NCBI GenBank assembly: GCA_934466475.1
Contig: CAKSLI010000004.1
Coordinates: 62,001-126,000 of the forward strand
From: an uncultured Oscillospiraceae bacterium
Lineage (GTDB): Bacteria > Bacillota > Clostridia > Oscillospirales > Ruminococcaceae
Length of the DNA stretch: 64,000 nucleotides
Reading direction: 5' to 3'
A model generated the notes under the pieces. It was given only the letters and a program-made list of their open reading frames with translations. It did no database searches and was not told the DNA's origin. Of the stretch, positions 1-64,000 are shown piece after piece. The position numbers and the translations under genes are program-made. How positions within the stretch are numbered: the stretch's first letter is position 1; each line of letters begins with the position of its first letter.

Positions 1-239
1 AAAACATCTTTAAAAACGAGAAATTCTGGCTGGTAGCAGCAGGCGCAGCAGGCGTTATCGTCGGCAAGAAGGTACTTACCGCCAAGAAGACAAGACAGAT
101 CGCTGTAACAGGTCTTGCAAAGGGAATGAAGTTCACCAGCGACGCTAAGGCAGCGTTCCAGAGCATGAAGGACGAGGCTCAGGATCTTTGCTATGAGGCA
201 AAGGAGCAGGCAGGTCTTAACGAAGAAAGTGCAGACTAA
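1..239 (+). CDS. Small conserved protein upstream of P-type ATPase (DUF6110-like), 5' partial
   Basis: The reading frame is open from base 3 and ends at TAA 237-239; the start lies before the window. The visible 78 residues begin with a hydrophobic Ala/Gly-rich segment (FWLVAAGAAGVIVGKK) followed by a charged amphipathic region and an acidic end (NEESAD). This matches my recollection of the DUF6110 family, short proteins with one membrane-associated helix found next to metal ATPases. Its stop overlaps the ATPase start (TAATG), so the two are translationally coupled and probably act together. Function is unknown; a role in assembling or regulating the pump is inference. Confidence 0.7.
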   Translation, partial: NIFKNEKFWLVAAGAAGVIVGKKVLTAKKTRQIAVTGLAKGMKFTSDAKAAFQSMKDEAQDLCYEAKEQAGLNEESAD

Positions 240-2326
240 TGCGTTACAGGATCATATCGGATAACCCCGGACGAATCAGGATACGTTTCGGGGCGTATGC
301 TTTTGATAAAGAGCTCGAAAGCTGTATCCGGAAGTTAACCGAAGCTAACTCTTTTGTGCTTTCTGCCGAGGTACATTCTGCGAACGGCGGACTTCTGATC
401 TATTATAAGAAGTCCAGCCGCAGCGAGGTCATCAGCTTTATAGAAAGTCTTGATTTCCGCGGGCTCACTCCGATAGAAGAGGACAAGGCGACCCAGGAAA
501 TAGACGACAACTTCAAGCACGGGCTTACAAAGCTCGTTGTGGCGCATTATGTGAAGAAGCTGCTGCTTCCTGCGCCGATACGCGCGGCGCTGACTGTGTT
601 CAACAGTGCAAAGTACATATTAAAGGGACTTTTCGAGCTCGGTCAGGGCAGGCTCACGGTCGAGGTGCTGGACGCCGCTTCAATAACGGCATGTCTTGCG
701 CAGCGTAATTTCAAGACGGCTTCCACGATCATGCTGCTGCTTTCAGTATCCTCGCTTCTGGAGGACTACACCCATGCGCGCACCAGGGCTGTGCTTACGT
801 CCAGCCTTGCTGTAAAGGCGGACAGTGTATGGCTCGCAAACGGGGATGAGGACGTGCTCATTCCGATAGAGGAGCTTAAAATCGGCGACCTGATACGCGT
901 CAGAACGGGCAGCGTTATCCCTGTGGATGGTGAAATAACCGAGGGCGAGGCGTACATCAACGAATCTTCGATGACCGGCGAGCCTCTGGCTGTGATGAAG
1001 TCAGTGGACGCAACGGTATTTGCCGGAACAGTCGTTGAGGAGGGTTCCGTTGTCGTAAGGGTCAGGGCGGTAAGCTCAGACACCAAAATACAGAAGATCA
1101 TCGAACTGATCGACAGCTCCGAGAATCTGAAAGCGGGAATACAGAGCCGCGCCGAGCGGCTGGCGGACGGCATCGTTCCGTTCAGCTTCCTGGGATTCGG
1201 GCTGACGCTGCTGTTCACGGGAAATGTGACCAAGGCGGTTTCGCTGCTTATGGTGGATTATTCCTGCGCGATAAAGCTGTCGGCTCCTATCGCGGTTATC
1301 TCCGCGCTGCGTGAAGCGGCTGACCACAACATCACCGTAAAGGGCGGAAAGTATCTTGAAGCCTTTGCCGCCGCAGACACTATCGTGTTCGACAAAACGG
1401 GAACGCTCACAAATGCCGAGCCTGTGCTTGACAAGGTCATTCCTTTCGGGGAATATTCCGAGGAGGAGGTTCTCAGAACCGCCGCCTGTATCGAGGAGCA
1501 CTTCCCGCACAGCATGGCGAGGGCGATCGTCAAGGGTGCTGAAAAGCGCGGCGTAGTCCACGCTGAGGAGCACGCAGAGGTCAACTACATAGTGGCTCAC
1601 GGAATAGCGACAACACTCCGCGGAGAGCGCGCAGTGATCGGAAGCAGGCATTTTGTCTGCGACGACGAGGGCGTTTCGATCTCCGCAGAACAGCAGGCTC
1701 GCATTGACGAAAATTCCGGGGCTTCCTCCGTCATTTATCTGGCGGTGGGAGGAGAACTTGCGGGCGCGCTCTGCATAAACGACCCGCCCCGTGCGGAAGC
1801 GGCAGGCGCGGTTGAGCTGATGAAGAGATGCGGCATAGAAAATGTCGTAATGCTCACCGGCGACAGCAGCGCGGCGGCTGAGAAGATAGCGCAGCAGCTC
1901 GGCATAACCGAGGTGCACGCGCAGGTGCTCCCGGAGGACAAACACAGCCATATCGAGCAGCTCAAGGCGGCGGGACACCGCGTTATCATGGTCGGCGATG
2001 GAATAAATGACGCGCCGGCTCTGGCGGCTGCCGATGTTTCAGTGGCGATGAGCGACGCCTCCGACATCGCAAAGGAGACTGCTGATATCACGCTCAGGGG
2101 CGCAGAGCTTACGGAGCTTGCCGTCCTGAGAATGCTCAGCGAGCATCTCATGCAGAGGATAAATGCAAACTATCGGTTTATCCTAACGTTCAATACGGCG
2201 CTTATTGCGCTCGGATTCTTCGGCGTGATAACTCCTTCGTTGTCGGCGCTGCTGCACAACGGCTCTACTATTGCAATATGCCTGAAGAGTATGTCTCCGC
2301 TTCTAAAGGGCGGCGATACTTTATAA
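239..2326 (+). CDS. Heavy-metal (P1B-type) P-type ATPase
   Basis: A 695-residue membrane pump expected to export a transition metal with ATP. Visible landmarks are the actuator TGE (MTGEP), the phosphorylation site DKTGT with Asp385, and the hinge GDGINDAP followed by VSVAMSDASD. The membrane metal site normally reads CPC or a variant; here it is Ser342-Cys343-Ala344 (VDYSCAIKLSAP), so the proline is missing. The N-terminal 100 residues resemble an HMA fold but have no CxxC. Such SCA-type pumps are not the classical copper or zinc exporters, so I leave the metal open (manganese or iron are candidates by analogy). It starts on the stop of the preceding small gene. Confidence 0.9.
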   Translation: MRYRIISDNPGRIRIRFGAYAFDKELESCIRKLTEANSFVLSAEVHSANGGLLIYYKKSSRSEVISFIESLDFRGLTPIEEDKATQEIDDNFKHGLTKLVVAHYVKKLLLPAPIRAALTVFNSAKYILKGLFELGQGRLTVEVLDAASITACLAQRNFKTASTIMLLLSVSSLLEDYTHARTRAVLTSSLAVKADSVWLANGDEDVLIPIEELKIGDLIRVRTGSVIPVDGEITEGEAYINESSMTGEPLAVMKSVDATVFAGTVVEEGSVVVRVRAVSSDTKIQKIIELIDSSENLKAGIQSRAERLADGIVPFSFLGFGLTLLFTGNVTKAVSLLMVDYSCAIKLSAPIAVISALREAADHNITVKGGKYLEAFAAADTIVFDKTGTLTNAEPVLDKVIPFGEYSEEEVLRTAACIEEHFPHSMARAIVKGAEKRGVVHAEEHAEVNYIVAHGIATTLRGERAVIGSRHFVCDDEGVSISAEQQARIDENSGASSVIYLAVGGELAGALCINDPPRAEAAGAVELMKRCGIENVVMLTGDSSAAAEKIAQQLGITEVHAQVLPEDKHSHIEQLKAAGHRVIMVGDGINDAPALAAADVSVAMSDASDIAKETADITLRGAELTELAVLRMLSEHLMQRINANYRFILTFNTALIALGFFGVITPSLSALLHNGSTIAICLKSMSPLLKGGDTL

Positions 2327-2333
2327 TCACAAG

Positions 2334-2367
2334 CTCCCGGTCGGTTTTTAACGGCCGGGAGTTTTTT
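2334..2367 (+). terminator. Rho-independent terminator after the metal ATPase
   Basis: Stem CTCCCGG (2334-2340) pairs with CCGGGAG (2355-2361) and is followed by TTTTTT. It lies 8 bases after the ATPase stop. Confidence 0.9.
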
Positions 2368-2388
2368 GTTGAAATTTTTACGGAGGTA

Positions 2389-2417
2389 TTGACAAAATAA
2401 AATAACCGTGTTATAAT
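2389..2417 (+). promoter_or_regulatory. Promoter and probable operator of the TetR gene
   Basis: TTGACA at 2389-2394 and TATAAT at 2412-2417 are 17 bp apart. The region around the -10 carries a dyad, AAATAAC about 2398-2404 against GTTATTT about 2425-2431, which is placed where an autoregulating TetR protein would bind. Confidence 0.8.
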
Positions 2418-2447
2418 AACGTTGTTATTTTAAGAGAGGTACCGCGT

Positions 2448-3050
2448 ATGAGACAAGAAACCGCTGGTGTGACCGAGGCACTGCTTGAAAGCGCGAGGAG
2501 AGAGTTCCTGGAATACGGGTTCCACAATGCGAATCTCCGCAGGATATCCGCTGACAGCGGCGTGAGCACCAATTCTATCTACACAAGGTTCGGGGATAAA
2601 TCCGGGCTGTTTGGCGCATTGGTGAAGCCGGCGGCGGACGGGCTTATGGAGATTTACCTCGGCAGTATAAGCATGGCTTCCGAATGCGGGAGCGCCAGAA
2701 CCGCAATAGACATGGGCAGCGAGGGAACAGACATTGTGTTGAAATACATATATGACAATTTCGATGCATTTCGGCTTATTTTCTGTAAATCCGCCGGCAC
2801 GGAGTACGAGCACTATTTCGACAGGCTCGCCGAGATCGAGGAAAAGTACTACAAGTCTTTCGCAGAACAGTACGCCAGAAACGGACGCAGGCTCAGCGAT
2901 TTCTTCATCCATGTGGTGTGCCGTTCCGGGTGGCAGTATATCTACGAGGTGGTATCCCACGAGATCCCATACGAGGAAGCGCGGGATTTCATGAGGTGCA
3001 TACGGGAATTCAGCTTTGCAGGCTGGAACAAGGTTTTAGGTTCACTTTAA
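2448..3050 (+). CDS. TetR/AcrR family transcriptional regulator
   Basis: A 200-residue regulator. Residues about 8-55 form a TetR-type helix-turn-helix (ALLESARREFLEYGF, then RRISADSGVSTNSIYTRFGD). The C-terminal ligand domain is rich in aromatic and Cys residues and has no recognisable ligand signature. It has its own promoter with a dyad over the -10 box, which suggests autorepression. It lies directly upstream of the two ABC half-transporters and the methyltransferase, so it is the likely local regulator of that operon; the inducer is unknown. Confidence 0.9.
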   Translation: MRQETAGVTEALLESARREFLEYGFHNANLRRISADSGVSTNSIYTRFGDKSGLFGALVKPAADGLMEIYLGSISMASECGSARTAIDMGSEGTDIVLKYIYDNFDAFRLIFCKSAGTEYEHYFDRLAEIEEKYYKSFAEQYARNGRRLSDFFIHVVCRSGWQYIYEVVSHEIPYEEARDFMRCIREFSFAGWNKVLGSL

Positions 3051-3075
3051 AGCAGTGTTTTCACTGCTTTTTAAT
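3049..3075 (+). terminator. Terminator after TetR gene
   Basis: AAAGCAGTG and CACTGCTTT form a 9-bp stem with a TTTT loop and a following T-run (TTTTTAATT). It may be leaky, because no clear separate promoter is seen for the downstream ABC genes. Confidence 0.75.
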
Positions 3076-3084
3076 TGCATACAA

Positions 3085-3100
3085 GTTAGCTAAAGCTAAC
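3085..3100. promoter_or_regulatory. Perfect 16-bp palindrome, possible metalloregulator operator
   Basis: GTTAGCT-AA-AGCTAAC lies just upstream of the ribosome binding site of the first ABC gene. Its TTAG...CTAA core resembles DtxR/MntR-type boxes, and a similar palindrome covers the start site of the ZIP transporter gene at 8426-8443. Assignment to a metalloregulator is inference. Confidence 0.45.
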
Positions 3101-3121
3101 AAGAGATAAGGAGGTTTTGTT

Positions 3122-4906
3122 GTGAAACAAAAGAAAAGGAATTCATTTTCAGTGCTGATGCACTACGCGGGCGGACATAAGTATTTTACCTACGCTTCGC
3201 TTGTGCTGGCGGCGGTAAGCGCATGGATCGCGCTGATACCGTTCTACGACATCTGGCGCATAATAAAGGAAGTGCTGGAGGTGCGGCCGAATTACTCCGA
3301 GGCTGTTAATATCGGCAGATACGGCTGGGAGGCCGTCGGCTTTGCGCTGCTGGCGATGGTGTTCTACATAGCCGCGCTGATGTGCTCGCACAAATCGGCG
3401 TTCAGGGTGCAGGCGAATATGCGCATCAGCATGATGAAGCATATAATGAAGCTTCCGCTGGGCTATGTTGAAGCCGAGGGCACCGGAAAGATCCGCAAGA
3501 TAGTCACCGACTGCAGCTCGGCGACTGAAACGTTCCTGGCGCACAATCTCCCGGACAAGGCGGTATCGTATGCTACCCCTGTCGGGCTTCTTGTAATGAT
3601 GATGGTCTTCGACTGGCGGCTCGGGCTTATAAGCCTCATTCCGGCGGCAATAGCGTTCGTGCTCATGGGTACGCTTATGATGGGACCCAAAATGGCGGAG
3701 GATATGAAACAGTACCAGAATGCGCTGGAATCCATGTCCGCGGAGGCAGTCGAGTACGTCAGGGGAATCCCGGTGGTAAAGACCTTCGGTCAGACCGTAT
3801 TCACGTTCAAGCGCTTCAAGGCGGCTATCGACGAATACGAAAAGTGGACGCTCGGCTATACCAGGAACATGATGGCTCCTATGATAGGCTTCACTACGGC
3901 TGCAAACGGAATTTTTGCCGCGCTGATAATTGCGGCGTTTGCGTTTACAGGGCAGGGAGTCACCAACGATTTCATACTGAATCTGGTTTTCTATGTAATA
4001 ATCACGTCTGTGCTCACGGTGACGCTCATGAAGGTCGCGTATGCCGGCGAGTCGCAGATGATAGTTGACGACGCTCTTAACAGAGTGTATGAGATACTTG
4101 AGGCGGAGCAGCTCCCGGATTCCGAAAAGGACGCCGTACCGGCTGATTCCTCGATCACACTGGAGAACGTGGTATTCTCGTACAGAGGCTCCGAAAACAA
4201 CGCCATTGACGGTATCGACCTGTCCGTAAAGGCGGGAGAGCACATAGCACTGGTTGGACCCTCCGGCGGCGGAAAGACCACTCTCGCCTCGCTTATCGCG
4301 AGGTTCTGGGACGTAAAGGGCGGTTCAATAAGGATAGGCGGCGCGGATGTCCGGGGCATTCCGTCCGACAGGCTCATGCAGTATGTTTCGTATGTTTTCC
4401 AGGACAGCAAGCTCCTTAAAATGAGCATAATGGACAACGTGAGAATGGGCAGACCCGACGCCTCCGACGAGGAGGTAATGCAGGCGCTGAAGGACGCGCA
4501 GTGCATGGATATAATTGCGAAATTCCCGGACGGCGCGAATACCATGATAGGCTCAAAGGGAATATACGTTTCCGGCGGCGAGTGCCAGCGCCTTTCCATT
4601 GCGAGGGCGTTCCTGAAGAATGCGCCAGTGCTTATTCTTGACGAGGCTACGGCGTTTGCCGACCCGGACAACGAGCGGCTGGTTCAGCAGGCATTTGAGA
4701 AGCTCTCCAAGGACAAGACGGTAATAATGATCGCGCACAGACTGTCCACAGTCACCAACGCCGACTGCATCTACGTCCTTTCAGGCGGAAAGATAGCCGA
4801 GAGCGGTACGCATGACGACCTTATAGCTGAAAACGGAATTTACAGCCACATGTGGAACGAATATAACAGATCTGTCAGCTGGCAGGTCGGAAAGGCAGGC
4901 GTGTAA
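3122..4906 (+). CDS. ABC transporter half-molecule (permease + ATPase), YbtP-like
   Basis: A 594-residue protein with an N-terminal six-helix transmembrane domain (about residues 20-320) fused to a nucleotide-binding domain. Walker A GPSGGGKTT is at 379-387, the signature reads SGGEC near 484 instead of SGGQ, and Walker B ends in Asp507-Glu508. The sequence after Walker B, DEATAFADPDNE, is typical of the YbtP/YbtQ and IrtAB group, exporter-fold proteins that import ferric siderophores. Start is GTG 3122 behind AAGGAGGT. It is one base from the second half-transporter, so the two probably form a heterodimer. Siderophore or metal-complex uptake is the best guess; drug export is the alternative. 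Confidence 0.88.
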   Translation: MKQKKRNSFSVLMHYAGGHKYFTYASLVLAAVSAWIALIPFYDIWRIIKEVLEVRPNYSEAVNIGRYGWEAVGFALLAMVFYIAALMCSHKSAFRVQANMRISMMKHIMKLPLGYVEAEGTGKIRKIVTDCSSATETFLAHNLPDKAVSYATPVGLLVMMMVFDWRLGLISLIPAAIAFVLMGTLMMGPKMAEDMKQYQNALESMSAEAVEYVRGIPVVKTFGQTVFTFKRFKAAIDEYEKWTLGYTRNMMAPMIGFTTAANGIFAALIIAAFAFTGQGVTNDFILNLVFYVIITSVLTVTLMKVAYAGESQMIVDDALNRVYEILEAEQLPDSEKDAVPADSSITLENVVFSYRGSENNAIDGIDLSVKAGEHIALVGPSGGGKTTLASLIARFWDVKGGSIRIGGADVRGIPSDRLMQYVSYVFQDSKLLKMSIMDNVRMGRPDASDEEVMQALKDAQCMDIIAKFPDGANTMIGSKGIYVSGGECQRLSIARAFLKNAPVLILDEATAFADPDNERLVQQAFEKLSKDKTVIMIAHRLSTVTNADCIYVLSGGKIAESGTHDDLIAENGIYSHMWNEYNRSVSWQVGKAGV

Positions 4907-4907
4907 A

Positions 4908-6647
4908 ATGAAATTCACCGAGAAACTAAAGCATAAATACGCGCTTTCAGACAACGGCGCCCGGGCGATGATACGCGCATTCGGCGCGGTAACATTATCG
5001 AACATCGTCCTGATGATGCCGGTGGGACTGCTGTACATGCTTTGCTCATACCTGCTTGACGGCGACCTTCCGAGGGAGAAGCTGGGATTCTTCATTGCTG
5101 CGATAATCATAGCGCTTGCGCTTATAGCTGTCACAACGCTGTTACAGTACCGCGCAACGTTCCTGTCTACATATATTGAGAGCGGCGTAAGGCGCAGGAC
5201 CCTTGCGGAAAAGCTGAGAAAAATACCGCTTTCGTTCTTCGGAAAAAAGGACCTCGCGGATCTCACCAATACAATAATGAGCGACTGCGCGTCCATTGAG
5301 ACCGCCTCCTCGCATTTTGTGCCGGAGTTTGTCGGCGCGCTTATTTCCACGATGATCGTAGTTATCAGCCTGTTCTTCTTCAACAGGAAGATGGCTCTTG
5401 CAGCGGTATGGGTCATGCCGGTGGCGCTCGTCATCGTGCTCAGCTCCAAGAAGGTCATGAACAAGGTGCACGAAAAGACGATGCAGTATAAGCTCGACTG
5501 CCTTGACGGCATACAGGAGGGGCTTGAAACCCTCCGCGACCTGCGTTCCTACAACATGACCGACACCTATCAGGAGGGTCTCAACAGGAAGATAAAGGCG
5601 GTAGAGAAGCACTCCATTGTTGCAGAGTTTGCGAACGCCGCATTCGTGTGCTCCGCGCAGATGATACTGAAACTCGGCATGGGTACTGTCGCCGTGGTAG
5701 GAAGCGCGCTTCTGATAAAGAACGAGATAGACGTGCTGACATTCTTCATGTTCCTGCTGGTGGTTACGAGAATGTACGAGCCGCTCCAGATAGCGCTCCA
5801 GAATCTGTCGGCAATGATCAGCATTGAGGTAAACTGCAAGCGCATGGACGAGATACTCTCGCACGAGGAACAGACCGGCCGCGATACCCTGGACAACAAG
5901 GGCTACGATATCGCTTTCGACCACGTTGCATTCTCCTACAAGGACGGCGAGCAGGTGCTTTCCGACGTTAGCTTTACCGCAAGGCAGGGCGAGGTCACGG
6001 CGCTCATCGGACCCTCCGGCGGAGGAAAGACGACAGTTTCCAGGCTTGCCGCGAGATTCTGGGACAACGACAAGGGCAGCATTACAGTGGGCGGAATGAA
6101 TATTTCGGAAATAGACCCCGAAAAGCTGCTGTCCCTGTATTCGATAGTTTTCCAGGACGTTACGCTGTTCAACAACACGGTCATGGAGAATATCCGCATA
6201 GGCAGAAAGGACGCCCCTGATGAAGAGGTAATGGCGGCTGCAAGGCTGGCACACTGCGAGGATTTCGTTGAGAAAATGCCCGACAAGTGGAACAGCATGA
6301 TAGGCGAGAACGGCTCGGAGCTTTCCGGCGGCGAGCGTCAGCGTATTTCCATTGCAAGGGCGTTCCTGAAGGACGCGCCGATAATCCTCATGGACGAAGC
6401 AACGGCTTCGCTTGATGTCGATAACGAATCTCTTATCCAGGAGTCGCTGTCAAGGCTCATCAGGAACAAAACCGTGCTTATAATCGCGCACAGAATGAGA
6501 ACAGTGGACGGCGTTGATAAGATAGTCGTACTGAAAGACGGCAGGGTCGCAGAGTCCGGGACTCCCGCGGAGCTCAGGAAATCGGGCGGGATTTACAAGC
6601 ACATGGCGGATATGCAGCTGAGCTCAGAGCAGTGGAAATATCAGTAA
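4908..6647 (+). CDS. ABC transporter half-molecule (permease + ATPase), YbtQ-like
   Basis: A 579-residue partner of the preceding gene, separated by a single base. An N-terminal transmembrane domain of six helices covers about residues 20-300. The nucleotide-binding domain has Walker A GPSGGGKTT at 368-376, signature LSGGE at 472-476 and Walker B Asp496-Glu497. The LAARFWD sequence after Walker A is shared with YbtP/YbtQ-type transporters. Both ATPase sites keep the catalytic Glu, so a clearly degenerate site is not seen. Substrate is not readable from sequence; a siderophore or similar metallophore is favoured by family resemblance and by the nearby metalloregulator-like palindrome. Confidence 0.88.
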   Translation: MKFTEKLKHKYALSDNGARAMIRAFGAVTLSNIVLMMPVGLLYMLCSYLLDGDLPREKLGFFIAAIIIALALIAVTTLLQYRATFLSTYIESGVRRRTLAEKLRKIPLSFFGKKDLADLTNTIMSDCASIETASSHFVPEFVGALISTMIVVISLFFFNRKMALAAVWVMPVALVIVLSSKKVMNKVHEKTMQYKLDCLDGIQEGLETLRDLRSYNMTDTYQEGLNRKIKAVEKHSIVAEFANAAFVCSAQMILKLGMGTVAVVGSALLIKNEIDVLTFFMFLLVVTRMYEPLQIALQNLSAMISIEVNCKRMDEILSHEEQTGRDTLDNKGYDIAFDHVAFSYKDGEQVLSDVSFTARQGEVTALIGPSGGGKTTVSRLAARFWDNDKGSITVGGMNISEIDPEKLLSLYSIVFQDVTLFNNTVMENIRIGRKDAPDEEVMAAARLAHCEDFVEKMPDKWNSMIGENGSELSGGERQRISIARAFLKDAPIILMDEATASLDVDNESLIQESLSRLIRNKTVLIIAHRMRTVDGVDKIVVLKDGRVAESGTPAELRKSGGIYKHMADMQLSSEQWKYQ

Positions 6648-6662
6648 TTACGGAGGACAGAC

Positions 6663-7448
6663 ATGAGTGAAAAACCAACCCTTTCAGGGGTAACGGAGAC
6701 AATGCTCCAGACGATATACGCCAGGGCAAAGGAAACAAGGACCCGCGGTGCGATAAAGGACAACAAGGCGGTGGAAATAGTCGAAAAGCTGGAATATGAC
6801 TTCTCGCTTGCCGACAAGGACCTTGCAATGAGCAACGGAGTAATAGCCCGCACGATTGTGCTCGACCGCCTTGCAAAAAAATACCTTTCGGAGAATCCGG
6901 GCGCGGTAGTCGTGAATATCGCCTGCGGACTTGATACGCGCTGCTATCGCATGAAGGGCTTCTCGCACTGGTATAATCTCGACCTGCCGGAAACCATTGC
7001 CGTGCGGAGAAGCATACTTGAGCCGACCGAGAATATCACCCAGATAGCAATGTCAGCAATGGACGACTGGAGCGGCGAGATAAAGGAGACCGGAGCTCCG
7101 GCGCTGGTCATTATCGAGGGACTGACGATGTACCTTTCCGAAGCCGATGTGAAGCGTATCTTCGAGATAATTTCCGGCAAATTCCCGCGCGCCGAGGTGC
7201 TGGTTGAAATTATGAACCCAGCAGTGGTGAAGAGCTTCAAAGAAAAATCAATAGAGGGCAGCAAGGCAAAATTCACCTGGGGCGTCAAAAATGGCAGGGC
7301 TCTGGCGGAGCTGCTTCCGGATTTCAGCTTTTCAGAGGAACACAGCCTTACGGAGGGAATGGCGGAGTTCATTCCGATTTACAAGTTTCTGGGTAAGCTG
7401 CCGTTTGTGCGGAACATTTCGAATAAGATAATCGTACTTAATAAGTAA
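6663..7448 (+). CDS. Class I SAM methyltransferase, leucine carboxyl methyltransferase (LCMT/PPM) family
   Basis: A 261-residue enzyme expected to transfer a methyl group from SAM to a carboxylate. The SAM site is VVNIACGLDTRCYRM near residues 81-95, a spacing and wording typical of the LCMT (PF04072) fold, followed by IIEGLTMYLSE. It starts with ATG behind GGAGG, 15 bases after the second ABC gene, and completes a TetR-ABC-ABC-methyltransferase unit. In such units it could modify the transported small molecule. Substrate is unknown. Confidence 0.85.
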   Translation: MSEKPTLSGVTETMLQTIYARAKETRTRGAIKDNKAVEIVEKLEYDFSLADKDLAMSNGVIARTIVLDRLAKKYLSENPGAVVVNIACGLDTRCYRMKGFSHWYNLDLPETIAVRRSILEPTENITQIAMSAMDDWSGEIKETGAPALVIIEGLTMYLSEADVKRIFEIISGKFPRAEVLVEIMNPAVVKSFKEKSIEGSKAKFTWGVKNGRALAELLPDFSFSEEHSLTEGMAEFIPIYKFLGKLPFVRNISNKIIVLNK

Positions 7449-7455
7449 AGCTGTG

Positions 7456-7482
7456 GGGGCGCACGGAAACACCGTGTGCCCC
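7456..7482 (+). terminator. Stem-loop after methyltransferase gene
   Basis: GGGGCGCACGG and CCGTGTGCCCC pair (one G-U) around an AAACA loop. There is no T-run, so termination may instead use the neighbouring repeat hairpin. Confidence 0.55.
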
Positions 7483-7483
7483 T

Positions 7484-7589
7484 CAGACTGTTGATAAACC
7501 GTCATCTGCGTCGTCACTCCGCATGACGGCAGGCACAAAGCCTAGCCGTCATGCGGGTTCCTAGCATCTGACGATTTCTCAGCAGTCTG
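7484..7589. repeat. 106-bp hairpin repeat, copy 1
   Basis: Ends CAGACTG/CAGTCTG pair. An inner perfect stem CCGCATGACGG/CCGTCATGCGG carries AGGC-ACAAA-GCCT at its tip. The same layout with different but still pairing bases recurs at 24029-24134 and 29285-29387. It lies between convergent genes. Confidence 0.85.
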
Positions 7590-7627
7590 TGATTGATACT
7601 TTTTCGACAATCTGTGTTGCGCGGCTC

Positions 7628-8410
7628 TCAGCCGAGTGCTGTGTCAAGGCTCATCATTATGACGAAACCAGCAGCGTATGCAATGGTGCCTATGTTTGAA
7701 TGCGGCTCGCCTGACATTTCAGGTATGAGCTCCTCTACGACAACGTAGATCATTGCTCCTGCGGCGAAACTCAGCAGATACGGCAGCACCGGCACGACCA
7801 GACCGGAAAGCAGTACGGTGAGCACTGCGGCGGCAGGCTCCACGGCTCCGGAAAGGGTACCAAGAAGAAACGCCTTTCCCTTTTTCATGCCCGAAGAACG
7901 CAGCGGCATCGAGATTATCGCGCCCTCCGGAAAGTTCTGTATAGCTATGCCGAGCGAAAGAGCGAGGGCTCCCGCCGCCGCGATGTTGGCGCCTCCGCTT
8001 GCGAGCCCCGCGTAAACTACGCCTACCGCCATGCCTTCCGGGATATTATGGAGCGTTACCGCTAGCAGCAGCATGGTGTTCTTGCTGAGGGAGCTGCGGC
8101 TTCCCTCCGGCTTGTCTGAGTTCATGTGGAGATGAGGTATCACGCGGTCAAGCAGCAGAAGAAACAGTATCCCAAGGACAAATCCCGCTGCTGCCGGGAT
8201 AAACCCAAGCCTGCCCATTCCGGAGCACTGCTCCATTGCCGGCAGGAGCAGGCTCCACACGGATGCCGCCGTCATTACGCCCGCGGCGAATCCGGTGAGG
8301 CTCCTCTGTACAAGAAAATGCGGCTGCCTGCGCAGGAAAAATACGCAGGCAGAGCCTGCTGTTGTCCCGATAAACGGGATCAGGATTCCATATATTATTT
8401 GCGTCAGCAT
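7628..8410 (-). CDS. ZIP family divalent metal transporter
   Basis: A 260-residue inner-membrane transporter of the ZupT/GufA branch of the ZIP family, which moves zinc or another divalent metal into the cytoplasm. About eight transmembrane helices are visible. The metal-binding signatures of helices 4 and 5 are intact: HNIPEGMAVG near residues 121-130 and QNFPEGAIISMPLR near 157-171. The gene has its own promoter, and an 18-bp palindrome sits just downstream of the -10 box, so metal-dependent repression is likely. It converges on the methyltransferase operon. Confidence 0.92.
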   Translation of the reverse strand: MLTQIIYGILIPFIGTTAGSACVFFLRRQPHFLVQRSLTGFAAGVMTAASVWSLLLPAMEQCSGMGRLGFIPAAAGFVLGILFLLLLDRVIPHLHMNSDKPEGSRSSLSKNTMLLLAVTLHNIPEGMAVGVVYAGLASGGANIAAAGALALSLGIAIQNFPEGAIISMPLRSSGMKKGKAFLLGTLSGAVEPAAAVLTVLLSGLVVPVLPYLLSFAAGAMIYVVVEELIPEMSGEPHSNIGTIAYAAGFVIMMSLDTALG

Positions 8411-8425
8411 TATATTCCTCCTTAC

Positions 8426-8443
8426 AGTTAGTTCTAACTAACT
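8426..8443. promoter_or_regulatory. Palindromic operator of the ZIP gene
   Basis: AGTTAGTT-CT-AACTAACT (8-2-8, perfect arms) lies 2 bp downstream of the minus-strand -10 box and would cover the transcription start. Repression by a DtxR/MntR-like or Zur-like protein is inferred from position. Confidence 0.6.
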
Positions 8444-8445
8444 CA

Positions 8446-8474
8446 ATTATAGCATATATGCGTGGTTCTTGCAA
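8446..8474 (-). promoter_or_regulatory. Promoter of the ZIP gene
   Basis: On the minus strand TTGCAA (8474-8469) and TATAAT (8451-8446) are separated by 17 bp. Confidence 0.75.
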
Positions 8475-8600
8475 TAGCGCGTGATACGTTTCAGATAACT
8501 TTGTAAGTATTCACTAACTAGCGGGTGATCATCGTGTTTTTTTCGCTAAATTACACAAACATTCCCACAGATGATTGACAAAGCAAAAGGTTTGAGTTAT

Positions 8601-8830
8601 GGTCACCTCTAAAAACCTTGTTTGAGTGAAAATGTGTATAGCGCACCGACTGCTTCTTTCAACGAGCGAAATTTCTGATGCGACGGCGTCCATGCCGTCG
8701 CCCGGTTATTTCGCTTTGCAACATCGTGTTGCACCTCCTCGTAAGGCATACAGCCTTACTTCGTCGGCTTTCATCGCATTCGGCGCACTCTACCCATTTT
8801 CCCTTTTCAAACCGGTTTTTAGAGGTTCCC
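8601..8830. mobile_element. 230-bp MITE-like element, copy A
   Basis: Begins GGTCACCTCTAAAAACC and ends with the inverse GGTTTTTAGAGGTTCCC. The interior contains several nested hairpins (GCGACGGC/GCCGTCGC, GCAACA/TGTTGC, GTAAGGC/GCCTTAC). Copies of the same 230-bp length lie at 10672-10901 (inverted) and 52798-53027. No target duplication is evident at this copy. The short reading frame inside is not a gene. Confidence 0.85.
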
Positions 8831-8833
8831 TGA

Positions 8834-8878
8834 ATAAAAACGCTGCGTGAGCCTGAGCCCGCGCAGCGTTCGTTTTTA
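8834..8878 (-). terminator. Terminator of the tam-panE operon
   Basis: AACGCTGCG and CGCAGCGTT form a 9-bp stem; the minus strand continues into TTTTTATTC after it. It overlaps the last bases of the methyltransferase gene and may also act on the plus strand (GTTTTTATTTT). Confidence 0.8.
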
Positions 8879-9637
8879 TTTTGCGGCGGTGAAAAATAGC
8901 CTCGGCATTTTCAGTATAACTGTGCCGTCCGCCTGGAGCGGTATGTTTCTGCTTATGAGTTCAAGCAGCTCGTCAAGGAATTCCGCCTTTTCGTCCTCGC
9001 CGAGCATATCAAGATAGGGCTTCAGCCCGCTTCCCCTGTACCAGTCTATGACAGCGCTGTGCGAGGGAACTACATGATAATAGACGGTCTCCCACATTGT
9101 CACCTCGCCGGAAAGCTTTGCGAGTATATCGTATGTTTCGTTCGGGGTAAGGTTGTGGAAATTATGTATCGCATTCAGCTTCTTCCACTTGTCAGCGGAG
9201 ATGAGCTCATGCAGCAGCTTGTAGAACACCGCCTCCTGCGTGAGGGGGATCTGCACCGCAAGCATTCCGCCGGGATTCAGCTTGCTCATCAGCTTCGGGA
9301 ACAGGCCTGCGTGGTCTGGTATCCAGTGCAGGCAGGCGTTGGAGAATATCAGGTCGTAATTCCCGACAGCCTCCAGTCCGTCAGGCACGGAGCATTTCTG
9401 GAATTTCAGCTCCGGATAGGTTTTACGCGCCCTTTCCAGCATATTGTCAGAGCTGTCTATGCCGAGCAGCTTGGCACCGGGGAAACGCCCTGCAAGCTGA
9501 TTTGTGCTGTTTCCGGGGCCGCAGCCTATGTCAAGCACCGAGGACGGAGAAATTCCTATCCTGTGTATCAGGTCAATGGACGGCTGGGTGCGTTCTCTCT
9601 CGAATTTCGTGTACTGCTTTGAATCCCAATCTTTCAC
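8876..9637 (-). CDS. tam: Trans-aconitate 2-methyltransferase-like SAM methyltransferase
   Basis: A roughly 253-residue cytoplasmic enzyme. SAM motif I reads VLDIGCGPGNST, followed by GIDSSDNMLERAR, and the LHWIPDH segment is typical of Tam, which methylates trans-aconitate and relieves aconitase inhibition. I chose GTG 9637 because AGGAGG lies 7 bases before it; an ATG 18 bases upstream (9655) lacks a ribosome binding site but overlaps the stop of the preceding gene as ATGA, so 9655 is an alternative. It is the second gene of a two-gene operon behind a ketopantoate-reductase family gene. Confidence 0.85.
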   Translation of the reverse strand: MKDWDSKQYTKFERERTQPSIDLIHRIGISPSSVLDIGCGPGNSTNQLAGRFPGAKLLGIDSSDNMLERARKTYPELKFQKCSVPDGLEAVGNYDLIFSNACLHWIPDHAGLFPKLMSKLNPGGMLAVQIPLTQEAVFYKLLHELISADKWKKLNAIHNFHNLTPNETYDILAKLSGEVTMWETVYYHVVPSHSAVIDWYRGSGLKPYLDMLGEDEKAEFLDELLELISRNIPLQADGTVILKMPRLFFTAAK

Positions 9638-9651
9638 GACGTAACCTCCTG

Positions 9652-10611
9652 TCATAATGTGCGGGAGCTTCTGGAAGTATTGCCCGCGTAGTCGAAAAGT
9701 CCATCGTTTTTCTCCTCCAGCGCCTTGATGATGTGTAGCGTAAATTCGTTGTACGGCGTGGGAATGCCGAGCTCCTTTCCCATTCTTACGATAGCGCCGG
9801 AGAACATGTCGATTTCCGTATGGCGGCCGGCGTCAAGGTCCTGGAGGGTGGAATAACGGGCGGAGGGAGGCACCAGGCTTCCGCGGGTGGACGAGGCGTC
9901 AGCCCTGCTCATATCTATTCCCTTTGCGGCGGCTATTGCTTCAAGCTCCTGCCGCAGCCCATTGCTTATCGCCTTCATGTGTTCGCTGTCCTGGTAGCAG
10001 CCGACTCCTACGCCAACGATAGCCTGCGGCAGATTGTTGCACACATTCAGCCGGAATTTGCTCCATATTTCCTCGCGTATGAATTCTGTGCTGCGGTAGT
10101 GTATTCCGGTGCCCTCAAAGAGAGTTTCCACCGCGCGCACTCTTTCGCTGTCAAACGGAGCGCTGACCTCGCCGAACACTATTCCTACCGTGGTTTCCGG
10201 ATCGAAGCGGTAGCCGTTGCCATCCTTGTGGGAGGCAACCTTTATCAGCGAGTACAGAACATGCTCGCCGCCTATTTTTCCGGCGATGATCTCCTCGCTG
10301 TCAACGCCGTTCATCAGGCTCATCACGGTCGTGTTGCCACCGACAGCCGCGCCGATGGAATCCAGCGCCCCGGGGAGCGCGCCGTATTTCAGCGCGACAA
10401 TGAGAAGATCTGCGCCGTGCGCCTCCTGCGGGGTCCACACCTGCGGACGGTATACCTTTCCGTTTATTGTGCAGCCGTCTTTTTTCAGACGCTCTGCGCG
10501 CCCGCCATCGGCAATTACGCCGAGCTCAATGTTTTCACGCCCGGAGAGCCCCCATATCATATATGACCCGACTGCTCCGGCACCAAGGATTGCAACTTTT
10601 TTTATTTTCAT
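9652..10611 (-). CDS. panE: 2-dehydropantoate 2-reductase (ketopantoate reductase) family protein
   Basis: A 319-residue NADPH-dependent reductase of the PanE/ApbA family. The N-terminal Rossmann motif is ILGAGAVGSYM near residues 8-18. The C-terminal helical domain carries EEIWSKFRLNVCNN with the catalytic Lys of the family. PanE converts ketopantoate to pantoate for coenzyme A synthesis, but many paralogs act on other substrates, so the symbol is tentative. RBS AAGGAG precedes ATG 10611. A strong promoter lies upstream, directly abutting a 230-bp repeat element. Confidence 0.8.
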   Translation of the reverse strand: MKIKKVAILGAGAVGSYMIWGLSGRENIELGVIADGGRAERLKKDGCTINGKVYRPQVWTPQEAHGADLLIVALKYGALPGALDSIGAAVGGNTTVMSLMNGVDSEEIIAGKIGGEHVLYSLIKVASHKDGNGYRFDPETTVGIVFGEVSAPFDSERVRAVETLFEGTGIHYRSTEFIREEIWSKFRLNVCNNLPQAIVGVGVGCYQDSEHMKAISNGLRQELEAIAAAKGIDMSRADASSTRGSLVPPSARYSTLQDLDAGRHTEIDMFSGAIVRMGKELGIPTPYNEFTLHIIKALEEKNDGLFDYAGNTSRSSRTL

Positions 10612-10642
10612 TCTGATTTTCTCCTTTGAAATTGCTGATTAT

Positions 10643-10671
10643 ATTATAGCATTGCGGCGGAGCAGTGTCAA
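10643..10671 (-). promoter_or_regulatory. Promoter of panE-tam operon, abutting repeat copy B
   Basis: Minus strand TTGACA (10671-10666) and TATAAT (10648-10643), 17 bp spacing. The repeat begins at 10672, and the 4-bp target duplication TCAA is part of the -35 box. Confidence 0.85.
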
Positions 10672-10901
10672 GGTAACCTCTAAAAACCGGTTTGAAAAGT
10701 GAAAATGGGTAGAGTGCGCCGAATGCGATGAAAGCCGACGAAGTAAGGCTGTATGCCTTACGAGGAGGTGCAACACGATGTTGCAAAGCGAAATAACCGG
10801 GCGACGGCATGGACGCCGTCGCATCAGAAATTTCGCTCGTTGAAAGAAGCAGGCGGTGTGCTATACACATTTTCACTCAAACGAGGTTTTTAGAGGTTAC
10901 C
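10672..10901. mobile_element. 230-bp MITE-like element, copy B (inverted)
   Basis: Same element as 8601-8830 in reverse orientation, with ends GGTAACC and GGTTACC. The flanks TCAA (10668-10671) and TCAA (10902-10905) form a 4-bp direct duplication, which points to transposition. It lies between the divergent panE and alcohol dehydrogenase promoters. Confidence 0.88.
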
Positions 10902-11001
10902 TCAATAAATATATCGCACGCCGCACTAAAATTCCCGGGCTGCGGCACAATGCCTGGATTCCGCATGAGACTGCGGTTTTACGCGTTCCTTGAAAAAATG
11001 C

Positions 11002-11030
11002 TTGCATTTCTGCGCGAATTGTGATATCGT
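11002..11030 (+). promoter_or_regulatory. Probable promoter of alcohol dehydrogenase gene
   Basis: TTGCAT (11002-11007) and TATCGT (11025-11030), 17 bp spacing; a moderate match. Confidence 0.5.
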
Positions 11031-11090
11031 ATATTTGCAGGGAAAAACTGCGTCAGACAGAATTGTGCAGAACAACAAGGAGGAATCATC

Positions 11091-12224
11091 ATGGATTTTC
11101 AGATCGTGCTGCCGGGAAAAACAATAGCCGGCAAGGGCGCATTATCACGCGCAGGACTTGAGAAATACGGAAGCAGACCGCTCATCGTGACCGGAAAATA
11201 TACCGCGAAGTCACCGGCAGTCCGGGAGCTCCTGAAATATGCTCCGGACGGCGTGGTTTTTGACGGAATAACCGGCGAACCCACCGTTGACATGATAAAC
11301 GCGGGCGTTGCGGCGTACCATGACAATTCCTGCGACCATGTCATCGGAATAGGCGGCGGAAGCGCCCTTGACAGTGCCAAGGCGATAGCCGCGATGTCCG
11401 TTCTGGGCGGGAATATCGCGGACTATATGGGGCGCGGGATAGACGGAGAATTTCCGCCGATGATACTTGTTCCGACCACCGCCGGGACTGGCTCCGAGGC
11501 GACAAAATTCACGATAATCACCGACACGGAAAAGGACGTGAAAATGCTGCTGAAGGGCGACAAACTCCTGCCGGAGCTTGCAGTGCTGGATTATTCCTAC
11601 ACGATATCCTCGCCGAAGTCCGTCACTGCGGCAACAGGAATGGACGCGCTCACGCATGCGATCGAGAGCTACACCTCCCGCAGGGCGAACCCGATAACCG
11701 ACACATTCGCGCTTTCCGCCCTGAAGAGGATCTTCGCGAACCTGCCCACGGCGTATAACGAACCAGAAAACGAGGCTGCAAGGGAACAAATGCTCATCGC
11801 CGCTTACGAGGCAGGAGTCTGCATAAACAACGCCTCCGTTACCATTGTGCACGGAATGAGCCGTCCTATCGGCGCGCTGTTCCATGTCCCGCACGGAATT
11901 TCCAACGCAATGCTGGATATAAAGTGCCTGGGATTCGCAGTGCAGGGTGCTCCCGGGAAATTTGCAGAGGCCGCCCGGGCTGTCGGCGCTTCCGATAAGC
12001 AGGACGATACCGCCGCTGCACAGGATTTCCTCGCGGCGCTCGAAAAGCTGTGCCGCGCCGTTGAGATACCCACGCTTGCAGAATACGGAATCGACCGTGA
12101 GAGGTTCTTTGCGGCAATGGACAAAATGGCGGACGACGCCCTTGCAAGCGGAAGCCCTGCCAATACTATAAGGGAAGTCACCAAGCAGGATATTCTGGAT
12201 ATTTACGCTTCTCTGTGGGATTAA
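11091..12224 (+). CDS. Iron-containing alcohol dehydrogenase
   Basis: A 377-residue group III alcohol dehydrogenase, cytoplasmic, reducing aldehydes with NAD(P)H or the reverse. The N-terminal NAD domain has IGIGGGSALDSAKA near 84-97 and PTTAGTGSEAT near 127-137. The metal-binding C-terminal domain has MDALTHAIESY and two further His positions in VHGMSRPIGALFHVPHG. Substrate cannot be read. Its place next to the pyrimidine cluster, which yields malonate semialdehyde, makes that aldehyde (to 3-hydroxypropionate) a testable candidate. RBS AAGGAGG. Confidence 0.88.
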   Translation: MDFQIVLPGKTIAGKGALSRAGLEKYGSRPLIVTGKYTAKSPAVRELLKYAPDGVVFDGITGEPTVDMINAGVAAYHDNSCDHVIGIGGGSALDSAKAIAAMSVLGGNIADYMGRGIDGEFPPMILVPTTAGTGSEATKFTIITDTEKDVKMLLKGDKLLPELAVLDYSYTISSPKSVTAATGMDALTHAIESYTSRRANPITDTFALSALKRIFANLPTAYNEPENEAAREQMLIAAYEAGVCINNASVTIVHGMSRPIGALFHVPHGISNAMLDIKCLGFAVQGAPGKFAEAARAVGASDKQDDTAAAQDFLAALEKLCRAVEIPTLAEYGIDRERFFAAMDKMADDALASGSPANTIREVTKQDILDIYASLWD

Positions 12225-12230
12225 ATCCAT

Positions 12231-12266
12231 GTGCCGCGGCACAACGGTTTCATGTGCCAGAGGCAC
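12231..12266. repeat. Two tandem GTGCC-N-GGCAC palindromes
   Basis: GTGCCGCGGCAC (12231-12242) and GTGCC-AGA-GGCAC (12254-12266) are both preceded by CAT and followed by AA. They lie about 40-70 bp upstream of the carbamoylase promoter and could be regulator sites, or simply part of the terminator region. Confidence 0.5.
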
Positions 12267-12272
12267 AAATTC

Positions 12273-12295
12273 AGCCGTTTTCCGGCTTTTTTTGC
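12273..12295 (+). terminator. Terminator of alcohol dehydrogenase gene
   Basis: AGCCG and CGGCT with a TTTTC loop, followed by TTTTTTT. Confidence 0.75.
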
Positions 12296-12303
12296 GAAAA
12301 AGG

Positions 12304-12332
12304 TTGACACAGCACAATATTCACGATATAAT
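12304..12332 (+). promoter_or_regulatory. Promoter of carbamoylase gene
   Basis: TTGACA (12304-12309) and TATAAT (12327-12332), 17 bp spacing. Confidence 0.88.
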
Positions 12333-12344
12333 CAATACATAAAG

Positions 12345-12391
12345 CAACGGCGCTTGGAACTCACGGAGTTTCAGGCGCCGTTTTCTTTATC
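12345..12391 (+). terminator. Hairpin plus T-run in the carbamoylase 5' leader (possible attenuator)
   Basis: The arms CGGCGCTTGGAACTC and GAGTTTCAGGCGCCG form a 15-bp stem with two G-U pairs and an ACG loop, followed by TTTTCTTT. It starts within about 10 bases of the expected transcript start and precedes the ATG by about 35 bases. Confidence 0.7.
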
Positions 12392-12423
12392 AGACAGAAA
12401 TTCAAAAGCAAAGGAGAGTTTTT

Positions 12424-13686
12424 ATGTACACTTGCAGCTACGACAGAATGAAGGACAAAATCGAAACTTTCAGCAAATTCGGCGACGCGGGGCACGGCGG
12501 TATCACACGTTATTCCCTTTCGCCGGAGGCTATTCAGGCGAGAAACGAGTTCCGCCGCAGAATGGAAGCTATCGGCGCCACTATCGAGGTGGACGATGTA
12601 GCTTGTATGTACGCAACGCTCCCCGGTTCTGACCCGGACGCAAAGCGCATCGTTATGGGCTCCCATGTGGACAGCGTAAAGAACGGCGGCAACTACGACG
12701 GAATCCTCGGCGTAATGAGCGCCATGGAGGTCCTGGAAACGGTAGCCGAGCACAATATTCCGCATAAGCATCCGCTCACCGCGATGATCTGGACAAACGA
12801 GGAAGGCTCCCTCTACCCGCCGGCAATGATGTGCTCCGGCATTATCTGCTACGATTATCTCCCGGAGGACATCAGAAGCAAGTTCAGATTCGAGGACATG
12901 ATGGCTTCAAAGAGCATTCTGGATAACAAGTCCACATTCGGCGAGGCACTGGAGAGATCCGGATTCAAGGGCGATAAGAAATACCGCATTTCCCCTGAGA
13001 AATACATGTACATGTTCGAGACCCACATTGAACAGGGGCCTATCCTCGAGGACGCCGGAAATGATATCGGCGTAGTCGACTGCGTTCTCGGAATGTTCAA
13101 TTACCGCCTGAAGTTCTACGGTCAGACCACCCATGCAGGAACATTCCCCATGCCGAAGAGAAAGGACGCGTTCCTTGCGGCTTCTGAGGCGCTGTGCTAC
13201 CTCCACGAGGAGATAGACAAGCTGGGATATTCCGACCTGGTTTACACTACCGGCGAGGTCGTATGTCACCCCTGCGTGCACACCTGCGTTCCGGATTTCT
13301 TCGATTTCTCGTTTGACGCGCGCCACGAGGATCCCAAGGTGCTTGAAAAGGTGCTCGCGATCGTCAAGAGCTGCGCTGAAAAGACCTGGGCAGGCTGCAC
13401 CTGCGAGGTAGTCAAGGCATGGAACCGCGACACTGTTTACTATGATAAGAAGCTTGTGGGCTATGTTAAGGCTGCCGCCGAGGAGACTGGTATCAAGCAC
13501 CAGTATATCCACTCCGGCGCCGGTCACGACGCACAGTTCTGCGCTTACATGATCCCGACAACGATGGTGTTCGTACAGAGCAAGGACGGACTTTCCCACT
13601 GCGAGAAGGAGTTCAGCTCCGTGGAGCACTGCACTGAGGGTGCAACGGTAATGCTCAACGCTGTGCTCAAGGCAGATCAGGACTGA
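12424..13686 (+). CDS. N-carbamoyl-beta-alanine amidohydrolase / carbamoylase (M20 family)
   Basis: A 420-residue metal-dependent amidase of the hydantoinase/carbamoylase family. It should hydrolyse N-carbamoyl-beta-alanine to beta-alanine, CO2 and ammonia, the third step of reductive pyrimidine breakdown. Metal ligands are visible: GSHVDSV with His81, GGNYDGILGVM with Asp92, TNEEGS, and ETHIEQGPILE, plus a final His in SGAGHDAQF. It is transcribed separately from the importer and dihydropyrimidinase but lies in the same cluster. Activity on carbamoyl amino acids in general is the alternative. Confidence 0.88.
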   Translation: MYTCSYDRMKDKIETFSKFGDAGHGGITRYSLSPEAIQARNEFRRRMEAIGATIEVDDVACMYATLPGSDPDAKRIVMGSHVDSVKNGGNYDGILGVMSAMEVLETVAEHNIPHKHPLTAMIWTNEEGSLYPPAMMCSGIICYDYLPEDIRSKFRFEDMMASKSILDNKSTFGEALERSGFKGDKKYRISPEKYMYMFETHIEQGPILEDAGNDIGVVDCVLGMFNYRLKFYGQTTHAGTFPMPKRKDAFLAASEALCYLHEEIDKLGYSDLVYTTGEVVCHPCVHTCVPDFFDFSFDARHEDPKVLEKVLAIVKSCAEKTWAGCTCEVVKAWNRDTVYYDKKLVGYVKAAAEETGIKHQYIHSGAGHDAQFCAYMIPTTMVFVQSKDGLSHCEKEFSSVEHCTEGATVMLNAVLKADQD

Positions 13687-13708
13687 GTATCGGCAAAATA
13701 ACAAGATG

Positions 13709-13740
13709 TTCCGGGCAGCTTCGGCTGTCCGGAATTTTTA
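13709..13740 (+). terminator. Terminator of carbamoylase gene
   Basis: TTCCGGGCAGC pairs with GCTGTCCGGAA around a short TTC-type loop and is followed by TTTTTA. Confidence 0.9.
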
Positions 13741-13743
13741 TGC

Positions 13744-13988
13744 CATGTGGTTCTTAAATGAATAATGCATATAACAGAAAATTCATTTTCGCCGAGTGAT
13801 TTCTTTCGGGAGATTCAACACAAGGATCCTCGTTTTCTGGTGTGGACTGAGTAGAATATGTGTGCTTCAGCACATATAATGTAGTTATGCGGAAGCACAA
13901 AACCGCATTGCTGTGTATATATTACATATATAGACATGGATTTCACGGAAATGTTATTGTACAATTATCCTAAATGTTTATCAGCACA
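13744..13988. other. 245-bp intergenic stretch with small dyads
   Basis: No gene seen. It is AT-richer than its surroundings and contains two small hairpins, GTGTGCTTCAGCACAT-like near 13860-13880 and ATGCGG/CCGCAT near 13888-13910. These could be regulator sites for the downstream importer promoter; nothing else recognised. Confidence 0.4.
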
Positions 13989-14017
13989 TTGACAGAAATC
14001 ACATTATGCTGTATACT
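13989..14017 (+). promoter_or_regulatory. Promoter of the pyrimidine importer operon
   Basis: TTGACA (13989-13994) and TATACT (14012-14017), 17 bp spacing. The transcript would carry a leader of about 130 bases with a 33-codon frame and a terminator. Confidence 0.85.
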
Positions 14018-14044
14018 TGTATCAAGAACAAAGGAACAAAAGAA

Positions 14045-14146
14045 ATGAATAAATCAAATCTGAATCCTGCAAGTTCAACAAGAAACCGAGATCAGGGCAA
14101 TGGCGCCGAAGATGATGCTATTGCCCTGATTTTTTATAAGGAGTGA
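14045..14146 (+). CDS. Possible 33-codon leader peptide spanning a terminator
   Basis: ATG 14045 follows AAAGGA by about 9 bases. The frame runs through the leader terminator (14091-14136) and stops with TGA at 14144-14146, six bases before the ATP-binding protein gene. Translation through the hairpin would prevent termination and couple the leader to the operon. The predicted peptide is polar (begins MNKSNLNPAS and ends ALIFYKE) with no obvious run of one amino acid. It may also be chance. Confidence 0.35.
   Translation: MNKSNLNPASSTRNRDQGNGAEDDAIALIFYKE
14091..14136 (+). terminator. Leader terminator (attenuator) before importer operon
   Basis: ATCAGGGCAAT (14091-14101) pairs perfectly with ATTGCCCTGAT (14120-14130), followed by TTTTTT. 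It sits between promoter and first gene, immediately before the RBS AAGGAG, so it must be read through for the operon to be expressed. Confidence 0.85.
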
Positions 14147-14151
14147 TCAAT

Positions 14152-14928
14152 ATGGCAAACGAGAAAACAGAGATCATGCTGGACAGCATCGGCATGGTGT
14201 ACAAGGATCAGGGCGGAAACGATGTAACAGCGCTCACCAATGTAACGCTGGACATCAAGAAGGGCGAGTTCATCTCGCTGCTCGGTCCCTCGGGCTGCGG
14301 CAAGACAACGCTCCTTAGAATTATCGCGGATCTGCTCCACCCGACTTCCGGAAAGATAACGGTCGGCGGGGTAACTCCCCGGGAAGCCCGGCTGGCGCAG
14401 CGATACGGCATAGTGTTCCAGAGCCCGGTGCTCTACGACTGGCGCACAGTCCGCAGGAATGTGATGCTCCCGCTGGAGATAATGCACGTCCCCAAAGATG
14501 AGCGCGAGGACATCGCGGACAGCATGCTGGAAATGGTGGGGCTGACGAATTTCGCAAACCACTATCCGAATCAGCTTTCCGGCGGCATGCAGCAGAGAGT
14601 CGGGATCGCAAGGGCGCTGGCGATACGTCCGGAGATACTTCTGATGGATGAGCCGTTCTCAGCTCTGGACGAATTCACCCGGGAAAAGCTCCACATCGAC
14701 CTGCTGAAGATATGGCGCAAGACCAACAAAACCGTAATTTTCGTAACTCACAACATTTCCGAGAGCGTATTCCTTTCTGACCGCGTGTGCGTATTATCCC
14801 CGCACCCGGGACGCCTTTCGGCGGTAGTCGATATCGACCTGCCGAGGCCCCGGACGCTGGATATGACGGACACTCAGCATTTCACAGAGCTTGTCGCAAA
14901 GGTAAGGAACAGCTTCGAGGGAGTATAA
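14152..14928 (+). CDS. ABC transporter ATP-binding protein (NMT1/Tau/Ssu type)
   Basis: A 258-residue ATPase of the nitrate/sulfonate/taurine and thiamine-precursor importer group. Walker A is GPSGCGKTT, the Q-loop follows in VFQSPVLYDWRTV, the signature is LSGGMQQRVG, and Walker B is ILLMDEPFSALDE. ATG 14152 is chosen because AAGGAG lies 8 bases upstream; an in-frame GTG at 14143 overlaps that site. It heads an operon with two permeases, a binding protein and pyrimidine-degrading enzymes, so a pyrimidine or related heterocycle is the likely cargo (inference). Confidence 0.9.
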   Translation: MANEKTEIMLDSIGMVYKDQGGNDVTALTNVTLDIKKGEFISLLGPSGCGKTTLLRIIADLLHPTSGKITVGGVTPREARLAQRYGIVFQSPVLYDWRTVRRNVMLPLEIMHVPKDEREDIADSMLEMVGLTNFANHYPNQLSGGMQQRVGIARALAIRPEILLMDEPFSALDEFTREKLHIDLLKIWRKTNKTVIFVTHNISESVFLSDRVCVLSPHPGRLSAVVDIDLPRPRTLDMTDTQHFTELVAKVRNSFEGV

Positions 14929-14940
14929 GGAGGGAACGGC

Positions 14941-15792
14941 ATGACAACGGCAAAAACGGCGCGGAGAGGCCCCCTCCCGGCACTGAAGCGCTTCGTACAT
15001 TCAAAACACATGGTGACGCTGGTCTGGATACTCGGCATAGTGGTCATCTGGGAGATTTTCGCCTGTATCGTTGCGGCGACAAAGCGCACTCCGGTGAACG
15101 TCCTGCCGCACCTGTACGAGATCATCTGTTCGTTTTTCAGCGACAAGAAAGTCACCGGAAAGATGACGATGATAGAGCTCATCGGAACCGCCTGCGGCGA
15201 GACGCTCTCCCGCGCGGGGATCGGCTTCGCTGCCGGGATCGCGGCGGGCTACATACTCGCTCTGCTGATGAACCTTTCACGGGTAGTCGAGAAGATAGCG
15301 TTTCCATATCTGATGATAATTCAGATGATACCGATACTCGGAATGGCTCCGATAATCCTTTCGATAACCGGCGATATCAATTCCGCGAGAATCGTCATCG
15401 CAGCGATACTTACGTTCTATCCGGTGTCTACCAACGTGCTGGCGGGTTTCCGGTCGGTCGAGAGGGAAAAGCACGAGCTGATGTACAGCTACGCGGCTAA
15501 TAAGTTCCAGCTTTACACGAAAACGCTCATTCCGGCGTGCATTCCGTATTTCTTCACAGGACTGAAGATATCCGCGCCAATGGCGATAACCGCTTCCATA
15601 CTGGTAGATACGCTCCAGGGCGGCAACGGACTTGGCTGTATGCTTTCGCAGTCCCTCAAGGGCGGAATGACCCGTCTGGTTTTCTGGGACATAGTGCTGA
15701 TAAGCGCAGTCATAGGCATTCTGAGCTTCGTGCTGATGGGGCTTATCGAAAGGCTCCTCTGCCCGTACAAGCGAAACAAGACCAGCGACTGA
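14941..15792 (+). CDS. ABC transporter permease (NMT1-type importer), first of two
   Basis: A 283-residue inner-membrane permease with about six helices. The cytoplasmic coupling segment near residues 190-220 reads FRSVEREKHELMYSYAANKFQLYTK in two parts and resembles the EAA loop of BPD-type permeases. It is 12 bases after the ATPase gene and 12 bases before a second, diverged permease, so the importer probably has a heterodimeric channel. GAGGAGGG-type ribosome binding sites precede both permease genes. Confidence 0.88.
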   Translation: MTTAKTARRGPLPALKRFVHSKHMVTLVWILGIVVIWEIFACIVAATKRTPVNVLPHLYEIICSFFSDKKVTGKMTMIELIGTACGETLSRAGIGFAAGIAAGYILALLMNLSRVVEKIAFPYLMIIQMIPILGMAPIILSITGDINSARIVIAAILTFYPVSTNVLAGFRSVEREKHELMYSYAANKFQLYTKTLIPACIPYFFTGLKISAPMAITASILVDTLQGGNGLGCMLSQSLKGGMTRLVFWDIVLISAVIGILSFVLMGLIERLLCPYKRNKTSD

Positions 15793-15804
15793 GGAGGGAT
15801 ACAG

Positions 15805-16605
15805 ATGAAATCAAAGAAATGGCTGGGACTGCTTTCAAGCGCAGGACTTCCGCTTCTTTTCGGGGTGGTGATATTCGTCCTGTGGCAGACTCAGGCGCTT
15901 CATTCGTGGCTTGGGACTGATACGATAACGCTTCCGCTTCCAACGCGAATCGGCGAGATAATCTCACAGAACAGCGACAGCATAGGAAATCAGGTGCAGA
16001 TGACCCTGATAGTCGCCCTCGGCGGACTGGCGGCGGGCAGTATCCTCGGGTATCTCATAGCCGTTGTGGCTTCGATATTCCGTAAGTGGGGCGCCGGCGG
16101 ACTTACGATAGTTTCCGCGTTCAACGCGATACCGATAGTGGCTCTCGCCCCGGTAATAAACAACTGGACGCGCGATGTCAGCACGGATGTTTCAGTTAGA
16201 AGCACGCTTGCGAAGATAATAGTGGTCACGATATCCTGCACGGCGGCGATGAGCGTGAACGCATTCCGCGGGCTGACCGAGCTGAAGCCGTTCTCCGAGG
16301 ATCTGATGACCTCTTACGCTGCTCCGAAGATCGTGGTATTCACTAAGCTGAGGCTGCCGAACTCGCTGCCATACGTTTTCACGGCGCTGAGGGTCAGCGT
16401 TCCGGCGAGCGTTATCGGCGCGCTGGTGACCGAGTACTTCGCGGAGGACACGGTCGGCGTAGGAAGACAGATCCGCGAGAACATCGTAAAGGGACAATAC
16501 CCCACGGCGTGGGCTTACATCGCGACTGCATGCGCGATAGGCATAGGAATGTACATTGTTCTTATGCTGGTTGAAAGAATGGTGCTTAAACGGAGAAAAG
16601 CATAA
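15805..16605 (+). CDS. ABC transporter permease (NMT1-type importer), second of two
   Basis: A 266-residue BPD-type permease with six predicted helices, paralogous to the preceding one. The EAA-like segment is FRGLTELKPFSEDLMTSYAA and is followed by KLRLPNSLPYVFTALRVSVP, typical of the TauC/SsuC branch. It is expected to pair with the other permease and the ATPase to import the ligand delivered by the lipoprotein encoded next. Confidence 0.88.
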   Translation: MKSKKWLGLLSSAGLPLLFGVVIFVLWQTQALHSWLGTDTITLPLPTRIGEIISQNSDSIGNQVQMTLIVALGGLAAGSILGYLIAVVASIFRKWGAGGLTIVSAFNAIPIVALAPVINNWTRDVSTDVSVRSTLAKIIVVTISCTAAMSVNAFRGLTELKPFSEDLMTSYAAPKIVVFTKLRLPNSLPYVFTALRVSVPASVIGALVTEYFAEDTVGVGRQIRENIVKGQYPTAWAYIATACAIGIGMYIVLMLVERMVLKRRKA

Positions 16606-16666
16606 GGCTCCGTTTGGTATAGAACAAAAGGGGGATTCCCCGAATAAAGAAAGGCAGGTACACACT

Positions 16667-17860
16667 ATGAAAGCAGACAGAAAGAGATTTTTACTTGCAG
16701 GAGTTGCAGCGATAATGGCTTGCGCGCAGTTTACCGCTTGTTCCGGAGGGAACTCCAGCACCGGCAGCACGGCTTCCGTCAGTTCTGCTGGAAGCACTGC
16801 GTCAGACGCTTCCCCAGATGAAAGCAGCTCCGCGGTTGAGGAAAGCTCCGCAGCGGAATCCGCTGGCGCAATGAGCCACGAGGACATCATCAGGTCTGCC
16901 GCTGCTGAGGGCACGGTAGGAAACTGGGGTCTCGGCAACGAGTACGAGATACAGGCGCTACTGACAAAGTACGGACTTCCCACTGATTATATTACCATGG
17001 ACTTTACAATGGATCAGTTCGACAGCGACAGCGTAAAGCTGGCTTCCGCCATGACATACAACGAGCTCGGTCTGGTAAAGAACGACTATGACGGCGGCTA
17101 TGGCTACGGCGATTCCGTGAGCATCATCGACATGAACGATGAGGGCGTTGCAATGCTGGAGGATAACCTGTTCACCTCCAAGGCGTTCGCAGAGGCAAAT
17201 CCGAACACTGTAAAGGCGTTCGTTTCCGCTTCAATGAAGGGCTGGGCTTACGCCTGTGAGCACCCGGACGAGGCGGCTGAGATCGTGTTCGAGGCTGGCT
17301 CCTCCGTATCGGCCGACCACCAGGCGTACATGGCGTCCGAGGTGGCGAAGCTTGTAACCACCGACATGAACGGAAACACAGTTTCCGCCGCTGACGTAGG
17401 AAACATGGACGAGGCTGCAATGCAGCAGACCCTCGACCTGGCAAAGCAGTACATCATTCTTGAGGACAGCACCGCCAAGGATAAGCTGGCTTCCCTCACG
17501 CTGGACGATATCTGCAGCACGGATTTCCTGACCTATGACCCTGAAACGGACGGCGCGCCTGAAAAGACTTCCGTTTCCGTACAGCTCAAGTGGCTGCCGC
17601 AGGCTCAGTTCATGGGCTACTATGTTGCTCAGGCAAAGGGCTATTACGATGAAGTCGGTCTTACCGTTGACATCATCTCCGGCGGCGGTGATATCTCCGA
17701 GACAACGGCGGTTTACAACGGCACAGTTGATTTCGGCGTAACATGGGTCTCCAACCTCATCAACGCCAACGCCGGCGGCATGGAGCTCCTGGAGGTCGCT
17801 CAGGTATATCAGAGATCCGGTCTGGTTCTCGTTTACAAGAACTCCAACTACGGCGGCTGA
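16667..17860 (+). CDS. NMT1/THI5-type substrate-binding lipoprotein with halves in swapped order (apparent circular permutation)
   Basis: A 397-residue lipoprotein: signal peptide with lipobox FTAC (Cys25), then a Ser/Ala/Glu-rich linker to about residue 80. Normal family members start with a segment like VQLKWLPQAQFMGYYVAQ and reach GNWGLGNEYEIQALL only after about 110 residues. Here the order is reversed: the second half (GNWGLGNEYEIQ... to FLTYDPETDG) occupies about 82-298, and the family's N-terminal segment (from about residue 302) comes last and ends at SNYGG. The frame is open and the reading is clean. Start ATG 16667 is chosen by the signal peptide. A degenerate hairpin repeat begins immediately after the stop. 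Function: presents the ligand to the two permeases. Confidence 0.85.
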   Translation: MKADRKRFLLAGVAAIMACAQFTACSGGNSSTGSTASVSSAGSTASDASPDESSSAVEESSAAESAGAMSHEDIIRSAAAEGTVGNWGLGNEYEIQALLTKYGLPTDYITMDFTMDQFDSDSVKLASAMTYNELGLVKNDYDGGYGYGDSVSIIDMNDEGVAMLEDNLFTSKAFAEANPNTVKAFVSASMKGWAYACEHPDEAAEIVFEAGSSVSADHQAYMASEVAKLVTTDMNGNTVSAADVGNMDEAAMQQTLDLAKQYIILEDSTAKDKLASLTLDDICSTDFLTYDPETDGAPEKTSVSVQLKWLPQAQFMGYYVAQAKGYYDEVGLTVDIISGGGDISETTAVYNGTVDFGVTWVSNLINANAGGMELLEVAQVYQRSGLVLVYKNSNYGG

Positions 17861-17940
17861 CAGACGGGCTGGCGATAAAGGCGCATCTCCGTCGTCAGAC
17901 ATACAATGGCAGGCGAAAGGCTTATGTTAAGTTGATTTTC
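17861..17940. repeat. Degenerate copy of the 106-bp hairpin repeat
   Basis: CGATAAA, CATCTCCGTCGTCA and ATGGCAGGC-AAAG align with the left half and loop of the copies at 7484, 24029 and 29285, but the right arm is largely lost. It begins at the base after the stop codon of the binding-protein gene. Confidence 0.6.
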
Positions 17941-17991
17941 CAAAAATAACAGAACATGTTTCATTCCCGGCAGATCTCCGCCGCGGCGGGG

Positions 17992-18042
17992 ATTTGTCGG
18001 AAAGCCCGGCGGGGTGCGGCTCCGCCCGGTTTTCCGACAAAT
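17992..18042 (+). other. Strong stem-loop between binding-protein and dihydropyrimidinase genes
   Basis: ATTTGTCGGAAA pairs with TTTCCGACAAAT, and the enclosed GC-rich sequence extends the hairpin (CCGG...CCGG). There is no T-run after it, so it looks like a processing or mRNA-stability element setting different levels for transporter and enzymes. Confidence 0.65.
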
Positions 18043-18077
18043 GTGAATTTGCCAACATTATACGAGGAGGTTTTCTT

Positions 18078-19439
18078 ATGGATATGATCATCAGGAACGG
18101 CACAGTCGTGAACGCGACCGGTTCCTTCAGAGCTGACGTTGCAGTAAAGGACGGGAAGATCGCCGCTGTCGGCAGTATTCCTGATATGCCCGGCGCAAAG
18201 GTAGTGGACGCAGCCGGAAAGCTGGTGCTCCCGGGGGCGATAGACGCGCATACTCACCTTGCAATGCCTTTCGGCGGCACGGTGTCCTCAGACGATTATT
18301 TCGCGGGAACAAGAGCGGCTGCCTGCGGCGGTACGACCACCGTGTTCGACTTTGCGCTCCAGGATTTTAACGAGACGATGACCGAAACGTTCAACCGCCG
18401 GAACGCCCTTGCGGCTCCGGACGCAGCGGTGGACTATTCGTTCCATATCGGTGTAAAGGATATCCACGGCGAGCTGCTTGACAGCATCAAGGACGCGTGT
18501 GATATCGGGATCACCTCCTACAAGGTGTTCATGGTGTATGATTTCGGCGTAAAGGACGGCGTGTTCTATCAGCTTCTGGCGAAGTCCAAGGAGTTCGGAG
18601 CGCTCATCGCGGTACACGCCGAGAACAACGAGCTTGTGAACACTCTCACGGAAAAATACATCAGCGAGGGCAAGACCAGCGCCTGGTATCATTACATGAG
18701 CCGTCCGGAGTTCGTTGAGGGCGAGGCGGACGAGCGCGCGATAAACCTTGCGAGGGCTGCAAAGGCTCCGCTGTATATCGTTCATCTTGCAAACAAGCAG
18801 GGCGTCGAGGCTGTCACAAAGGCGAAGGACGAGGGTCTGGAGATCTACGCAGAGACCTGCCCGCAGTACCTTGAATTCACCAGCGATGTCTACAAGCGCG
18901 AGGACGGCAGGAATTTCGTATGCTCGCCGCCCATGAAGGGCAGGGAATCCCAGGACGCTATCTGGGAAGCGATAAAGCGCGGGGACATCGATACCATTGC
19001 TACCGACCACTGCCCGTTCCAGCAGAGCGAAAAGGACTGGGGTCTGGACGACTTCCGGAAGATACCGAACGGTTGCGCCGGGATCGAGAATATGTACCCG
19101 TATATGCTGGGCAAGGCGAATGACGGCGTTATCAGCTTCGAAAAGGCTGTCGAGCTCTGTTCCGCCAACCCGGCGAAGATTTTCGGCTGTACAGAAAAGG
19201 GCGTGATAGCCCCCGGCAAGGACGCAGATATCGTTATCTACGACCCCGCGAAGAACTTTACTATCCACCAGGAAAATATGCACTCCGACTGCGACCACAC
19301 GATCTGGGAGGGAATCGAGGTTCACGGCTACCCCGTGCAGACATACTCCCGCGGCAGACTGGTGTTCGACAACGGCGAGTTCGTTGGCGAACGCGGCTGG
19401 GGCAGGTTTGTGAAGTGCGCAAAGCACACGGCAAAATAA
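18078..19439 (+). CDS. hydA: Dihydropyrimidinase / D-hydantoinase
   Basis: A 453-residue amidohydrolase that opens 5,6-dihydrouracil or dihydrothymine to the N-carbamoyl-beta-amino acid, step two of reductive pyrimidine degradation. Binuclear zinc ligands are visible: His58 and His60 (DAHTHL), the carboxylated Lys149 in SYKVFMVYD, His in AVHAENNEL and YIVHLANKQG, and Asp in ATDHCPF. Length fits the family. ATG 18078 follows GAGGAGG; the upstream frame extends into the hairpin region and is not coding. It is followed 39 bases later by the dihydropyrimidine dehydrogenase gene. Confidence 0.93.
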   Translation: MDMIIRNGTVVNATGSFRADVAVKDGKIAAVGSIPDMPGAKVVDAAGKLVLPGAIDAHTHLAMPFGGTVSSDDYFAGTRAAACGGTTTVFDFALQDFNETMTETFNRRNALAAPDAAVDYSFHIGVKDIHGELLDSIKDACDIGITSYKVFMVYDFGVKDGVFYQLLAKSKEFGALIAVHAENNELVNTLTEKYISEGKTSAWYHYMSRPEFVEGEADERAINLARAAKAPLYIVHLANKQGVEAVTKAKDEGLEIYAETCPQYLEFTSDVYKREDGRNFVCSPPMKGRESQDAIWEAIKRGDIDTIATDHCPFQQSEKDWGLDDFRKIPNGCAGIENMYPYMLGKANDGVISFEKAVELCSANPAKIFGCTEKGVIAPGKDADIVIYDPAKNFTIHQENMHSDCDHTIWEGIEVHGYPVQTYSRGRLVFDNGEFVGERGWGRFVKCAKHTAK

Positions 19440-19478
19440 CAGCCGCCTATAAAATAACTCGTGCAGGAGGTTATCAGC

Positions 19479-20963
19479 ATGAAATACGGAAATCTTATTT
19501 TAAACAGTGAATCGGCGCGGTGTATGCTGTGCTCTGACGCCCCTTGCACGGCGGCGTGCCCGGCGGGTTTCGACCCGGCGCGGTTCGTAAGGGCGGTCAG
19601 GTTCGAGGATCCTGCCGTCGGAGCCGGGTACATTGAATCAGCAAGGTGCGCGGAATGCTCCGGCGAATGCGAGAAAGCCTGCCTGCACTTTGATTCCCCG
19701 GTAAAGATACGCGAAATGGCGGCGGCGGCTCCGGAGCCGGTAAAGGCGGACGATCTGGACGCGGATCTCTCAATGGAGTTCTGCGGCGTAAGGTGCGAGA
19801 ATCCGTTCTTCCTGTCGTCATCGGTGGTGGCGAGCGGCTACGAGATGTGCGCGAACGCGCTGAAAGCCGGCTGGGGCGGAATCGTATACAAGACCATAGG
19901 CTTCATAAAGCCGGACGAGGTTTCCCCGAGATTTGACGCGATAGGCAAGGAAAGCACGCCGTTTGTGGGTTTCAAGAATCTTGAGCAGATCTCCGATCAC
20001 CCGCTGAAGGAGAATCTCGAAATACTGCGCCGCTTAAAGCGGGATTTTCCGACAAAGGTGATCGTTTCCTCTATAATGGGCAGCACCGAGGAGGAATGGA
20101 CGGAGCTTGCAAGGCTCTCCGAGGAGGCGGGCTGCGACATCATCGAGTGCAACTTCTCCTGTCCGCAGATGGTAGGGGAGGGGCTCGGCAGCGACGTCGG
20201 TCAGAACCCGGAGCTCGTAAGGGCATACACCGCCGCGGCAAAGCGCGGAACGAAGCTCCCGGTGCTTGCGAAGATGACCCCGAACATCGGCAACATTGAG
20301 GTCCCGGCGATAGCTGCTAAAGAGGGCGGCGCGGACGGGATCGCCGCGATAAACACAATAAAGAGCCTGACGCGTATCGACCTTGATACGATGGTCTCCT
20401 GCCCGGGCGTCAGCGGAAAGTGCTCGGTTTCAGGATATTCCGGAAAGGCTGTGAAGCCTGTTGCACTGCGGTTCATTCACGATATGGCGGTCTGCCCGGA
20501 GCTTTCCGGAATGCCGCTGAGCGGTATCGGAGGGATCGAAAGCTGGCATGACGCGCTGGAATTCATCGCCCTCGGCTGTACGAATATCCAGATAACCACC
20601 GCGGTAATGCAGTACGGCTACCGGATAATCGACGACCTGATCTCGGGAACGAAAGCGTACCTTAAATCAAAGGGCATGACAAGGCTGAGCGGGCTCACCG
20701 GAACGGCACTTGCGAACGTAGTTCCGGCGGACGACCTGGACAGAAGCACCGTGGTATATCCGATATTCGACAAGGAAAGCTGCGTTGGCTGCGGAAGATG
20801 TTACATCTCCTGCATGGACGGCGGGCATCAGGCAATAGCCATTGGCGAGGACAGAAAGCCGCACCTCTCCGGAGGAAAATGCGTCGGCTGCCTGCTGTGT
20901 ACGCTCGTCTGTCCCACCGGCTCGATATCCCACAGCAAGCGGGTGAAGAAGCCCGGAAGATAG
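19479..20963 (+). CDS. preA: Dihydropyrimidine dehydrogenase PreA-like subunit with extra N-terminal Fe-S domain
   Basis: A 494-residue protein for reducing uracil or thymine to the dihydro form. Residues about 1-75 carry eight Cys ([13 protein letters not shown] and [12 protein letters not shown]), like the N-terminal [4Fe-4S] domain of mammalian DPD and of PreT. A dihydroorotate-dehydrogenase-like FMN barrel follows; the catalytic loop is [18 protein letters not shown]. The C-terminus holds two [4Fe-4S] ferredoxin motifs ([22 protein letters not shown]). The FAD/NADPH domains are absent and no preT is in the window, so the electron donor may be ferredoxin. ATG 19479 chosen by AGGAGG; GTG 19461 overlaps that site. 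Confidence 0.88.
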
Positions 20964-20982
20964 ATCCGAAAGGAGGGCGTTT

Positions 20983-22194
20983 ATGGCTATCACTCTTGCA
21001 AGAATATGTGCGAACGCCGAAAAGACCTACGGCATGAAGCTCATCGCCGGAAAGGCGGGAATGGAGAATTATGTCCGCTGGGTACATATCGTTGAGGACA
21101 GCGAGGTGCCCGACTTCATGCACGGCAACGAGCTGGTGTTCACCACCGGGATCGGTCACAAGGGAAACGACTGGCTGCTGGATTTCGCACATCACCTTAA
21201 AGAAAGGAACGCTGCCGGTATCGTTGTGAATATCGGTCCGTACATAAACGCCGTCCCCAGGGAGGTCGCAGAATACTGCGAGCGCAGTGCGCTGCCGCTT
21301 TTCGTGGTGCCGTGGACGGTGAGGCTTATCGACCTGACCTACGACTTCTGCCACAGGATAGTCAGCAACGAGGAAAGCGAGACCAGCCTTGCCGGAGCTT
21401 TCAGAAACCTGTTCTTTGCTCCGGGTCAGCGTGACGGCTACGCCCCCGTGCTGGAGCGCCGCGGATTCCACGATGTGAGCGGCTACACGCTTCTTGCCGC
21501 GGAGCTCTCCCACCCGGATAAACCGGGCAGCGGTGATGAATGGCGCAGCATGAGATTCCTTGTGCGGAAAATATGCGCCAGCACGCAGTATCCCTCCTGC
21601 ATATTCATTCAGGAGAACTACCTGGTGATAGTCCGGCAGCATTTCTCCGCACATGAGGCAGGGAAGCTCGCCGAACAGCTCGCGGCGGCTGTCACCGAAA
21701 ACTACACCGAGCCGGTGGGAGTGCACATCGGTATTTCGGACAACGGGCTCGGCTATGACGGGATTCATTCCTGCTACCACGAGGCGGTCTCCGCCATGAG
21801 GCTTGCGGCAATGAAGAAAGCCACGGTCATGCACTATCACGACATAGGCGTTTACAAGCTGCTTTTCGGCGTGGAAAGCTCGCGTATCCTCTCGGACTAC
21901 GTTGACAGCACTCTCGGCAGGCTGCTGGACTATGACGCCAAGAACAACACCGACTGCGCGGAGCTGCTGCGCTGCTACTTCGAGAACGATTGCAGCGTAA
22001 AAGAGGTCGCTGATATCTTCGGCGTTCACCGCAACACGGTGAACTACAAGCTGAAACAGATACGCGAGCTGCTTGACAGCAGCTTCAGCGACGAGGATAA
22101 AATGAATCTGCTTCTGGCTTTCCGGGCAAAGGAACTGCTCAACATGGAAAACTCAAAGCTGATAATGGAGGACGATTCTTATGAATGCAACTGA
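20983..22194 (+). CDS. PucR family transcriptional regulator
   Basis: A 403-residue cytoplasmic regulator. The N-terminal PucR domain (about 8-125) contains VHIVEDSEVPDFMHGNELVF in the family style; a middle GGDEF-like sensing region follows, and the C-terminus has the HTH_30 motif VKEVADIFGVHRNTVNYKLK near 341-360. PucR-type proteins control purine or other heterocycle catabolism. Its position inside the operon, with its last 14 bases overlapping the aminotransferase gene, makes it the likely pyrimidine-responsive activator of the cluster. Confidence 0.9.
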   Translation: MAITLARICANAEKTYGMKLIAGKAGMENYVRWVHIVEDSEVPDFMHGNELVFTTGIGHKGNDWLLDFAHHLKERNAAGIVVNIGPYINAVPREVAEYCERSALPLFVVPWTVRLIDLTYDFCHRIVSNEESETSLAGAFRNLFFAPGQRDGYAPVLERRGFHDVSGYTLLAAELSHPDKPGSGDEWRSMRFLVRKICASTQYPSCIFIQENYLVIVRQHFSAHEAGKLAEQLAAAVTENYTEPVGVHIGISDNGLGYDGIHSCYHEAVSAMRLAAMKKATVMHYHDIGVYKLLFGVESSRILSDYVDSTLGRLLDYDAKNNTDCAELLRCYFENDCSVKEVADIFGVHRNTVNYKLKQIRELLDSSFSDEDKMNLLLAFRAKELLNMENSKLIMEDDSYECN

Positions 22195-23503
22195 GATCAA
22201 AACCAACCACACCAAGTACAATTTACAGTCCTGGTCAAAGCAGGGCGGTCTGAACCCTATCCCTGTGGAGCGCGGCGAGGGCATTTACTTCTGGGACTAT
22301 GACGGAAACCGCTACACAGATATGTCCAGCCAGCTGGTCAACCTGAATGTCGGTTTCGGCTGCCGCCCCATTATTGACGCGATAAAGGAGCAGGCGGAAA
22401 AGTTCTGCTTCGTTGGACCCAGCCACGCCTGCGAGAGCCGTTCAAAGCTCGCCGAAATGGTAGTCGGTCTCATGCCGGACAACATCGCGAAGGTGTTCTT
22501 CACCAACGGCGGCGCTGACGCAAACGAGAACGCAATCAAGATGGCGAGAATGTACACCGGCAGGAAAAAGGTGTTCTCCCGTTACAGAAGCTACCACGGT
22601 TCAACGTTCGGCGCAGGCAACCTGACCGGCGAGCCGAGAAGATATCCCCTGGAGCCTGGCATACCCGGTTTCGTGAAGTTCTTCGATCCGTATATGTACC
22701 GCGATAATCTTCCGTTCGCAAGCGAGAAGGAATACAGCGAGTACTATGTGAATAAGCTCCGCGAGCAGGTCATCTACGAGGGTCCCGACACGGTCGCAGC
22801 TATCGTAATGGAGACAATTACAGGCTCCAACGGCATCATTATCCCTCCGGAGGGCTACCTTGCTGGCGTTCGCAAGATCTGCGATGAGTTCGGCATAATG
22901 ATGATCTGCGACGAGGTAATGGCGGGCTTCGGGCGCACCGGAAAGATGTTCGCCTTTGAGAACTTCGGCGTAAAGCCTGATATCGTAAGCTTCGCGAAGG
23001 GCGTTACCTGCGGCTATGTACAGCTCGGCGGCGTTGCAGTCAGCAGAAAGATCGCGGACTATTTCGATGACAACGTGCTCCAGTGCGGACTTACATACAG
23101 CGGACATCCGCTTGCCTGCGCAGCCGGAGTTGCCTGCCTGAACTACTACAAGGACAACAATATCCTCGACAACGTAAACAAGAGCGGCAAGGCGCTCGGC
23201 GAGATCCTCGAGGAACTCAAGGCAAAGCACAAGTGCGTTGGCGATGTTCGCTACATCGGTCTGTTCTCCGCAATCGAGCTGGTAAAGGACAAGGAGACAC
23301 GCGAGCCCCTGGTGCCCTACGGCGGCGACAAGCTGGGCGTAATGGGCGGTATCATCGGAAAGCTCAAGGCAAAGAAGTTTATGACATACTACCACGAGAA
23401 CATGATACTTGTATGCCCGCCGCTCATCATCACTCCGGAGCAGCTCCGCGAGGAAATGGTGAAGGTAGACGAGGTACTCGCCGAGGTGGACGCTTCACTC
23501 TGA
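22181..23503 (+). CDS. Class III aminotransferase, probable beta-alanine:pyruvate (omega-amino acid) transaminase
   Basis: A 440-residue PLP enzyme. The PLP lysine is Lys273 in SFAKGVTCGY; the upstream Asp is in MICDEVMAGFGRTG, and FTNGGADANENAIKMAR is the cofactor-phosphate region. In this operon it would transfer the amino group of beta-alanine or beta-aminoisobutyrate to an oxoacid, giving (methyl)malonate semialdehyde, the last cluster-encoded step. GGAGG lies within the PucR gene before ATG 22181. Other omega-amino donors are possible. Confidence 0.88.
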   Translation: MNATEIKTNHTKYNLQSWSKQGGLNPIPVERGEGIYFWDYDGNRYTDMSSQLVNLNVGFGCRPIIDAIKEQAEKFCFVGPSHACESRSKLAEMVVGLMPDNIAKVFFTNGGADANENAIKMARMYTGRKKVFSRYRSYHGSTFGAGNLTGEPRRYPLEPGIPGFVKFFDPYMYRDNLPFASEKEYSEYYVNKLREQVIYEGPDTVAAIVMETITGSNGIIIPPEGYLAGVRKICDEFGIMMICDEVMAGFGRTGKMFAFENFGVKPDIVSFAKGVTCGYVQLGGVAVSRKIADYFDDNVLQCGLTYSGHPLACAAGVACLNYYKDNNILDNVNKSGKALGEILEELKAKHKCVGDVRYIGLFSAIELVKDKETREPLVPYGGDKLGVMGGIIGKLKAKKFMTYYHENMILVCPPLIITPEQLREEMVKVDEVLAEVDASL

Positions 23504-23524
23504 ACAGGAAGGGACTGATACAGC

Positions 23525-23938
23525 ATGGCTAATTCGGAGCATTACGCAGAAGCACCGACCGTAAAGCTGGAGGATTATATTCCGGCAAAGCTGTTCCGCA
23601 CGGTGCATCGCACGGAAGCCGAACTGCCCGGCGGCATAACGGAGGTCAGGGTAATAATCGACATCGAAAGGCCGCTGGCGAAGAAGCTGTCCTTCAGGAC
23701 GAGCAGCAGCGGCAGAATACACGGCTTTGTCCGTATGAACGATCTGCTGAAGTCGATCAACACCAGGGCTGACAAAAGTTCCACTATCCGCCGGATAACC
23801 GTAAACGACTGGGGAACGAAGGTTCTCATGGTCATAGAAATGGAGGATGACAGCGAGAAAGCGTTCTTTGCCCCGGCGTCACAGCTCATAAATCTTCTGG
23901 AAAACTGCCGCAGGGCACCTCAGCAGTCGGCTAAGTAA
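23525..23938 (+). CDS. Uncharacterised protein, last gene of pyrimidine cluster
   Basis: A 137-residue soluble protein I do not recognise. It has no signal peptide, no Cys pair and no membrane segment; a basic stretch (FRTSSSGRIHGFVRMNDLLK) lies in the middle, and an alternating beta-like region (VLMVIEMEDD) follows. It begins 21 bases after the aminotransferase with RBS AGGAAGGG-like and ends at a strong terminator, so it belongs to the operon. An accessory or ligand-sensing role is possible. Confidence 0.75.
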   Translation: MANSEHYAEAPTVKLEDYIPAKLFRTVHRTEAELPGGITEVRVIIDIERPLAKKLSFRTSSSGRIHGFVRMNDLLKSINTRADKSSTIRRITVNDWGTKVLMVIEMEDDSEKAFFAPASQLINLLENCRRAPQQSAK

Positions 23939-23948
23939 TTAATATAGT

Positions 23949-23990
23949 ATATCCCCGCAGCTCTGCACAGCGAAACTGCGGGGATATTTC
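23949..23990 (+). terminator. Terminator of pyrimidine operon
   Basis: ATATCCCCGCAG pairs perfectly with CTGCGGGGATAT, followed by TTTCTGT. Confidence 0.88.
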
Positions 23991-24004
23991 TGTCACAAAT
24001 GAAC

Positions 24005-24028
24005 AACAGGCGCTCCATTGGCGCCTGT
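24005..24028. repeat. Short hairpin beside repeat copy 2
   Basis: ACAGGCGC and GCGCCTGT form an 8-bp stem around TCCATTG. It directly precedes the 106-bp hairpin repeat. Confidence 0.6.
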
Positions 24029-24134
24029 CAGACTGTCGATAAACCCTCATCTTCGTCGTCACTCCGCATTATGGCAGGCACAAAGCCTAGCTATAATGCG
24101 GGTTCCTAGAATCTGAGGGCTTCTCAACAGTCTG
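24029..24134. repeat. 106-bp hairpin repeat, copy 2
   Basis: Same layout and length as 7484-7589. Inner stem here is CCGCATTATGG/CTATAATGCGG, differing from copy 1 on both arms so that pairing is kept; CCCTCA/TGAGGG replaces CGTCA/TGACG in the middle stem. The AGGCACAAAGCCT tip is unchanged. Confidence 0.85.
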
Positions 24135-24181
24135 ATTTTTCACTTTTTCTTCACAAATTCGCCATATATTTGTAATAAGTA

Positions 24182-24210
24182 TTGACAATTCCGTTCGTAT
24201 ATTGTACAAT
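24182..24210 (+). promoter_or_regulatory. Promoter of the rnf operon
   Basis: TTGACA (24182-24187) and TACAAT (24205-24210), 17 bp spacing, about 100 bp before rnfC. The leader between is AT-rich with no terminator seen. Confidence 0.85.
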
Positions 24211-24312
24211 ATAGGTATATACGTTTTTATATAGGTGTAATATATTTACAGTATATCAGACAGCTCCGTAAGGAGTAAATTTACGAAATCAAGGAGAAGG
24301 GGTTGGTTCTAT

Positions 24313-25617
24313 TTGTCAAGGCTGCATTCTGTTCACCTGCCGCATTACAGCGGCTCGGCTGAGCAGCTCACCCGTAAGGTGCCCGTGCCGGAGGAAGTAA
24401 CTATCAGCATGGCGCAGCACATCGGCGCTCCCTGCGAGCCGCTGGTCAAAGTGGGAGACAAGGTGCTTGTAGGTCAGAAGATCGGCGATACTCAGGCGTT
24501 CATGTCGGCGCCGGTCCACGCTTCAGTAAGCGGCGAGGTCACGGAGATAAAGGACGTGATGAATGTCGGCGGCAGACTGTGCAAGTCGGTCACGATAAAG
24601 TCTGATAACCGTATGGAGGTATGCCCGGATATCAAGCCTCCGGTTATAGAGAGCCGTGAGGATTTTCTGAAGGCTGTCCGCGAGAGCGGAGCTATCGGTC
24701 TTGGCGGCGCGGGATTCCCGACGCATGTAAAGCTCGCATACGACCGCAGCAAGGTCAACATCGAGTACCTGCTGATAAACGGCGCTGAGTGCGAGCCGTA
24801 CATAACCTCCGACTACCGCAGCATGATCGAGGAAACTGACGCGGTCATCGGCGGAATAAAGCTGGTTCTCAAATGGCTGGAGATACCAAGGGCGGTCATC
24901 GGAATAGAAGCCGACAAGCCCGAGGCGGTATCCAAGCTGACAAAGCTGCTTGCTCCCTCGCCCGAGATAGAGGTTAAGAAGCTGCCGAGCAGCTACCCGC
25001 AGGGCGCTGAGAAAATACTCGTGCACAACCTGACCGGGCGTATCGTCGGCGAGGGAATGCTCCCGTCCGATGTCGGCTGCGTGGTTATGAACGTATCCAC
25101 AGCCGCGTTCCTCTATAACTACACCCGCACCGGAATGCCGCTTGTAAAGCGCCGCATTACCGTTGACGGGAACATCGTTAATTCCCCGTGCAACTTCTTT
25201 GTGCCAGTCGGAACTCTGCTGCACAGCGTGGTAGGCTTTGCCTCCCTAAGAAAGCAGCCGGACAAGATAATCATGGGCGGTCCGATGATGGGCAATTGCG
25301 CATTCGATCCGGACACACCGCTTGCCAAGACAACGAACGCGGTGCTGCTTTTCAGCGAAGCGCCGAAGTATGAGGAATCTCCCTGCATTCGCTGCGGACG
25401 CTGCATAAGAGCCTGTTCGCTGAACCTCATGCCCACTGAGCTTGAGCATGCCTACGACACGCGGAACGCGGAGCTGCTCAGAAAGCTCAGGGTAAACCTC
25501 TGCATGAACTGCGGAGCGTGCAGCTTCGTCTGCCCGGCGAGAAGAAGCCTTGCTGAAAAGAATCAGCTGGCAAAGGACTTCCTCCGGCAGCATGACGCCG
25601 CACAGAAAGGGAAGTGA
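24313..25617 (+). CDS. rnfC: Rnf complex subunit C (electron-transfer, Fe-S)
   Basis: A 434-residue peripheral subunit of the Rnf ferredoxin:NAD oxidoreductase, which couples electron transfer to Na+ or H+ export. The N-terminal barrel-sandwich region is followed by a Complex-I 51-kDa-like NADH/FMN domain (GLGGAGFPTHVK, NGAECEPY). Two [4Fe-4S] motifs lie near the end: CIRCGRCIRAC and CMNCGACSFVC. The frame starts with TTG 24313, behind an AAGGAGAAGGGG stretch about 12 bases away. It heads a tightly packed C-D-G-E-A-B operon. Confidence 0.95.
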   Translation: MSRLHSVHLPHYSGSAEQLTRKVPVPEEVTISMAQHIGAPCEPLVKVGDKVLVGQKIGDTQAFMSAPVHASVSGEVTEIKDVMNVGGRLCKSVTIKSDNRMEVCPDIKPPVIESREDFLKAVRESGAIGLGGAGFPTHVKLAYDRSKVNIEYLLINGAECEPYITSDYRSMIEETDAVIGGIKLVLKWLEIPRAVIGIEADKPEAVSKLTKLLAPSPEIEVKKLPSSYPQGAEKILVHNLTGRIVGEGMLPSDVGCVVMNVSTAAFLYNYTRTGMPLVKRRITVDGNIVNSPCNFFVPVGTLLHSVVGFASLRKQPDKIIMGGPMMGNCAFDPDTPLAKTTNAVLLFSEAPKYEESPCIRCGRCIRACSLNLMPTELEHAYDTRNAELLRKLRVNLCMNCGACSFVCPARRSLAEKNQLAKDFLRQHDAAQKGK

Positions 25618-25625
25618 GGTGCAAC

Positions 25626-26576
25626 ATGAACAAGCTTATAGTTGAACCGTCGCCGCATATCCGGGGCGCGATGTCCACACAGAAGGTAATGCTGAATGTG
25701 ATCATCGCCATGCTCCCGGCGCTTGCTGCGGCAACGGTTATTTTCGGAATAAAGGCGCTGGTGCTTACTGTCATCTGCTGCGCCTGCTGCGTGCTGTTTG
25801 AGTGGCTCTTCTGCAAGGTCACGAAGAAAAAGAGCACGATAGGGGATCTCTCCGCCGTGGTCACCGGAATGCTGCTGGCATTCAACCTGCCGGTGGAGCT
25901 CCCGATATACATGGCGGTAATAGGCTGCTTTGCGGCAATAGTCGTAGTCAAGATGCTGTTCGGCGGAATCGGGCAGAACTTTGCGAACCCCGCAATCACC
26001 GCGCGTATTATTCTCATGCTGTCATTTACGGCGGCAATGACCACCTGGACTGCTCCGTTTGCTTATCAGAACGGCGCGGACGCGGTCACCTCCGCGACCC
26101 CGCTTGCCGCAGAGCCTGACGCTCTGCCCTCGCTGCTGGATATGTTCCTGGGCGTGCGCGGCGGCTGCCTCGGAGAGACCTGCATTGCGGCTCTGCTTCT
26201 TGGCGGAGTGTACCTCTGCGTGAGGAAGCTCATCGCTCCCACGACTCCGCTGGCATTCATCGGGACCGTGGCGGTCCTGACCCTGCTTTACAGCGGATTT
26301 GACGTGAACTACACACTGTACCAGCTGATGTCCGGCGGTCTGTTCCTCGGCGCGATATTCATGGCTACCGACTATTCCACGACCCCGCTTACCCAGAAGG
26401 GAAAGCTGATTTTCGGCATAGGCTGCGGAATATTCACGTTCCTGATAAGGCAGTTCGCAAGCCTGCCTGAGGGCGTGTCCTATTCGATACTCCTTATGAA
26501 TATCCTGACCCCCTACATTGATAAGATAACCATGCCGAAGCCCCTCGGCGCAAAGAAGGAGGTCAAGCAGAAATGA
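25626..26576 (+). CDS. rnfD: Rnf complex subunit D (membrane, FMN)
   Basis: A 316-residue membrane subunit with about eight to nine helices. The family opening IVEPSPHIRG is visible. The covalent-FMN Thr lies in AVTSATPLAAEPD near residue 157-170, matching the S(G)AT motif. ATG 25626 follows GAGGTG; an in-frame GTG at 25614 overlaps the rnfC stop. Its 3' end overlaps rnfG by ATGA. Confidence 0.95.
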   Translation: MNKLIVEPSPHIRGAMSTQKVMLNVIIAMLPALAAATVIFGIKALVLTVICCACCVLFEWLFCKVTKKKSTIGDLSAVVTGMLLAFNLPVELPIYMAVIGCFAAIVVVKMLFGGIGQNFANPAITARIILMLSFTAAMTTWTAPFAYQNGADAVTSATPLAAEPDALPSLLDMFLGVRGGCLGETCIAALLLGGVYLCVRKLIAPTTPLAFIGTVAVLTLLYSGFDVNYTLYQLMSGGLFLGAIFMATDYSTTPLTQKGKLIFGIGCGIFTFLIRQFASLPEGVSYSILLMNILTPYIDKITMPKPLGAKKEVKQK

Positions 26577-27184
26577 GCATTTCACCAAGACCTGCCCTGA
26601 CCCTTGCGGTCATAGTTGCGATAATCTCGGCGCTCATCATCGTGATGTACAACGTGACCTACGTTGACACCTCCGGCATTCTTACCGACAAGCAGTCGGC
26701 GGCCGCCATTGAGATATACGGTGGCTCCGCGGAGGATTACAGCGTGGTTCCCGCGGAAATAAAGGACGAAAGCGGCAATGTCACCGGCGGCTGGCAGAAA
26801 TCCCTTGCAGACCTGCCTGACCTCGCCCGCGTGCTCAAGGTCATCGAGAAGAACGACGGGAGCCTTGCCTTTGAGATAAAGACCAAGGGCTACAAGGACG
26901 GCTTCGAGATACTTGTCGGGGTAAAGGACGGAGCCGTTGCAGGCGTTGCGGTAGTCTCCACCGGCGAGGAGACCCCCGGTCTGGGAACCAAAACCAACGA
27001 TCCGGCATTCCTGAGCCAGTTCAGCGGGATCTCCAGTGAGGCTGTCGTTGTAAAGAACGCGCCCTCCGCTGACAATGAGATACAGGCTGTGACCTCCGCG
27101 ACATTCTCTTCAAGGGGAGTTGCAAAGGCGGTCAATATTGCTCTGGCAGCTTACGAGATGTACACAGGAGGTGAGCAGAAGTGA
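26573..27184 (+). CDS. rnfG: Rnf complex subunit G (membrane-anchored flavoprotein)
   Basis: A 203-residue protein with one N-terminal membrane helix and an extracytoplasmic FMN-binding domain. The covalent FMN motif is AVTSATFSSRG near residues 164-174, the usual TSAT form. The GVAVVSTGEETPGLGTK segment is typical. It overlaps its neighbours by 4 bases at each end, indicating translational coupling. Confidence 0.94.
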   Translation: MSISPRPALTLAVIVAIISALIIVMYNVTYVDTSGILTDKQSAAAIEIYGGSAEDYSVVPAEIKDESGNVTGGWQKSLADLPDLARVLKVIEKNDGSLAFEIKTKGYKDGFEILVGVKDGAVAGVAVVSTGEETPGLGTKTNDPAFLSQFSGISSEAVVVKNAPSADNEIQAVTSATFSSRGVAKAVNIALAAYEMYTGGEQK

Positions 27185-27864
27185 GCTACATGAAGGAATT
27201 TACCAAGGGACTTCTGAAGGAGAACCCCACGCTTGTGACGCTCCTCGGTATGTGTCCCACACTCGCCATAACCACGATGGCTTCCAATGCGATAGGAATG
27301 GGAGCGGCGGCTACATTCGTGCTTATCTGCTCGAACATCGCTATCTCTCTGCTGAAAAAGGTGATACCCTCGCAGGTGCGCCTGCCCTCGTACATTGTGA
27401 TCATCGCGGGCTTCGTAACCCTGGTCGGATTCGTGCTCCAGGCGTATGCTCCGGCGATATATGACGCGCTCGGAATTTATCTCCCGCTCATCACGGTAAA
27501 CTGCATTATCCTCGGCAGGGCGGAGATGTTCGCAAGCAAGAACAACGTGCTCGCTTCCGCGCTTGACGGCGCAGGAATGGGCGTGGGCTTCACAATGGCG
27601 CTGCTGGCTGTTGGCTCCGTGCGTGAGATACTCGGCGGGGGAACATGGTTCGGTCTCCAGGTATGCCCGGATTTCATTCAGCCGATGACCATATTCATTC
27701 TGCCCGCAGGCGGATTCTTCGTGCTGGGCTGCGTTATCGCGCTTGTAAATAAGATATCCAACCGCAAACCCAGGGAAGCGACCGGCTGCGCTGCATGCGG
27801 CGGCTGTGCGGGCTGCGAGGGCGGCTGTCCCTCCGGCGAAGCTGAGAAGAAGGAGGAGAAGTAA
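27181..27864 (+). CDS. rnfE: Rnf complex subunit E (membrane)
   Basis: A 227-residue integral membrane subunit with six helices, paralogous to RnfA. It starts with GTG 27181 overlapping the rnfG stop. After the last helix it has an unusual Cys/Gly-rich cytoplasmic tail with CAACGGCAGCEGGC (five Cys here, plus none in the helices nearby) and a charged end. The tail could bind a metal or simply be a lineage-specific extension. Confidence 0.93.
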   Translation: MSYMKEFTKGLLKENPTLVTLLGMCPTLAITTMASNAIGMGAAATFVLICSNIAISLLKKVIPSQVRLPSYIVIIAGFVTLVGFVLQAYAPAIYDALGIYLPLITVNCIILGRAEMFASKNNVLASALDGAGMGVGFTMALLAVGSVREILGGGTWFGLQVCPDFIQPMTIFILPAGGFFVLGCVIALVNKISNRKPREATGCAACGGCAGCEGGCPSGEAEKKEEK

Positions 27865-28470
27865 ATGGAGCTTGCAAGAAGCATGATGATAATTCTCCTG
27901 ACAGGTATCCTGACGGATAACTTCGTACTGTCGAAGTTCATGGGTATCTGCCCGTTCCTCGGCGTTTCAAAGAACCCTTCCGGCTCGCTCGGCATGGGAC
28001 TTGCCGTTACGTTCGTAATGGCGTGCGCCACAGCGGTAACTTACCCGCTGTATTACGGATTCCTCGTTCCGATGGGGCTTACATACCTCAACACGATACT
28101 GTTCATCCTGATAATAGCGGTATTCGTACAGATGCTGGAGATGTTCCTGAAGAAGTTTGTTCCTGCGCTGTACAAGTCGCTTGGCGTGTACCTTCCGCTC
28201 ATCACCACTAACTGCGCCGTTCTCGGCGTAACTCTGCTGAACCTTGAGAACAATTACACGTTCCTTGAGTCTATCGTCAACGCAGTGGGCGGCGGACTGG
28301 GCTTCATGATGGCGATGCTGATATTCTCCGGAGTACGCGGCAGGCTGGAGCGCTGCAACGTTCCGAAAGCGTTCCAGGGAATGCCGATAACCCTCGTTGC
28401 CGCTTCGATAGTTTCCCTTTCGTTCCTCGGCTTCGGCGGTATCGTTGACGGAATATTCGGAGGTGTGTGA
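27865..28470 (+). CDS. rnfA: Rnf complex subunit A (membrane)
   Basis: A 201-residue integral membrane subunit with six helices. The family motif NFVLSKFMGICPFLGVS is near residues 19-35, and LPLITTNCAVLG near 109-120 carries one of the conserved Cys residues that RnfA and RnfE use to hold an intramembrane Fe-S centre. It begins directly after the rnfE stop and ends overlapping rnfB. Confidence 0.95.
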   Translation: MELARSMMIILLTGILTDNFVLSKFMGICPFLGVSKNPSGSLGMGLAVTFVMACATAVTYPLYYGFLVPMGLTYLNTILFILIIAVFVQMLEMFLKKFVPALYKSLGVYLPLITTNCAVLGVTLLNLENNYTFLESIVNAVGGGLGFMMAMLIFSGVRGRLERCNVPKAFQGMPITLVAASIVSLSFLGFGGIVDGIFGGV

Positions 28471-29270
28471 TGGACATTTTTGTGATGTATATACTTCCGG
28501 TGCTGATTTTCGCGGCAATAGGCGCGGCAGCCGGAGTGCTCCTGACTGTCGGCTCCAGGATTTTCTTCGTCAAAACTGACGAGACCGTTGCGAAGATAGT
28601 TGAGGCGCTGCCGAATGCGAACTGCGGTGCCTGCGGATTTTCCGGCTGCGAGGGCTACGCGAACGCTGTTGCAAAGGGAGAGGCTCCCACCAACCGCTGC
28701 AAGCCCGGCGGAGCCGCTGCGGCTGCGAAGATCGCCGCGATAATGGGTACCGAGGCTCTTGAAACCGTCAGGGAAGCTGCGTTCGTCCGCTGCAACGGCT
28801 GCGATGGCGCTGTCGAGGACAGGTTCGAGTTTGACGGGACCCCGAGCTGCGCCGCTGTTGAGCGCTTCTATAACGGAAAGAAGATGTGCCGTACCGGCTG
28901 CGACGGCTACGGCGACTGCGCAGCGGTCTGTGAAAATGACGCTATCCATATTGTGAACGGCGTTGCGGTAGTAGATCAGAGTAAGTGCGGAGCCTGCGGT
29001 AAGTGCGTGGCGGTCTGCCCGAACCACCTTATCGTAATACGCCCGGCAGATTATCCGTATGAGGTGCGCTGTTCCTCAAAGGACAACGCGAAGGTCACCC
29101 GTGCGATATGCAAAAACGGCTGCCTTGGCTGCCACCTCTGCGAGAAGAAGTGCCCCTCCGGCGCAATAACCGTAAAGGACAACCACGCGAGCATAGACTA
29201 CCAGTACTGCGTTGGCTGTGGCATTTGCGCTGAGGCGTGCCCTGCCAAGTGCATAACCCTGGTTCAATAA
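28470..29270 (+). CDS. rnfB: Rnf complex subunit B (ferredoxin-like Fe-S)
   Basis: A 266-residue subunit that takes electrons from reduced ferredoxin. An N-terminal membrane helix is followed by the Fe-S (4Fe-4S) motif NANCGACGFSGCEGYANAV, then several [4Fe-4S] clusters: CNGCDG, CRTGCDGYGDC-type, CGACGKCVAVC, CLGCHLCEKKC and CVGCGICAEAC. ATG 28470 lies 6 bases after GGAGG and shares its A with the rnfA stop; a GTG three bases earlier is less well spaced. Last gene of the operon. Confidence 0.95.
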   Translation: MDIFVMYILPVLIFAAIGAAAGVLLTVGSRIFFVKTDETVAKIVEALPNANCGACGFSGCEGYANAVAKGEAPTNRCKPGGAAAAAKIAAIMGTEALETVREAAFVRCNGCDGAVEDRFEFDGTPSCAAVERFYNGKKMCRTGCDGYGDCAAVCENDAIHIVNGVAVVDQSKCGACGKCVAVCPNHLIVIRPADYPYEVRCSSKDNAKVTRAICKNGCLGCHLCEKKCPSGAITVKDNHASIDYQYCVGCGICAEACPAKCITLVQ

Positions 29271-29284
29271 GGCAGTTTGATCAA

Positions 29285-29387
29285 CAGGCTGTCGGTAAAT
29301 CCTCATATTCATCGGCGGCATATCCGGCAGGCACAAAGCCTGGAGAATATGCCGCTTCCTGGAATCCGGGGACTTTCCGACAGCCTG
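29285..29387. repeat. 103-bp hairpin repeat, copy 3
   Basis: Ends CAGGCTGTCGG/CCGACAGCCTG pair perfectly; inner CGGCATAT/ATATGCCG stem; the same AGGCACAAAGCCT tip. It begins 15 bases after the rnfB stop and could serve as the operon's 3' hairpin. Confidence 0.85.
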
Positions 29388-29396
29388 TTATCTTAT

Positions 29397-29558
29397 GGTA
29401 ACCTCTAAAAACCTCCTTCACGGCAGATTTCTATGACTTATATCATCTGCTTCGTTGTCAAACCTTGAAATACATACAGTATTACTGCGGTTTGACGCCT
29501 AGCATCTGATATAAGTCATGTACGAAATCTGCTCGTGTCCCGGTTTTTAGAGGTTACC
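29397..29558. mobile_element. 162-bp MITE-like element, copy D (different interior)
   Basis: Ends GGTAACCTCTAAAAACC and its exact inverse match those of the 230-bp elements, but the interior is different. The interior forms a long hairpin (GCAGATTTC/GAAATCTGC, ATGACTTATATCA/TGATATAAGTCAT, GTCAAACC/GGTTTGAC). TTAT is duplicated on both sides (29393-29396, 29559-29562). Confidence 0.88.
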
Positions 29559-29595
29559 TTATGGCAAATTATGTTGGCTTGTGGTGAAATAGCAG

Positions 29596-29624
29596 TTGAC
29601 AGCACGCAGGAAAAGTGATACAAT
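29596..29624 (+). promoter_or_regulatory. Promoter of the chemoreceptor gene
   Basis: TTGACA (29596-29601) and TACAAT (29619-29624), 17 bp spacing, about 40 bp after the MITE. Confidence 0.85.
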
Positions 29625-29674
29625 TAAAATTATACAGACACTGCACAGCGTTATACAAAAGTGAGGTTTTATTT

Positions 29675-31783
29675 ATGAAAAAGAAGAAATCTATGGGCAG
29701 CCGCATTACTCTGGCGGTAATGCTGGTGTTGGCTTACGGCATTCTGTCCGCGGGAATAACAGGCATCCTCTGCCTGGTGACCCAGAGCACCAAAGATATG
29801 CAGAGCTCCGTTTCACAGAGGGCGGCTGCGGCTGAAAACCTTGTAAGCTCCACGCTTTATCACTACAAGAGCCTTATAGGTTCCCTTGACGGAACACAGG
29901 CGCAGATAGACCGTATCATGGCGAACGACAGCAACATAGTTTCCGTGAATACGCACGCTGATGACATGTCCGGAACGTTCCTCAGCTCGGACGGCTACAT
30001 AATGATATGCGGCGAGTATTCCAAGGGCAATGCGGCGATAGCCACCAGCACCGACTGGCTCCAGAACATATCCGCAACCCTCCACACAGAGGACACCGAG
30101 TTCTACCTCCTGACCGGAAGCGGTCAGATGATCGCTGCTGTGAACGGCAGCATGAATCAGGAGGAAGCGGTAAAGTACCTTGGCTCCACAAAGGCAAGGA
30201 CCGCTAATATCGGCGGAAAGAACCGCGTGGTATACAATGCAACTCTTGAGGGAACCGACTGGCAGACGCTCGTTGTCTGTGATTCCGCTGAATTCTTCCA
30301 GAATACGAACATCGCGGTAGCAAGCATTATCGGCATCGCGATAGTCGCATTCACTCTCGGAGCGATCGTTATCAGAAAGTTCGTAAGAAGAATAATCGTT
30401 CCGCTCAATGCGATAAATACCAAGATACTTGATATGTCCGATGGCAAGCTGAACACCGGCGATGTCGAGGTAAATACCGGCGATGAGCTCCAGACGCTCG
30501 GCGAGGCGGTCAATGCAATGTCCGGATACACCCGCGTGATAATCAAGGATATCGAAGCGGTTTCCGAAAAGCTCGCGGCAGAGGACCTCACAGTCCAGCC
30601 GGCTGCCGACTATATTGGCGACTATGCTCCTATCAAGACCGCACTTCAGGGAATAATCACGAGCACAAGCGGAGTTATCAGGCAGATCGAGATGTCCAGC
30701 AGGCAGGTCGCTGATGGCTCTGAGAAGATGAGCGGAAACTCAATGACGCTTTCACAGGCAGCTACCGAGCAGGCGGCTACTGTTGAGGAACTGAACGCCT
30801 CCATTGTTGAGATCTCCGGCAATATAACGGCTAATGCAGAGAGCGCAGGCAAGGCAAAGGAACTCGCTGATGACTGCCGCAAGATGGTGGACGAGGGCAA
30901 CGTGAAGATGTCCGACATGCTCCATGCAATGAAGGAGATCAACGAGACGTCCTCCCAGATCGCAAATATCATCAAGACCATTGAGGATATTTCTTTCCAG
31001 ACGAATATCCTTTCCCTTAACGCAAGCATTGAGGCGGCAAGGGCAGGCGAGGCAGGCAAGGGCTTCGCAGTGGTTGCAGGCGAGGTAGGTCAGCTTGCCG
31101 GAAAGACAGCCGAGGCGGCAAAGAACACCACCGCGCTCATCAAGACCTCTCTCCATGCCGTTGAAAACGGTACTGTCATGGCAAACGAGACAGCCTCCAT
31201 GCTGTCAAAGATAGTTCGCGAGACCGATGATACCGCGAAGGTCATCGACCATATCGCAGCAGCGTCCAAGGAACAGGCAGACAGCGTAAAGCAGATACTC
31301 ACAGGAATGGATCAGATTTCCACATCGGTACAGATGACGAGCGGTTCCTCCGCAGAATGCGCAGCCTCCGCCGAGGAGCTTTCCGCACAGGCTGCCGTGC
31401 TTCTCCAGCTTGTTGAGCGCTTCAAGGTAGCAGACGAAAAGGCGGATAAGAAGCCCGCAAAACCCGCTGCGAAGAAGGAAACTCCCGCCAAGCCCGCGCC
31501 CAGGACAGAAGCTAAGCCCGAGGCAAAGGAAGAAAAGAAACCCGCTGAGCCTGCCGCAAAGCCTGCTCCCAAGGCTGAAGCGGATACTGAGCCCAAGGCG
31601 GAAAAGCCTGTTCCCAAAGCAGCGCCCGCACCCAAAACAGAACCCAGACCCGCTCCGAAGGCTGAGGTCAAGCCCGCTCCCAAGACCGAGGCAAAGCCCG
31701 CTCCAAAGGCACCCGAAGCAAAGCCGGCTGAGCCCGTAAGACCCCGCGCAAGGACGATAGTCCTTGACGATGACAAGTATTGA
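29675..31783 (+). CDS. Methyl-accepting chemotaxis protein with Pro/Lys/Ala tail
   Basis: A 702-residue chemoreceptor. A membrane helix (about 9-34), an extracytoplasmic sensor of about 175 residues, a second helix (about 211-231) and a HAMP domain lead into the signalling coiled coil. Its tip reads [20 protein letters not shown] near 440-460, the conserved CheA/CheW contact. From about residue 585 the protein ends in a 118-residue Pro/Lys/Ala/Glu-rich tail with TIVLDDDKY at the end, not the usual CheR-tethering pentapeptide. ATG 29675 is chosen because the promoter start lies near 29631. Ligand unknown. Confidence 0.93.
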
Positions 31784-31830
31784 TCCTATCATCAAAGGCG
31801 ATGAAAAATACATAATGGAGGATTTGCAAA

Positions 31831-32871
31831 ATGAGCATTTCAAAGAGGGAATTCGGCTTTTTCAGAGGCTATAAGTGCTGGCTTTTCACTCTGACCAACG
31901 GTAATGGCATGACCGCCAGACTGACCAATTTTGGCGGCGCAGTCGTAGGTCTTGACGTTCCTGATAAGGACGGAAAGCTTTCTGATGTTGTACTCGGCTA
32001 TGATACTCTCCAGGAGTATGTGGACGGAAATTCCTCGCACGGCGCACTGGTCGGCAGGTATGCAAACCGCATCGGCGGGGCGAAGTTCACGGTTTCCGGC
32101 AAGGAGTACAAGCTCGCTGCCAATGACAACAAGATAAACCACCTGCACGGCGGAAATTACAGCTTCAATAAGCGCGTATGGACCGTTGAGGCAATGGACT
32201 GCGGCGATGAGCCGTCTGTAACTTTCGGCTACCTCAGCCCTGACGGCGAGGAGAATTACCCCGGAAATCTCAGAATAACCGTAAAATATACCCTTACCTC
32301 CTGCAATGCGCTGAAGCTCGATTACAGGGCTGTCTGCGACCAGGATACGGTTATTAACCTCACGAACCATTCATATTTCAACCTCAAAGGCGCAGGAAAC
32401 GGCGATATCAAGGACCATGTGGTACAGATAAACGCTGAGAATTACACCCCTGTTGACGCGCTTCTGATCCCCACAGGCGAGATCGCTCCCGTTGCGGGAA
32501 CTGCGTTTGATTTCAGAACGCCTAAGCCTGTTCGCCAGGACATGGACAACGGGAAGCTCCCGAACGGTTACGACCACAACTTCGTACTTGGCGAGCCCGG
32601 AGTTATGCGCACCGCTGCCGAGGTCTACGAGCCGCAGAGCGGCAGGGTCATGACGGTGCTCACCGATAAGCCGGCTGTTCAGTTCTATATCGGTATCGGA
32701 CTTGACGGCGAGAACGGTAAGGGCGGCAGCAAATACAATAAGTATGCAGGTCTTTGCCTGGAAAGCCAGTTCTGCCCGGATTCTCCCAACAAGCCTCAGT
32801 TCGCAAGCAGCGTTTACATGGCTGGTCAGCAGTACAGGTTCACGACTGTGTACAGATTCTCCGTAAGATGA
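31831..32871 (+). CDS. galM: Aldose 1-epimerase (galactose mutarotase)
   Basis: A 346-residue cytoplasmic mutarotase interconverting alpha and beta aldoses. The catalytic pair is visible: His in LTNHSYFNLKG near residue 178 and Glu in LCLESQFCPDSPN near 313, with GRYANRI near 72-78 typical of the family. RBS GGAGG. No separate promoter is seen in the 47 bases after the chemoreceptor gene, so the two may be co-transcribed, although no functional link is obvious. Confidence 0.92.
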   Translation: MSISKREFGFFRGYKCWLFTLTNGNGMTARLTNFGGAVVGLDVPDKDGKLSDVVLGYDTLQEYVDGNSSHGALVGRYANRIGGAKFTVSGKEYKLAANDNKINHLHGGNYSFNKRVWTVEAMDCGDEPSVTFGYLSPDGEENYPGNLRITVKYTLTSCNALKLDYRAVCDQDTVINLTNHSYFNLKGAGNGDIKDHVVQINAENYTPVDALLIPTGEIAPVAGTAFDFRTPKPVRQDMDNGKLPNGYDHNFVLGEPGVMRTAAEVYEPQSGRVMTVLTDKPAVQFYIGIGLDGENGKGGSKYNKYAGLCLESQFCPDSPNKPQFASSVYMAGQQYRFTTVYRFSVR

Positions 32872-32876
32872 TCGTT

Positions 32877-32908
32877 AATTCCCGCTGCTTCATGCAGCGG
32901 GAATTTTC
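32877..32908 (+). terminator. Terminator after galM
   Basis: AATTCCCGCTGC pairs with GCAGCGGGAATT around TTCAT, followed by TTTT. Confidence 0.88.
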
Positions 32909-32984
32909 TGTATAGCATTACAGAGCCATTTGCAGGACGCTTAAAAATATTTTTAAAAAAATTTGATTTTTTTTAAAAAAACTA

Positions 32985-33013
32985 TTGACAAAACGAGAAA
33001 AATGGTGTATAAT
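32985..33013 (+). promoter_or_regulatory. Strong promoter of the tRNA cluster
   Basis: TTGACA (32985-32990) and TATAAT (33008-33013), 17 bp, preceded by A/T tracts that look like an UP element. Confidence 0.9.
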
Positions 33014-33066
33014 ACAATAGTCGTCAGGGAGATGAACGGAAACGAAAAGCTCCAGGACGGATAAAT

Positions 33067-33142
33067 GGAAGTTTAGCTCAGCTGGGAGAGCATCTGCCTT
33101 ACAAGCAGAGGGTCATAGGTTCGAGCCCTATAACTTCCACCA
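33067..33142 (+). tRNA. tRNA-Val (anticodon TAC)
   Basis: Complete cloverleaf with acceptor GGAAGTT/AACTTCC, D arm GCTCAGCTGGGAGAGC, anticodon loop CTTACAA, T arm TAGGTTCGAGCCCTA and encoded CCA. First gene of the tRNA transcript. Confidence 0.95.
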
Positions 33143-33143
33143 C

Positions 33144-33199
33144 CACTTTCTTTGGTGAGCGCTGAAAAGCGAGGAGTTCGATTCTCCTGAGAGTGCCCA
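33144..33199 (+). pseudogene. tRNA-like remnant lacking a normal D/anticodon region, CCA-ended
   Basis: Seven-base acceptor CACTTTC (33144-33150) pairs with GAGAGTG (33189-33195, one G-U), then C and CCA. A T arm with stem AGGAG/CTCCT and loop TTCGATT is intact. Between acceptor and T arm there are only about 20 bases with a small CGCT-GAAA-AGCG hairpin instead of D and anticodon arms. It starts two bases after the Val tRNA. No anticodon can be assigned; it is either a deletion pseudogene or a minimal tRNA mimic. Confidence 0.6.
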
Positions 33200-33233
33200 A
33201 AAGTACAGCCCGAGGGAAACAATAAAACCCAAT

Positions 33234-33310
33234 GGCCTGGTAGTTCAGTTGGTTAGAACGCCGCCCTGTCACGGCGGAGGTCGTGGGTTCGAGTCCCATC
33301 CAGGTCGCCA
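33234..33310 (+). tRNA. tRNA-Asp (anticodon GTC)
   Basis: Acceptor GGCCTGG/CCAGGTC, anticodon stem GCCGC/GCGGC with loop CTGTCAC, T arm GTGGGTTCGAGTCCCAT, discriminator G and encoded CCA. Confidence 0.95.
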
Positions 33311-33312
33311 AT

Positions 33313-33388
33313 GCGGATTTAGCTCATCTGGTAGAGCGCCACCTTGCCAAGGTGGAGGTAGCGAGTTCGAGCCTCGTAATCCGCTCCA
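33313..33388 (+). tRNA. tRNA-Gly (anticodon GCC)
   Basis: Acceptor GCGGATT/AATCCGC, anticodon stem CCACC/GGTGG with loop TTGCCAA, T arm GCGAGTTCGAGCCTCGT, discriminator T and encoded CCA. Two bases after tRNA-Asp. Confidence 0.95.
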
Positions 33389-33423
33389 TTTTTTTCAGCA
33401 AAAGCTGACTGAACAGAAAAATT

Positions 33424-33451
33424 CGTCGTGGAAATATTCACGGCGTTTTTT
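33424..33451 (+). terminator. Terminator of tRNA cluster
   Basis: CGTCGTG pairs with CACGGCG (one G-U) around GAAATATT, followed by TTTTTT. Confidence 0.8.
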
Positions 33452-33483
33452 ATTTCCCGCGGTTCTTCTTGAAATATACAGAC

Positions 33484-33517
33484 AGAAAAAATCCGCCCTT
33501 TGCTTACAGAGGGCGGC
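33484..33517 (-). terminator. Terminator of XRE gene
   Basis: Read on the minus strand: CCGCCCT/AGGGCGG stem followed by ATTTTTTC, 20 bases past the XRE stop. Confidence 0.75.
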
Positions 33518-33537
33518 ATTATTTGTTTATAAGCACA

Positions 33538-33795
33538 TCAAAGCTCGGATTCATCTACCTTGAGAAGATCTTCAACAGTCACGGAGAATACCTTTGCAAG
33601 GGAAATCATCTCTATATCAGTGACGAATCTCTGACCGGATTCAATACGCTGTACAGCGTTTTTATCAATGTCAAGATCAATGACCTGAAGCCTGTCTGCG
33701 AGCTCTCTCTGAGAGATCCTGAGAGCCTTGCGGAGCTTGGCGATATTTATGCCGCAGATGTTATTTCTTCCGCTTTTGGTTCGGTTATTAAACAT
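33538..33795 (-). CDS. XRE/Cro-type helix-turn-helix regulator
   Basis: An 85-residue DNA-binding protein. A single HTH_3 domain covers about residues 18-80 (IAKLRKALRISQRELADRL, then QRIESGQRF). There is no extra sensing domain. ATG follows GGAG. The ending EDLLKVDESEL is common to such small regulators. It faces away from the AI-2E transporter gene across an AT-rich 455-bp region that may hold its operator. Target unknown. Confidence 0.88.
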   Translation of the reverse strand: MFNNRTKSGRNNICGINIAKLRKALRISQRELADRLQVIDLDIDKNAVQRIESGQRFVTDIEMISLAKVFSVTVEDLLKVDESEL

Positions 33796-34250
33796 GGGGA
33801 CACTCCTTTTCTTAAATATTGTTTACACCATGTAATAAGTATATTTCATTCGTTTGAAATCACTACATATATTCTACTATATTTCACCGGAAATAGTGAC
33901 ATGAAAAGAGATTTAAAAGATAACTTTTTCAAATGTGTTTACAGAAAATTACAATCGACATATTTTTCACGACCTAATTAACATATCATACGCACAAAAA
34001 TTGTGCAAAAAATGATACATTTGTACTAAATGTACAATAATTATAACAATTTAGCGAGAACTTTGTACACAGACAACAATTTGACCATAGATATGGTTTG
34101 TACAATTACACAAAAATATGCATTAACTAATATGAAGTATTTGTTAATTTTCTTTCTGGGCATATATTGCCTGTTTTTTATGTTGACATACTGCCTATAT
34201 TATGGTAAAATAAGATTTGTATAAGCTTACATGAGCTATGGAGGTACATT
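33796..34250. other. AT-rich 455-bp intergenic region
   Basis: Far lower in G+C than the rest of the window. It contains repeated TTGTAC/GTACAA words near 34030, 34060 and 34097 and the promoter at 34183-34211. A 64-codon frame at 34030-34224 has no ribosome binding site and I do not call it. It may carry XRE operator sites or be transferred DNA. Confidence 0.5.
34183..34211 (+). promoter_or_regulatory. Promoter of first AI-2E transporter gene
   Basis: TTGACA (34183-34188) and TAAAAT (34206-34211), 17 bp spacing. Confidence 0.8.
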
Positions 34251-35684
34251 TTGAAAGTTAGATGGAATAAAAAGTACACCACTATTGCAGTCTACTCGCT
34301 GATAGTCATTGCATTGACAGTGCTGTTCGTGGTATTTGTATTCAAGTTTGATTCATTCAAGCAGGGATTTTCGTGGATAGGCGAGGTCGCCGCCCCGATC
34401 ATATGCGGCGTTGTGATAGCCTTTATTGTAAATCCGCTGATGGTGTGGATAGAGAAAACGTTTTTCAGGAAGCTGACCACAGAACCGCCAACCGGGAAGA
34501 ATCCGGTCATGAAGAAGCTGGCGGATTCCCGGGTGGGTTCCACCGTGGTCGTAAAGCAGCTTGAAAAGCACTCGCCGTCCATTGAGAAAAAACGCCGTCG
34601 CCGGAAGCTAACTGCAAGGGCGCTTTCGGTGACGATATCCTATATCATTGTTCTTGCGGCGGTGGTCGGGATATGCGTTGCGGTAGTCCCCAGTGTTGCA
34701 AAGAGCATTGTTGACCTTGCCGACCAGATGCCCGGTTATGTCAAAAAGCTGGACGCTTTCCTCGGTGATTTCTTCGCGAATGACCCGGAAATGGCGGGAA
34801 TAATTTCCGACAGCTTTTCGAGCATAGGTTCCGCCGTTCAGAAGATCTCCTCAATGATTGAGCCGGTGGCAGGGGATATAATGTCCAGCGTTTCCAACGG
34901 AGTTATCAAGCTCGCGGCGGGGCTTCTTACGGGACTTAAAAACGTTGTTATAGGTCTTATTGTGGGAATATATCTGCTGTTCAGCAAGGAGCGCTTCCTG
35001 GCGCAGACCAAAAAGATCCTGTTTGCATTCCTGAAGAATAACGTATGCCAGCGCGTATTCTACGTTGGTTCCAGGACGAACGCGATATTCAAGAGCTACA
35101 TCGTCACTAACCTGCTTGACGCCCTGATAATCTTTGCGGCAATGGCGATAGGCTGTCTCGTTATGGGGATGCCATATCCCATGCTCCTTGCGGTAGTGTG
35201 CGGCGTTACAAACCTGATTCCGTTCTTCGGTCCGTTTATCGGGGCGATTCCGTGCGGTCTGCTGATACTTCTGGTCGATCCGGTAAAGGTCATCTGGTTT
35301 GAGCTTTTCGTGCTGGTTCTCCAGCAGATAGACGGAAATGTCATCAAGCCGCACCTTTTCGGCGGTTCAATGGGGCTTCCGGCGGTCTGGGTGCTCGTTT
35401 CGATAACGATAGGCGGCGGATTGTTCGGTATTCCGGGAATGCTCCTCGGAGTTCCGGTGTTTGCAGTGATATACCTGCTGTTCGCGGAGTTTGTTTCCTC
35501 CAAGCTGAAAAGGAAGAACATGCCTGAGAAAACGGAGATCTACGCCGGGGACACATCAGAATTTGACGATGACTACGGCTCGGTTGAGCCTGGCGATTCT
35601 TCCGTAAAACAGCCTGCGGAAGAATCTGACGCTGAGCCGTCCGGAACCCGGCTGAAGAAGACTGAAAGGAAAACCAGCAAATAA
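34251..35684 (+). CDS. AI-2E family membrane transporter (paralog 1)
   Basis: A 477-residue inner-membrane protein of the AI-2E/YdiK/PerM superfamily, with about seven to eight helices and the typical NLIPFFGPFIGAIPCGLLIL and GGSMGLPAVWVLVSI motifs. A charged insertion of about 50 residues (near 80-130, rich in Lys/Arg) separates helices 2 and 3, and the last 55 residues are acidic and soluble. Starts with TTG behind GGAGGT. Members export small molecules or ions; the substrate here is unknown. It converges on a paralog. Confidence 0.88.
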   Translation: MKVRWNKKYTTIAVYSLIVIALTVLFVVFVFKFDSFKQGFSWIGEVAAPIICGVVIAFIVNPLMVWIEKTFFRKLTTEPPTGKNPVMKKLADSRVGSTVVVKQLEKHSPSIEKKRRRRKLTARALSVTISYIIVLAAVVGICVAVVPSVAKSIVDLADQMPGYVKKLDAFLGDFFANDPEMAGIISDSFSSIGSAVQKISSMIEPVAGDIMSSVSNGVIKLAAGLLTGLKNVVIGLIVGIYLLFSKERFLAQTKKILFAFLKNNVCQRVFYVGSRTNAIFKSYIVTNLLDALIIFAAMAIGCLVMGMPYPMLLAVVCGVTNLIPFFGPFIGAIPCGLLILLVDPVKVIWFELFVLVLQQIDGNVIKPHLFGGSMGLPAVWVLVSITIGGGLFGIPGMLLGVPVFAVIYLLFAEFVSSKLKRKNMPEKTEIYAGDTSEFDDDYGSVEPGDSSVKQPAEESDAEPSGTRLKKTERKTSK

Positions 35685-35705
35685 AGTGCGGATAACTCGC
35701 GGGAT

Positions 35706-35746
35706 AAAAAATTATGGGCGGTCGTTCTGACTGCCCATAATTTTTA
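35706..35746. terminator. Bidirectional terminator between the AI-2E genes
   Basis: AAAAATTATGGGC and GCCCATAATTTTT form a stem flanked by A and T runs, suiting both converging transcripts. Confidence 0.88.
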
Positions 35747-37111
35747 TTTTCTGTCTTTCTTTTCAGGAGTTTTGTTTTTCTCGTCCTTGTGGTTAGGGAA
35801 CTTCTTTTTACAGTCCTCAACGCGCGCCCTGATGACGTCCGTGAAGCCGTGCTTCTGTTCCTTGACCGGTTCTGGAACCGGGTCAGGCTCGTTGCATACA
35901 TAGTCCGGAGTGATGTAGCTTACGTCCCGGGCGTATTCCGAGGTCTTCTGCGGCAGTTTGCGCTTGCGGAGCCTGCCCTCGATGAAATCCTTTACCAGCA
36001 TGTAGAGCACGGCGAATACCGGAACTCCGAGGAGCATTCCGAGCATACCGAAAAGCCCGCCGCCTATGAGTATCGCAATGAGAATCCACACCGCGGGAAG
36101 TCCGGTGGAGTCGCCGAGTATCCACGGCGCAATGATGTTTCCGTCTATCGTCTGGAGCACTACCACGAAAATTATGAACCAGAGCGCCTGGATCGGCTGT
36201 TCAGAAAGCAGGAGCAGCAGCGTGCAGGGAATCGCTCCGATGAACGGGCCTACATACGGGATAAGGTTGAATACGAACATTATTGCCGCGATAAGCAGCG
36301 AATACGGGAGCTGGAGTACCGTGCAGCCTATGAAGCAGAGGATAGCCACAATGAACGCTTCTATTATCTTTCCGATTATGGAGCCGAGGAACTTCTTGCT
36401 TGCCTCGCGGCATACTGCGAGGAATCTCTGGGCTCTCTCGACTTTCAGAAACGCGAAGATGAATTTCTTCGTCTGCCCGATGAACATTTCCTTGCGCGCG
36501 AGCAGGTAGATAGAGATGATAAGTCCCAGCAGGACGTTCTTCATCGTGTCGATTATCGCCCAGACGGTCGCAGCAACGTTTCCGACCATTCCCATGAGCT
36601 CGTTGGAATACTGCTTCCAGATACCGGCGATGAACTGGTTGAAATCGTCCAGCGGGTTGCCGAGGAACTCCACCAGTGCAGGATTGTCTTCAAATATCTT
36701 GTTGAGCCATTCCTTTATCGTATTGATGTAGCTGTCCATGTTGCCGATGATGACAACGATGTTCTCCACCAACTGTGGGATAACCATGATTACGATGAGC
36801 GCCAGAATCAGCAGCACCGCCAGCATTGTCAGCGTAACGGATATCGCTCTCGCCTGACCGCGCTTTTTCTTCTCAGGGGAGCCTGAGAGTTTTTTCAGCG
36901 GACCGTTCTCGATTTTTGTCATCAGCGGATTCAGCAGGTAGGCGCAGAATATGCCTATCACGATCGGGGTAGCGACAGCTCCCAGCACGGACAGCTTGCT
37001 CATTACCGCGTCAAAATTGAATATGATCATTATAGCGATAGCGCTGACAATGACCGCGCATACGGAATATACCGCAATGGTCAGGTATTTCCGGTTCCAG
37101 TTTATGTTCAT
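35744..37111 (-). CDS. AI-2E family membrane transporter (paralog 2)
   Basis: A 455-residue paralog of the preceding protein (shared opening INWNRKYLTIAVYS versus VRWNKKYTTIAVYS). Family motifs NLIPYVGPFIGAIPCTLLLL and GDSTGLPAVWILIAI are present. The C-terminal 65 residues are soluble, Lys/Pro-rich. ATG 37111 is chosen by GGAGGAAGG; a longer frame to 37153 would run into the mobile element. The element at 37139 separates the gene from its original upstream region. Confidence 0.88.
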   Translation of the reverse strand: MNINWNRKYLTIAVYSVCAVIVSAIAIMIIFNFDAVMSKLSVLGAVATPIVIGIFCAYLLNPLMTKIENGPLKKLSGSPEKKKRGQARAISVTLTMLAVLLILALIVIMVIPQLVENIVVIIGNMDSYINTIKEWLNKIFEDNPALVEFLGNPLDDFNQFIAGIWKQYSNELMGMVGNVAATVWAIIDTMKNVLLGLIISIYLLARKEMFIGQTKKFIFAFLKVERAQRFLAVCREASKKFLGSIIGKIIEAFIVAILCFIGCTVLQLPYSLLIAAIMFVFNLIPYVGPFIGAIPCTLLLLLSEQPIQALWFIIFVVVLQTIDGNIIAPWILGDSTGLPAVWILIAILIGGGLFGMLGMLLGVPVFAVLYMLVKDFIEGRLRKRKLPQKTSEYARDVSYITPDYVCNEPDPVPEPVKEQKHGFTDVIRARVEDCKKKFPNHKDEKNKTPEKKDRK

Positions 37112-37138
37112 AAGACCTTCCTCCGTGGGGTGATTTAG

Positions 37139-37503
37139 GGCAACACCGCACAAAGACCATTTATTGGATTTTGCACGTGTCTTGCTTGCATCTTTCTAGT
37201 TTGGCGCAAAAAATTACATGATTGCTCAACGGATATGTTCTGTGTTGCGCCAAACTTGCATCTTGCACAATTCGTCCTAGCAAGGCGTGTCTCCCCCTGC
37301 GGGGGGAGGTGGCACGAAGTGCCGGAGGGGCTGACCGAAAGACCAGCCTTGCGTCGCTAGTTGTTGACTTGAATACGCTATCGCTTCCGTCAACAACTCC
37401 TCATTGTACAATCTGACGAAAAATCGAGATTAGCCAATCAGCAAAGCGTGTTATTGGCTAATCTAGCTGCGCAATACACGCACAATCTTTGTGCGGTATT
37501 GCC
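37139..37503. mobile_element. 365-bp MITE-like element with TTAG target duplication
   Basis: Terminal inverted repeats GGCAACACCGCACAAAGA and TCTTTGTGCGGTATTGCC (one mismatch), flanked by TTAG at 37135-37138 and 37504-37507. The interior holds several perfect hairpins (TTTGGCGCAA/TTGCGCCAAA, GTTGTTGAC/GTCAACAAC, GATTAGCCAAT/ATTGGCTAATC) and a CTCCCCC/GGGGGAG element. No coding capacity. Its ends are unrelated to the 230-bp family. Confidence 0.88.
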
Positions 37504-37661
37504 TTAGATGTATTTATTATACACCACGCTGGTAAAAAAATCAATAGACTATGTTAAGTATTGGCACCGGTGCGAAGAATAATTTCAGCCCTGCGGTGCA
37601 GAATATCAATGCGGCGGAAATGCCGGAATTTACGGAGCAACGCTCCACAGGAGGAAATGAA

Positions 37662-37784
37662 ATGTCCAATCAGAATAACCAGAACAACCAGAGCCAGAAC
37701 AGACAGAACCAGCAGGATCAGCAGAACCGTCAGAACCAGAACGGTCAGAACAGACAGAACCAGCAGGGTCAGAACAACAGATAA
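37662..37784 (+). CDS. Small Asn/Gln-rich protein
   Basis: A 40-residue peptide made almost entirely of Asn, Gln, Arg, Asp and Gly (starts MSNQNNQNNQSQ). ATG 37662 follows AGGAGG by 7 bases and the gene is closed by a good terminator, which argues for real expression despite low complexity. No signal peptide or motif. Function unknown. Confidence 0.6.
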   Translation: MSNQNNQNNQSQNRQNQQDQQNRQNQNGQNRQNQQGQNNR

Positions 37785-37798
37785 ATCCCGGGTTCAGG

Positions 37799-37837
37799 CA
37801 ATAAATGGGAGAGCGCCGCTTTCCCATTTATTGTTTT
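37799..37837 (+). terminator. Terminator of small N/Q-rich gene
   Basis: CAATAAATGGGA pairs with TCCCATTTATTG, followed by TTTT. Confidence 0.85.
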
Positions 37838-37882
37838 CAGATACATATCACCGTTGTTAGGAGAAAAACGCATTGTGCGGTA

Positions 37883-37911
37883 TTGCATTTTTTCCGAAAA
37901 AGTTGTATAAT
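37883..37911 (+). promoter_or_regulatory. Promoter of pduL
   Basis: TTGCAT (37883-37888) and TATAAT (37906-37911), 17 bp. The -35 lies inside TTGTGCGGTATTGC, identical to the end of the 365-bp element. Confidence 0.8.
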
Positions 37912-37961
37912 GTTCACAGAACGGTTATTCCGTTGAAATCATTTTTTCGGAGGAGATCAAA

Positions 37962-38546
37962 ATGGCAGACAACGAAGTACTTATCGAAACATCTGCAAGA
38001 CACGTTCACGTTACCCAGGAGACGCTGGAGGCTCTTTTCGGCAAGGGCGCACAGCTGACCAAGAAGAAGGACCTTTCCCAGCCAGGTCAGTTCGCAAGCG
38101 AGCAGCGCGTTACAGTAGTAGGCCCCAAGAAGGAGCTTGCTAACGTAAGCATTCTGGGACCGGTACGTCCTGCTGACCAGGTAGAGCTTTCCGCTACCGA
38201 TGCACGTTCCATAGGTCTTGGCATTGATATCCGCGAGAGCGGCGATATCGCCGGCACACCGGGATGTACACTGAGAGGCCCCGCAGGCGAGGTAACGATC
38301 AAGGAGGGCGTTATCGTAGCAAAGCGCCACATCCACCTCACCCCTGAGACCGCAGAGAAGCTCGGCGTAAAGAACAAGGATATCGTATGGGTAAAGACCA
38401 ACACCAACGGCAGAAACGCGATCCTTGGCGATGTGGTTATCCGCGTAAGCGAGAAGTTTGCTGACGCTATGCACATCGACACCGATGAGTCCAACGCGAT
38501 AAGCGCAGTTCCCGGACTTATGGGTACCATAATCAAGGAGCTCTGA
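37962..38546 (+). CDS. pduL: Phosphate propanoyltransferase / phosphotransacylase (PduL family)
   Basis: A 194-residue enzyme interconverting acyl-CoA and acyl phosphate. Two metal-binding motifs are visible, SARHVHV near residues 11-17 and KRHIHLTPE near 122-130, matching the two PduL beta-barrel domains. There is no N-terminal microcompartment-targeting helix and no shell genes nearby, so this is probably the housekeeping phosphotransacetylase used for acetate formation instead of Pta. Monocistronic with its own promoter and terminator. Confidence 0.92.
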   Translation: MADNEVLIETSARHVHVTQETLEALFGKGAQLTKKKDLSQPGQFASEQRVTVVGPKKELANVSILGPVRPADQVELSATDARSIGLGIDIRESGDIAGTPGCTLRGPAGEVTIKEGVIVAKRHIHLTPETAEKLGVKNKDIVWVKTNTNGRNAILGDVVIRVSEKFADAMHIDTDESNAISAVPGLMGTIIKEL

Positions 38547-38553
38547 TTCCGGT

Positions 38554-38592
38554 TATCCCCCGCTCCGTGACCCGGGGCAGGGGATATTTTTA
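38554..38592 (+). terminator. Terminator of pduL
   Basis: TATCCCC and GGGGATA close a GC-rich hairpin, followed by TTTTTAT. Confidence 0.8.
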
Positions 38593-38632
38593 TCAGGGCG
38601 CATTATATGACAATTTGCGATATTTTTATCTG

Positions 38633-38661
38633 TTGACAATTATTTTATGATGTATTATAAT
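38633..38661 (+). promoter_or_regulatory. Promoter of the three-gene unknown operon
   Basis: TTGACA (38633-38638) and TATAAT (38656-38661), 17 bp spacing. Confidence 0.88.
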
Positions 38662-38729
38662 AGAAGAAGTTGGAAAACAAATACGCGGCGGAGCCTCTGG
38701 CGTCTGCTGTCTGGAGGAAAGGAGGTCAC

Positions 38730-39785
38730 ATGTCAGCTCCAGTAAAGGAAAAGGAGAACGAAGAAACCGCAGAGTACAGCGCCTCTGTACAGTTTTCAGC
38801 GCAGTTCATCTCCGGACAGGGAGAAACGGCGGAGGAACAGGATATTCCAACCGAACTTCTCCCGGACGGCAGCGAACAGCCTGAAGAACCGGAGGACTAC
38901 ATACAGCAGACGGAAACTATCCAGGAGGAAATGACCCGGCGCGACCGCGAGATACTTTCAGCCCTGGACGAAGTCCTGCGGAAGAACACCGTGGAGCCGG
39001 AGCACATGCAGCGCCGCAGGAAACGCCGCCCGGATCCGCGCCGGTTCATTATCGGGACGACTGAAAAGGGCGCAGGTCTTGTGACCCTTGCCCTTACGCT
39101 GGTTTTCCTGGGGATAGTCACGCTGTGCGTGCTGGTCTCCGGCAGCGGCGATTATATGCTTATTGCGAAGCTGTCCCCGGCGGCAGCGGTGTTCCTTGGA
39201 CTGGAATTGTTCCTTGGCTGGCTGCTTCCGGGCAGGAAGCTGAGGATAAATATTCCCTGTACGGCGGCGACAGCGGTCATAGTTGCCGGGTGCTGCATAC
39301 TTGCGGCGTCGCTTGAACGCTCCTATACCGAGATACGCGAGGAGCGCAGCGGCAGGCTGGCGGCTGAGGATATCTACGAAAAGAGCTATGCTTCGCTCCA
39401 CCATGCGGCGGATATACTCACGCTTTCAGTGGAGGTAGACGCTTCGCCGGAAAATGACGGCTCCGGAGAACTGACCCGGGGCGACCGCGTGAACATCACG
39501 GTCGTATTTGACGGTTCCTATAAGACGCCGGGGGAATTTGCTCAGGAATGCCGCAGCGTTATGGACGCCTACGATTCTATGGGCATACCAGTTATGAATT
39601 ACCATTTCAGCTCGGATACAAGGCTGACCAGCTTCAGCCTGGACGTTGAGGGACTGTTCCAGCAGGACAGGAACGCTTCAGAGCTCGCAGAGCTGGTGAA
39701 TTATTTTTACTTTGAGGATTACGATTATATTCCGGATATTGATGACCTTACCGCGGAAGCAACCGCTGAGGCCACGAGTGAATAA
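38730..39785 (+). CDS. Uncharacterised three-helix membrane protein
   Basis: A 351-residue protein I do not recognise. An acidic cytoplasmic-looking N-terminus (1-110, ending in a basic RRRKRRPDPRR patch) is followed by three hydrophobic segments (about 114-136, 143-168, 173-196) and a 155-residue soluble C-terminal domain with a very acidic end. ATG 38730 is chosen because AAAGGAGG lies 4 to 5 bases upstream; a TTG at 38670 would give a longer form. Eight bases separate it from the large next gene, so they form an operon. Confidence 0.78.
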   Translation: MSAPVKEKENEETAEYSASVQFSAQFISGQGETAEEQDIPTELLPDGSEQPEEPEDYIQQTETIQEEMTRRDREILSALDEVLRKNTVEPEHMQRRRKRRPDPRRFIIGTTEKGAGLVTLALTLVFLGIVTLCVLVSGSGDYMLIAKLSPAAAVFLGLELFLGWLLPGRKLRINIPCTAATAVIVAGCCILAASLERSYTEIREERSGRLAAEDIYEKSYASLHHAADILTLSVEVDASPENDGSGELTRGDRVNITVVFDGSYKTPGEFAQECRSVMDAYDSMGIPVMNYHFSSDTRLTSFSLDVEGLFQQDRNASELAELVNYFYFEDYDYIPDIDDLTAEATAEATSE

Positions 39786-39793
39786 ATCATACT

Positions 39794-41983
39794 ATGAGAA
39801 AGGCTATACCAGTGTTTGACAAGAATAATATAGAAGAACTCGGAAACTGCATTGCACGTCAGTTTCCTGACGAGGGGATCTACCGCATTTCAAGGATCGA
39901 AGAGTGGCTCGCCACAAACGGCTGGACAATGGAGAAGCTTGGCGTAAGCGATTTCCACGAGCTGATAAGGCAGGCGCCGGAGCTTTTCGGCACTCCGTAC
40001 TACAATGCGGACAATTACGTTATAGTACGCCGCTGGCACGGCAGGGACAATGACACCTCCCACCCGGCGGACAGCTTTTTCGGCAACAAGAACATCATTC
40101 TCAACGACGATATAATCGAGATGTCCCAGCAGTCGCTGTACGCCCTGACAAAGGTCATGGGCTGGGGGCTCAGCGTCCAGGAGATGAAGCAGGAGATATA
40201 CGACAGCTTCGCAAGGGAGCGCGACGCCGGCAAGCTGGTGATCCGCGATGACAGATACATATTCAGAATAGGCTGCTGCGCGGATGGATTCCAGGTAAAC
40301 GGCATAATTACCAAGAATATCAGTCCGAGAGGGAAGAGCCTCTATTTCTCGTTTGAGAAAACCGAGATACGCGACAGCGAATTTGTGCCGAGGCACCGCG
40401 CTGCCCCGGTTCCCGCCGAGGTCAGCGAAAGCGTAAAGGCTGAGATATACCGCCTGCTCAGCGGAGCGTTCCCTTTTGACGTGCCGCAGCATATGGCGGC
40501 AGTCAGCAAGCTGCTGACGGACAACCACATTGACCGTGCAAAATTCGGATTCATCAAGATGAAGGAGCTCCTGGCACAGATGGACTTCCTTGAAATGACG
40601 GACATCCTGCTTGGCGGAGTTCCGCAGATAATGGTCACGCTGCACAGATCTTCTAAGTACCAGGCGGCTGTCTATCAGCCCGCTCTCCGGGAGAATGCGG
40701 AAGCAGAGCAGCCCTCCGGCAATATACCGGCAGGCAGCCTGGAGGATTTCTGCTATCTCCCGCAGAAGCCCCTCGGCATACTCATGCAGTTCCTTGAGGG
40801 CAGCGGCATTCACCGTGATTTCGGCGAGCTCCGCAAGGATCTCGGCGAGGATTTCGACAAGGCAAAATCTGACGGCGCCGTGCGCTTTTACGATGGCAAG
40901 ATAATATTCCCCTGCCGCTGGAAGCATTCGGACGGAACACCCGTGGAGCTCACGCTGAAGCCCTCTACATACGAGGGGAAGCAGCCGTGGTTCCTGAACT
41001 TCGTGGATACCCAGCTCCGCAGCAGGGAACCCCGTATGGTGCAGCCGGGCAGACAGCTTGAATATTTTGCGTTCCTTGGCAGCTGGAGCGCGTTCCTGAC
41101 CGATCTGGCGGAGAAGGCAGTTCCGGAGCAGTGGGACTTTGCCGGCTCGCAGCACAGGGAATACCACATACTTATACAGTATATCAAGTATACATTCTAC
41201 CGCCTTACCCGCGAAAACAAGGTATGCATTTCTGATGACAAGCAGTTTGCCTGCTTCAATACCGGGCTCGTGGATAAGCACTACGACGACATCTACGCAT
41301 GCTTCACGCCGAACGACCCCGGCTGCGAGACAGAGTGGAAGTTCGCAGGCTTCTGTACGGCGGCTAACCGCACGCTCGGCAAGCAGATAGTCAATTATTT
41401 CAGCCCGCTGCCGCAGCCCCCGCACTACTTTGACCGCGGAGACCAGCTGTTCTTTGATGTGACGAAGCAGCTCCTGACGGATTTCGACCATATAATCATA
41501 GACAACGTTGACCGGCTGCCGCTGCCATTCCTTGCAGAGCAGTTCACCGACTGCCGCGAGGCCGCCGATATAGTGGCAGAGCTGCGCACGACCGCGGACA
41601 ATTTCCGCAAGCGCGAGCTCTATGAGCAGCTCAGGCAGATACTTACCGATAACAGCAGGCTGTTCCTGCGCATACAGAACCGCATAAAGGATTCCATAGA
41701 GCTTGCAAGGAAGCGCGTAAGACGCAACTACAAGACCGCGATACCGTCCTATTACCCTAAGAGAAATTCGATGTCGTTCATGCTTCCGCTGTGTCTCACT
41801 GATGAGGAGACTCCGGATATCGCACTGGTGGTCGAGCAGACTCCCTCCGGAAATTATCAGGGTCAGACGGTGCTGACTCTCGGTCAGGCGTATATTGACG
41901 CGCGCCTGCTGTGCCAGCTCAACAGCGAGTGGCTCACTACGGGAGTGCATACTGGTCAGTCAGAGGAGGAACCAGAGGAATGA
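39794..41983 (+). CDS. Large protein with OST-HTH/LOTUS-like repeats and DUF3825-like domain
   Basis: A 729-residue soluble protein. The first 70 residues (EEWLATNGWTMEKLGVSDF, then APELFGTPYYNADNYVIVRR) and about 215-290 look like OST-HTH/LOTUS winged helices, a fold that binds RNA; a third related unit may cover about 315-395. The region about 415-610 (FLGSWSAFLTDLAEKA, FNTGLVDKHYDDIYACF) matches my memory of DUF3825. RNA binding or processing is therefore plausible, but no catalytic motif is evident. Both domain calls are from pattern memory. It overlaps the Hpt gene by ATGA. Confidence 0.75.
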   Translation: MRKAIPVFDKNNIEELGNCIARQFPDEGIYRISRIEEWLATNGWTMEKLGVSDFHELIRQAPELFGTPYYNADNYVIVRRWHGRDNDTSHPADSFFGNKNIILNDDIIEMSQQSLYALTKVMGWGLSVQEMKQEIYDSFARERDAGKLVIRDDRYIFRIGCCADGFQVNGIITKNISPRGKSLYFSFEKTEIRDSEFVPRHRAAPVPAEVSESVKAEIYRLLSGAFPFDVPQHMAAVSKLLTDNHIDRAKFGFIKMKELLAQMDFLEMTDILLGGVPQIMVTLHRSSKYQAAVYQPALRENAEAEQPSGNIPAGSLEDFCYLPQKPLGILMQFLEGSGIHRDFGELRKDLGEDFDKAKSDGAVRFYDGKIIFPCRWKHSDGTPVELTLKPSTYEGKQPWFLNFVDTQLRSREPRMVQPGRQLEYFAFLGSWSAFLTDLAEKAVPEQWDFAGSQHREYHILIQYIKYTFYRLTRENKVCISDDKQFACFNTGLVDKHYDDIYACFTPNDPGCETEWKFAGFCTAANRTLGKQIVNYFSPLPQPPHYFDRGDQLFFDVTKQLLTDFDHIIIDNVDRLPLPFLAEQFTDCREAADIVAELRTTADNFRKRELYEQLRQILTDNSRLFLRIQNRIKDSIELARKRVRRNYKTAIPSYYPKRNSMSFMLPLCLTDEETPDIALVVEQTPSGNYQGQTVLTLGQAYIDARLLCQLNSEWLTTGVHTGQSEEEPEE

Positions 41984-42366
41984 ACGAGGAAGGCTGCAGG
42001 ATAGATTTCAATGCGCTCAGCGCCGCAGGGTTCAACATGAAAGCGGCGGAAGAGCGCTTTGCGGGCATGGGAAAGCTGTACGAGAAGTGCCTGCTGCTGT
42101 ATTTTCATTCTGACAACATAACTAAGCTTGAGGAACTCGCAGCCGCGGGCGACTGGGAAAACGTGTCCCACTGCGCTCATACACTGAAAGGCTCCGCCGG
42201 GAACCTCGCGCTCGACCCGCTGTATGACGTCTACGTGAAGATATGCATCAGCGCCGATAAGCGCGATACCGCCGGCATACCGGAGCTCCTGGCTCGGGCA
42301 AGGAGCTACGAGAACGCTTTCCGAAAGGCCGCCGGCTGTTCTGATATCGTGGATGACGCCCGCTGA
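41980..42366 (+). CDS. Hpt (histidine phosphotransfer) domain protein
   Basis: A 128-residue protein made of a single Hpt four-helix domain. The phosphorylatable His67 is in CAHTLKGSAGNLAL. It overlaps the stop of the large OST-HTH-like gene, so it is translated with it. No histidine kinase or response regulator is present in the window, so its partners must be elsewhere. It suggests that the operon is wired to a phosphorelay. Confidence 0.88.
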   Translation: MNEEGCRIDFNALSAAGFNMKAAEERFAGMGKLYEKCLLLYFHSDNITKLEELAAAGDWENVSHCAHTLKGSAGNLALDPLYDVYVKICISADKRDTAGIPELLARARSYENAFRKAAGCSDIVDDAR

Positions 42367-42410
42367 AAGGCGTCATTCACAAAAATATCAGAAAATATAT
42401 AAAAAAGGAC

Positions 42411-42439
42411 TTGCAAATTTTACTGAAATATAGTAAAAT
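42411..42439 (+). promoter_or_regulatory. Promoter of pgk operon
   Basis: TTGCAA (42411-42416) and TAAAAT (42434-42439), 17 bp spacing, with an A/T-rich upstream tract. Confidence 0.8.
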
Positions 42440-42504
42440 AAAAGCAGAGGGCTTTTATGCCTTTAGTATGTTCAATATTTTCATTATGAAAGGAAATAAT
42501 AACA

Positions 42505-43722
42505 ATGAGCAAACTGAACAAGAAGAATGTTGAAGACCTGAATGTAAAGGGCAAGAAGGTGCTTGTCCGCGTTGACTTCAACGTACCGATGAAGGACGGC
42601 AAGATCACCAACGATAACAGAATCACCGCAGCTCTTCCCACCATCAACAAGCTGGTTGAGAACGGCGCAAAGGTAATCCTCTGCTCTCACCTCGGCAAGC
42701 CGAAGAACGGTCCGGAGGAGAAGTTCTCCCTTAAGGCTGCTGCTGACAGACTGGCTGAGCTCGTAAATACAAAGGTAGTTTTCGCTAAGGACGACAAGGT
42801 AACAGGCGACATCGCAAAGAAGGCTGTTGCTGAGATGAAGGACGGCGAGATCGTTGTTCTCGAGAACACACGTTTCCGCGGCGCAGAAGAGACCAAGAAC
42901 GGCGAGGAGTTCAGCAAGGAGCTGGCAGACCTCACTGACGGCATCTTCGTAATGGACGCTTTCGGTTCCTCCCACAGAGCTCACGCTTCCACAGTAGGCG
43001 TAACAAAGTTCATGAAGGAGACCGCTGTCGGCTACCTGATGAACAAGGAGATCGAGTTCCTCGGCAACGCCGTTGAGAACCCTGTTCGTCCGTTTGTTGC
43101 TATCCTCGGCGGCGCTAAGGTTGCTGACAAGCTCAATGTTATCTCCAACCTGCTCGAGAAGTGCGACACACTGATCATCGGCGGCGGTATGGCTTACACA
43201 TTCCTCAAGGCAAAGGGCTATGAGGTCGGCACATCCCTCGTTGACGATGAGAAGATCGACTACTGCAAGCAGATGATCGAAAAGGCTGAGAAGCTCGGCA
43301 AGAAGCTCCTTCTCCCTGTTGATACAACTATCGCTAAGGCATTCCCTGATCCTATCGACGCTCCGATCGAGGTTTCCGTTGTTGATTCCGACAAGATCCC
43401 GGCTGACATGATGGGTCTTGATATCGGTCCGAAGACAATGGAGCTCTTCGCAGAGGCTGCAAAGACCGCCAAGACTGTTGTATGGAACGGCCCGATGGGC
43501 GTATTTGAGAACCCCGTTCTGAAGAAGGGCACAGTTGCAGTATGCGAGGCTCTCGCAGCAGCTGACGCTACCACCATTATCGGCGGCGGTGACTCCGCAA
43601 CAGCGGCTATCAACCTCGGCTATGCTGACAAGATGAGCCACATCTCCACCGGCGGCGGCGCTTCCCTCGAATACCTCGAAGGCAAGGGTCTGCCCGGCAT
43701 CGACGCTATTCAGGATAAGTAA
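42505..43722 (+). CDS. pgk: Phosphoglycerate kinase
   Basis: A 405-residue glycolytic enzyme transferring phosphate from 1,3-bisphosphoglycerate to ADP. Family landmarks are [11 protein letters not shown] near 21-31, CSHLGKP near 60-66, [15 protein letters not shown] near 149-163, and the nucleotide loop GGGDSATA near 374-381. Codon use is strongly biased, as in a highly expressed gene. It leads pgk-tpiA-gpmI; no gapA is in the window. Confidence 0.97.
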
Positions 43723-43737
43723 TTTCTGACAAACGCG

Positions 43738-43759
43738 GCGGGTACCTCCGGGTATCCGC
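43738..43759 (+). other. Intercistronic hairpin between pgk and tpiA
   Basis: GCGGGTACC and GGTATCCGC pair around TCCG. No T-run, so it is probably a processing or stability element. Confidence 0.6.
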
Positions 43760-43797
43760 CTATGGTCGTTTACAAGGACATTTTTTGAGGTATATCT

Positions 43798-44877
43798 ATG
43801 GCAGAAGAAAAGCAGATATCCGGGCTTGATGCTTCGGGCAGCATAACAAGGAGCAGATTCCGCGGAAGCGTGTCTGAATGCGATTTCCAGGGGTGCAGGT
43901 GCGCTCTTGTGAACCTTGACGGAATGGATCTCACGAGATCCACGGCAAAAGGCGCGGGGATCACTATGGTGAATCTGTCCGGCGCGCAGCTTTCCGGCTG
44001 CGACCTTTCGGGAATGGATATATCGGACTGCAAGCTCGATGGAATGCGGATAAATGGCATTTCCGTGACGGAGCTTCTCAAAAACTACAAGGAGAATACG
44101 AATATGAAGAAGAATGTAAGAAAGGCAATCATTGCCGGCAACTGGAAGATGAACAAGACACGTCCCGAGGCTAAGGCTCTCCTCGAGGAACTGAAGCCGA
44201 TGGTAGCTGACGTCAAGGACGTTGAGATCGTTGCATGCGTACCGTTCACAAACCTTGAGACTGCGCTTGCTGCAACAGCAGGCACCAACATCAAGATAGG
44301 CGCTGAGAACTGCCACTTTGAGAAGAGCGGCGCATTCACCGGCGAGATCTCCGCTGACATGCTGGCTGAGATGGGCGTTGAGTATGTAGTACTCGGTCAT
44401 TCCGAGCGCCGTCAGTACTTCGCTGAGACTGATGAGACCGTTAACAAGAGAACAAAGGCTGCTCTCGCTGCCGGTCTGAAGCCCATTGTATGCGTAGGCG
44501 AGCTTCTCTGGGAGCGCGAGTGCAACATCACTGAGGAAGTGATCGCACGTCAGATCAAGCTTGATTTCTTCGGCATTTCCGCTGACGACCTCAAGAAGTG
44601 CGTTATCGCTTACGAGCCTGTATGGGCTATCGGCACCGGCAAGACCGCTACTGCTGACCAGGCTGAGGAGGTTTGCGCATTTATCCGCGCTACACTCGCT
44701 AAGCTCTACGGCGCAGATGTTGCTGAGACAATCACTGTACAGTACGGTGGTTCCATGAACGCAAAGAACGCAGCTGAGCTGCTCTCCAAGACCAACGTTG
44801 ACGGCGGTCTTATCGGCGGCGCTTCACTGAAGGCTGCTGACTTCACAACCATCATCACCGCAGCAGTTAACGGTTAA
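43798..44877 (+). CDS. tpiA: Triosephosphate isomerase with in-frame N-terminal pentapeptide-repeat extension
   Basis: The C-terminal 257 residues (from Met103, ATG 44104) are a complete TPI: AGNWKMNKT near the start, GHSERRQYF with the catalytic His, and AYEPVWAIGTGK with the catalytic Glu. Upstream, in the same frame without a stop, lies a 100-residue domain with pentapeptide-repeat register (CDFQGC, ALVNLDGMDL, AQLSGCDLSGMDISDCKLDG) starting at ATG 43798. An AAGGAG sits 9 bases before ATG 44104, so normal TPI can also start inside. Codon use changes at the junction, suggesting a former separate gene that lost its stop. The function of the extension is unknown. Confidence 0.88.
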   Translation: MAEEKQISGLDASGSITRSRFRGSVSECDFQGCRCALVNLDGMDLTRSTAKGAGITMVNLSGAQLSGCDLSGMDISDCKLDGMRINGISVTELLKNYKENTNMKKNVRKAIIAGNWKMNKTRPEAKALLEELKPMVADVKDVEIVACVPFTNLETALAATAGTNIKIGAENCHFEKSGAFTGEISADMLAEMGVEYVVLGHSERRQYFAETDETVNKRTKAALAAGLKPIVCVGELLWERECNITEEVIARQIKLDFFGISADDLKKCVIAYEPVWAIGTGKTATADQAEEVCAFIRATLAKLYGADVAETITVQYGGSMNAKNAAELLSKTNVDGGLIGGASLKAADFTTIITAAVNG

Positions 44878-44884
44878 GTCGGAT

Positions 44885-44970
44885 ACGCCAGACGGCGGAT
44901 ACGGCTGTATGCGCTGATGCAGTCGCGTGTTTTCACACGAAACGTCATGCATCAGTCCGCAGGCTGTATA
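44885..44970 (+). other. Intercistronic stem-loop region between tpiA and gpmI
   Basis: CTGATGCA and TGCATCAG pair around an inner CGTGT-TTTC-ACACG hairpin. No T-run. Probably an mRNA structure, not a terminator, because no promoter for gpmI is evident. Confidence 0.5.
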
Positions 44971-45042
44971 CAGAAAAGACGCACGGGGCGGCGCATTTCC
45001 GCTGCTCCGTATTTATCCTCAAACAGTAAGGAGTAACAAACT

Positions 45043-46623
45043 ATGAAGGCAAAGAAACCTGTTTTACTGGTAGTTATGGACGGCGTAGGCTTCTCCAAGA
45101 CTCACCTCGGCGACGCAGTAGGCGAGGCTCGCACACCTACACTGGACTGGATGCTGGCAAACTGCCCGAACACACGCCTCAAGGCTCACGGTGACGCAGT
45201 AGGTCTGCCCTCCGATGACGATATGGGCAATTCCGAGGTAGGACACAACGCGATAGGCTGTGGTCAGATCTACTCTCAGGGTGCAAAGCTCGTTAACGAG
45301 AGCATCGAGAGCGGCAAGATGTATGAGTCTGACGCGTGGAAGGAGCTCGTTGCCAACGTAAAGAGCAAGAATTCCACAATGCACTTTATCGGTCTGCTTT
45401 CTGACGGTAATGTACATTCCAACATCAAGCACCTCTTCAATATGATAAAGAAGGCAAAGTCCGAGGGTATCTCCAAGGTGAGAGTACACGCGCTGCTTGA
45501 CGGTCGTGACGTTCCCCCGCAGACTGCGCAGATCTACATTGAGCAGCTTGAGAACCTGTTCGCAGAGCTGAACGACGCTACATTCGACGGCAAGATCGCA
45601 AGCGGCGGCGGACGTATGAAGATCACAATGGACAGATACCAGGCTGACTGGCCTATGGTAGAGCGCGGCTGGAACGCTCATGTCCGCGGCGAGGGCAGAC
45701 AGTTCGCAAACGCTATGGACGCGCTGAACACACTCCGCGCTGAGACCGGCGTTGCAAGCGACCAGGATCTCCCTGCATTCGTTATCGCAGAGAACGGCGA
45801 GCCGGTAGGCAAGATCGTTGACGGCGACAGCGTTATTCTGTTCAACTTCCGCGGCGACCGCGCTATCGAGCTTTCCATGGCGTTCGATATGGTTGAGTTC
45901 GACCACTTCAACAGAGGCCCCAAGCCTGATGTATGCTATGCAGGCATGCTCCAGTACGATGGCGACCTGAAGCTCCCGGCACGCTTCCTCGTAAATCCTC
46001 CGGAGATCACAAACACCATGACAGAGGTGTTCGTAAAGAACGGCTACAACGAGTACGCTATTTCCGAGACTCAGAAGTACGGTCATGTAACATACTTCTG
46101 GAACGGCAACCGCAGCGGCAAGGTAAGCGAGGAGCTTGAGACCTACCGTGAGATCCCGTCCGATAACGTTACATTCGATCAGCGCCCCTGGATGAAGTCT
46201 GCTGAGATCACAGACTGCCTTATCGAGGCAATCAGAAGCGGAAAGTATGACTTCCTGCGTTGCAACTACCCGAACGGCGACATGGTAGGACACACCGGCG
46301 ATATGGACGCGACAGTTATCGGCGTTGAGTCCGTTGACCTTGCACTTACCCGCCTGAAGGCAGTATGCGATGAGTGCGGAGTTACAATGCTCATCACCGC
46401 TGACCACGGCAATGCGGACGAGATGCTCGAAAAGAACAAGAAGGGAGAGATCCAGGTAAGAACTGCGCACTCCCTGAACCCTGTTCCTTTCATCATCTAC
46501 GACAAGGATCAGAAGTTTGAGATCAAGCCGTCCGACAAGTACGGACTTGCAAACATCGCTCCGACAGTTCTCAAGATATTCGGCCTTGAGGCTCCTGAGT
46601 GCTGGGAAGACAGCATGATCTGA
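45043..46623 (+). CDS. gpmI: 2,3-bisphosphoglycerate-independent phosphoglycerate mutase
   Basis: A 526-residue manganese-dependent mutase of the alkaline-phosphatase superfamily. The metal and phosphoserine sites are visible: VVMDGVGFS near 7-15, DDMGNSEVGHNA with the catalytic Ser near 60-71, LLSDGNVHS, HALLDGRDVPP, NFRGDRAIE, and ITADHGNADEM near 448-458. RBS TAAGGAG. Third gene of the glycolytic set, ended by a terminator. Confidence 0.97.
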   Translation: MKAKKPVLLVVMDGVGFSKTHLGDAVGEARTPTLDWMLANCPNTRLKAHGDAVGLPSDDDMGNSEVGHNAIGCGQIYSQGAKLVNESIESGKMYESDAWKELVANVKSKNSTMHFIGLLSDGNVHSNIKHLFNMIKKAKSEGISKVRVHALLDGRDVPPQTAQIYIEQLENLFAELNDATFDGKIASGGGRMKITMDRYQADWPMVERGWNAHVRGEGRQFANAMDALNTLRAETGVASDQDLPAFVIAENGEPVGKIVDGDSVILFNFRGDRAIELSMAFDMVEFDHFNRGPKPDVCYAGMLQYDGDLKLPARFLVNPPEITNTMTEVFVKNGYNEYAISETQKYGHVTYFWNGNRSGKVSEELETYREIPSDNVTFDQRPWMKSAEITDCLIEAIRSGKYDFLRCNYPNGDMVGHTGDMDATVIGVESVDLALTRLKAVCDECGVTMLITADHGNADEMLEKNKKGEIQVRTAHSLNPVPFIIYDKDQKFEIKPSDKYGLANIAPTVLKIFGLEAPECWEDSMI

Positions 46624-46643
46624 TTTCCTGACGGAATATAATT

Positions 46644-46673
46644 ACGGCGCCTCGTAAGGGGCGCCGTTTTTAT
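46644..46673 (+). terminator. Terminator after gpmI
   Basis: ACGGCGCC and GGCGCCGT perfect stem, loop TCGTAAGG, then TTTTT. Confidence 0.92.
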
Positions 46674-46695
46674 ATGAAAAAATCATTCATTGATA

Positions 46696-46724
46696 TTGAC
46701 CTTTTGCCAATTTTGTGGTACAAT
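46696..46724 (+). promoter_or_regulatory. Promoter of the PH-like membrane protein pair
   Basis: TTGACC (46696-46701) and TACAAT (46719-46724), 17 bp spacing. Confidence 0.8.
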
Positions 46725-46750
46725 AAATAAAAAGTGCGGGAGGGCGTTCC

Positions 46751-47296
46751 ATGACCGGAGATCAGGCGTTCGAGCAGCGTTTCGGGGTCAGGGCAAAGGG
46801 CGAATTCAGGTGCAGCTTTCCATTTGAAACCGGATTTTCGGTTATCGCCGGGGGATTTCTTCTGCTGGGAGAATTGAGCTTTTTGCTGAGATATTATGAT
46901 CTCGCGTTTCGTTTCAATAATCTTCTCACTCCGCTGGTAATAATGATCGTTTGGGGATTTTTCTGGTTGTGGATGGTGAGGATATCATTCACCGGGATGA
47001 CCTGCCGGTATGAGGCAGACGATAAGGAATTCCGCATAACCGCGCCGTTCAACAGGAACGATGTTTTCTATTACGCGGACGTTGAGTCGGTGACCTACAA
47101 GCCGATTAAATACCTGACCGGGAGGATACGCGGATACAGGGTGACTGTAAAATCCCGGTACCGCGCATATAATTATAAGTACATTTTTTCGAAAAACAAG
47201 CTGAAAACAGCTCCGGAAGATTCGCCGTTCCACATAATAGAAGAACATGCAGGGATTTCAGGAGCAACGGAGGATAGCGTTCATGGCAGAACTTAA
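46751..47296 (+). CDS. Small membrane protein, two helices plus PH-like domain (first of pair)
   Basis: A 181-residue protein with two hydrophobic segments (about 27-50 and 57-77) followed by a soluble domain of about 90 residues that looks like a bacterial PH fold: YEADDKEFRITAPF, VFYYADVESVTYKP and RGYRVTVKSR. The same pattern recurs in the next gene, so they are paralogs. They overlap by 14 bases and share a promoter. The PH-like call is inferred from layout. Confidence 0.7.
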   Translation: MTGDQAFEQRFGVRAKGEFRCSFPFETGFSVIAGGFLLLGELSFLLRYYDLAFRFNNLLTPLVIMIVWGFFWLWMVRISFTGMTCRYEADDKEFRITAPFNRNDVFYYADVESVTYKPIKYLTGRIRGYRVTVKSRYRAYNYKYIFSKNKLKTAPEDSPFHIIEEHAGISGATEDSVHGRT

Positions 47297-47924
47297 AAAC
47301 GAGCAGGAGCGTAAGACGCTGATACGCCGCGGAAGCTTCCGCGTAGGCTATAAGAATGAGGATAAGCTCATACTGATGTGCATTATCGGAGTAGTTCTGT
47401 GCCTTGGTATGTTTGTGACCGGGCTTATTCTGTTCGGGGCGCCGGACAGCTTTCTGTCGTTCATGGGAGGAGTGTTCTGGATAGTTCCGGCGGTGGTCTG
47501 CGCCGTGCTGATACCGGTCATATCCTACGGCAGACGCTGCGATTATTACGCGGCGGATAAGGAAATGGAGACGGTCACTCCGGGTGGAAGCGACTATCTG
47601 TATTACAGCGATATTTCCGAGGTCATCTATAAGCCGATGACGCTTTTCGGAAAACCGCGCGGGTATTTCATCACGGTAGTCACCGGAGTGCGGGACTTCA
47701 CGTTCAGATACCTGATTGAGCGCGGTTCAGAGCTGGATCAGCCGAAACACACGCCGTTCTATATTCTTGAACTGAACGCGGGGCTGAAGCAGCCTGAACC
47801 GGAGGATCCCGAGCTTAAAGCGGCAATAATGTCGCAGTTCGCAGTAATGCAGGAGAAGCAGGAGGACAGACTGTCCAGGCGCCGCAAGAAGAAAACCTGG
47901 GAAAACCTGTTCGATGATGAATAA
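47283..47924 (+). CDS. Small membrane protein, two helices plus PH-like domain (second of pair)
   Basis: A 213-residue paralog of the preceding protein. Two helices (about 30-52 and 58-82) lead into the PH-like region (YYAADKEMETVTPGG, YLYYSDISEVIYKP, RGYFITVVTG). It adds a basic and acidic C-terminal tail. ATG 47283 is chosen because GGAGG lies 8 bases upstream inside the first gene; an upstream GTG-type start would lack a site. The pair may assemble as a hetero-oligomer. Confidence 0.72.
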   Translation: MAELKNEQERKTLIRRGSFRVGYKNEDKLILMCIIGVVLCLGMFVTGLILFGAPDSFLSFMGGVFWIVPAVVCAVLIPVISYGRRCDYYAADKEMETVTPGGSDYLYYSDISEVIYKPMTLFGKPRGYFITVVTGVRDFTFRYLIERGSELDQPKHTPFYILELNAGLKQPEPEDPELKAAIMSQFAVMQEKQEDRLSRRRKKKTWENLFDDE

Positions 47925-47928
47925 ACAG

Positions 47929-47960
47929 AGGGGCTGATTCATGTCAGCCCCTTGTTTTAG
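47929..47960. terminator. Terminator between convergent membrane-protein and rubrerythrin genes
   Basis: AGGGGCTGA and TCAGCCCCT form a 9-bp stem; plus side continues TGTTTTA and minus side TGTTTATTC. Confidence 0.8.
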
Positions 47961-48490
47961 TAATTTTCTGGCTTCTGCTGAAAATACGATTTAGGATATC
48001 CACATACCGGGCAGCGGTCGGGGGCTTTTTTCCCGAACTCTATGTGACCGCAGTTGCGGCACTGCCACATGATCTCCTCGGTTTTTTCGAAGACCTTCTG
48101 CATTTCCACGGTGTTTATCAGACGCAGGAAGCGTTCCTCGTGAGCCTTTTCAACCGCCGCGACCCTGCGGAATTTTTCCGCTACCTGTGTGAAGCCCTCC
48201 TCGTCTGCGACCCTGGCGAAATCCTCGTACATCTCAGCCCATTCGAAGTGCTCTCCGGACTGGGCGTTAAGCAGGTTCTGCGCAGTGTTTGAGAGCGCCC
48301 CTAGTTCACTGAACCACATGAATGCGTGCGCGGATTCGTTGTCCGCGGTTTCCCGGAATATTGCCGCAATCTGCATGAATCCCTCGTTTTCTGCCGCCCT
48401 TGCGAAGTATTCATACTTGCTGTGCGCCTGGGTTTCTCCGGCAAAAGCGGAGCGCAGGTTTGCTTCTGTTCTTGTACCTTTGAGTTCCAT
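47957..48490 (-). CDS. rbr: Rubrerythrin
   Basis: A 177-residue peroxide-reducing protein of strict anaerobes. The N-terminal di-iron four-helix domain has the ferritin-like ligands (GETQAHSKYEYF near 18-29, DNESAHAFMW, and VEKAHEERF later). The C-terminal rubredoxin domain has the two Cys pairs CRNCGH and CPVCGYP. It has its own upstream region of about 230 bases shared with the divergent surface-protein gene. Confidence 0.96.
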   Translation of the reverse strand: MELKGTRTEANLRSAFAGETQAHSKYEYFARAAENEGFMQIAAIFRETADNESAHAFMWFSELGALSNTAQNLLNAQSGEHFEWAEMYEDFARVADEEGFTQVAEKFRRVAAVEKAHEERFLRLINTVEMQKVFEKTEEIMWQCRNCGHIEFGKKAPDRCPVCGYPKSYFQQKPENY

Positions 48491-48627
48491 AGTATTCCCC
48501 CTTTTTTACTATTGTGTGAAAAATCTGCTTGAATATTCATAAGTTTTCAACTTTTCAAAGTGAAAAAAATGGCTTTATAGTTTATGAGTTTTGTATAATT
48601 TACACACATGTTTTTTGGTCAAAGTGC

Positions 48628-48656
48628 TTGACAATTCAGCTCAAAAGTGCTAAAAT
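48628..48656 (+). promoter_or_regulatory. Promoter of the surface-protein gene
   Basis: TTGACA (48628-48633) and TAAAAT (48651-48656), 17 bp spacing. Confidence 0.85.
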
Positions 48657-48720
48657 ACAAAGCGTAAAGAGAAATACCGGTAAAAAACCGGTAAATACTT
48701 GAACAAAAGAGGTACTTATC

Positions 48721-49092
48721 ATGAAGATTTCTAAGATTGCTCTTTCTGCTGCTATTGCAGCTACACTCGCAGTTTCCACTGCTGCTGTTGCTTCCGCTAC
48801 TGACGAGGCTGCAACAAACGAGGTCGTAGCTATCGCTGCTAACGGCACCGCTGAGGCTGTTGTTACAACTGCCGAGGCTGAGACTGCTGATGCTTCCACT
48901 GCTGATGCTTCCACTGCTGATGTTGCAACCGCTGAGGCTGCTACTGTTGAAGAGACTACAATAGAGGTTGCTGCTCCTGCTGAGGACGGCAAGGGCTCTC
49001 CTGATACAGGCGTAGCTGGCGTAGCTGGCGCATTTGGCGCTGCTGTTGTAGCTGGCGGCGTAATGCTCATCGCTAAGAAGTCCAGAAAGTAA
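48721..49092 (+). CDS. Small secreted protein with SPDTG sorting signal
   Basis: A 123-residue Ala/Thr/Glu-rich protein. The signal peptide (MKISKIALSAAIAATLAVS, cleavage after ASA near 26) is followed by a low-complexity stalk with ADAST/AEAAT units. The C-terminus has SPDTG, then a hydrophobic helix and the positive tail KKSRK, a classical sortase signal with Ser replacing the Leu of LPxTG. So it is probably anchored to peptidoglycan. No globular domain is visible. RBS is weak (AAAGAGG). Confidence 0.8.
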   Translation: MKISKIALSAAIAATLAVSTAAVASATDEAATNEVVAIAANGTAEAVVTTAEAETADASTADASTADVATAEAATVEETTIEVAAPAEDGKGSPDTGVAGVAGAFGAAVVAGGVMLIAKKSRK

Positions 49093-49113
49093 TTTTTCTG
49101 AATAAAACTCCAT

Positions 49114-49150
49114 AAAAAAGTGCTCACCGCAATAGTGGTGGGCATTTTTT
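49114..49150 (+). terminator. Terminator of surface-protein gene
   Basis: GTGCTCACC and GGTGGGCAT pair (with G-U), followed by TTTTTT. Confidence 0.85.
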
Positions 49151-49194
49151 ATATGTATTCTGTTCAGGAGTCTGAAAAAAGTGAAAAATAATAC

Positions 49195-49223
49195 TTGACA
49201 TTTAATGCGGAATGTAGTACAAT
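49195..49223 (+). promoter_or_regulatory. Promoter of SLOG-family gene
   Basis: TTGACA (49195-49200) and TACAAT (49218-49223), 17 bp spacing. Confidence 0.85.
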
Positions 49224-49252
49224 ATAATTAACATTCACAGGGAGGTAAAAAT

Positions 49253-49741
49253 ATGTACAGGGTATCATTTACAGGCTACCGTCCGCAGAAGCTCCCGTTT
49301 TTCAGTGAGGACGACCCTATGTGCGTTGACCTGAAGCGGCGCATATACAAGGAAATAGAGAAGCTCCACGAAAGCGGGGCAGTGGATTATTACAGCGGAA
49401 TGGCGCTCGGAGTTGACATTTGGTGCGCTGAAGCTGTCCTGAAGCTCCGGGAAGCACATCCGGACGTGAAACTGACCGCAGTAGTTCCGTGCCGCGGTCA
49501 GGAGGTAAAGTGGAACCCGGCAGACCAGCAGCGTTATCACGATGTGCTGAAAAAATGCGATAAGGTAATGTGCCTGTCCCCAAAATATACCCCCGACTGC
49601 ATGAAAAAAAGAAATTCCGCGCTGGTAGACCTGTGTGATGTGCTTGTAGCCGTGTTTGACGGCAAGCCAGGCGGCACGAAGCAGACCGTTGACCTTGCGG
49701 CAAGGCGCGGAAGAAAAACCATCGTGATCCCCCCAATGTGA
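49253..49741 (+). CDS. SLOG-family protein (DUF1273/YpsA-like)
   Basis: A 162-residue Rossmann-like protein. Motifs are FTGYRPQKLPF near the start, YYSGMALGVDIWCAEAVLKL near 48-67 and SPKYTPDCMKKRNSALVDLC near 103-122, the pattern of YpsA and related SLOG (nucleotide-binding) proteins. YpsA-type proteins have been linked to cell division in Bacillus, and other SLOG proteins sense nucleotide signals. Monocistronic. Confidence 0.85.
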   Translation: MYRVSFTGYRPQKLPFFSEDDPMCVDLKRRIYKEIEKLHESGAVDYYSGMALGVDIWCAEAVLKLREAHPDVKLTAVVPCRGQEVKWNPADQQRYHDVLKKCDKVMCLSPKYTPDCMKKRNSALVDLCDVLVAVFDGKPGGTKQTVDLAARRGRKTIVIPPM

Positions 49742-49745
49742 AAAA

Positions 49746-49778
49746 CACCCCGCGGTATGACCGCGGGGTGCCGTGTTT
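49746..49778. terminator. Terminator between SLOG gene and proS
   Basis: CACCCCGCGG pairs perfectly with CCGCGGGGTG around TATGA. Confidence 0.85.
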
Positions 49779-49789
49779 ATTCAGAAAAA

Positions 49790-51514
49790 TCAGTCAACAT
49801 CGAACTGCATCATTTCAGAGATCTTCTGCTGAACTCTGTCAGCCACCTCAGCGGGGGCAAGCTTCTCGCTGAAGCTCTTGTCCCTTGCGGAGATCTCGAT
49901 AACGCCGTCCTTGAGGTTTCTCGGGCTTACGATAACGCGCAGCGGGATTCCCAGCAGGTCGGCGTCGGAGAACATTACGCCTGCGCTGACTGCACGGTCG
50001 TCATACATTACCTCTACGCCGCGCTTTGTGAGCTCGTCGTAGATTGCGTCCGCCTTCTCCCTGACCTCGGCGTCATCGGCGCGTACTGCGCAGATGTGTA
50101 CCTGCCACGGAGCGATAGCCATGGGCCAGATAGGACCATAATCATCATGGTGTACCTCGCATACGGAAGCTGCAAGTCTGCCAACGCCGATACCGTAGCA
50201 GCCCATTATCGGAACCTGAGCGTTGCCGTCCTTGTCAAGATAGGTCATTCCCATGCTCTTGGTGTACTTGGTTCCGAGCTGGAATATGTTTCCGACTTCA
50301 ATGCCGCGGGATATCGTTATGTGCTTCTTGCCGCAGCTCGGGCAGATTCCGCCCTCGATTATCTTGGCAAAATCGCGGTACTCAACGTTCTTCACATCGC
50401 GGTCGAGGTCAAGACCGGTGTAGTGGTACTCTTCCTTGTTTGCACCGCAGGAGAGATTGTTCGTGTTCTGGAGCGAACGGTCGAACAGGACTGTTATTCC
50501 CTCGGGAAGTCCGACAGGACCGATATAACCAGGGTTGAGACCGCACTCCGGCGTGATGACTGCCGGGTGGATATCGCAGCCGAGGTAGTTTGTGAGCTTT
50601 GTCTCGTTGATGTCGAGGTCGCCGCGAATGAATACTACAACGTAGCTGTCATCGTGGTTGCGCTGGTAAACGACAGCCTTGCAGCTCTTTTCCTGCGGGG
50701 TATGCAGGAACTCGCAGATCTCCTCTATGGTGTGGATATTCGGGGTGTAGACCTCGGTGAGAGGCTGGCTTTCTGCGTCGCGGGTATTTTCGATTATGGA
50801 TTCGGCAGCCTCCATGTTTGCGCGGAAGCCGCAGTCCTTGCATATAGCGATAGAATCCTCGCCGATAGGAGTGAGCAGCATGAACTCATGGGAAATGCTG
50901 CCGCCCATCATTCCTGAGTCGGACTTTACAGAGATGACCTCGGGAATGCCTGCGCGCGCATAGATACGCTCGTAAGCCTTGTGGCATCTCATGTAGTATT
51001 CCTCGAGATCCTCCTGGGAGGTATGGAAAGAGTACGCGTCCTTCATGGTGAACTCGCGCACGCGGATAAGACCGCCGCGGGGACGCGCCTCATCGCGGAA
51101 CTTTGTCTGTATCTGGTAGATCATGAACGGATACTTGGTGTAGCTGTTGGCGCATTCGCGGACGAGCTGAACAGCGGCTTCCTCGTGGGTCATGCCGAGC
51201 ACCATCTGAGCCTTATTGCGGTCGGTGAAGCGAAGCAGCTCGCTGCCTATGCTCTCGTATCTGCCGGATTCCTGCCAGAGGGTGGCGGGCATTACGACAG
51301 GGAAGGATACCTCCTGACCGTCTATGGCGTCCATTTCCTCGCGGATTATCTGTTCGATCTTGCGGGTTATGCGCTTAAGCGGCATATAGCTGGAGAATAT
51401 TCCGTTTGCAACATACTTCATGTAGCCGCCGCGTATCATAAGTGCATGGCTGTCGATGTTACAGTCGGAGGGGCGCTGCTTGAAGCGGTCGCCTACTAAC
51501 TTTTCGAGCTTCAT
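49790..51514 (-). CDS. proS: Prolyl-tRNA synthetase (bacterial type)
   Basis: A 574-residue class II synthetase charging tRNA-Pro. Motif 2 reads FRDEARPRGGLIRVREF near 140-156. An INS editing domain lies between motifs 2 and 3 (about 225-395), and motif 3 is GCYGIGVGRLAA near 430-441. The C-terminal anticodon-binding domain follows. Start 51514 is chosen by AAAGGAAG; an upstream frame to 51562 falls in the leader. The gene is controlled by the T-box just upstream. Confidence 0.96.
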   Translation of the reverse strand: MKLEKLVGDRFKQRPSDCNIDSHALMIRGGYMKYVANGIFSSYMPLKRITRKIEQIIREEMDAIDGQEVSFPVVMPATLWQESGRYESIGSELLRFTDRNKAQMVLGMTHEEAAVQLVRECANSYTKYPFMIYQIQTKFRDEARPRGGLIRVREFTMKDAYSFHTSQEDLEEYYMRCHKAYERIYARAGIPEVISVKSDSGMMGGSISHEFMLLTPIGEDSIAICKDCGFRANMEAAESIIENTRDAESQPLTEVYTPNIHTIEEICEFLHTPQEKSCKAVVYQRNHDDSYVVVFIRGDLDINETKLTNYLGCDIHPAVITPECGLNPGYIGPVGLPEGITVLFDRSLQNTNNLSCGANKEEYHYTGLDLDRDVKNVEYRDFAKIIEGGICPSCGKKHITISRGIEVGNIFQLGTKYTKSMGMTYLDKDGNAQVPIMGCYGIGVGRLAASVCEVHHDDYGPIWPMAIAPWQVHICAVRADDAEVREKADAIYDELTKRGVEVMYDDRAVSAGVMFSDADLLGIPLRVIVSPRNLKDGVIEISARDKSFSEKLAPAEVADRVQQKISEMMQFDVD

Positions 51515-51554
51515 TTTTTTCTTCCTTTCAGTGTTGAATGTTGAATTTTTCTGA

Positions 51555-51824
51555 GAATACAAAAAGCCCCGAGCAAAATGCTCAGGGCGAACTGTACAAA
51601 GTCCGTGTTACCACCTGAATTCGGGAATCTCCCGCGCTCCGCGTCAATAACGCTTTCTCATTTAACGGTGAGCACCGGCGCCGCTTACTTCTGCGAAATG
51701 CAGGTTCCGGGCGCAGCTCAAAGACGGGTTCGGCATATCCTCATTAACGGCTCGCACCACACCGCCGCTTCTCTGAAAAATCAGAAGTGCCTACTGTTTC
51801 TTGTCACAGCTTTTCGTATTCATT
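51555..51824 (-). promoter_or_regulatory. T-box riboswitch leader of proS
   Basis: Reading the minus strand, the T-box GGTGGTAACACGG is at 51615-51603, preceded by an antiterminator region and followed by the terminator at 51588-51561 (GCCCTGAGC/GCTCGGGGC plus TTTTTGT). Stem I follows the transcript start with GACAAGAAACAGTAGG, and ATGCCGAACCCGTC contains candidate Pro specifier codons (CCG or CCC). Uncharged tRNA-Pro would promote read-through. Confidence 0.92.
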
Positions 51825-51830
51825 GGTTTG

Positions 51831-51859
51831 ATTATAGCACTTTTTGTCGGGGTTGTCAA
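51831..51859 (-). promoter_or_regulatory. Promoter of proS T-box transcript
   Basis: Minus strand TTGACA (51859-51854) and TATAAT (51836-51831), 17 bp spacing. Confidence 0.9.
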
Positions 51860-51868
51860 GGCGTTGCC

Positions 51869-52135
51869 TTAATTTTTGCTGAATTCCGCAAACTGCCTCA
51901 GCGCGTTAATAACGGTTTTGTTGGAGAGATTGCCTATATCCTCATAAATGCCGCCCTGGTCGTACTTGGGAAGGATCTCGTCAATCTGGGCGCTGAGCTG
52001 GCTCCGGGATAATCTCTCGTTGTCGCATACCTTATCTATTGCGTTGTAGTAGCTGTACGCGGTGCTGGGATTGCCAGACGGTGTGTATTCCTTGAATCCC
52101 TTGTCAATGAGAAATTTGTAAAAAGCGTCTTTCAT
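51869..52135 (-). CDS. Small uncharacterised protein (88 residues)
   Basis: An 88-residue soluble protein with no recognised domain. It opens MKDAFYKFLIDKGFKEYT and has a helix-rich middle (LSRSQLSAQIDEILPKYD), suggesting a small helical fold. ATG follows GGAGG by 8 bases. It lies 20 bases after a second unknown gene, with which it forms an AT-richer two-gene operon. The wording resembles SAM-like or integrase N-terminal segments, but I do not claim that. Confidence 0.65.
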   Translation of the reverse strand: MKDAFYKFLIDKGFKEYTPSGNPSTAYSYYNAIDKVCDNERLSRSQLSAQIDEILPKYDQGGIYEDIGNLSNKTVINALRQFAEFSKN

Positions 52136-52155
52136 GTTTTTTCCTCCGTTTTGAA

Positions 52156-52656
52156 TTAAATTGTTGTAATGTTGAAGCCAAGTTCCTCGGCTCTTTTTAT
52201 AAAGTTGTTAATGTTGAATTTTCCCCATTGACTGCAAACAACACAATCTTCTGTTGAAGTATGTATTATTTCGTTCTCTTTGGTGAAAAAACGCTTTTCG
52301 TAGTCAGAACAGTAGTCCTTGGCAAAATTAAGTGTCCTAACGACGCCAAGTGCACCTTGTATTCTTGGGGCGAAAGAAGAGGTTAGTTCAATGGCATTTA
52401 AGTCGGGGTGTTGAAGCATATATTCTTTTACAACTGCAAGAACGAGCCGTCCTTTACCATACGGTGAGCCCTTAAACAAATATTTGGTTGTGTCTTTTTG
52501 GTCCACATTATTGGTAAGCATACTATTAGTGTTTGACTCAGAAGTAAAATCAGGCAGTAATTTTTCTTGGCTAATAATTTTGGTGAGTTTGTCAACTTTG
52601 TCCTCAAGAATGAGCACTCTGTTTAATAATTCAATTATGATACGTTCATTATCCAT
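52156..52656 (-). CDS. Uncharacterised protein (166 residues), AT-rich
   Basis: A 166-residue protein with a coiled-coil N-terminus (IIELLNRVLILEDKVDKLTK) and a C-terminal domain of about 100 residues: YGKGRLVLAVVKEYML, then LGVVRTLNFAKDY and VVCSQWGKFNINNFIKRAEE. This C-terminal unit resembles a module I have seen attached to restriction-type or DNA-binding proteins, but I cannot name it. A+T content is higher than its neighbours, and it has its own promoter. Accessory, possibly transferred. Confidence 0.65.
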   Translation of the reverse strand: MDNERIIIELLNRVLILEDKVDKLTKIISQEKLLPDFTSESNTNSMLTNNVDQKDTTKYLFKGSPYGKGRLVLAVVKEYMLQHPDLNAIELTSSFAPRIQGALGVVRTLNFAKDYCSDYEKRFFTKENEIIHTSTEDCVVCSQWGKFNINNFIKRAEELGFNITTI

Positions 52657-52680
52657 GATGTGTATTCCTCCTTGCTTTAG

Positions 52681-52709
52681 ATTATATCATGTTTTTTCTA
52701 GTTTGTCAA
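52681..52709 (-). promoter_or_regulatory. Promoter of the two small AT-rich genes
   Basis: Minus strand TTGACA (52709-52704) and TATAAT (52686-52681), 17 bp spacing. Confidence 0.85.
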
Positions 52710-52797
52710 GAAAAAACTAAAGAAAATCTAAGAAAATCGTAGAAAGAAAAATGTGAGAATGAATGTGAAAAATAGCATAGCCGAAAGTATAATATAA

Positions 52798-53027
52798 GGT
52801 CACCTCTAAAAACCTTGTTTGAGTGAAAATGTGTATAGCACACCGACTGCTACTTTCAACGAGCGAAATTTCTGATGCGACGGCGTCCATGCCGTCGCCC
52901 GGTTATTTCGCTTTGCAACATCGTGTTGCACCTCCTCGTAAGGCATACAGCCTTACTTCGTCGGTTTTCATCGCATTCGGCGCACTCTACCCATTTTCCC
53001 TTTTCAAACCGGTTTTTAGAGGTTCCC
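52798..53027. mobile_element. 230-bp MITE-like element, copy C
   Basis: Same orientation as copy A and nearly identical to it (single-base differences such as GCACACC versus GCGCACC). ATAA flanks both sides (52794-52797 and 53028-53031). It lies just upstream of the rimP operon promoter. Confidence 0.88.
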
Positions 53028-53048
53028 ATAAATTTTTCAAAAAACCTA

Positions 53049-53077
53049 TTGATTTTTCTGAAATAACGTGGTATAAT
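53049..53077 (+). promoter_or_regulatory. Promoter of rimP-nusA-infB operon
   Basis: TTGATT (53049-53054) and TATAAT (53072-53077), 17 bp spacing. Confidence 0.85.
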
Positions 53078-53095
53078 ACTATAAGATAGATTAGA

Positions 53096-53160
53096 CTAAA
53101 GACTGGGGTTTCGCTCCAGTCTTTAAGTTTTAATCGGGGTATGCGCTCAATGAGCGCATT
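53096..53160 (+). promoter_or_regulatory. Structured leader of rimP operon
   Basis: Two hairpins: AAAGACTGG/CCAGTCTTT near 53099-53128, followed by AAGTTTT, and ATGCGCTC/GAGCGCAT near 53142-53160. The first could act as a weak terminator answered by NusA autoregulation (inference). Confidence 0.5.
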
Positions 53161-53189
53161 TGCCGGATTATCTGAAAGGAGCTGTCTGA

Positions 53190-53696
53190 ATGGCACTTGC
53201 AAAGGGCTTCAGCACGATAGAGGCGGCAGCAGAGGCTGCGGTAAGGCCTATCGTTGAGGAGCACGGCTTTAAACTCTGGGACGTGTGGTTCGCTAAGGAG
53301 GGCGCGAAGTGGTATCTCCGCATTCTCATCGACCGTCCGGGCGGAGTATCCATTGACGACTGCGAATCTATCGACGGACTTATCAACGCGGAGATAGACA
53401 AGCAGGATTTCATCGACAAGATAGACTATCTGGAGATAGGCTCTGCCGGGCTGGAGCGTCCGGTCAGGAGGATCGCCCAGCTTGAACAGTCTGTGGGGAA
53501 AAAGGTCGTCGTCAAGACCTACAAGCTGTGCGAGGGCGCGCCGTCCAAGGCGTTCAGCTGCGTCCTTTCGGGATATGAGGACGGAACGATAAAGGTTACA
53601 GGAGATTTCGGAGAGCTGGCGCTGCCAGTCGCCGATGTTTCTGCGATAAATTACGATGATTTTGACGATCACGAGCTGCTTGACAGCGGAGAGTGA
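53190..53696 (+). CDS. rimP: Ribosome maturation factor RimP
   Basis: A 168-residue 30S assembly factor. The N-terminal domain includes WDVWFAKEGAKWYLRILID near 30-48 and VSIDDCESIDGLI; the LEIGSAGLERPV segment near 80-91 is the family hallmark (EVSSPGLDRPL in most members). RBS AAAGGAG. First gene of the conserved rimP-nusA-rnpM-ylxQ-infB-rbfA operon. Confidence 0.94.
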   Translation: MALAKGFSTIEAAAEAAVRPIVEEHGFKLWDVWFAKEGAKWYLRILIDRPGGVSIDDCESIDGLINAEIDKQDFIDKIDYLEIGSAGLERPVRRIAQLEQSVGKKVVVKTYKLCEGAPSKAFSCVLSGYEDGTIKVTGDFGELALPVADVSAINYDDFDDHELLDSGE

Positions 53697-53733
53697 CGCA
53701 ATAACGACATTATAATGGAGGAATTAACGGAAA

Positions 53734-54951
53734 ATGGCTAAGAAAAAGGTACAGCCCAAGGACGATATCAAGGATTTTTTCACCGCGCTGGCTGAATACG
53801 CAAAGGAAAAGGGAATAGACGAGCAGGTGTTCGTGGAAAAGATCAAGAGCGCTATTGAAAAGAGCCTCAAGACAAGCATGCACGTTGAGGACAAGGACAG
53901 CGAGTGCGTATTCGTCAACATAGACCTTAACAAGGAGATTTTCGATGTCAGCGTACTTAAGGAAGTAATCGAGGTAGTAGACACCCTGTATGAGCCTGAG
54001 ATCGAGATAGTTCTTGAAGAAGCGCGCAAGATCAACCCGAATGTTGAGGTCGGCGACAAGATCCGCGTTCCTGTGGATACACACGAATTCAAGCGTATCG
54101 CAGCGAAGAACGCCAAGGACCTTATCAAGCAGGGCTTCCGCGATGTAGAGCGCCAGCAGCTCAGCGAGATGTGGGGCGAGTACGAGAACGAGGCGGTTTC
54201 CGCTATTGTTACCAGGATCGAGCCCAAGACCGGCCACGCTACCATTGAGATCAATCACAACGAGGTTCTTCTCATGCGCCAGGATCAGATCCCCGGAGAG
54301 ATTCTCCATGTCGGCGATGTTATCAAGGTGTTCATCACCGGCGTTTCCAAGGAGTACAAGGAGGGCGCAAAGAAGCAGTCCCTGCGTATCACCAGGACAG
54401 ACAAGGGTCTTATCAAGCGCCTGTTTGAGCTTGAATGCCCCGAAATCTATGACGGAACCGTTGAGATAAAGGCAGTCAGCCGCGCTCCCGGATCCCGCTC
54501 CAAGATAGCAGTTATCAGCAACGACCCGAACGTTGACGCAGTAGGCGCATGTATCGGTACGCAGAAGAGCAGGATCAACGCAGTCACCAAGGAGCTCAAG
54601 GGCGAAAAGGTTGACGTTGTTATGTACAGCGAGGATCCCGAGGAGTTCATCAAGCAGGCGCTCAAGCCCGCCGAGGTGCTCCGCGTGGTCATCAACGATC
54701 CTCATGTAAGGGCATGCAAGGCGATAGTTCCTGACAACCAGCTCTCGCTTGCCATAGGCAACAGGGGTCAGAACGCGCTTCTCGCAGCAAAGCTCACCGG
54801 ATTCAAGATCGACATCAAGGCTGAGAGCAAGGTAACTCCGGAGGACCTTGAGGTCATCGAGTACCCGCCGGAGCCTGAGACTCCCGCAGAGGAAGATCCC
54901 GCCGAGGCTCCCGCTCAGGAAGTTCCCGAGGCTCAGCCGGAGGAGCAGTAA
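53734..54951 (+). CDS. nusA: Transcription termination/antitermination factor NusA
   Basis: A 405-residue RNA polymerase-associated factor. An N-terminal polymerase-binding domain (about 1-125) is followed by an S1 domain (near 135-200) and two KH domains (DPNVDAVGACIGTQKSRINAV in parts near 266-286, then LAIGNRGQNALLAAKLTG near 335-352). The C-terminus is an acidic Pro/Glu-rich tail and lacks the acidic repeats of the E. coli protein, as usual in Firmicutes. Its stop overlaps the rnpM start. Confidence 0.95.
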   Translation: MAKKKVQPKDDIKDFFTALAEYAKEKGIDEQVFVEKIKSAIEKSLKTSMHVEDKDSECVFVNIDLNKEIFDVSVLKEVIEVVDTLYEPEIEIVLEEARKINPNVEVGDKIRVPVDTHEFKRIAAKNAKDLIKQGFRDVERQQLSEMWGEYENEAVSAIVTRIEPKTGHATIEINHNEVLLMRQDQIPGEILHVGDVIKVFITGVSKEYKEGAKKQSLRITRTDKGLIKRLFELECPEIYDGTVEIKAVSRAPGSRSKIAVISNDPNVDAVGACIGTQKSRINAVTKELKGEKVDVVMYSEDPEEFIKQALKPAEVLRVVINDPHVRACKAIVPDNQLSLAIGNRGQNALLAAKLTGFKIDIKAESKVTPEDLEVIEYPPEPETPAEEDPAEAPAQEVPEAQPEEQ

Positions 54952-55220
54952 TGCAGGAAAAGCATGTTCCGATGCGCAAGTGCATAGGCTGCGGTGAAAT
55001 GATCGGAAAAAAAGGCGCTGTGAGAGTAGTGCGCAGCAAGGACGGAGAGCTTTCCGTCGACCTCACAGGGAAAAAAGCCGGGCGCGGCGCTTATCTCTGC
55101 CGAAGCAGAGAGTGTCTGGAACTCGCACGGAAGGGCAGGAAGCTCGAGCGGGGACTGAAATGCGCTATACCCGATGACATATACGAAATTCTTGAAAAGG
55201 AGCTGACCTCGGATAAATAA
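54951..55220 (+). CDS. rnpM: RNase P modulator RnpM (YlxR)
   Basis: An 89-residue basic RNA-binding protein of the YlxR family, recently described as a modulator of RNase P. Signature PMRKCIGCGEM near 7-17 and the GRGAYLCRS segment near 47-55 are present. Starts on the last base of the nusA stop (TAATG). Its 3' end overlaps the probable true start of ylxQ. Confidence 0.93.
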   Translation: MQEKHVPMRKCIGCGEMIGKKGAVRVVRSKDGELSVDLTGKKAGRGAYLCRSRECLELARKGRKLERGLKCAIPDDIYEILEKELTSDK

Positions 55221-55518
55221 GGTACTTTCGACAATAAGCCTTTGCCGCCGTGCCGGAAAGCTGGTCATGGGCTTTGACGCGGCCGTGCAGGAAATGGCTG
55301 CGCCCAGGTCAAAGGCAGCGGGCGTGATACTGGCGGCGGACGTGTCGCAGAAAACAGAAAAGGAGCTCCGCTTTCACGCGGAGAAATGCGGCATAGGGGT
55401 AGTCAACGGCGGGTTCACCATGGACGAAGCCAAGGACGCTGTCGGAAAACGCACAGGCATCTTTCTGGTGCTTGACGCGGGATTATATAGCTCTATCACC
55501 AAACATATAATGTCATAA
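55213..55518 (+). CDS. ylxQ: L7Ae/YlxQ ribosomal-like RNA-binding protein, probable ATA start
   Basis: The first ATG in frame (55267) would remove the conserved opening. Reading upstream gives ATA-AAT-AAG-GTA-CTT, i.e. xNKVLSTISLCRRAGKLVMG, which matches the usual L7Ae/YlxQ start MNKVLSLLGLARRAGKLVxG. AAGGAG lies 10 bases before this ATA and no ATG, GTG or TTG is available there before the rnpM stop region. The product would be 101 residues, normal for the family. It binds kink-turn-type RNA. ATA initiation is rare and is inferred. If ATA is not used, the ORF is 55267-55518 (83 aa) and truncated. Confidence 0.72.
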   Translation: MNKVLSTISLCRRAGKLVMGFDAAVQEMAAPRSKAAGVILAADVSQKTEKELRFHAEKCGIGVVNGGFTMDEAKDAVGKRTGIFLVLDAGLYSSITKHIMS

Positions 55519-55539
55519 AGAGTATGGAGGAAAGTTACA

Positions 55540-58500
55540 TTGCCAAACAAAAAATATAGAGTACAGGATATCGCAGCAGACATCGGTGCAGAGCGCAGCG
55601 ATGTTATAAAGCTGCTGGAGAGTGCGTTTGAAGGCACCAAGAAGGCTCAGACCTCGCTTACCGACCAGGAGGTCAGCTATGTGCTGGAGGTTTTCTCCAA
55701 GAAGCACGAGGTAAAGAGCTTTGATGATTATTTCAATGCTACGGCAGGTCAGAAGACCGAAAAGCCCAAGCCCGAGGAGAAGAAGCCGGCTGCCAGGAAG
55801 AAGCCCGCAGCCAAGAAGGAAACTCCCGCTGAGACCGCTGACAAGGCGGATGCAAAGGCTGAAACAAAGCCGGAGTCCAAGCCCGAGGTAAAGGCAGAGG
55901 CAAAGCCGGAGCCCAAGCCCGAGGTAAAGACAGAAGCAAAGCCTGAGCCCAAGCCCGAGGTAAAGGCAGAGGCAAAGCCTGAGCCCAAGCCCGAGGTAAA
56001 GGCAGAGGCAAAGCCGGAGCCCAAGCCCGAGGTAAAGGCAGAGGCAAAGCCGGAGCCCAAGCCCGAGATAAAGGCAGAGGTAAAGCCTGAGCCCAAGCCT
56101 GAAGTAAAGGCAGAGACAAAGCCGGAGCAGAAGCAGGACAGACCCGCCCCCAGACAGAACGGCGACCGTCCGCAGTTCAACCGCGACAATAACGGCAGAC
56201 CGGGCGACAGACCTCAGTTCAACCGTGACAACAACGGCAGACCGGGCGACAGACCCCAGTTCAACCGCGACAACAACGGCAGACCGGGCGACAGACCCCA
56301 GTTCAACCGTGACAATAACGGCAGACCGGGCGACAGACCCCAGTTCAACCGTGACAACAACGGCAGACCGGGCGACAGACCCCAGTTCAACCGTGACAAC
56401 AACGGCAGACCCGGCGACCGTCCTCAGTTCAGCCGCGACAACAGAAACGGCGGATTCAACCGCGACAACCGCGGCGATTTCCGCAGGGAGCAGGTAAATC
56501 CGCTGGCTGACAGCTCCAAGCAGAGCATAAAGAAGCCCGCTATCGACTCCTCCAAGATAAAGGTAAACACTCCGCCCACACAGAAGCAGAAGGGCGAGGC
56601 TGTTCAGCGCGGCGAGCAGGTCACCAAGATGGTAGACACCAGAGGAAGCTATGTTGAGCTCGACAAGTACAACGAGCGCTATGAGAACATTGCTCCAGTT
56701 GCAAGAATGAACAACGACAGCTTCCAGCGCAAGCAGAAGATCCAGCAGAAGTCCCAGCAGAAGGGCAAGCCTTACAGCGCAAAGCGCGAGACCGAGGCTC
56801 AGAAGCTCAAGCGCCTGGAGCTGGAGCGCGCAAGAAAGCAGCAGCTCAAGGTTCAGATCCCTGATGAGATCGTAGTTTCCGAGCTCGCTACACGTCTTAA
56901 GGTAACAGCCACCGAGGTCATCAAGAAGCTGTTCAACCTCGGCGTAATGGCAAACCTTAACGAGACTATCGACTTCGACACCGCTTCCCTCGTTGCTGAG
57001 GAACTCGGCGCAAAGGTAGAGAAGGAAGTCGTTGTTACCATTGAGGAGCGTCTGTTTGAGGATACTCCCGACGCACCGGAGAATCTCAAGCCGCGTGACC
57101 CCGTAGTTGTAGTTATGGGACACGTTGACCATGGTAAGACCTCCCTGCTGGACTATATCAGACATGCAAGCGTTACTTCCACTGAGGCGGGCGGAATCAC
57201 ACAGCATATCGGCGCGTACAGAGTCCACATCAATGACCGCGACATCACATTCCTTGATACTCCCGGACACGAGGCGTTCACATCAATGAGAGCGCGCGGC
57301 GCCAGCATCACGGATATCGCTATCCTGGTAGTTGCGGCGGACGATGGCATCATGCCGCAGACCGTTGAGGCTATCAACCATGCAAAGGCAGCCGGAGTAT
57401 CCATTATCGTTGCGATCAACAAGATGGATAAGGAGGGCGCAAACCCTGACAAGATCAAGGAAGAGCTCACCAAGTACGACCTCGTTTGCGAGGAATGGGG
57501 CGGCGACGTTATCTGCGTGCCTGTTTCCGCAAAGACAGGCGACGGTATCTCCACGCTGCTCGAGATGGTCTGCCTTACCGCAGACGTCCTTGAACTCAAG
57601 GCTAACCCCGACAGACTCGCAACCGGCGCAGTAATCGAGGCAAAGCTTGATAAGGGCAGAGGTCCTATCGCAACTGTCCTGGTACAGAACGGTACCCTCC
57701 ACACAGGCGATGTGCTCATCGCAGGCATGTCCGTCGGCAGAGTCCGCGTAATGCGCGATGACAAGGGCAGAACCGTCAAGGAGGCAGGCCCCTCCGTTCC
57801 TGTTGAGATCATGGGTCTTGCAGACGTACCGTCCGCAGGCGACACGTTCGCAGCAGTCGAGGACGAGAAGCTCGCCCGCGAACTCGTTGAGAAGCGCCGC
57901 CAGGAGGCAAAGGAGGAGCAGTTCAAGGCTTACCACCAGGTAACTCTCGACAACCTGTTCTCCTCTATTGAAGAGGGCACCGTAAAGGAGCTCCCGATAA
58001 TCGTAAAGGCAGACGTACAGGGCTCTGTGGAGGCCGTAAAGCAGTCGCTTGAAAAGCTCTCCAACGAGGAAGTGCGCGTAAGAGTGATCCACGGCGCAGT
58101 TGGCGCGGTAAGCGAGAGCGATGTAATGCTCGCGGCTGCTTCCGGCGCTATCATCGTAGGCTTCAACGTAAGACCTCATCCGTCCGCGCAGGAGAACGCA
58201 AAGCGCGATGGAATCGAGATCAGGCTCTACCGCGTAATTTACGACGCTATCGAGGATATCACCGCCGCAATGAAGGGCATGCTTGCTCCGAAGTTCAGAG
58301 AGGTAGACCTCGGCAGAGTAGAGGTACGTCAGGTTTATAAGATCACAAATGTCGGCATAGTTGCAGGTTCCTACGTCCTTGACGGCAAGGTGGCAAGAAA
58401 CGGTCAGGTTCGTATCGTGCGCGATGGCATCATCGTTGGCGACGACAAGATCGCAGGCCTCCAGCGCTTCAAGGATTCCGTAAAGGAAGTCGCAGCCGGC

Positions 58501-58590
58501 TACGAATGCGGTATCAGCCTTGAGAAGTTCACCGATATCAAGGTGGGCGACATCTTCGAGGCTTATACCATGGAAGAATACAGAGACTAA
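55540..58590 (+). CDS. infB: Translation initiation factor IF-2
   Basis: A 1016-residue GTPase that delivers initiator tRNA to the ribosome. Two tandem repeats fill the N-terminus: about six 12-residue [12 protein letters not shown] units (55865-56135) and six identical [14 protein letters not shown] units plus one variant (56163-56430). The conserved core follows: G1 GHVDHGKTS at 527-535, G3 DTPGHEAF, G4 NKMD, then the C1 and C2 domains. Starts with TTG behind GGAGG. Confidence 0.96.
55865..56135 (+). repeat. 36-bp tandem coding repeat in infB (Pro/Glu/Lys)
   Basis: About six in-frame copies of a 12-codon unit ([12 protein letters not shown] with E/T/I variants). The DNA copies are nearly identical, so unit-number change by slippage or recombination is expected. 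Confidence 0.88.
56163..56430 (+). repeat. 42-bp tandem coding repeat in infB (Arg/Asp/Asn/Gly)
   Basis: Six identical 14-codon units [14 protein letters not shown] and a seventh diverged one (FSRDNRNGG). Synonymous differences between units are few, indicating recent expansion. Confidence 0.9.
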
Positions 58591-58644
58591 TTCCGGAATT
58601 GCCGGGGAAATCCCCGGCGCACGGTTCCGGTGCAGGGAGGTTTT

Positions 58645-59037
58645 ATGGCTAATTTCAATATTAAAAGACTTTCCGAGGATATCAAAAGGGAGATCTCCGC
58701 TGCGGTCAGCGGCGTGAAGGATCCCAGAGTTTCCAAGAACTTCGTTACGGTCACTCACTGCGAGCTTACCAACGATATGTCCTACTGCAAGGTGCACGTT
58801 GCGTGTCTCGGCGGCGAGGGCAGGACTGATAAGGCAGTTGAGGGAATGACCGCAGCCTCCGGATATTTCAAGAAAGCGATAGCTTCAAGGATCCGCATGA
58901 GAAAAATGCCGGAGCTTATATTCCTGCCGGATAATTCACTGGAGTACAGCGCGCATATCGAGGAGATAATCGCGAAGCTCCCGAAGCCGGCACAGCAGGA
59001 CGAGGAAGAACCGGAGGAGCCCGATGAGGAGAATTGA
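58645..59037 (+). CDS. rbfA: Ribosome-binding factor A
   Basis: A 130-residue 30S-maturation factor of KH-like fold. IKREISAAVSGVKDPRVSKN near 11-30 and VTHCELTNDMSYCKVHVACL are the family pattern; the C-terminus ends in an acidic EEEPEEPDEEN tail. ATG 58645 is chosen by GGGAGG. It overlaps nrnA by 14 bases. Confidence 0.93.
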   Translation: MANFNIKRLSEDIKREISAAVSGVKDPRVSKNFVTVTHCELTNDMSYCKVHVACLGGEGRTDKAVEGMTAASGYFKKAIASRIRMRKMPELIFLPDNSLEYSAHIEEIIAKLPKPAQQDEEEPEEPDEEN

Positions 59038-59986
59038 CCTTAAAGAAGCCGCAGACTTCCTGCGAAACAGCGACAATTTTCAGATACTCATGCACGGAAG
59101 CCCTGACGGAGACACTATCGGCTGCGGAACGGCATTATGCGCGGCTTTGCAGCAGATCGGCAAGAAAGCGAAGGCGGTATGCCCCGACCCTGTTCCGAAA
59201 AAATTCGCTTATATGTTCCGCGAGATAGAGGAGCAGGATTTCGAGCCGCAGACGATCGTTGCAGTAGACGTTGCAGACCCAAAGCTGCTGTATTCCATGC
59301 AGGAGGTCGGCGAAAGGGCGCAGCTCTGCATTGACCACCACGTCAGCAACACGGAGTACGCGGAGCGCCTGCTTCTGGCTCCGGAATATGCGGCGGCGGC
59401 GGAGCTCATGTTTGAGCTGCTGAAGTCCATGCCGGAGGTAAAGATAACGGACGCTATCGCGGACAGCCTTTACACGGGCATTGCAACGGACAGCGGCTGC
59501 TTCAAGTACAGCAACACATCTCCGCAGACCCATGTCTATGCGGCTGAGCTTATCCAGCTCGGCGCGGACATCGTGCCCATAAACTACGCGATGTTCGACA
59601 TGAAGAGCCAGGGCAGGCTGAAGCTTGAACAGGCGGTCCTCAGCAGAATACGCTACTACTCAGGCGGCAGGATAGCCGTGATAGATGTAACTCAGGCGCT
59701 TCTGGATTCCATTGAGGGTATCGACAGCGAGGACGTTGGCGCTCTTGCGGCTATTCCGAGACAGATAGAGGGCGTTGATATAGGCGTATGTATAAAGGAA
59801 AAGAAGCCGGGGCTTATGAAAGTCTCGCTCCGTTCCAGCGAAAATGCGGATGTTTCGGCGATAGCAAAGCAGTTCGGCGGCGGAGGTCATGCAAGAGCCG
59901 CGGGCTGCGCGTTCGAGTGCTCCATTGAGGATACCGAAAAGCAGATAGTCTGGGCGTGCGCAAAGGGACTGGGTAACACGCTATGA
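59024..59986 (+). CDS. nrnA: DHH-family bifunctional oligoribonuclease / PAP phosphatase
   Basis: A 320-residue phosphoesterase degrading short RNAs and pAp. The DHH metal motifs are present: HGSPDGDTIGCGTAL near 23-37, VAVDVADPKLL, IDHHVSNTEYAE near 105-116, and the DHHA1 motif GGGHARAAGC near 288-297. It follows rbfA with overlap and overlaps truB by ATGA. Confidence 0.93.
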   Translation: MRRIDLKEAADFLRNSDNFQILMHGSPDGDTIGCGTALCAALQQIGKKAKAVCPDPVPKKFAYMFREIEEQDFEPQTIVAVDVADPKLLYSMQEVGERAQLCIDHHVSNTEYAERLLLAPEYAAAAELMFELLKSMPEVKITDAIADSLYTGIATDSGCFKYSNTSPQTHVYAAELIQLGADIVPINYAMFDMKSQGRLKLEQAVLSRIRYYSGGRIAVIDVTQALLDSIEGIDSEDVGALAAIPRQIEGVDIGVCIKEKKPGLMKVSLRSSENADVSAIAKQFGGGGHARAAGCAFECSIEDTEKQIVWACAKGLGNTL

Positions 59987-60867
59987 CAGGAATAATCTGC
60001 GTGAACAAGCCGCAGGAGTTCACCTCATTTGATGTGGTGGCTTCAATGCGGCGCTGTTTTGGGACTAAAAAGATAGGCCACGGCGGCACTCTCGACCCGA
60101 TGGCCACCGGAGTGCTTCCGGTGTTTGTCGGCGGAGCTACCAAGGCGGTAGATCTCGTTCCGGACGACAGCAAGAGCTACCGTGCGGGGTTCCGGCTGGG
60201 GTTCGTTTCCGACACACAGGATATATGGGGCAAGCTGCGCTCACGCTGTGAAAACGGCATAACGGAGGCGGAAATGCAGTTCGGTCTGGAGGATTTCCGG
60301 GGCGAGATAATGCAGATACCGCCGATGTACTCCGCGCTGAAGGTCAACGGGCAGAAGCTCTGCGACCTCGCGCGCCGCGGAATTGAGGTGGAGCGCAAGC
60401 CGCGCCCTGCAACGATCTCCCGGCTGGAGCTAGTCAGCTTTGACGGCACTGACGGCGTTCTGGACGTTGACTGCTCCGGCGGCACATATATACGCACCCT
60501 GATAAACGATATCGGGGAAAAGCTGTGCACAGGCGCGGTAATGACCAGCCTCTGCCGGACAAGGAGCTGCGGCTATACCCTGGAGCAGTGCCATGAGCTG
60601 GACGAGATACGCTCCGCTTCTCCGGAGCAGCTCGAAAAGTGGCTCATGCCGGTGGAGAGCGTTTTCGCTGACCTGCCGGAGATACCGCTTGACGAGGTGC
60701 AGCAGCGTATGTACCTCAACGGAGTGCGCCTTGACGCGGACAGGCTCCGGAAGCGAACGGAAACGGACGCGCTCAGCCGGATAACATACGGCGGAGCATT
60801 CCTCGGAGTAGGACGCATAAATGCCGGCGGCGAGCTTGTTTCAGTCAAGCAGTTCCGCATGGAATGA
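59983..60867 (+). CDS. truB: tRNA pseudouridine(55) synthase
   Basis: A 294-residue enzyme making pseudouridine 55 in the tRNA T loop. The opening GIICVNKPQEFTSFDVV, the catalytic Asp in GGTLDPMATGVLPV near residue 40, and YSALKVNGQKLCDLARRG near 120-137 are family hallmarks. It overlaps nrnA by 4 bases. Confidence 0.95.
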   Translation: MTGIICVNKPQEFTSFDVVASMRRCFGTKKIGHGGTLDPMATGVLPVFVGGATKAVDLVPDDSKSYRAGFRLGFVSDTQDIWGKLRSRCENGITEAEMQFGLEDFRGEIMQIPPMYSALKVNGQKLCDLARRGIEVERKPRPATISRLELVSFDGTDGVLDVDCSGGTYIRTLINDIGEKLCTGAVMTSLCRTRSCGYTLEQCHELDEIRSASPEQLEKWLMPVESVFADLPEIPLDEVQQRMYLNGVRLDADRLRKRTETDALSRITYGGAFLGVGRINAGGELVSVKQFRME

Positions 60868-60904
60868 AAAATACCGGCTTTCCGGTAAAGATGGTGAATT
60901 TTAA

Positions 60905-61807
60905 TTGATCGACATAACATACAGCGGCGGACAGGCAGCGGAAAAGACCGCGGTGGCTCTCGGCTACTTTGACGGTCTGCACCTCGGCCATGTCGGGGTC
61001 ATACGCACGGCGATCGCTCAGGCGGGACTTAAGCCCGCAGTGTTCACATTCAACTGCGACACTACGCTGCCGAAATTCCGCGGCCCGGAGGATATAATCT
61101 CCTTCGAGAACAAATGCGAGCTCATGGAAAAAATGGGCGTTAAATATCTCTACGCGCCGGACTTCGCCGAGGTGTGCAGGCTCACGGACGAGGAGTTCGT
61201 GAAGAATGTGCTTATCGACAGGCTGAATGCCGGGTTCGCCTGCTGCGGAAGCAATTTCCGGTTCGGAAAAGGCGGCAGCGGCACCCCGGAGCGGCTGGCG
61301 GAGATAGGCGCGCGGTATGGAATGCGCGTCGAGGTCGTTAAGGACATCTGCCTTGACGGGCAGATGATAAGCTCCACGCGTATCCGCGAGCATATCCGCC
61401 GCGGAGAAATAGAGGAAGCTAACCGTCTGCTCGGCTATGAGCTGTGGTACAGGCTGCCGGTCATCAGGGGCAACGAGATCGGAAGAACGATCAGTTTCCC
61501 AACGATAAACCAGGTGATACCGGAGACTAATATAATCCCGCGATACGGCGTATACAAGAGCTATGTCGAGGTAGGCGGGAAGCAGTATCACGGCGTTACC
61601 AACATCGGCGTGAAGCCTACGGTGGAGCACCGTCATGACGGCACCGGAGCCGTTATGGAAACCCACATCATCGGGTTTGACGGCGATCTTTACGGACAGA
61701 ATATAGCAGTGGCGCTGGTTAGGTTCATAAGACCGGAGACCAAGTTTTCCGGTCTTGAGGAGCTTAAAAACCAGATCGCGCGGGACAAGGAGAACGCGCT
61801 CCACTGA
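60905..61807 (+). CDS. ribF: Bifunctional riboflavin kinase / FAD synthetase
   Basis: A 300-residue enzyme converting riboflavin to FMN and FAD. The N-terminal adenylyltransferase domain has GYFDGLHLGHVGV near 20-32 and FRFGKGGSG; the C-terminal kinase domain has GRTISFPTINQV near 196-207 (G-x-x-x-FPTaN type, with Ile for Ala) and GVKPTVEH. The frame begins with TTG 60905 and only a weak ribosome binding site (GGTGAATTTTAA) is seen, 37 bases after truB. Confidence 0.93.
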   Translation: MIDITYSGGQAAEKTAVALGYFDGLHLGHVGVIRTAIAQAGLKPAVFTFNCDTTLPKFRGPEDIISFENKCELMEKMGVKYLYAPDFAEVCRLTDEEFVKNVLIDRLNAGFACCGSNFRFGKGGSGTPERLAEIGARYGMRVEVVKDICLDGQMISSTRIREHIRRGEIEEANRLLGYELWYRLPVIRGNEIGRTISFPTINQVIPETNIIPRYGVYKSYVEVGGKQYHGVTNIGVKPTVEHRHDGTGAVMETHIIGFDGDLYGQNIAVALVRFIRPETKFSGLEELKNQIARDKENALH

Positions 61808-61875
61808 AGGCAATCTCTGCGTTCCCTTGCGGGGCTCAGGAGAGCGCCTGGAAATACACGAAAGGACTAAGTGAA

Positions 61876-63324
61876 ATGGAAGTCAGAACCAGATTTGCAC
61901 CCAGCCCGACTGGGTACATGCACATAGGAAATCTGCGCACAGCGCTGTATACCTATCTTATCGCAAGGAAGAACAAGGGAAAGTTTATCCTGCGTATCGA
62001 GGACACCGACCAGGCACGCTACGTTGAGGGCGCAACTGATGTAATTTACAGAACGCTCAGGACCTGCGGGCTCAACTGGGACGAGGGTCCGGATATCGGC
62101 GGACCCTGCGGACCGTATGTCCAGAGCGAGAGAATGGGTATGTTCAAGGAATATGCGGAGAAGCTGGTAGAGAACGGCAATGCGTACTACTGCTTCTGCA
62201 CCAAGAACGAGAACAGCAGCGAGGACACCGCGAGCGGACTTGCCTCCGCGAGCCGCTGCCCCTGCCGCGACCTTGACCCCGCCGAGGCAAAGAAGCGCCA
62301 TGATTCCGGCGAATCCTGCGTTATCCGCCAGAAGATCCCGAACGAAGGCACGACTACATTCCACGATGAGATATACGGAGACATCACGGTCGAGAACGCC
62401 GACCTGGACGATCAGGTGCTCCTGAAGTCCGATGGAATGCCGACTTACAACTTCGCGAACGTTGTTGACGACCACACCATGGGGATCACCCACGTTGTCA
62501 GAGGCAACGAGTACCTTTCCTCCGCGCCGAAGTACAATCTGCTTTACGCAGCGTTCGGCTGGGAGCCCCCTATGTATATCCACGTTGAGCACATCATGCG
62601 CGACGCTACCCACAAGCTCTCCAAGCGCGACGGCGACGCTTCTTTTGAGGATTTCCGCGCAAAGGGCTATCTTACCGAGGCTATCCTGAACTACATTCTG
62701 CTCCTCGGCTGGGCGCCCAAGGGCGAGAAGGAGATATTCACGCTTGATGAGATGATCGAAGCGTTCGATCTTTCAGGTATATCCAAATCTCCGGCAATTT
62801 TTGACCCGATGAAGCTCACCGCGATCAATGCGGAGTATATCCGCGCGCTCCCGCTGGAGAAGTTCGTGGAGCTCGCAGAGCCGTGGATACGCCAGACCTG
62901 CAAGCGCACGGACATCGACCTGCCGCTCCTCTGCCAGGGACTTCAGCCCAGAACAGAGGTGTTCAACGATATTCCCGAGCGTGTTGACTTCATTGACGCC
63001 ATGCCGGAGTACTCCGTTGATATGTACGTCAGCAAGAAGATGAAGACTACCCCGCAGACATCCCTTGAGGCGCTCAAAAAGCTCATTCCTGTCATTGAGG
63101 GCGTTGAGGACTTTACCGCTGAGAACATTCATGACGCGCTCTTTAAGCAGATAGAGGTTGACGGCGTAAAGAACGGACTGTACCTCTACCCGCTGCGCGT
63201 TGCGCTGAGCGGCAAGGCTGTAACCCCGGGCGGCGGCGTTGAGCTTGCCAAGATCCTCGGAAAGCAGGACACCCTCGCACGCATGAACAAGGCAGTCGAG
63301 AAGCTCACCGCTGAAATCGGCTGA
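61876..63324 (+). CDS. gltX: Glutamyl-tRNA synthetase
   Basis: A 482-residue class I synthetase. The HIGH site reads PSPTGYMHIGNLRTALYTYL near 9-28, and the KMSKS site is HKLSKRDGD near 250-258. GGTLYPYC-like zinc residues are replaced by Cys residues in YYCFC and RCPCRD. Length fits the family. RBS AAAGGA. Not clearly in the preceding operon; 68 bases separate it from ribF. Confidence 0.95.
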   Translation: MEVRTRFAPSPTGYMHIGNLRTALYTYLIARKNKGKFILRIEDTDQARYVEGATDVIYRTLRTCGLNWDEGPDIGGPCGPYVQSERMGMFKEYAEKLVENGNAYYCFCTKNENSSEDTASGLASASRCPCRDLDPAEAKKRHDSGESCVIRQKIPNEGTTTFHDEIYGDITVENADLDDQVLLKSDGMPTYNFANVVDDHTMGITHVVRGNEYLSSAPKYNLLYAAFGWEPPMYIHVEHIMRDATHKLSKRDGDASFEDFRAKGYLTEAILNYILLLGWAPKGEKEIFTLDEMIEAFDLSGISKSPAIFDPMKLTAINAEYIRALPLEKFVELAEPWIRQTCKRTDIDLPLLCQGLQPRTEVFNDIPERVDFIDAMPEYSVDMYVSKKMKTTPQTSLEALKKLIPVIEGVEDFTAENIHDALFKQIEVDGVKNGLYLYPLRVALSGKAVTPGGGVELAKILGKQDTLARMNKAVEKLTAEIG

Positions 63325-63340
63325 CGTGAGGCGCGCTGAT

Positions 63341-63367
63341 AAAAGCTTCTTTCACCGAGGCTTTTAA
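63341..63367 (+). terminator. Weak terminator after gltX
   Basis: AAAAGC and GCTTTT pair around TTCTTTCACCGAG; short T-run only. Confidence 0.5.
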
Positions 63368-63527
63368 GGTGCCCAAAATCATTTAACATTTTACTGCATA
63401 TTCATGGTTAATTCACAGTTTCATCACTTTAGTGTGATAAGATAATATGTGCATGGGCATATATCTGCCATATTACGGAAAATATGCCTCAGAACGTACC
63501 GTATTTATGCGGAAAAGGACATATATA

Positions 63528-64000
63528 ATGATCGAAGTAAAAAATCTGAGCAAAAGCTACGGCAGCAAGCTCGCAGTGGACGGAATAAGCTTTTCCGCAG
63601 GGGAGAGCGAGATCCTGGGATTCCTCGGGCCTAACGGCGCGGGTAAATCCACCACGATGAATATGCTGACCGGATATCTGTCGTCCTCCGGAGGGCAGGC
63701 GCTGATAAACGGCGTTGATATCCTGGAGGATCCGGTAAGGGCGAAGAAGGACATCGGCTATCTGCCGGAAATGCCTCCGCTTTACCTTGACATGACGGTG
63801 ATGGAGTACCTGAGCTTCGTTTACAGCCTGAAGAAGTGCAAGCTGCCGAAGCGCTCCCATCTTGCTGAAATATGCAGCCTTGTAAAGATAAACGAAGTCT
63901 CCGGACGTGTTATCCGCAACCTTTCAAAGGGCTACAAGCAGCGTGTGGGACTTGCACAGGCGCTTGTCGGAAATCCCAAGGTGCTTATCCTTGACGAGCC
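63528..64000 (+). CDS. ABC transporter ATP-binding protein, 3' partial (ABC-2 export type)
   Basis: ATG 63528 follows AAGGA; 157 codons are visible before the window ends. Walker A is GPNGAGKST near 34-42, the signature reads LSKGYKQRVGLAQALVG, and Walker B ends in LILDE at the window edge. The wording (GFLGPNGAGKSTTMNMLTGYL) is that of ABC-2/GldA-type ATPases that pair with a separate permease, which should follow. Substrate unknown. Confidence 0.88.
   Translation, partial: MIEVKNLSKSYGSKLAVDGISFSAGESEILGFLGPNGAGKSTTMNMLTGYLSSSGGQALINGVDILEDPVRAKKDIGYLPEMPPLYLDMTVMEYLSFVYSLKKCKLPKRSHLAEICSLVKINEVSGRVIRNLSKGYKQRVGLAQALVGNPKVLILDE

Follow-up and report, generated by a model that had tools for sequence, protein, structure and literature searches.

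The window analysed here, a 64,000-nucleotide stretch of DNA from an uncultured Oscillospiraceae bacterium, encodes a 397-residue NMT1/THI5-type substrate-binding protein (SBP) at positions 16667-17860 (+) whose segments, as revealed by sequence matches, a comparison of 80 loci and a multiple alignment, run in circularly permuted order. We propose, with a probability of roughly 0.87, that it is a working lipid-anchored SBP of the ABC importer of a reductive pyrimidine (Pyd) operon, with a circularly permuted NMT1/THI5 fold, and that it most likely serves uracil, thymine or a close relative. The protein is not an isolated case; it belongs to a large conserved clade. The swap is a stable redesign found across many Clostridia and in some spirochaetes; sister bacteria have retained the usual order in a similar operon.

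Architecture of the permuted protein

The gene starts with ATG and forms a single open frame without an internal stop, as originally predicted. Inspection revealed a signal peptide (16667-16741, +) with a lipobox-like FTA/C, the cysteine of which (Cys25) is kept in at least 90% of 50 aligned proteins; by the usual reading of such signals we take the protein to be a lipoprotein. It is followed by a Ser/Ala/Glu-rich tether, mostly predicted disordered (residues 26-69; 16742-16873, +; the predicted model has pLDDT below 50 at residues 4-66), and by a new N-terminal helix recognized from the predicted structure and the alignment (residues 71-80; 16877-16906, +), which appears to occupy the position of the (S/T)PADLKGKK loop of canonical proteins. 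Then comes what is normally the second part of the fold, delimited by sequence matches and alignment (residues 82-289, start and end approximate; 16910-17533, +). An aligned linker of about nine residues, likewise with approximate limits (290-298; 17534-17560, +), leads from the old C-terminus to the old N-terminus. The segment that normally opens the mature protein, recognized by PF09084 and PDB matches, stands last and finishes with the strand SGLVLVYK (residues 299-391; 17561-17839, +), ahead of a short new C-terminal tail of six residues in the ORF translation (392-397; 17840-17857, +). The original prediction had drawn the swapped segments at 82-298 and 299-397; the swap itself holds and both segments end earlier. 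The alignment also agrees with its claim that the halves are complementary, with no overlap between them.

The PF09084 (NMT1/THI5-like) profile matches two stretches of the protein at 107.6 bits against a cut-off of 20.5, and all 50 aligned relatives, the window protein included, match it at E<=0.001. The best stretch, residues 313-393, corresponds to positions 2-82 of the 216-position profile, and therefore the profile start sits at the C-terminus. Comparison with the canonical SBP 4nmy likewise pairs residues 302-369 with chain positions 7-73 and residues 70-224 with positions 98-256, so that both matches bear out the placement of the second-half segment ahead of the first. A PDB search (E<=0.01) recovered seven distinct sequences, and all three that were inspected residue by residue have the stretches in opposite order. 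Thus, by score the protein is a member of PF09084, but its segments depart from the profile order that defines the canonical architecture, and this reversed order makes it a circularly permuted homologue instead of a canonical member. Its only Pfam matches at E<=1 are NMT1, NMT1_2 and New_glue, and no NCBIfam family scores above its cut-off for the SBP (SsuA_fam, 31 vs 163.5 bits). When profiles of both halves were run against all six frames of the window (E<=1), they matched 16667-17860 alone, and no normal-order copy was found there. Permuted proteins are marked at residues 139-150 (17081-17116) by a longer loop of the form N.YDGGYGYGD; the loop of canonical sisters is shorter and of the ESGI type.

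Conservation and phyletic spread

Scanning one genome per species, we recovered 201 relatives, of which the best 80 loci were kept. The original prediction called for a search of relatives for the same order, and it is present throughout: in 80/80 of these loci the first-half segment comes after the second-half one, both in a single reading frame, and, read to the first in-frame stop, each ends at a SGLVLVYK-type strand plus 1-7 residues, with the exception of L001, which has 12. The first homologue set, made up of the query and its best 120 of 3201 matches, is likewise permuted (121/121 proteins); with a Paenibacillus-type canonical query, all 120 matches listed (of 6851) are canonical. Mean column identity in the alignment of 50 permuted proteins is 60%. 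The dN/dS ratio (Nei-Gojobori) of the window gene is 0.14 against L001, 0.11 against L002 and 0.12 against L003, which points to purifying selection; comparisons with L004-L006 are at or near synonymous saturation.

These data bear on the suspicion that the order reflects an assembly join, a chimaera or a decayed gene. In the metagenome-assembled contig of L001 the ATPase and permease 1 genes lie on the opposite strand downstream of the SBP, whose tail is longer and different; this layout is a local inversion or a misassembly, so rearranged contigs do occur. However, the 80 loci stem from many studies and include cultured species, and an arrangement common to loci of so many projects makes an assembly join not credible; the conserved order in the best 80 of 201 loci and in the 121 proteins rules out an artefact of this kind. 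With dN/dS of 0.11-0.14 in the three unsaturated comparisons standing against decay, the probability left to this explanation is negligible.

The names among the 80 loci are mostly those of Clostridia (Ruminococcus bromii, Anaerosporobacter, Catenibacillus, Sporobacter and many metagenome-assembled genomes), and seven are spirochaetes (L060-L063, L067, L073, L075). We also sampled genomes around individual members, with match thresholds of E<=1e-5 for the phylum of G005 and 1e-15 for the other samples. Permuted genes were found in 2/299 genomes from the phylum of G005, 7/391 from its class (the G482 copy lies in two pieces on two contigs), 14/392 from its order, 7/394 from the order of G001, and 1/198 from the phylum of G012, which was reached through a Treponema sp. 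locus and where the sole match is the centre genome. Pooled from the tables, the samples, which overlap and include their centre genomes and in which at most 4 to 8 candidates were scored per genome so that weaker paralogues may be missed, hold 26 different genomes with the permuted form and 15 with a canonical-order sister. Only G666 among them has both: a Pyd operon houses its permuted copy (L150), whereas its canonical copy (L149) belongs to an ABC gene set with no Pyd genes in the 15.5 kb read, which makes this genome helpful for separating effects of ligand and topology. Across 16 genomes of permuted relatives just two further matches came up, both weak and partial, and one of these was to a canonical NMT1 protein.

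Canonical-order sisters and ancestry

The neighbouring clade consists of canonical-order NMT1/THI5 SBPs of Pyd-type operons from Paenibacillus and its kin (P0122-P0241; L128-L131, L146, L180, L182-L184, L186), in which the segments stand in the usual order and the loop AGI.SPADLKGKK is intact. Conserved residues common to the permuted proteins and these sisters include W309, D342, W87, E94, N132 and E133. We counted 16 canonical loci, excluding L132, an outgroup row. Fourteen of the 16 have the gene order ATPase-permease-permease-SBP, and the ten named above have matches to PydA and/or PydB, 38-64% identical to those of the window (only 38-41% in L128-L131); L185 has a PydB-like match of 37%. 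Pyd matches are absent from the short contigs of L187, L147 and L181 and from the stretches read in L148 and L149. As canonical-order sisters occur in similar operons, a single transporter type appears to have two SBP topologies.

To trace the ancestry of the permuted form each protein was cut in two, and the halves were aligned separately and then put in canonical order. A large tree built on 50 permuted, 21 canonical and 12 outgroup rows unites all permuted proteins in a single clade (98/98), whose neighbours are 20 canonical rows (95/84); the last canonical row, L132, groups with the outgroup. Trees of the separate halves comprised 51 permuted, 28 canonical and 10 outgroup rows, after removal of three long outgroup rows and with L132 treated as part of the outgroup. 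In each, a branch separates the permuted proteins from all other rows, with SH-aLRT support of 100 for the N-half alone and 79 for the C-half alone; the outgroup branches of these trees are weak (56 and 66). Identity of the window protein to its twelve closest canonical rows is 50-53% for the N-half and 41-45% for the C-half, against 29-33% and 20-24% for the six most distant NMT1 rows.

Complementary halves could also have been brought together by fusion of two different NMT1-type genes, rather than by permutation of a single ancestor, and the N-half tree, in which no single branch sets off the canonical rows (2 changes) and several support values are low, would leave room for such a history. 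Yet the closest relatives of one half are also those of the other, and the identities match (N-half/C-half 53%/44% for L186 and 52%/45% for L180), and their sequences complement each other, all of which makes a two-gene origin very unlikely. The shared relatives and matching identities instead make descent of both halves from one canonical-order ancestor the most likely reading. The circular permutation put forward in the original prediction is thereby backed by three lines of evidence: the order of the segments in the sequence, the prediction of a single fold, and half trees with the same canonical-order relatives.

The permeases follow the SBP. A permease tree of 39 permuted rows (every second of 78 usable loci, with L001 and L002 left out) and 14 canonical rows (L147 and L181 left out) splits by SBP order with one change and support of 100, and thus the permuted SBP seems to travel with its own permease lineage. 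Permeases of permuted loci are 52-94% identical to those of the window, save for one part-match of 45% in L048, as against 34-47% in canonical loci. The ATPase tree lacks a split by SBP order (4 changes, 2 of them forced by starred branches). Spirochaete rows occupy three places in the large tree (L062 by L039; L063 by L024; L060, L061, L067 and L073 together), which suggests several transfers.

Operon context and candidate ligand

The importer operon of the original prediction is indeed there, and it is embedded in a set of catabolic genes, all on the + strand. Profile matches identify an ABC transporter ATPase (14143-14928) and two BPD_transp_1 permeases (permease 1, 14941-15792; permease 2, 15805-16605) directly before the SBP gene; this adjacency, together with the secretion/lipoprotein signal seen by inspection, is what marks an ABC importer SBP. 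Downstream are PydB, a dihydropyrimidinase (18078-19439, start codon chosen by eye) scoring 490.5 bits against the TIGR02033 NCBIfam equivalog cut-off of 393.25, and a PydA/PreA-type dihydropyrimidine dehydrogenase (19461-20963) scoring 569 against the PreA cut-off of 335. A PucR-type regulator (20983-22194) and an aminotransferase, probably PydD (22181-23503), come next, and upstream lie a hydantoinase/carbamoylase-family amidase, probably PydC (12424-13686), and an iron-containing alcohol dehydrogenase, probably the malonic semialdehyde reductase PydE (11091-12224), a gene name that we take from a figure legend of PMC7332683. With PydA and PydB above their cut-offs and the amidase, aminotransferase and Fe-dependent alcohol dehydrogenase in their probable roles, this is a Pyd operon whose gene set appears to be what a full reductive pyrimidine pathway needs. 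No gene for an FAD/NADPH subunit was identified among the neighbours of PydA, which in this resembles the ferredoxin-dependent PydAc of Clostridium chromiireducens (PMC7332683); the main text of that paper does not contain the words "transporter" or "ABC". Genes for RnfC and RnfD follow the Pyd genes (24313-26576), with further ORFs to about 29270, and a link between an Rnf complex and ferredoxin-dependent PydA is plausible. Farther on, 39794-41983 encodes a 729-residue protein with a C-terminal DUF3825 domain.

The 217-nt gap between SBP and PydB contains a strong hairpin (17992-18042), with a 15-bp outer stem and then an 8-bp GC-rich inner stem, and folds better than 200/200 shuffles (z -3.3). 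One 17-base arm has a weaker third match at 20040-20056 (-). No Rfam family matches at its gathering threshold in 9500-26000. The hairpin could be an attenuator or a processing site through which the SBP and the enzymes are produced at different levels.

PydA or PydB is found at E<=1e-20 in 77/80 permuted loci; the other three (L032, L058, L061) are contigs of 6.6-7.2 kb, and a looser cut reveals a PydB match in L032. Given the adjoining Pyd enzymes, uracil or thymine is our best guess for the ligand, and a fairly probable one. NMT1/THI5 relatives bind varied ligands, and a substrate other than pyrimidine bases, such as a hydantoin, a ureide or a thiamine precursor, has to be weighed: the PDB matches include a protein named as a formyl-aminopyrimidine binder, the canonical relatives L147-L149 lack Pyd genes over the length read (L147 and L148 being contigs of 6.4 and 9.9 kb), and hydantoins are compatible with the enzyme family names alone. 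However, a dihydropyrimidinase and a PreA well above their cut-offs adjoin the SBP, and this association recurs in nearly all permuted loci, so that a different substrate seems unlikely. Residues kept in both architectures (at least 95% of permuted and at least 90% of canonical rows) but falling short of 70% in the distant outgroup include Q306, D342, E94, Y131, N132, E133, N157 and D166, consistent with one ligand common to both.

Predicted fold and probable origin of the permutation

The AlphaFold model of the window protein brings both halves together in one confident fold, a point that the original prediction had put forward for checking. In a comparison confined to PDB matches, its best ordered match is OpuAC, with a high rmsd. 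In the mechanism that we favour, the old C-terminus would have been joined to the old N-terminus through the short linker, and the new ends would lie in the loop that connects LVLVYK, which we read as the first hinge strand, to VGNWG, which we read as the strand that begins the second lobe. From anchor and tether the chain would now pass into the second lobe, then through the remainder of the first lobe and the linker to the beginning of the first lobe and the hinge strand, so that the lipid anchor enters at the second lobe. Closure would presumably follow the Venus-flytrap mode of any such SBP, the substrate being passed to the two permeases.

The permutation probably arose by in-frame tandem duplication and subsequent loss of the outer halves; no duplicated intermediate with a repeated half was seen among the classified proteins. 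Three candidates for such an intermediate with longer matches (query 265-277 onwards; G1435, G919:C151, G1294) proved to be proteins of ordinary canonical order. The same lack of repeated-half proteins would suit gene fission followed by re-fusion in reverse order, but no separately encoded halves were noticed either, and duplication needs no separate secretion of two halves; we therefore regard fission and re-fusion as the less likely course, albeit one with an appreciable chance, and tandem duplication as the preferred one.

Relationship to other permuted binding proteins

Natural permutation of SBPs is known from two other families, OpuAC/ProX and TpMglB-2. Bacillus subtilis OpuAC (PDB 2b4l/2b4m) is among the permutation-related glycine betaine-binding proteins, of which 2b4l has been described as a circular permutant (PMC2395249). 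It belongs to a different family with betaines as ligands and is about 12% identical to the window protein in the aligned part; in view of the high rmsd, an equivalent cut point is likely but not exact. The OpuAC family profile is absent from the Pfam matches of the window protein at E<=1, and the likeness is structural only. The second case is Treponema pallidum TpMglB-2 (Tp0684), the "Cluster Bc" type, a naturally permuted tethered SBP of treponemes and Gram-positives (PMC4990184). Unlike the window protein it has a Type I/Cluster B sugar-binding fold, with a poorly conserved permuted part and an added fourth hinge crossing. The window protein lacks the MglB-type homology of that cluster, as no sugar-binding profile occurs among its Pfam matches at E<=1. 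The VIA-align list, which we do not count as evidence, has no MglB-type row. The NMT1-type proteins of solved structure, THI5, the FAMP-binding 3ix1 protein and 4nmy, are of the same family by sequence, but have canonical order and names pointing to thiamine-pyrimidine rather than Pyd. Among the matches listed in open-access PMC (titles and abstract openings), we found no report of a permuted NMT1/THI5 SBP. The original claim that no permuted member had been described thus stands for this family in the literature found, while natural permutants of other SBP families are described.

The authors of the TpMglB-2 study suggested that permutation might have evolved in response to tethering (PMC4990184), and this idea, with the treponeme and Gram-positive range of that protein, makes recurrent, anchor-linked permutation of SBPs a testable idea rather than a result. 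Tentatively, and with the odds rather against it, permutation might be a recurrent, adaptive redesign of which the present clade would be a third independent case after OpuAC and TpMglB-2. The anchor, formerly at the beginning of lobe 1, would have been relocated to that of lobe 2, next to the hinge, leaving each lobe as one continuous stretch, and the form would have been fixed with its own permease lineage since the anchoring or docking geometry in Clostridia and spirochaetes would favour it.

Implications

Profile filters that rely on order or coverage will misread the permuted NMT1/THI5 family, a warning for annotation. The operon points to a probable pyrimidine uptake system in gut-type anaerobes; Pyd enzymes are of interest for fluoropyrimidine breakdown (PMC11036815). 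Natural permutants are good test cases when a closely related canonical protein occupies the same type of operon: ligand, transporter type and pathway are apparently constant, so the effect of chain order, anchor position and hinge continuity on closing, docking and transport can be asked directly.
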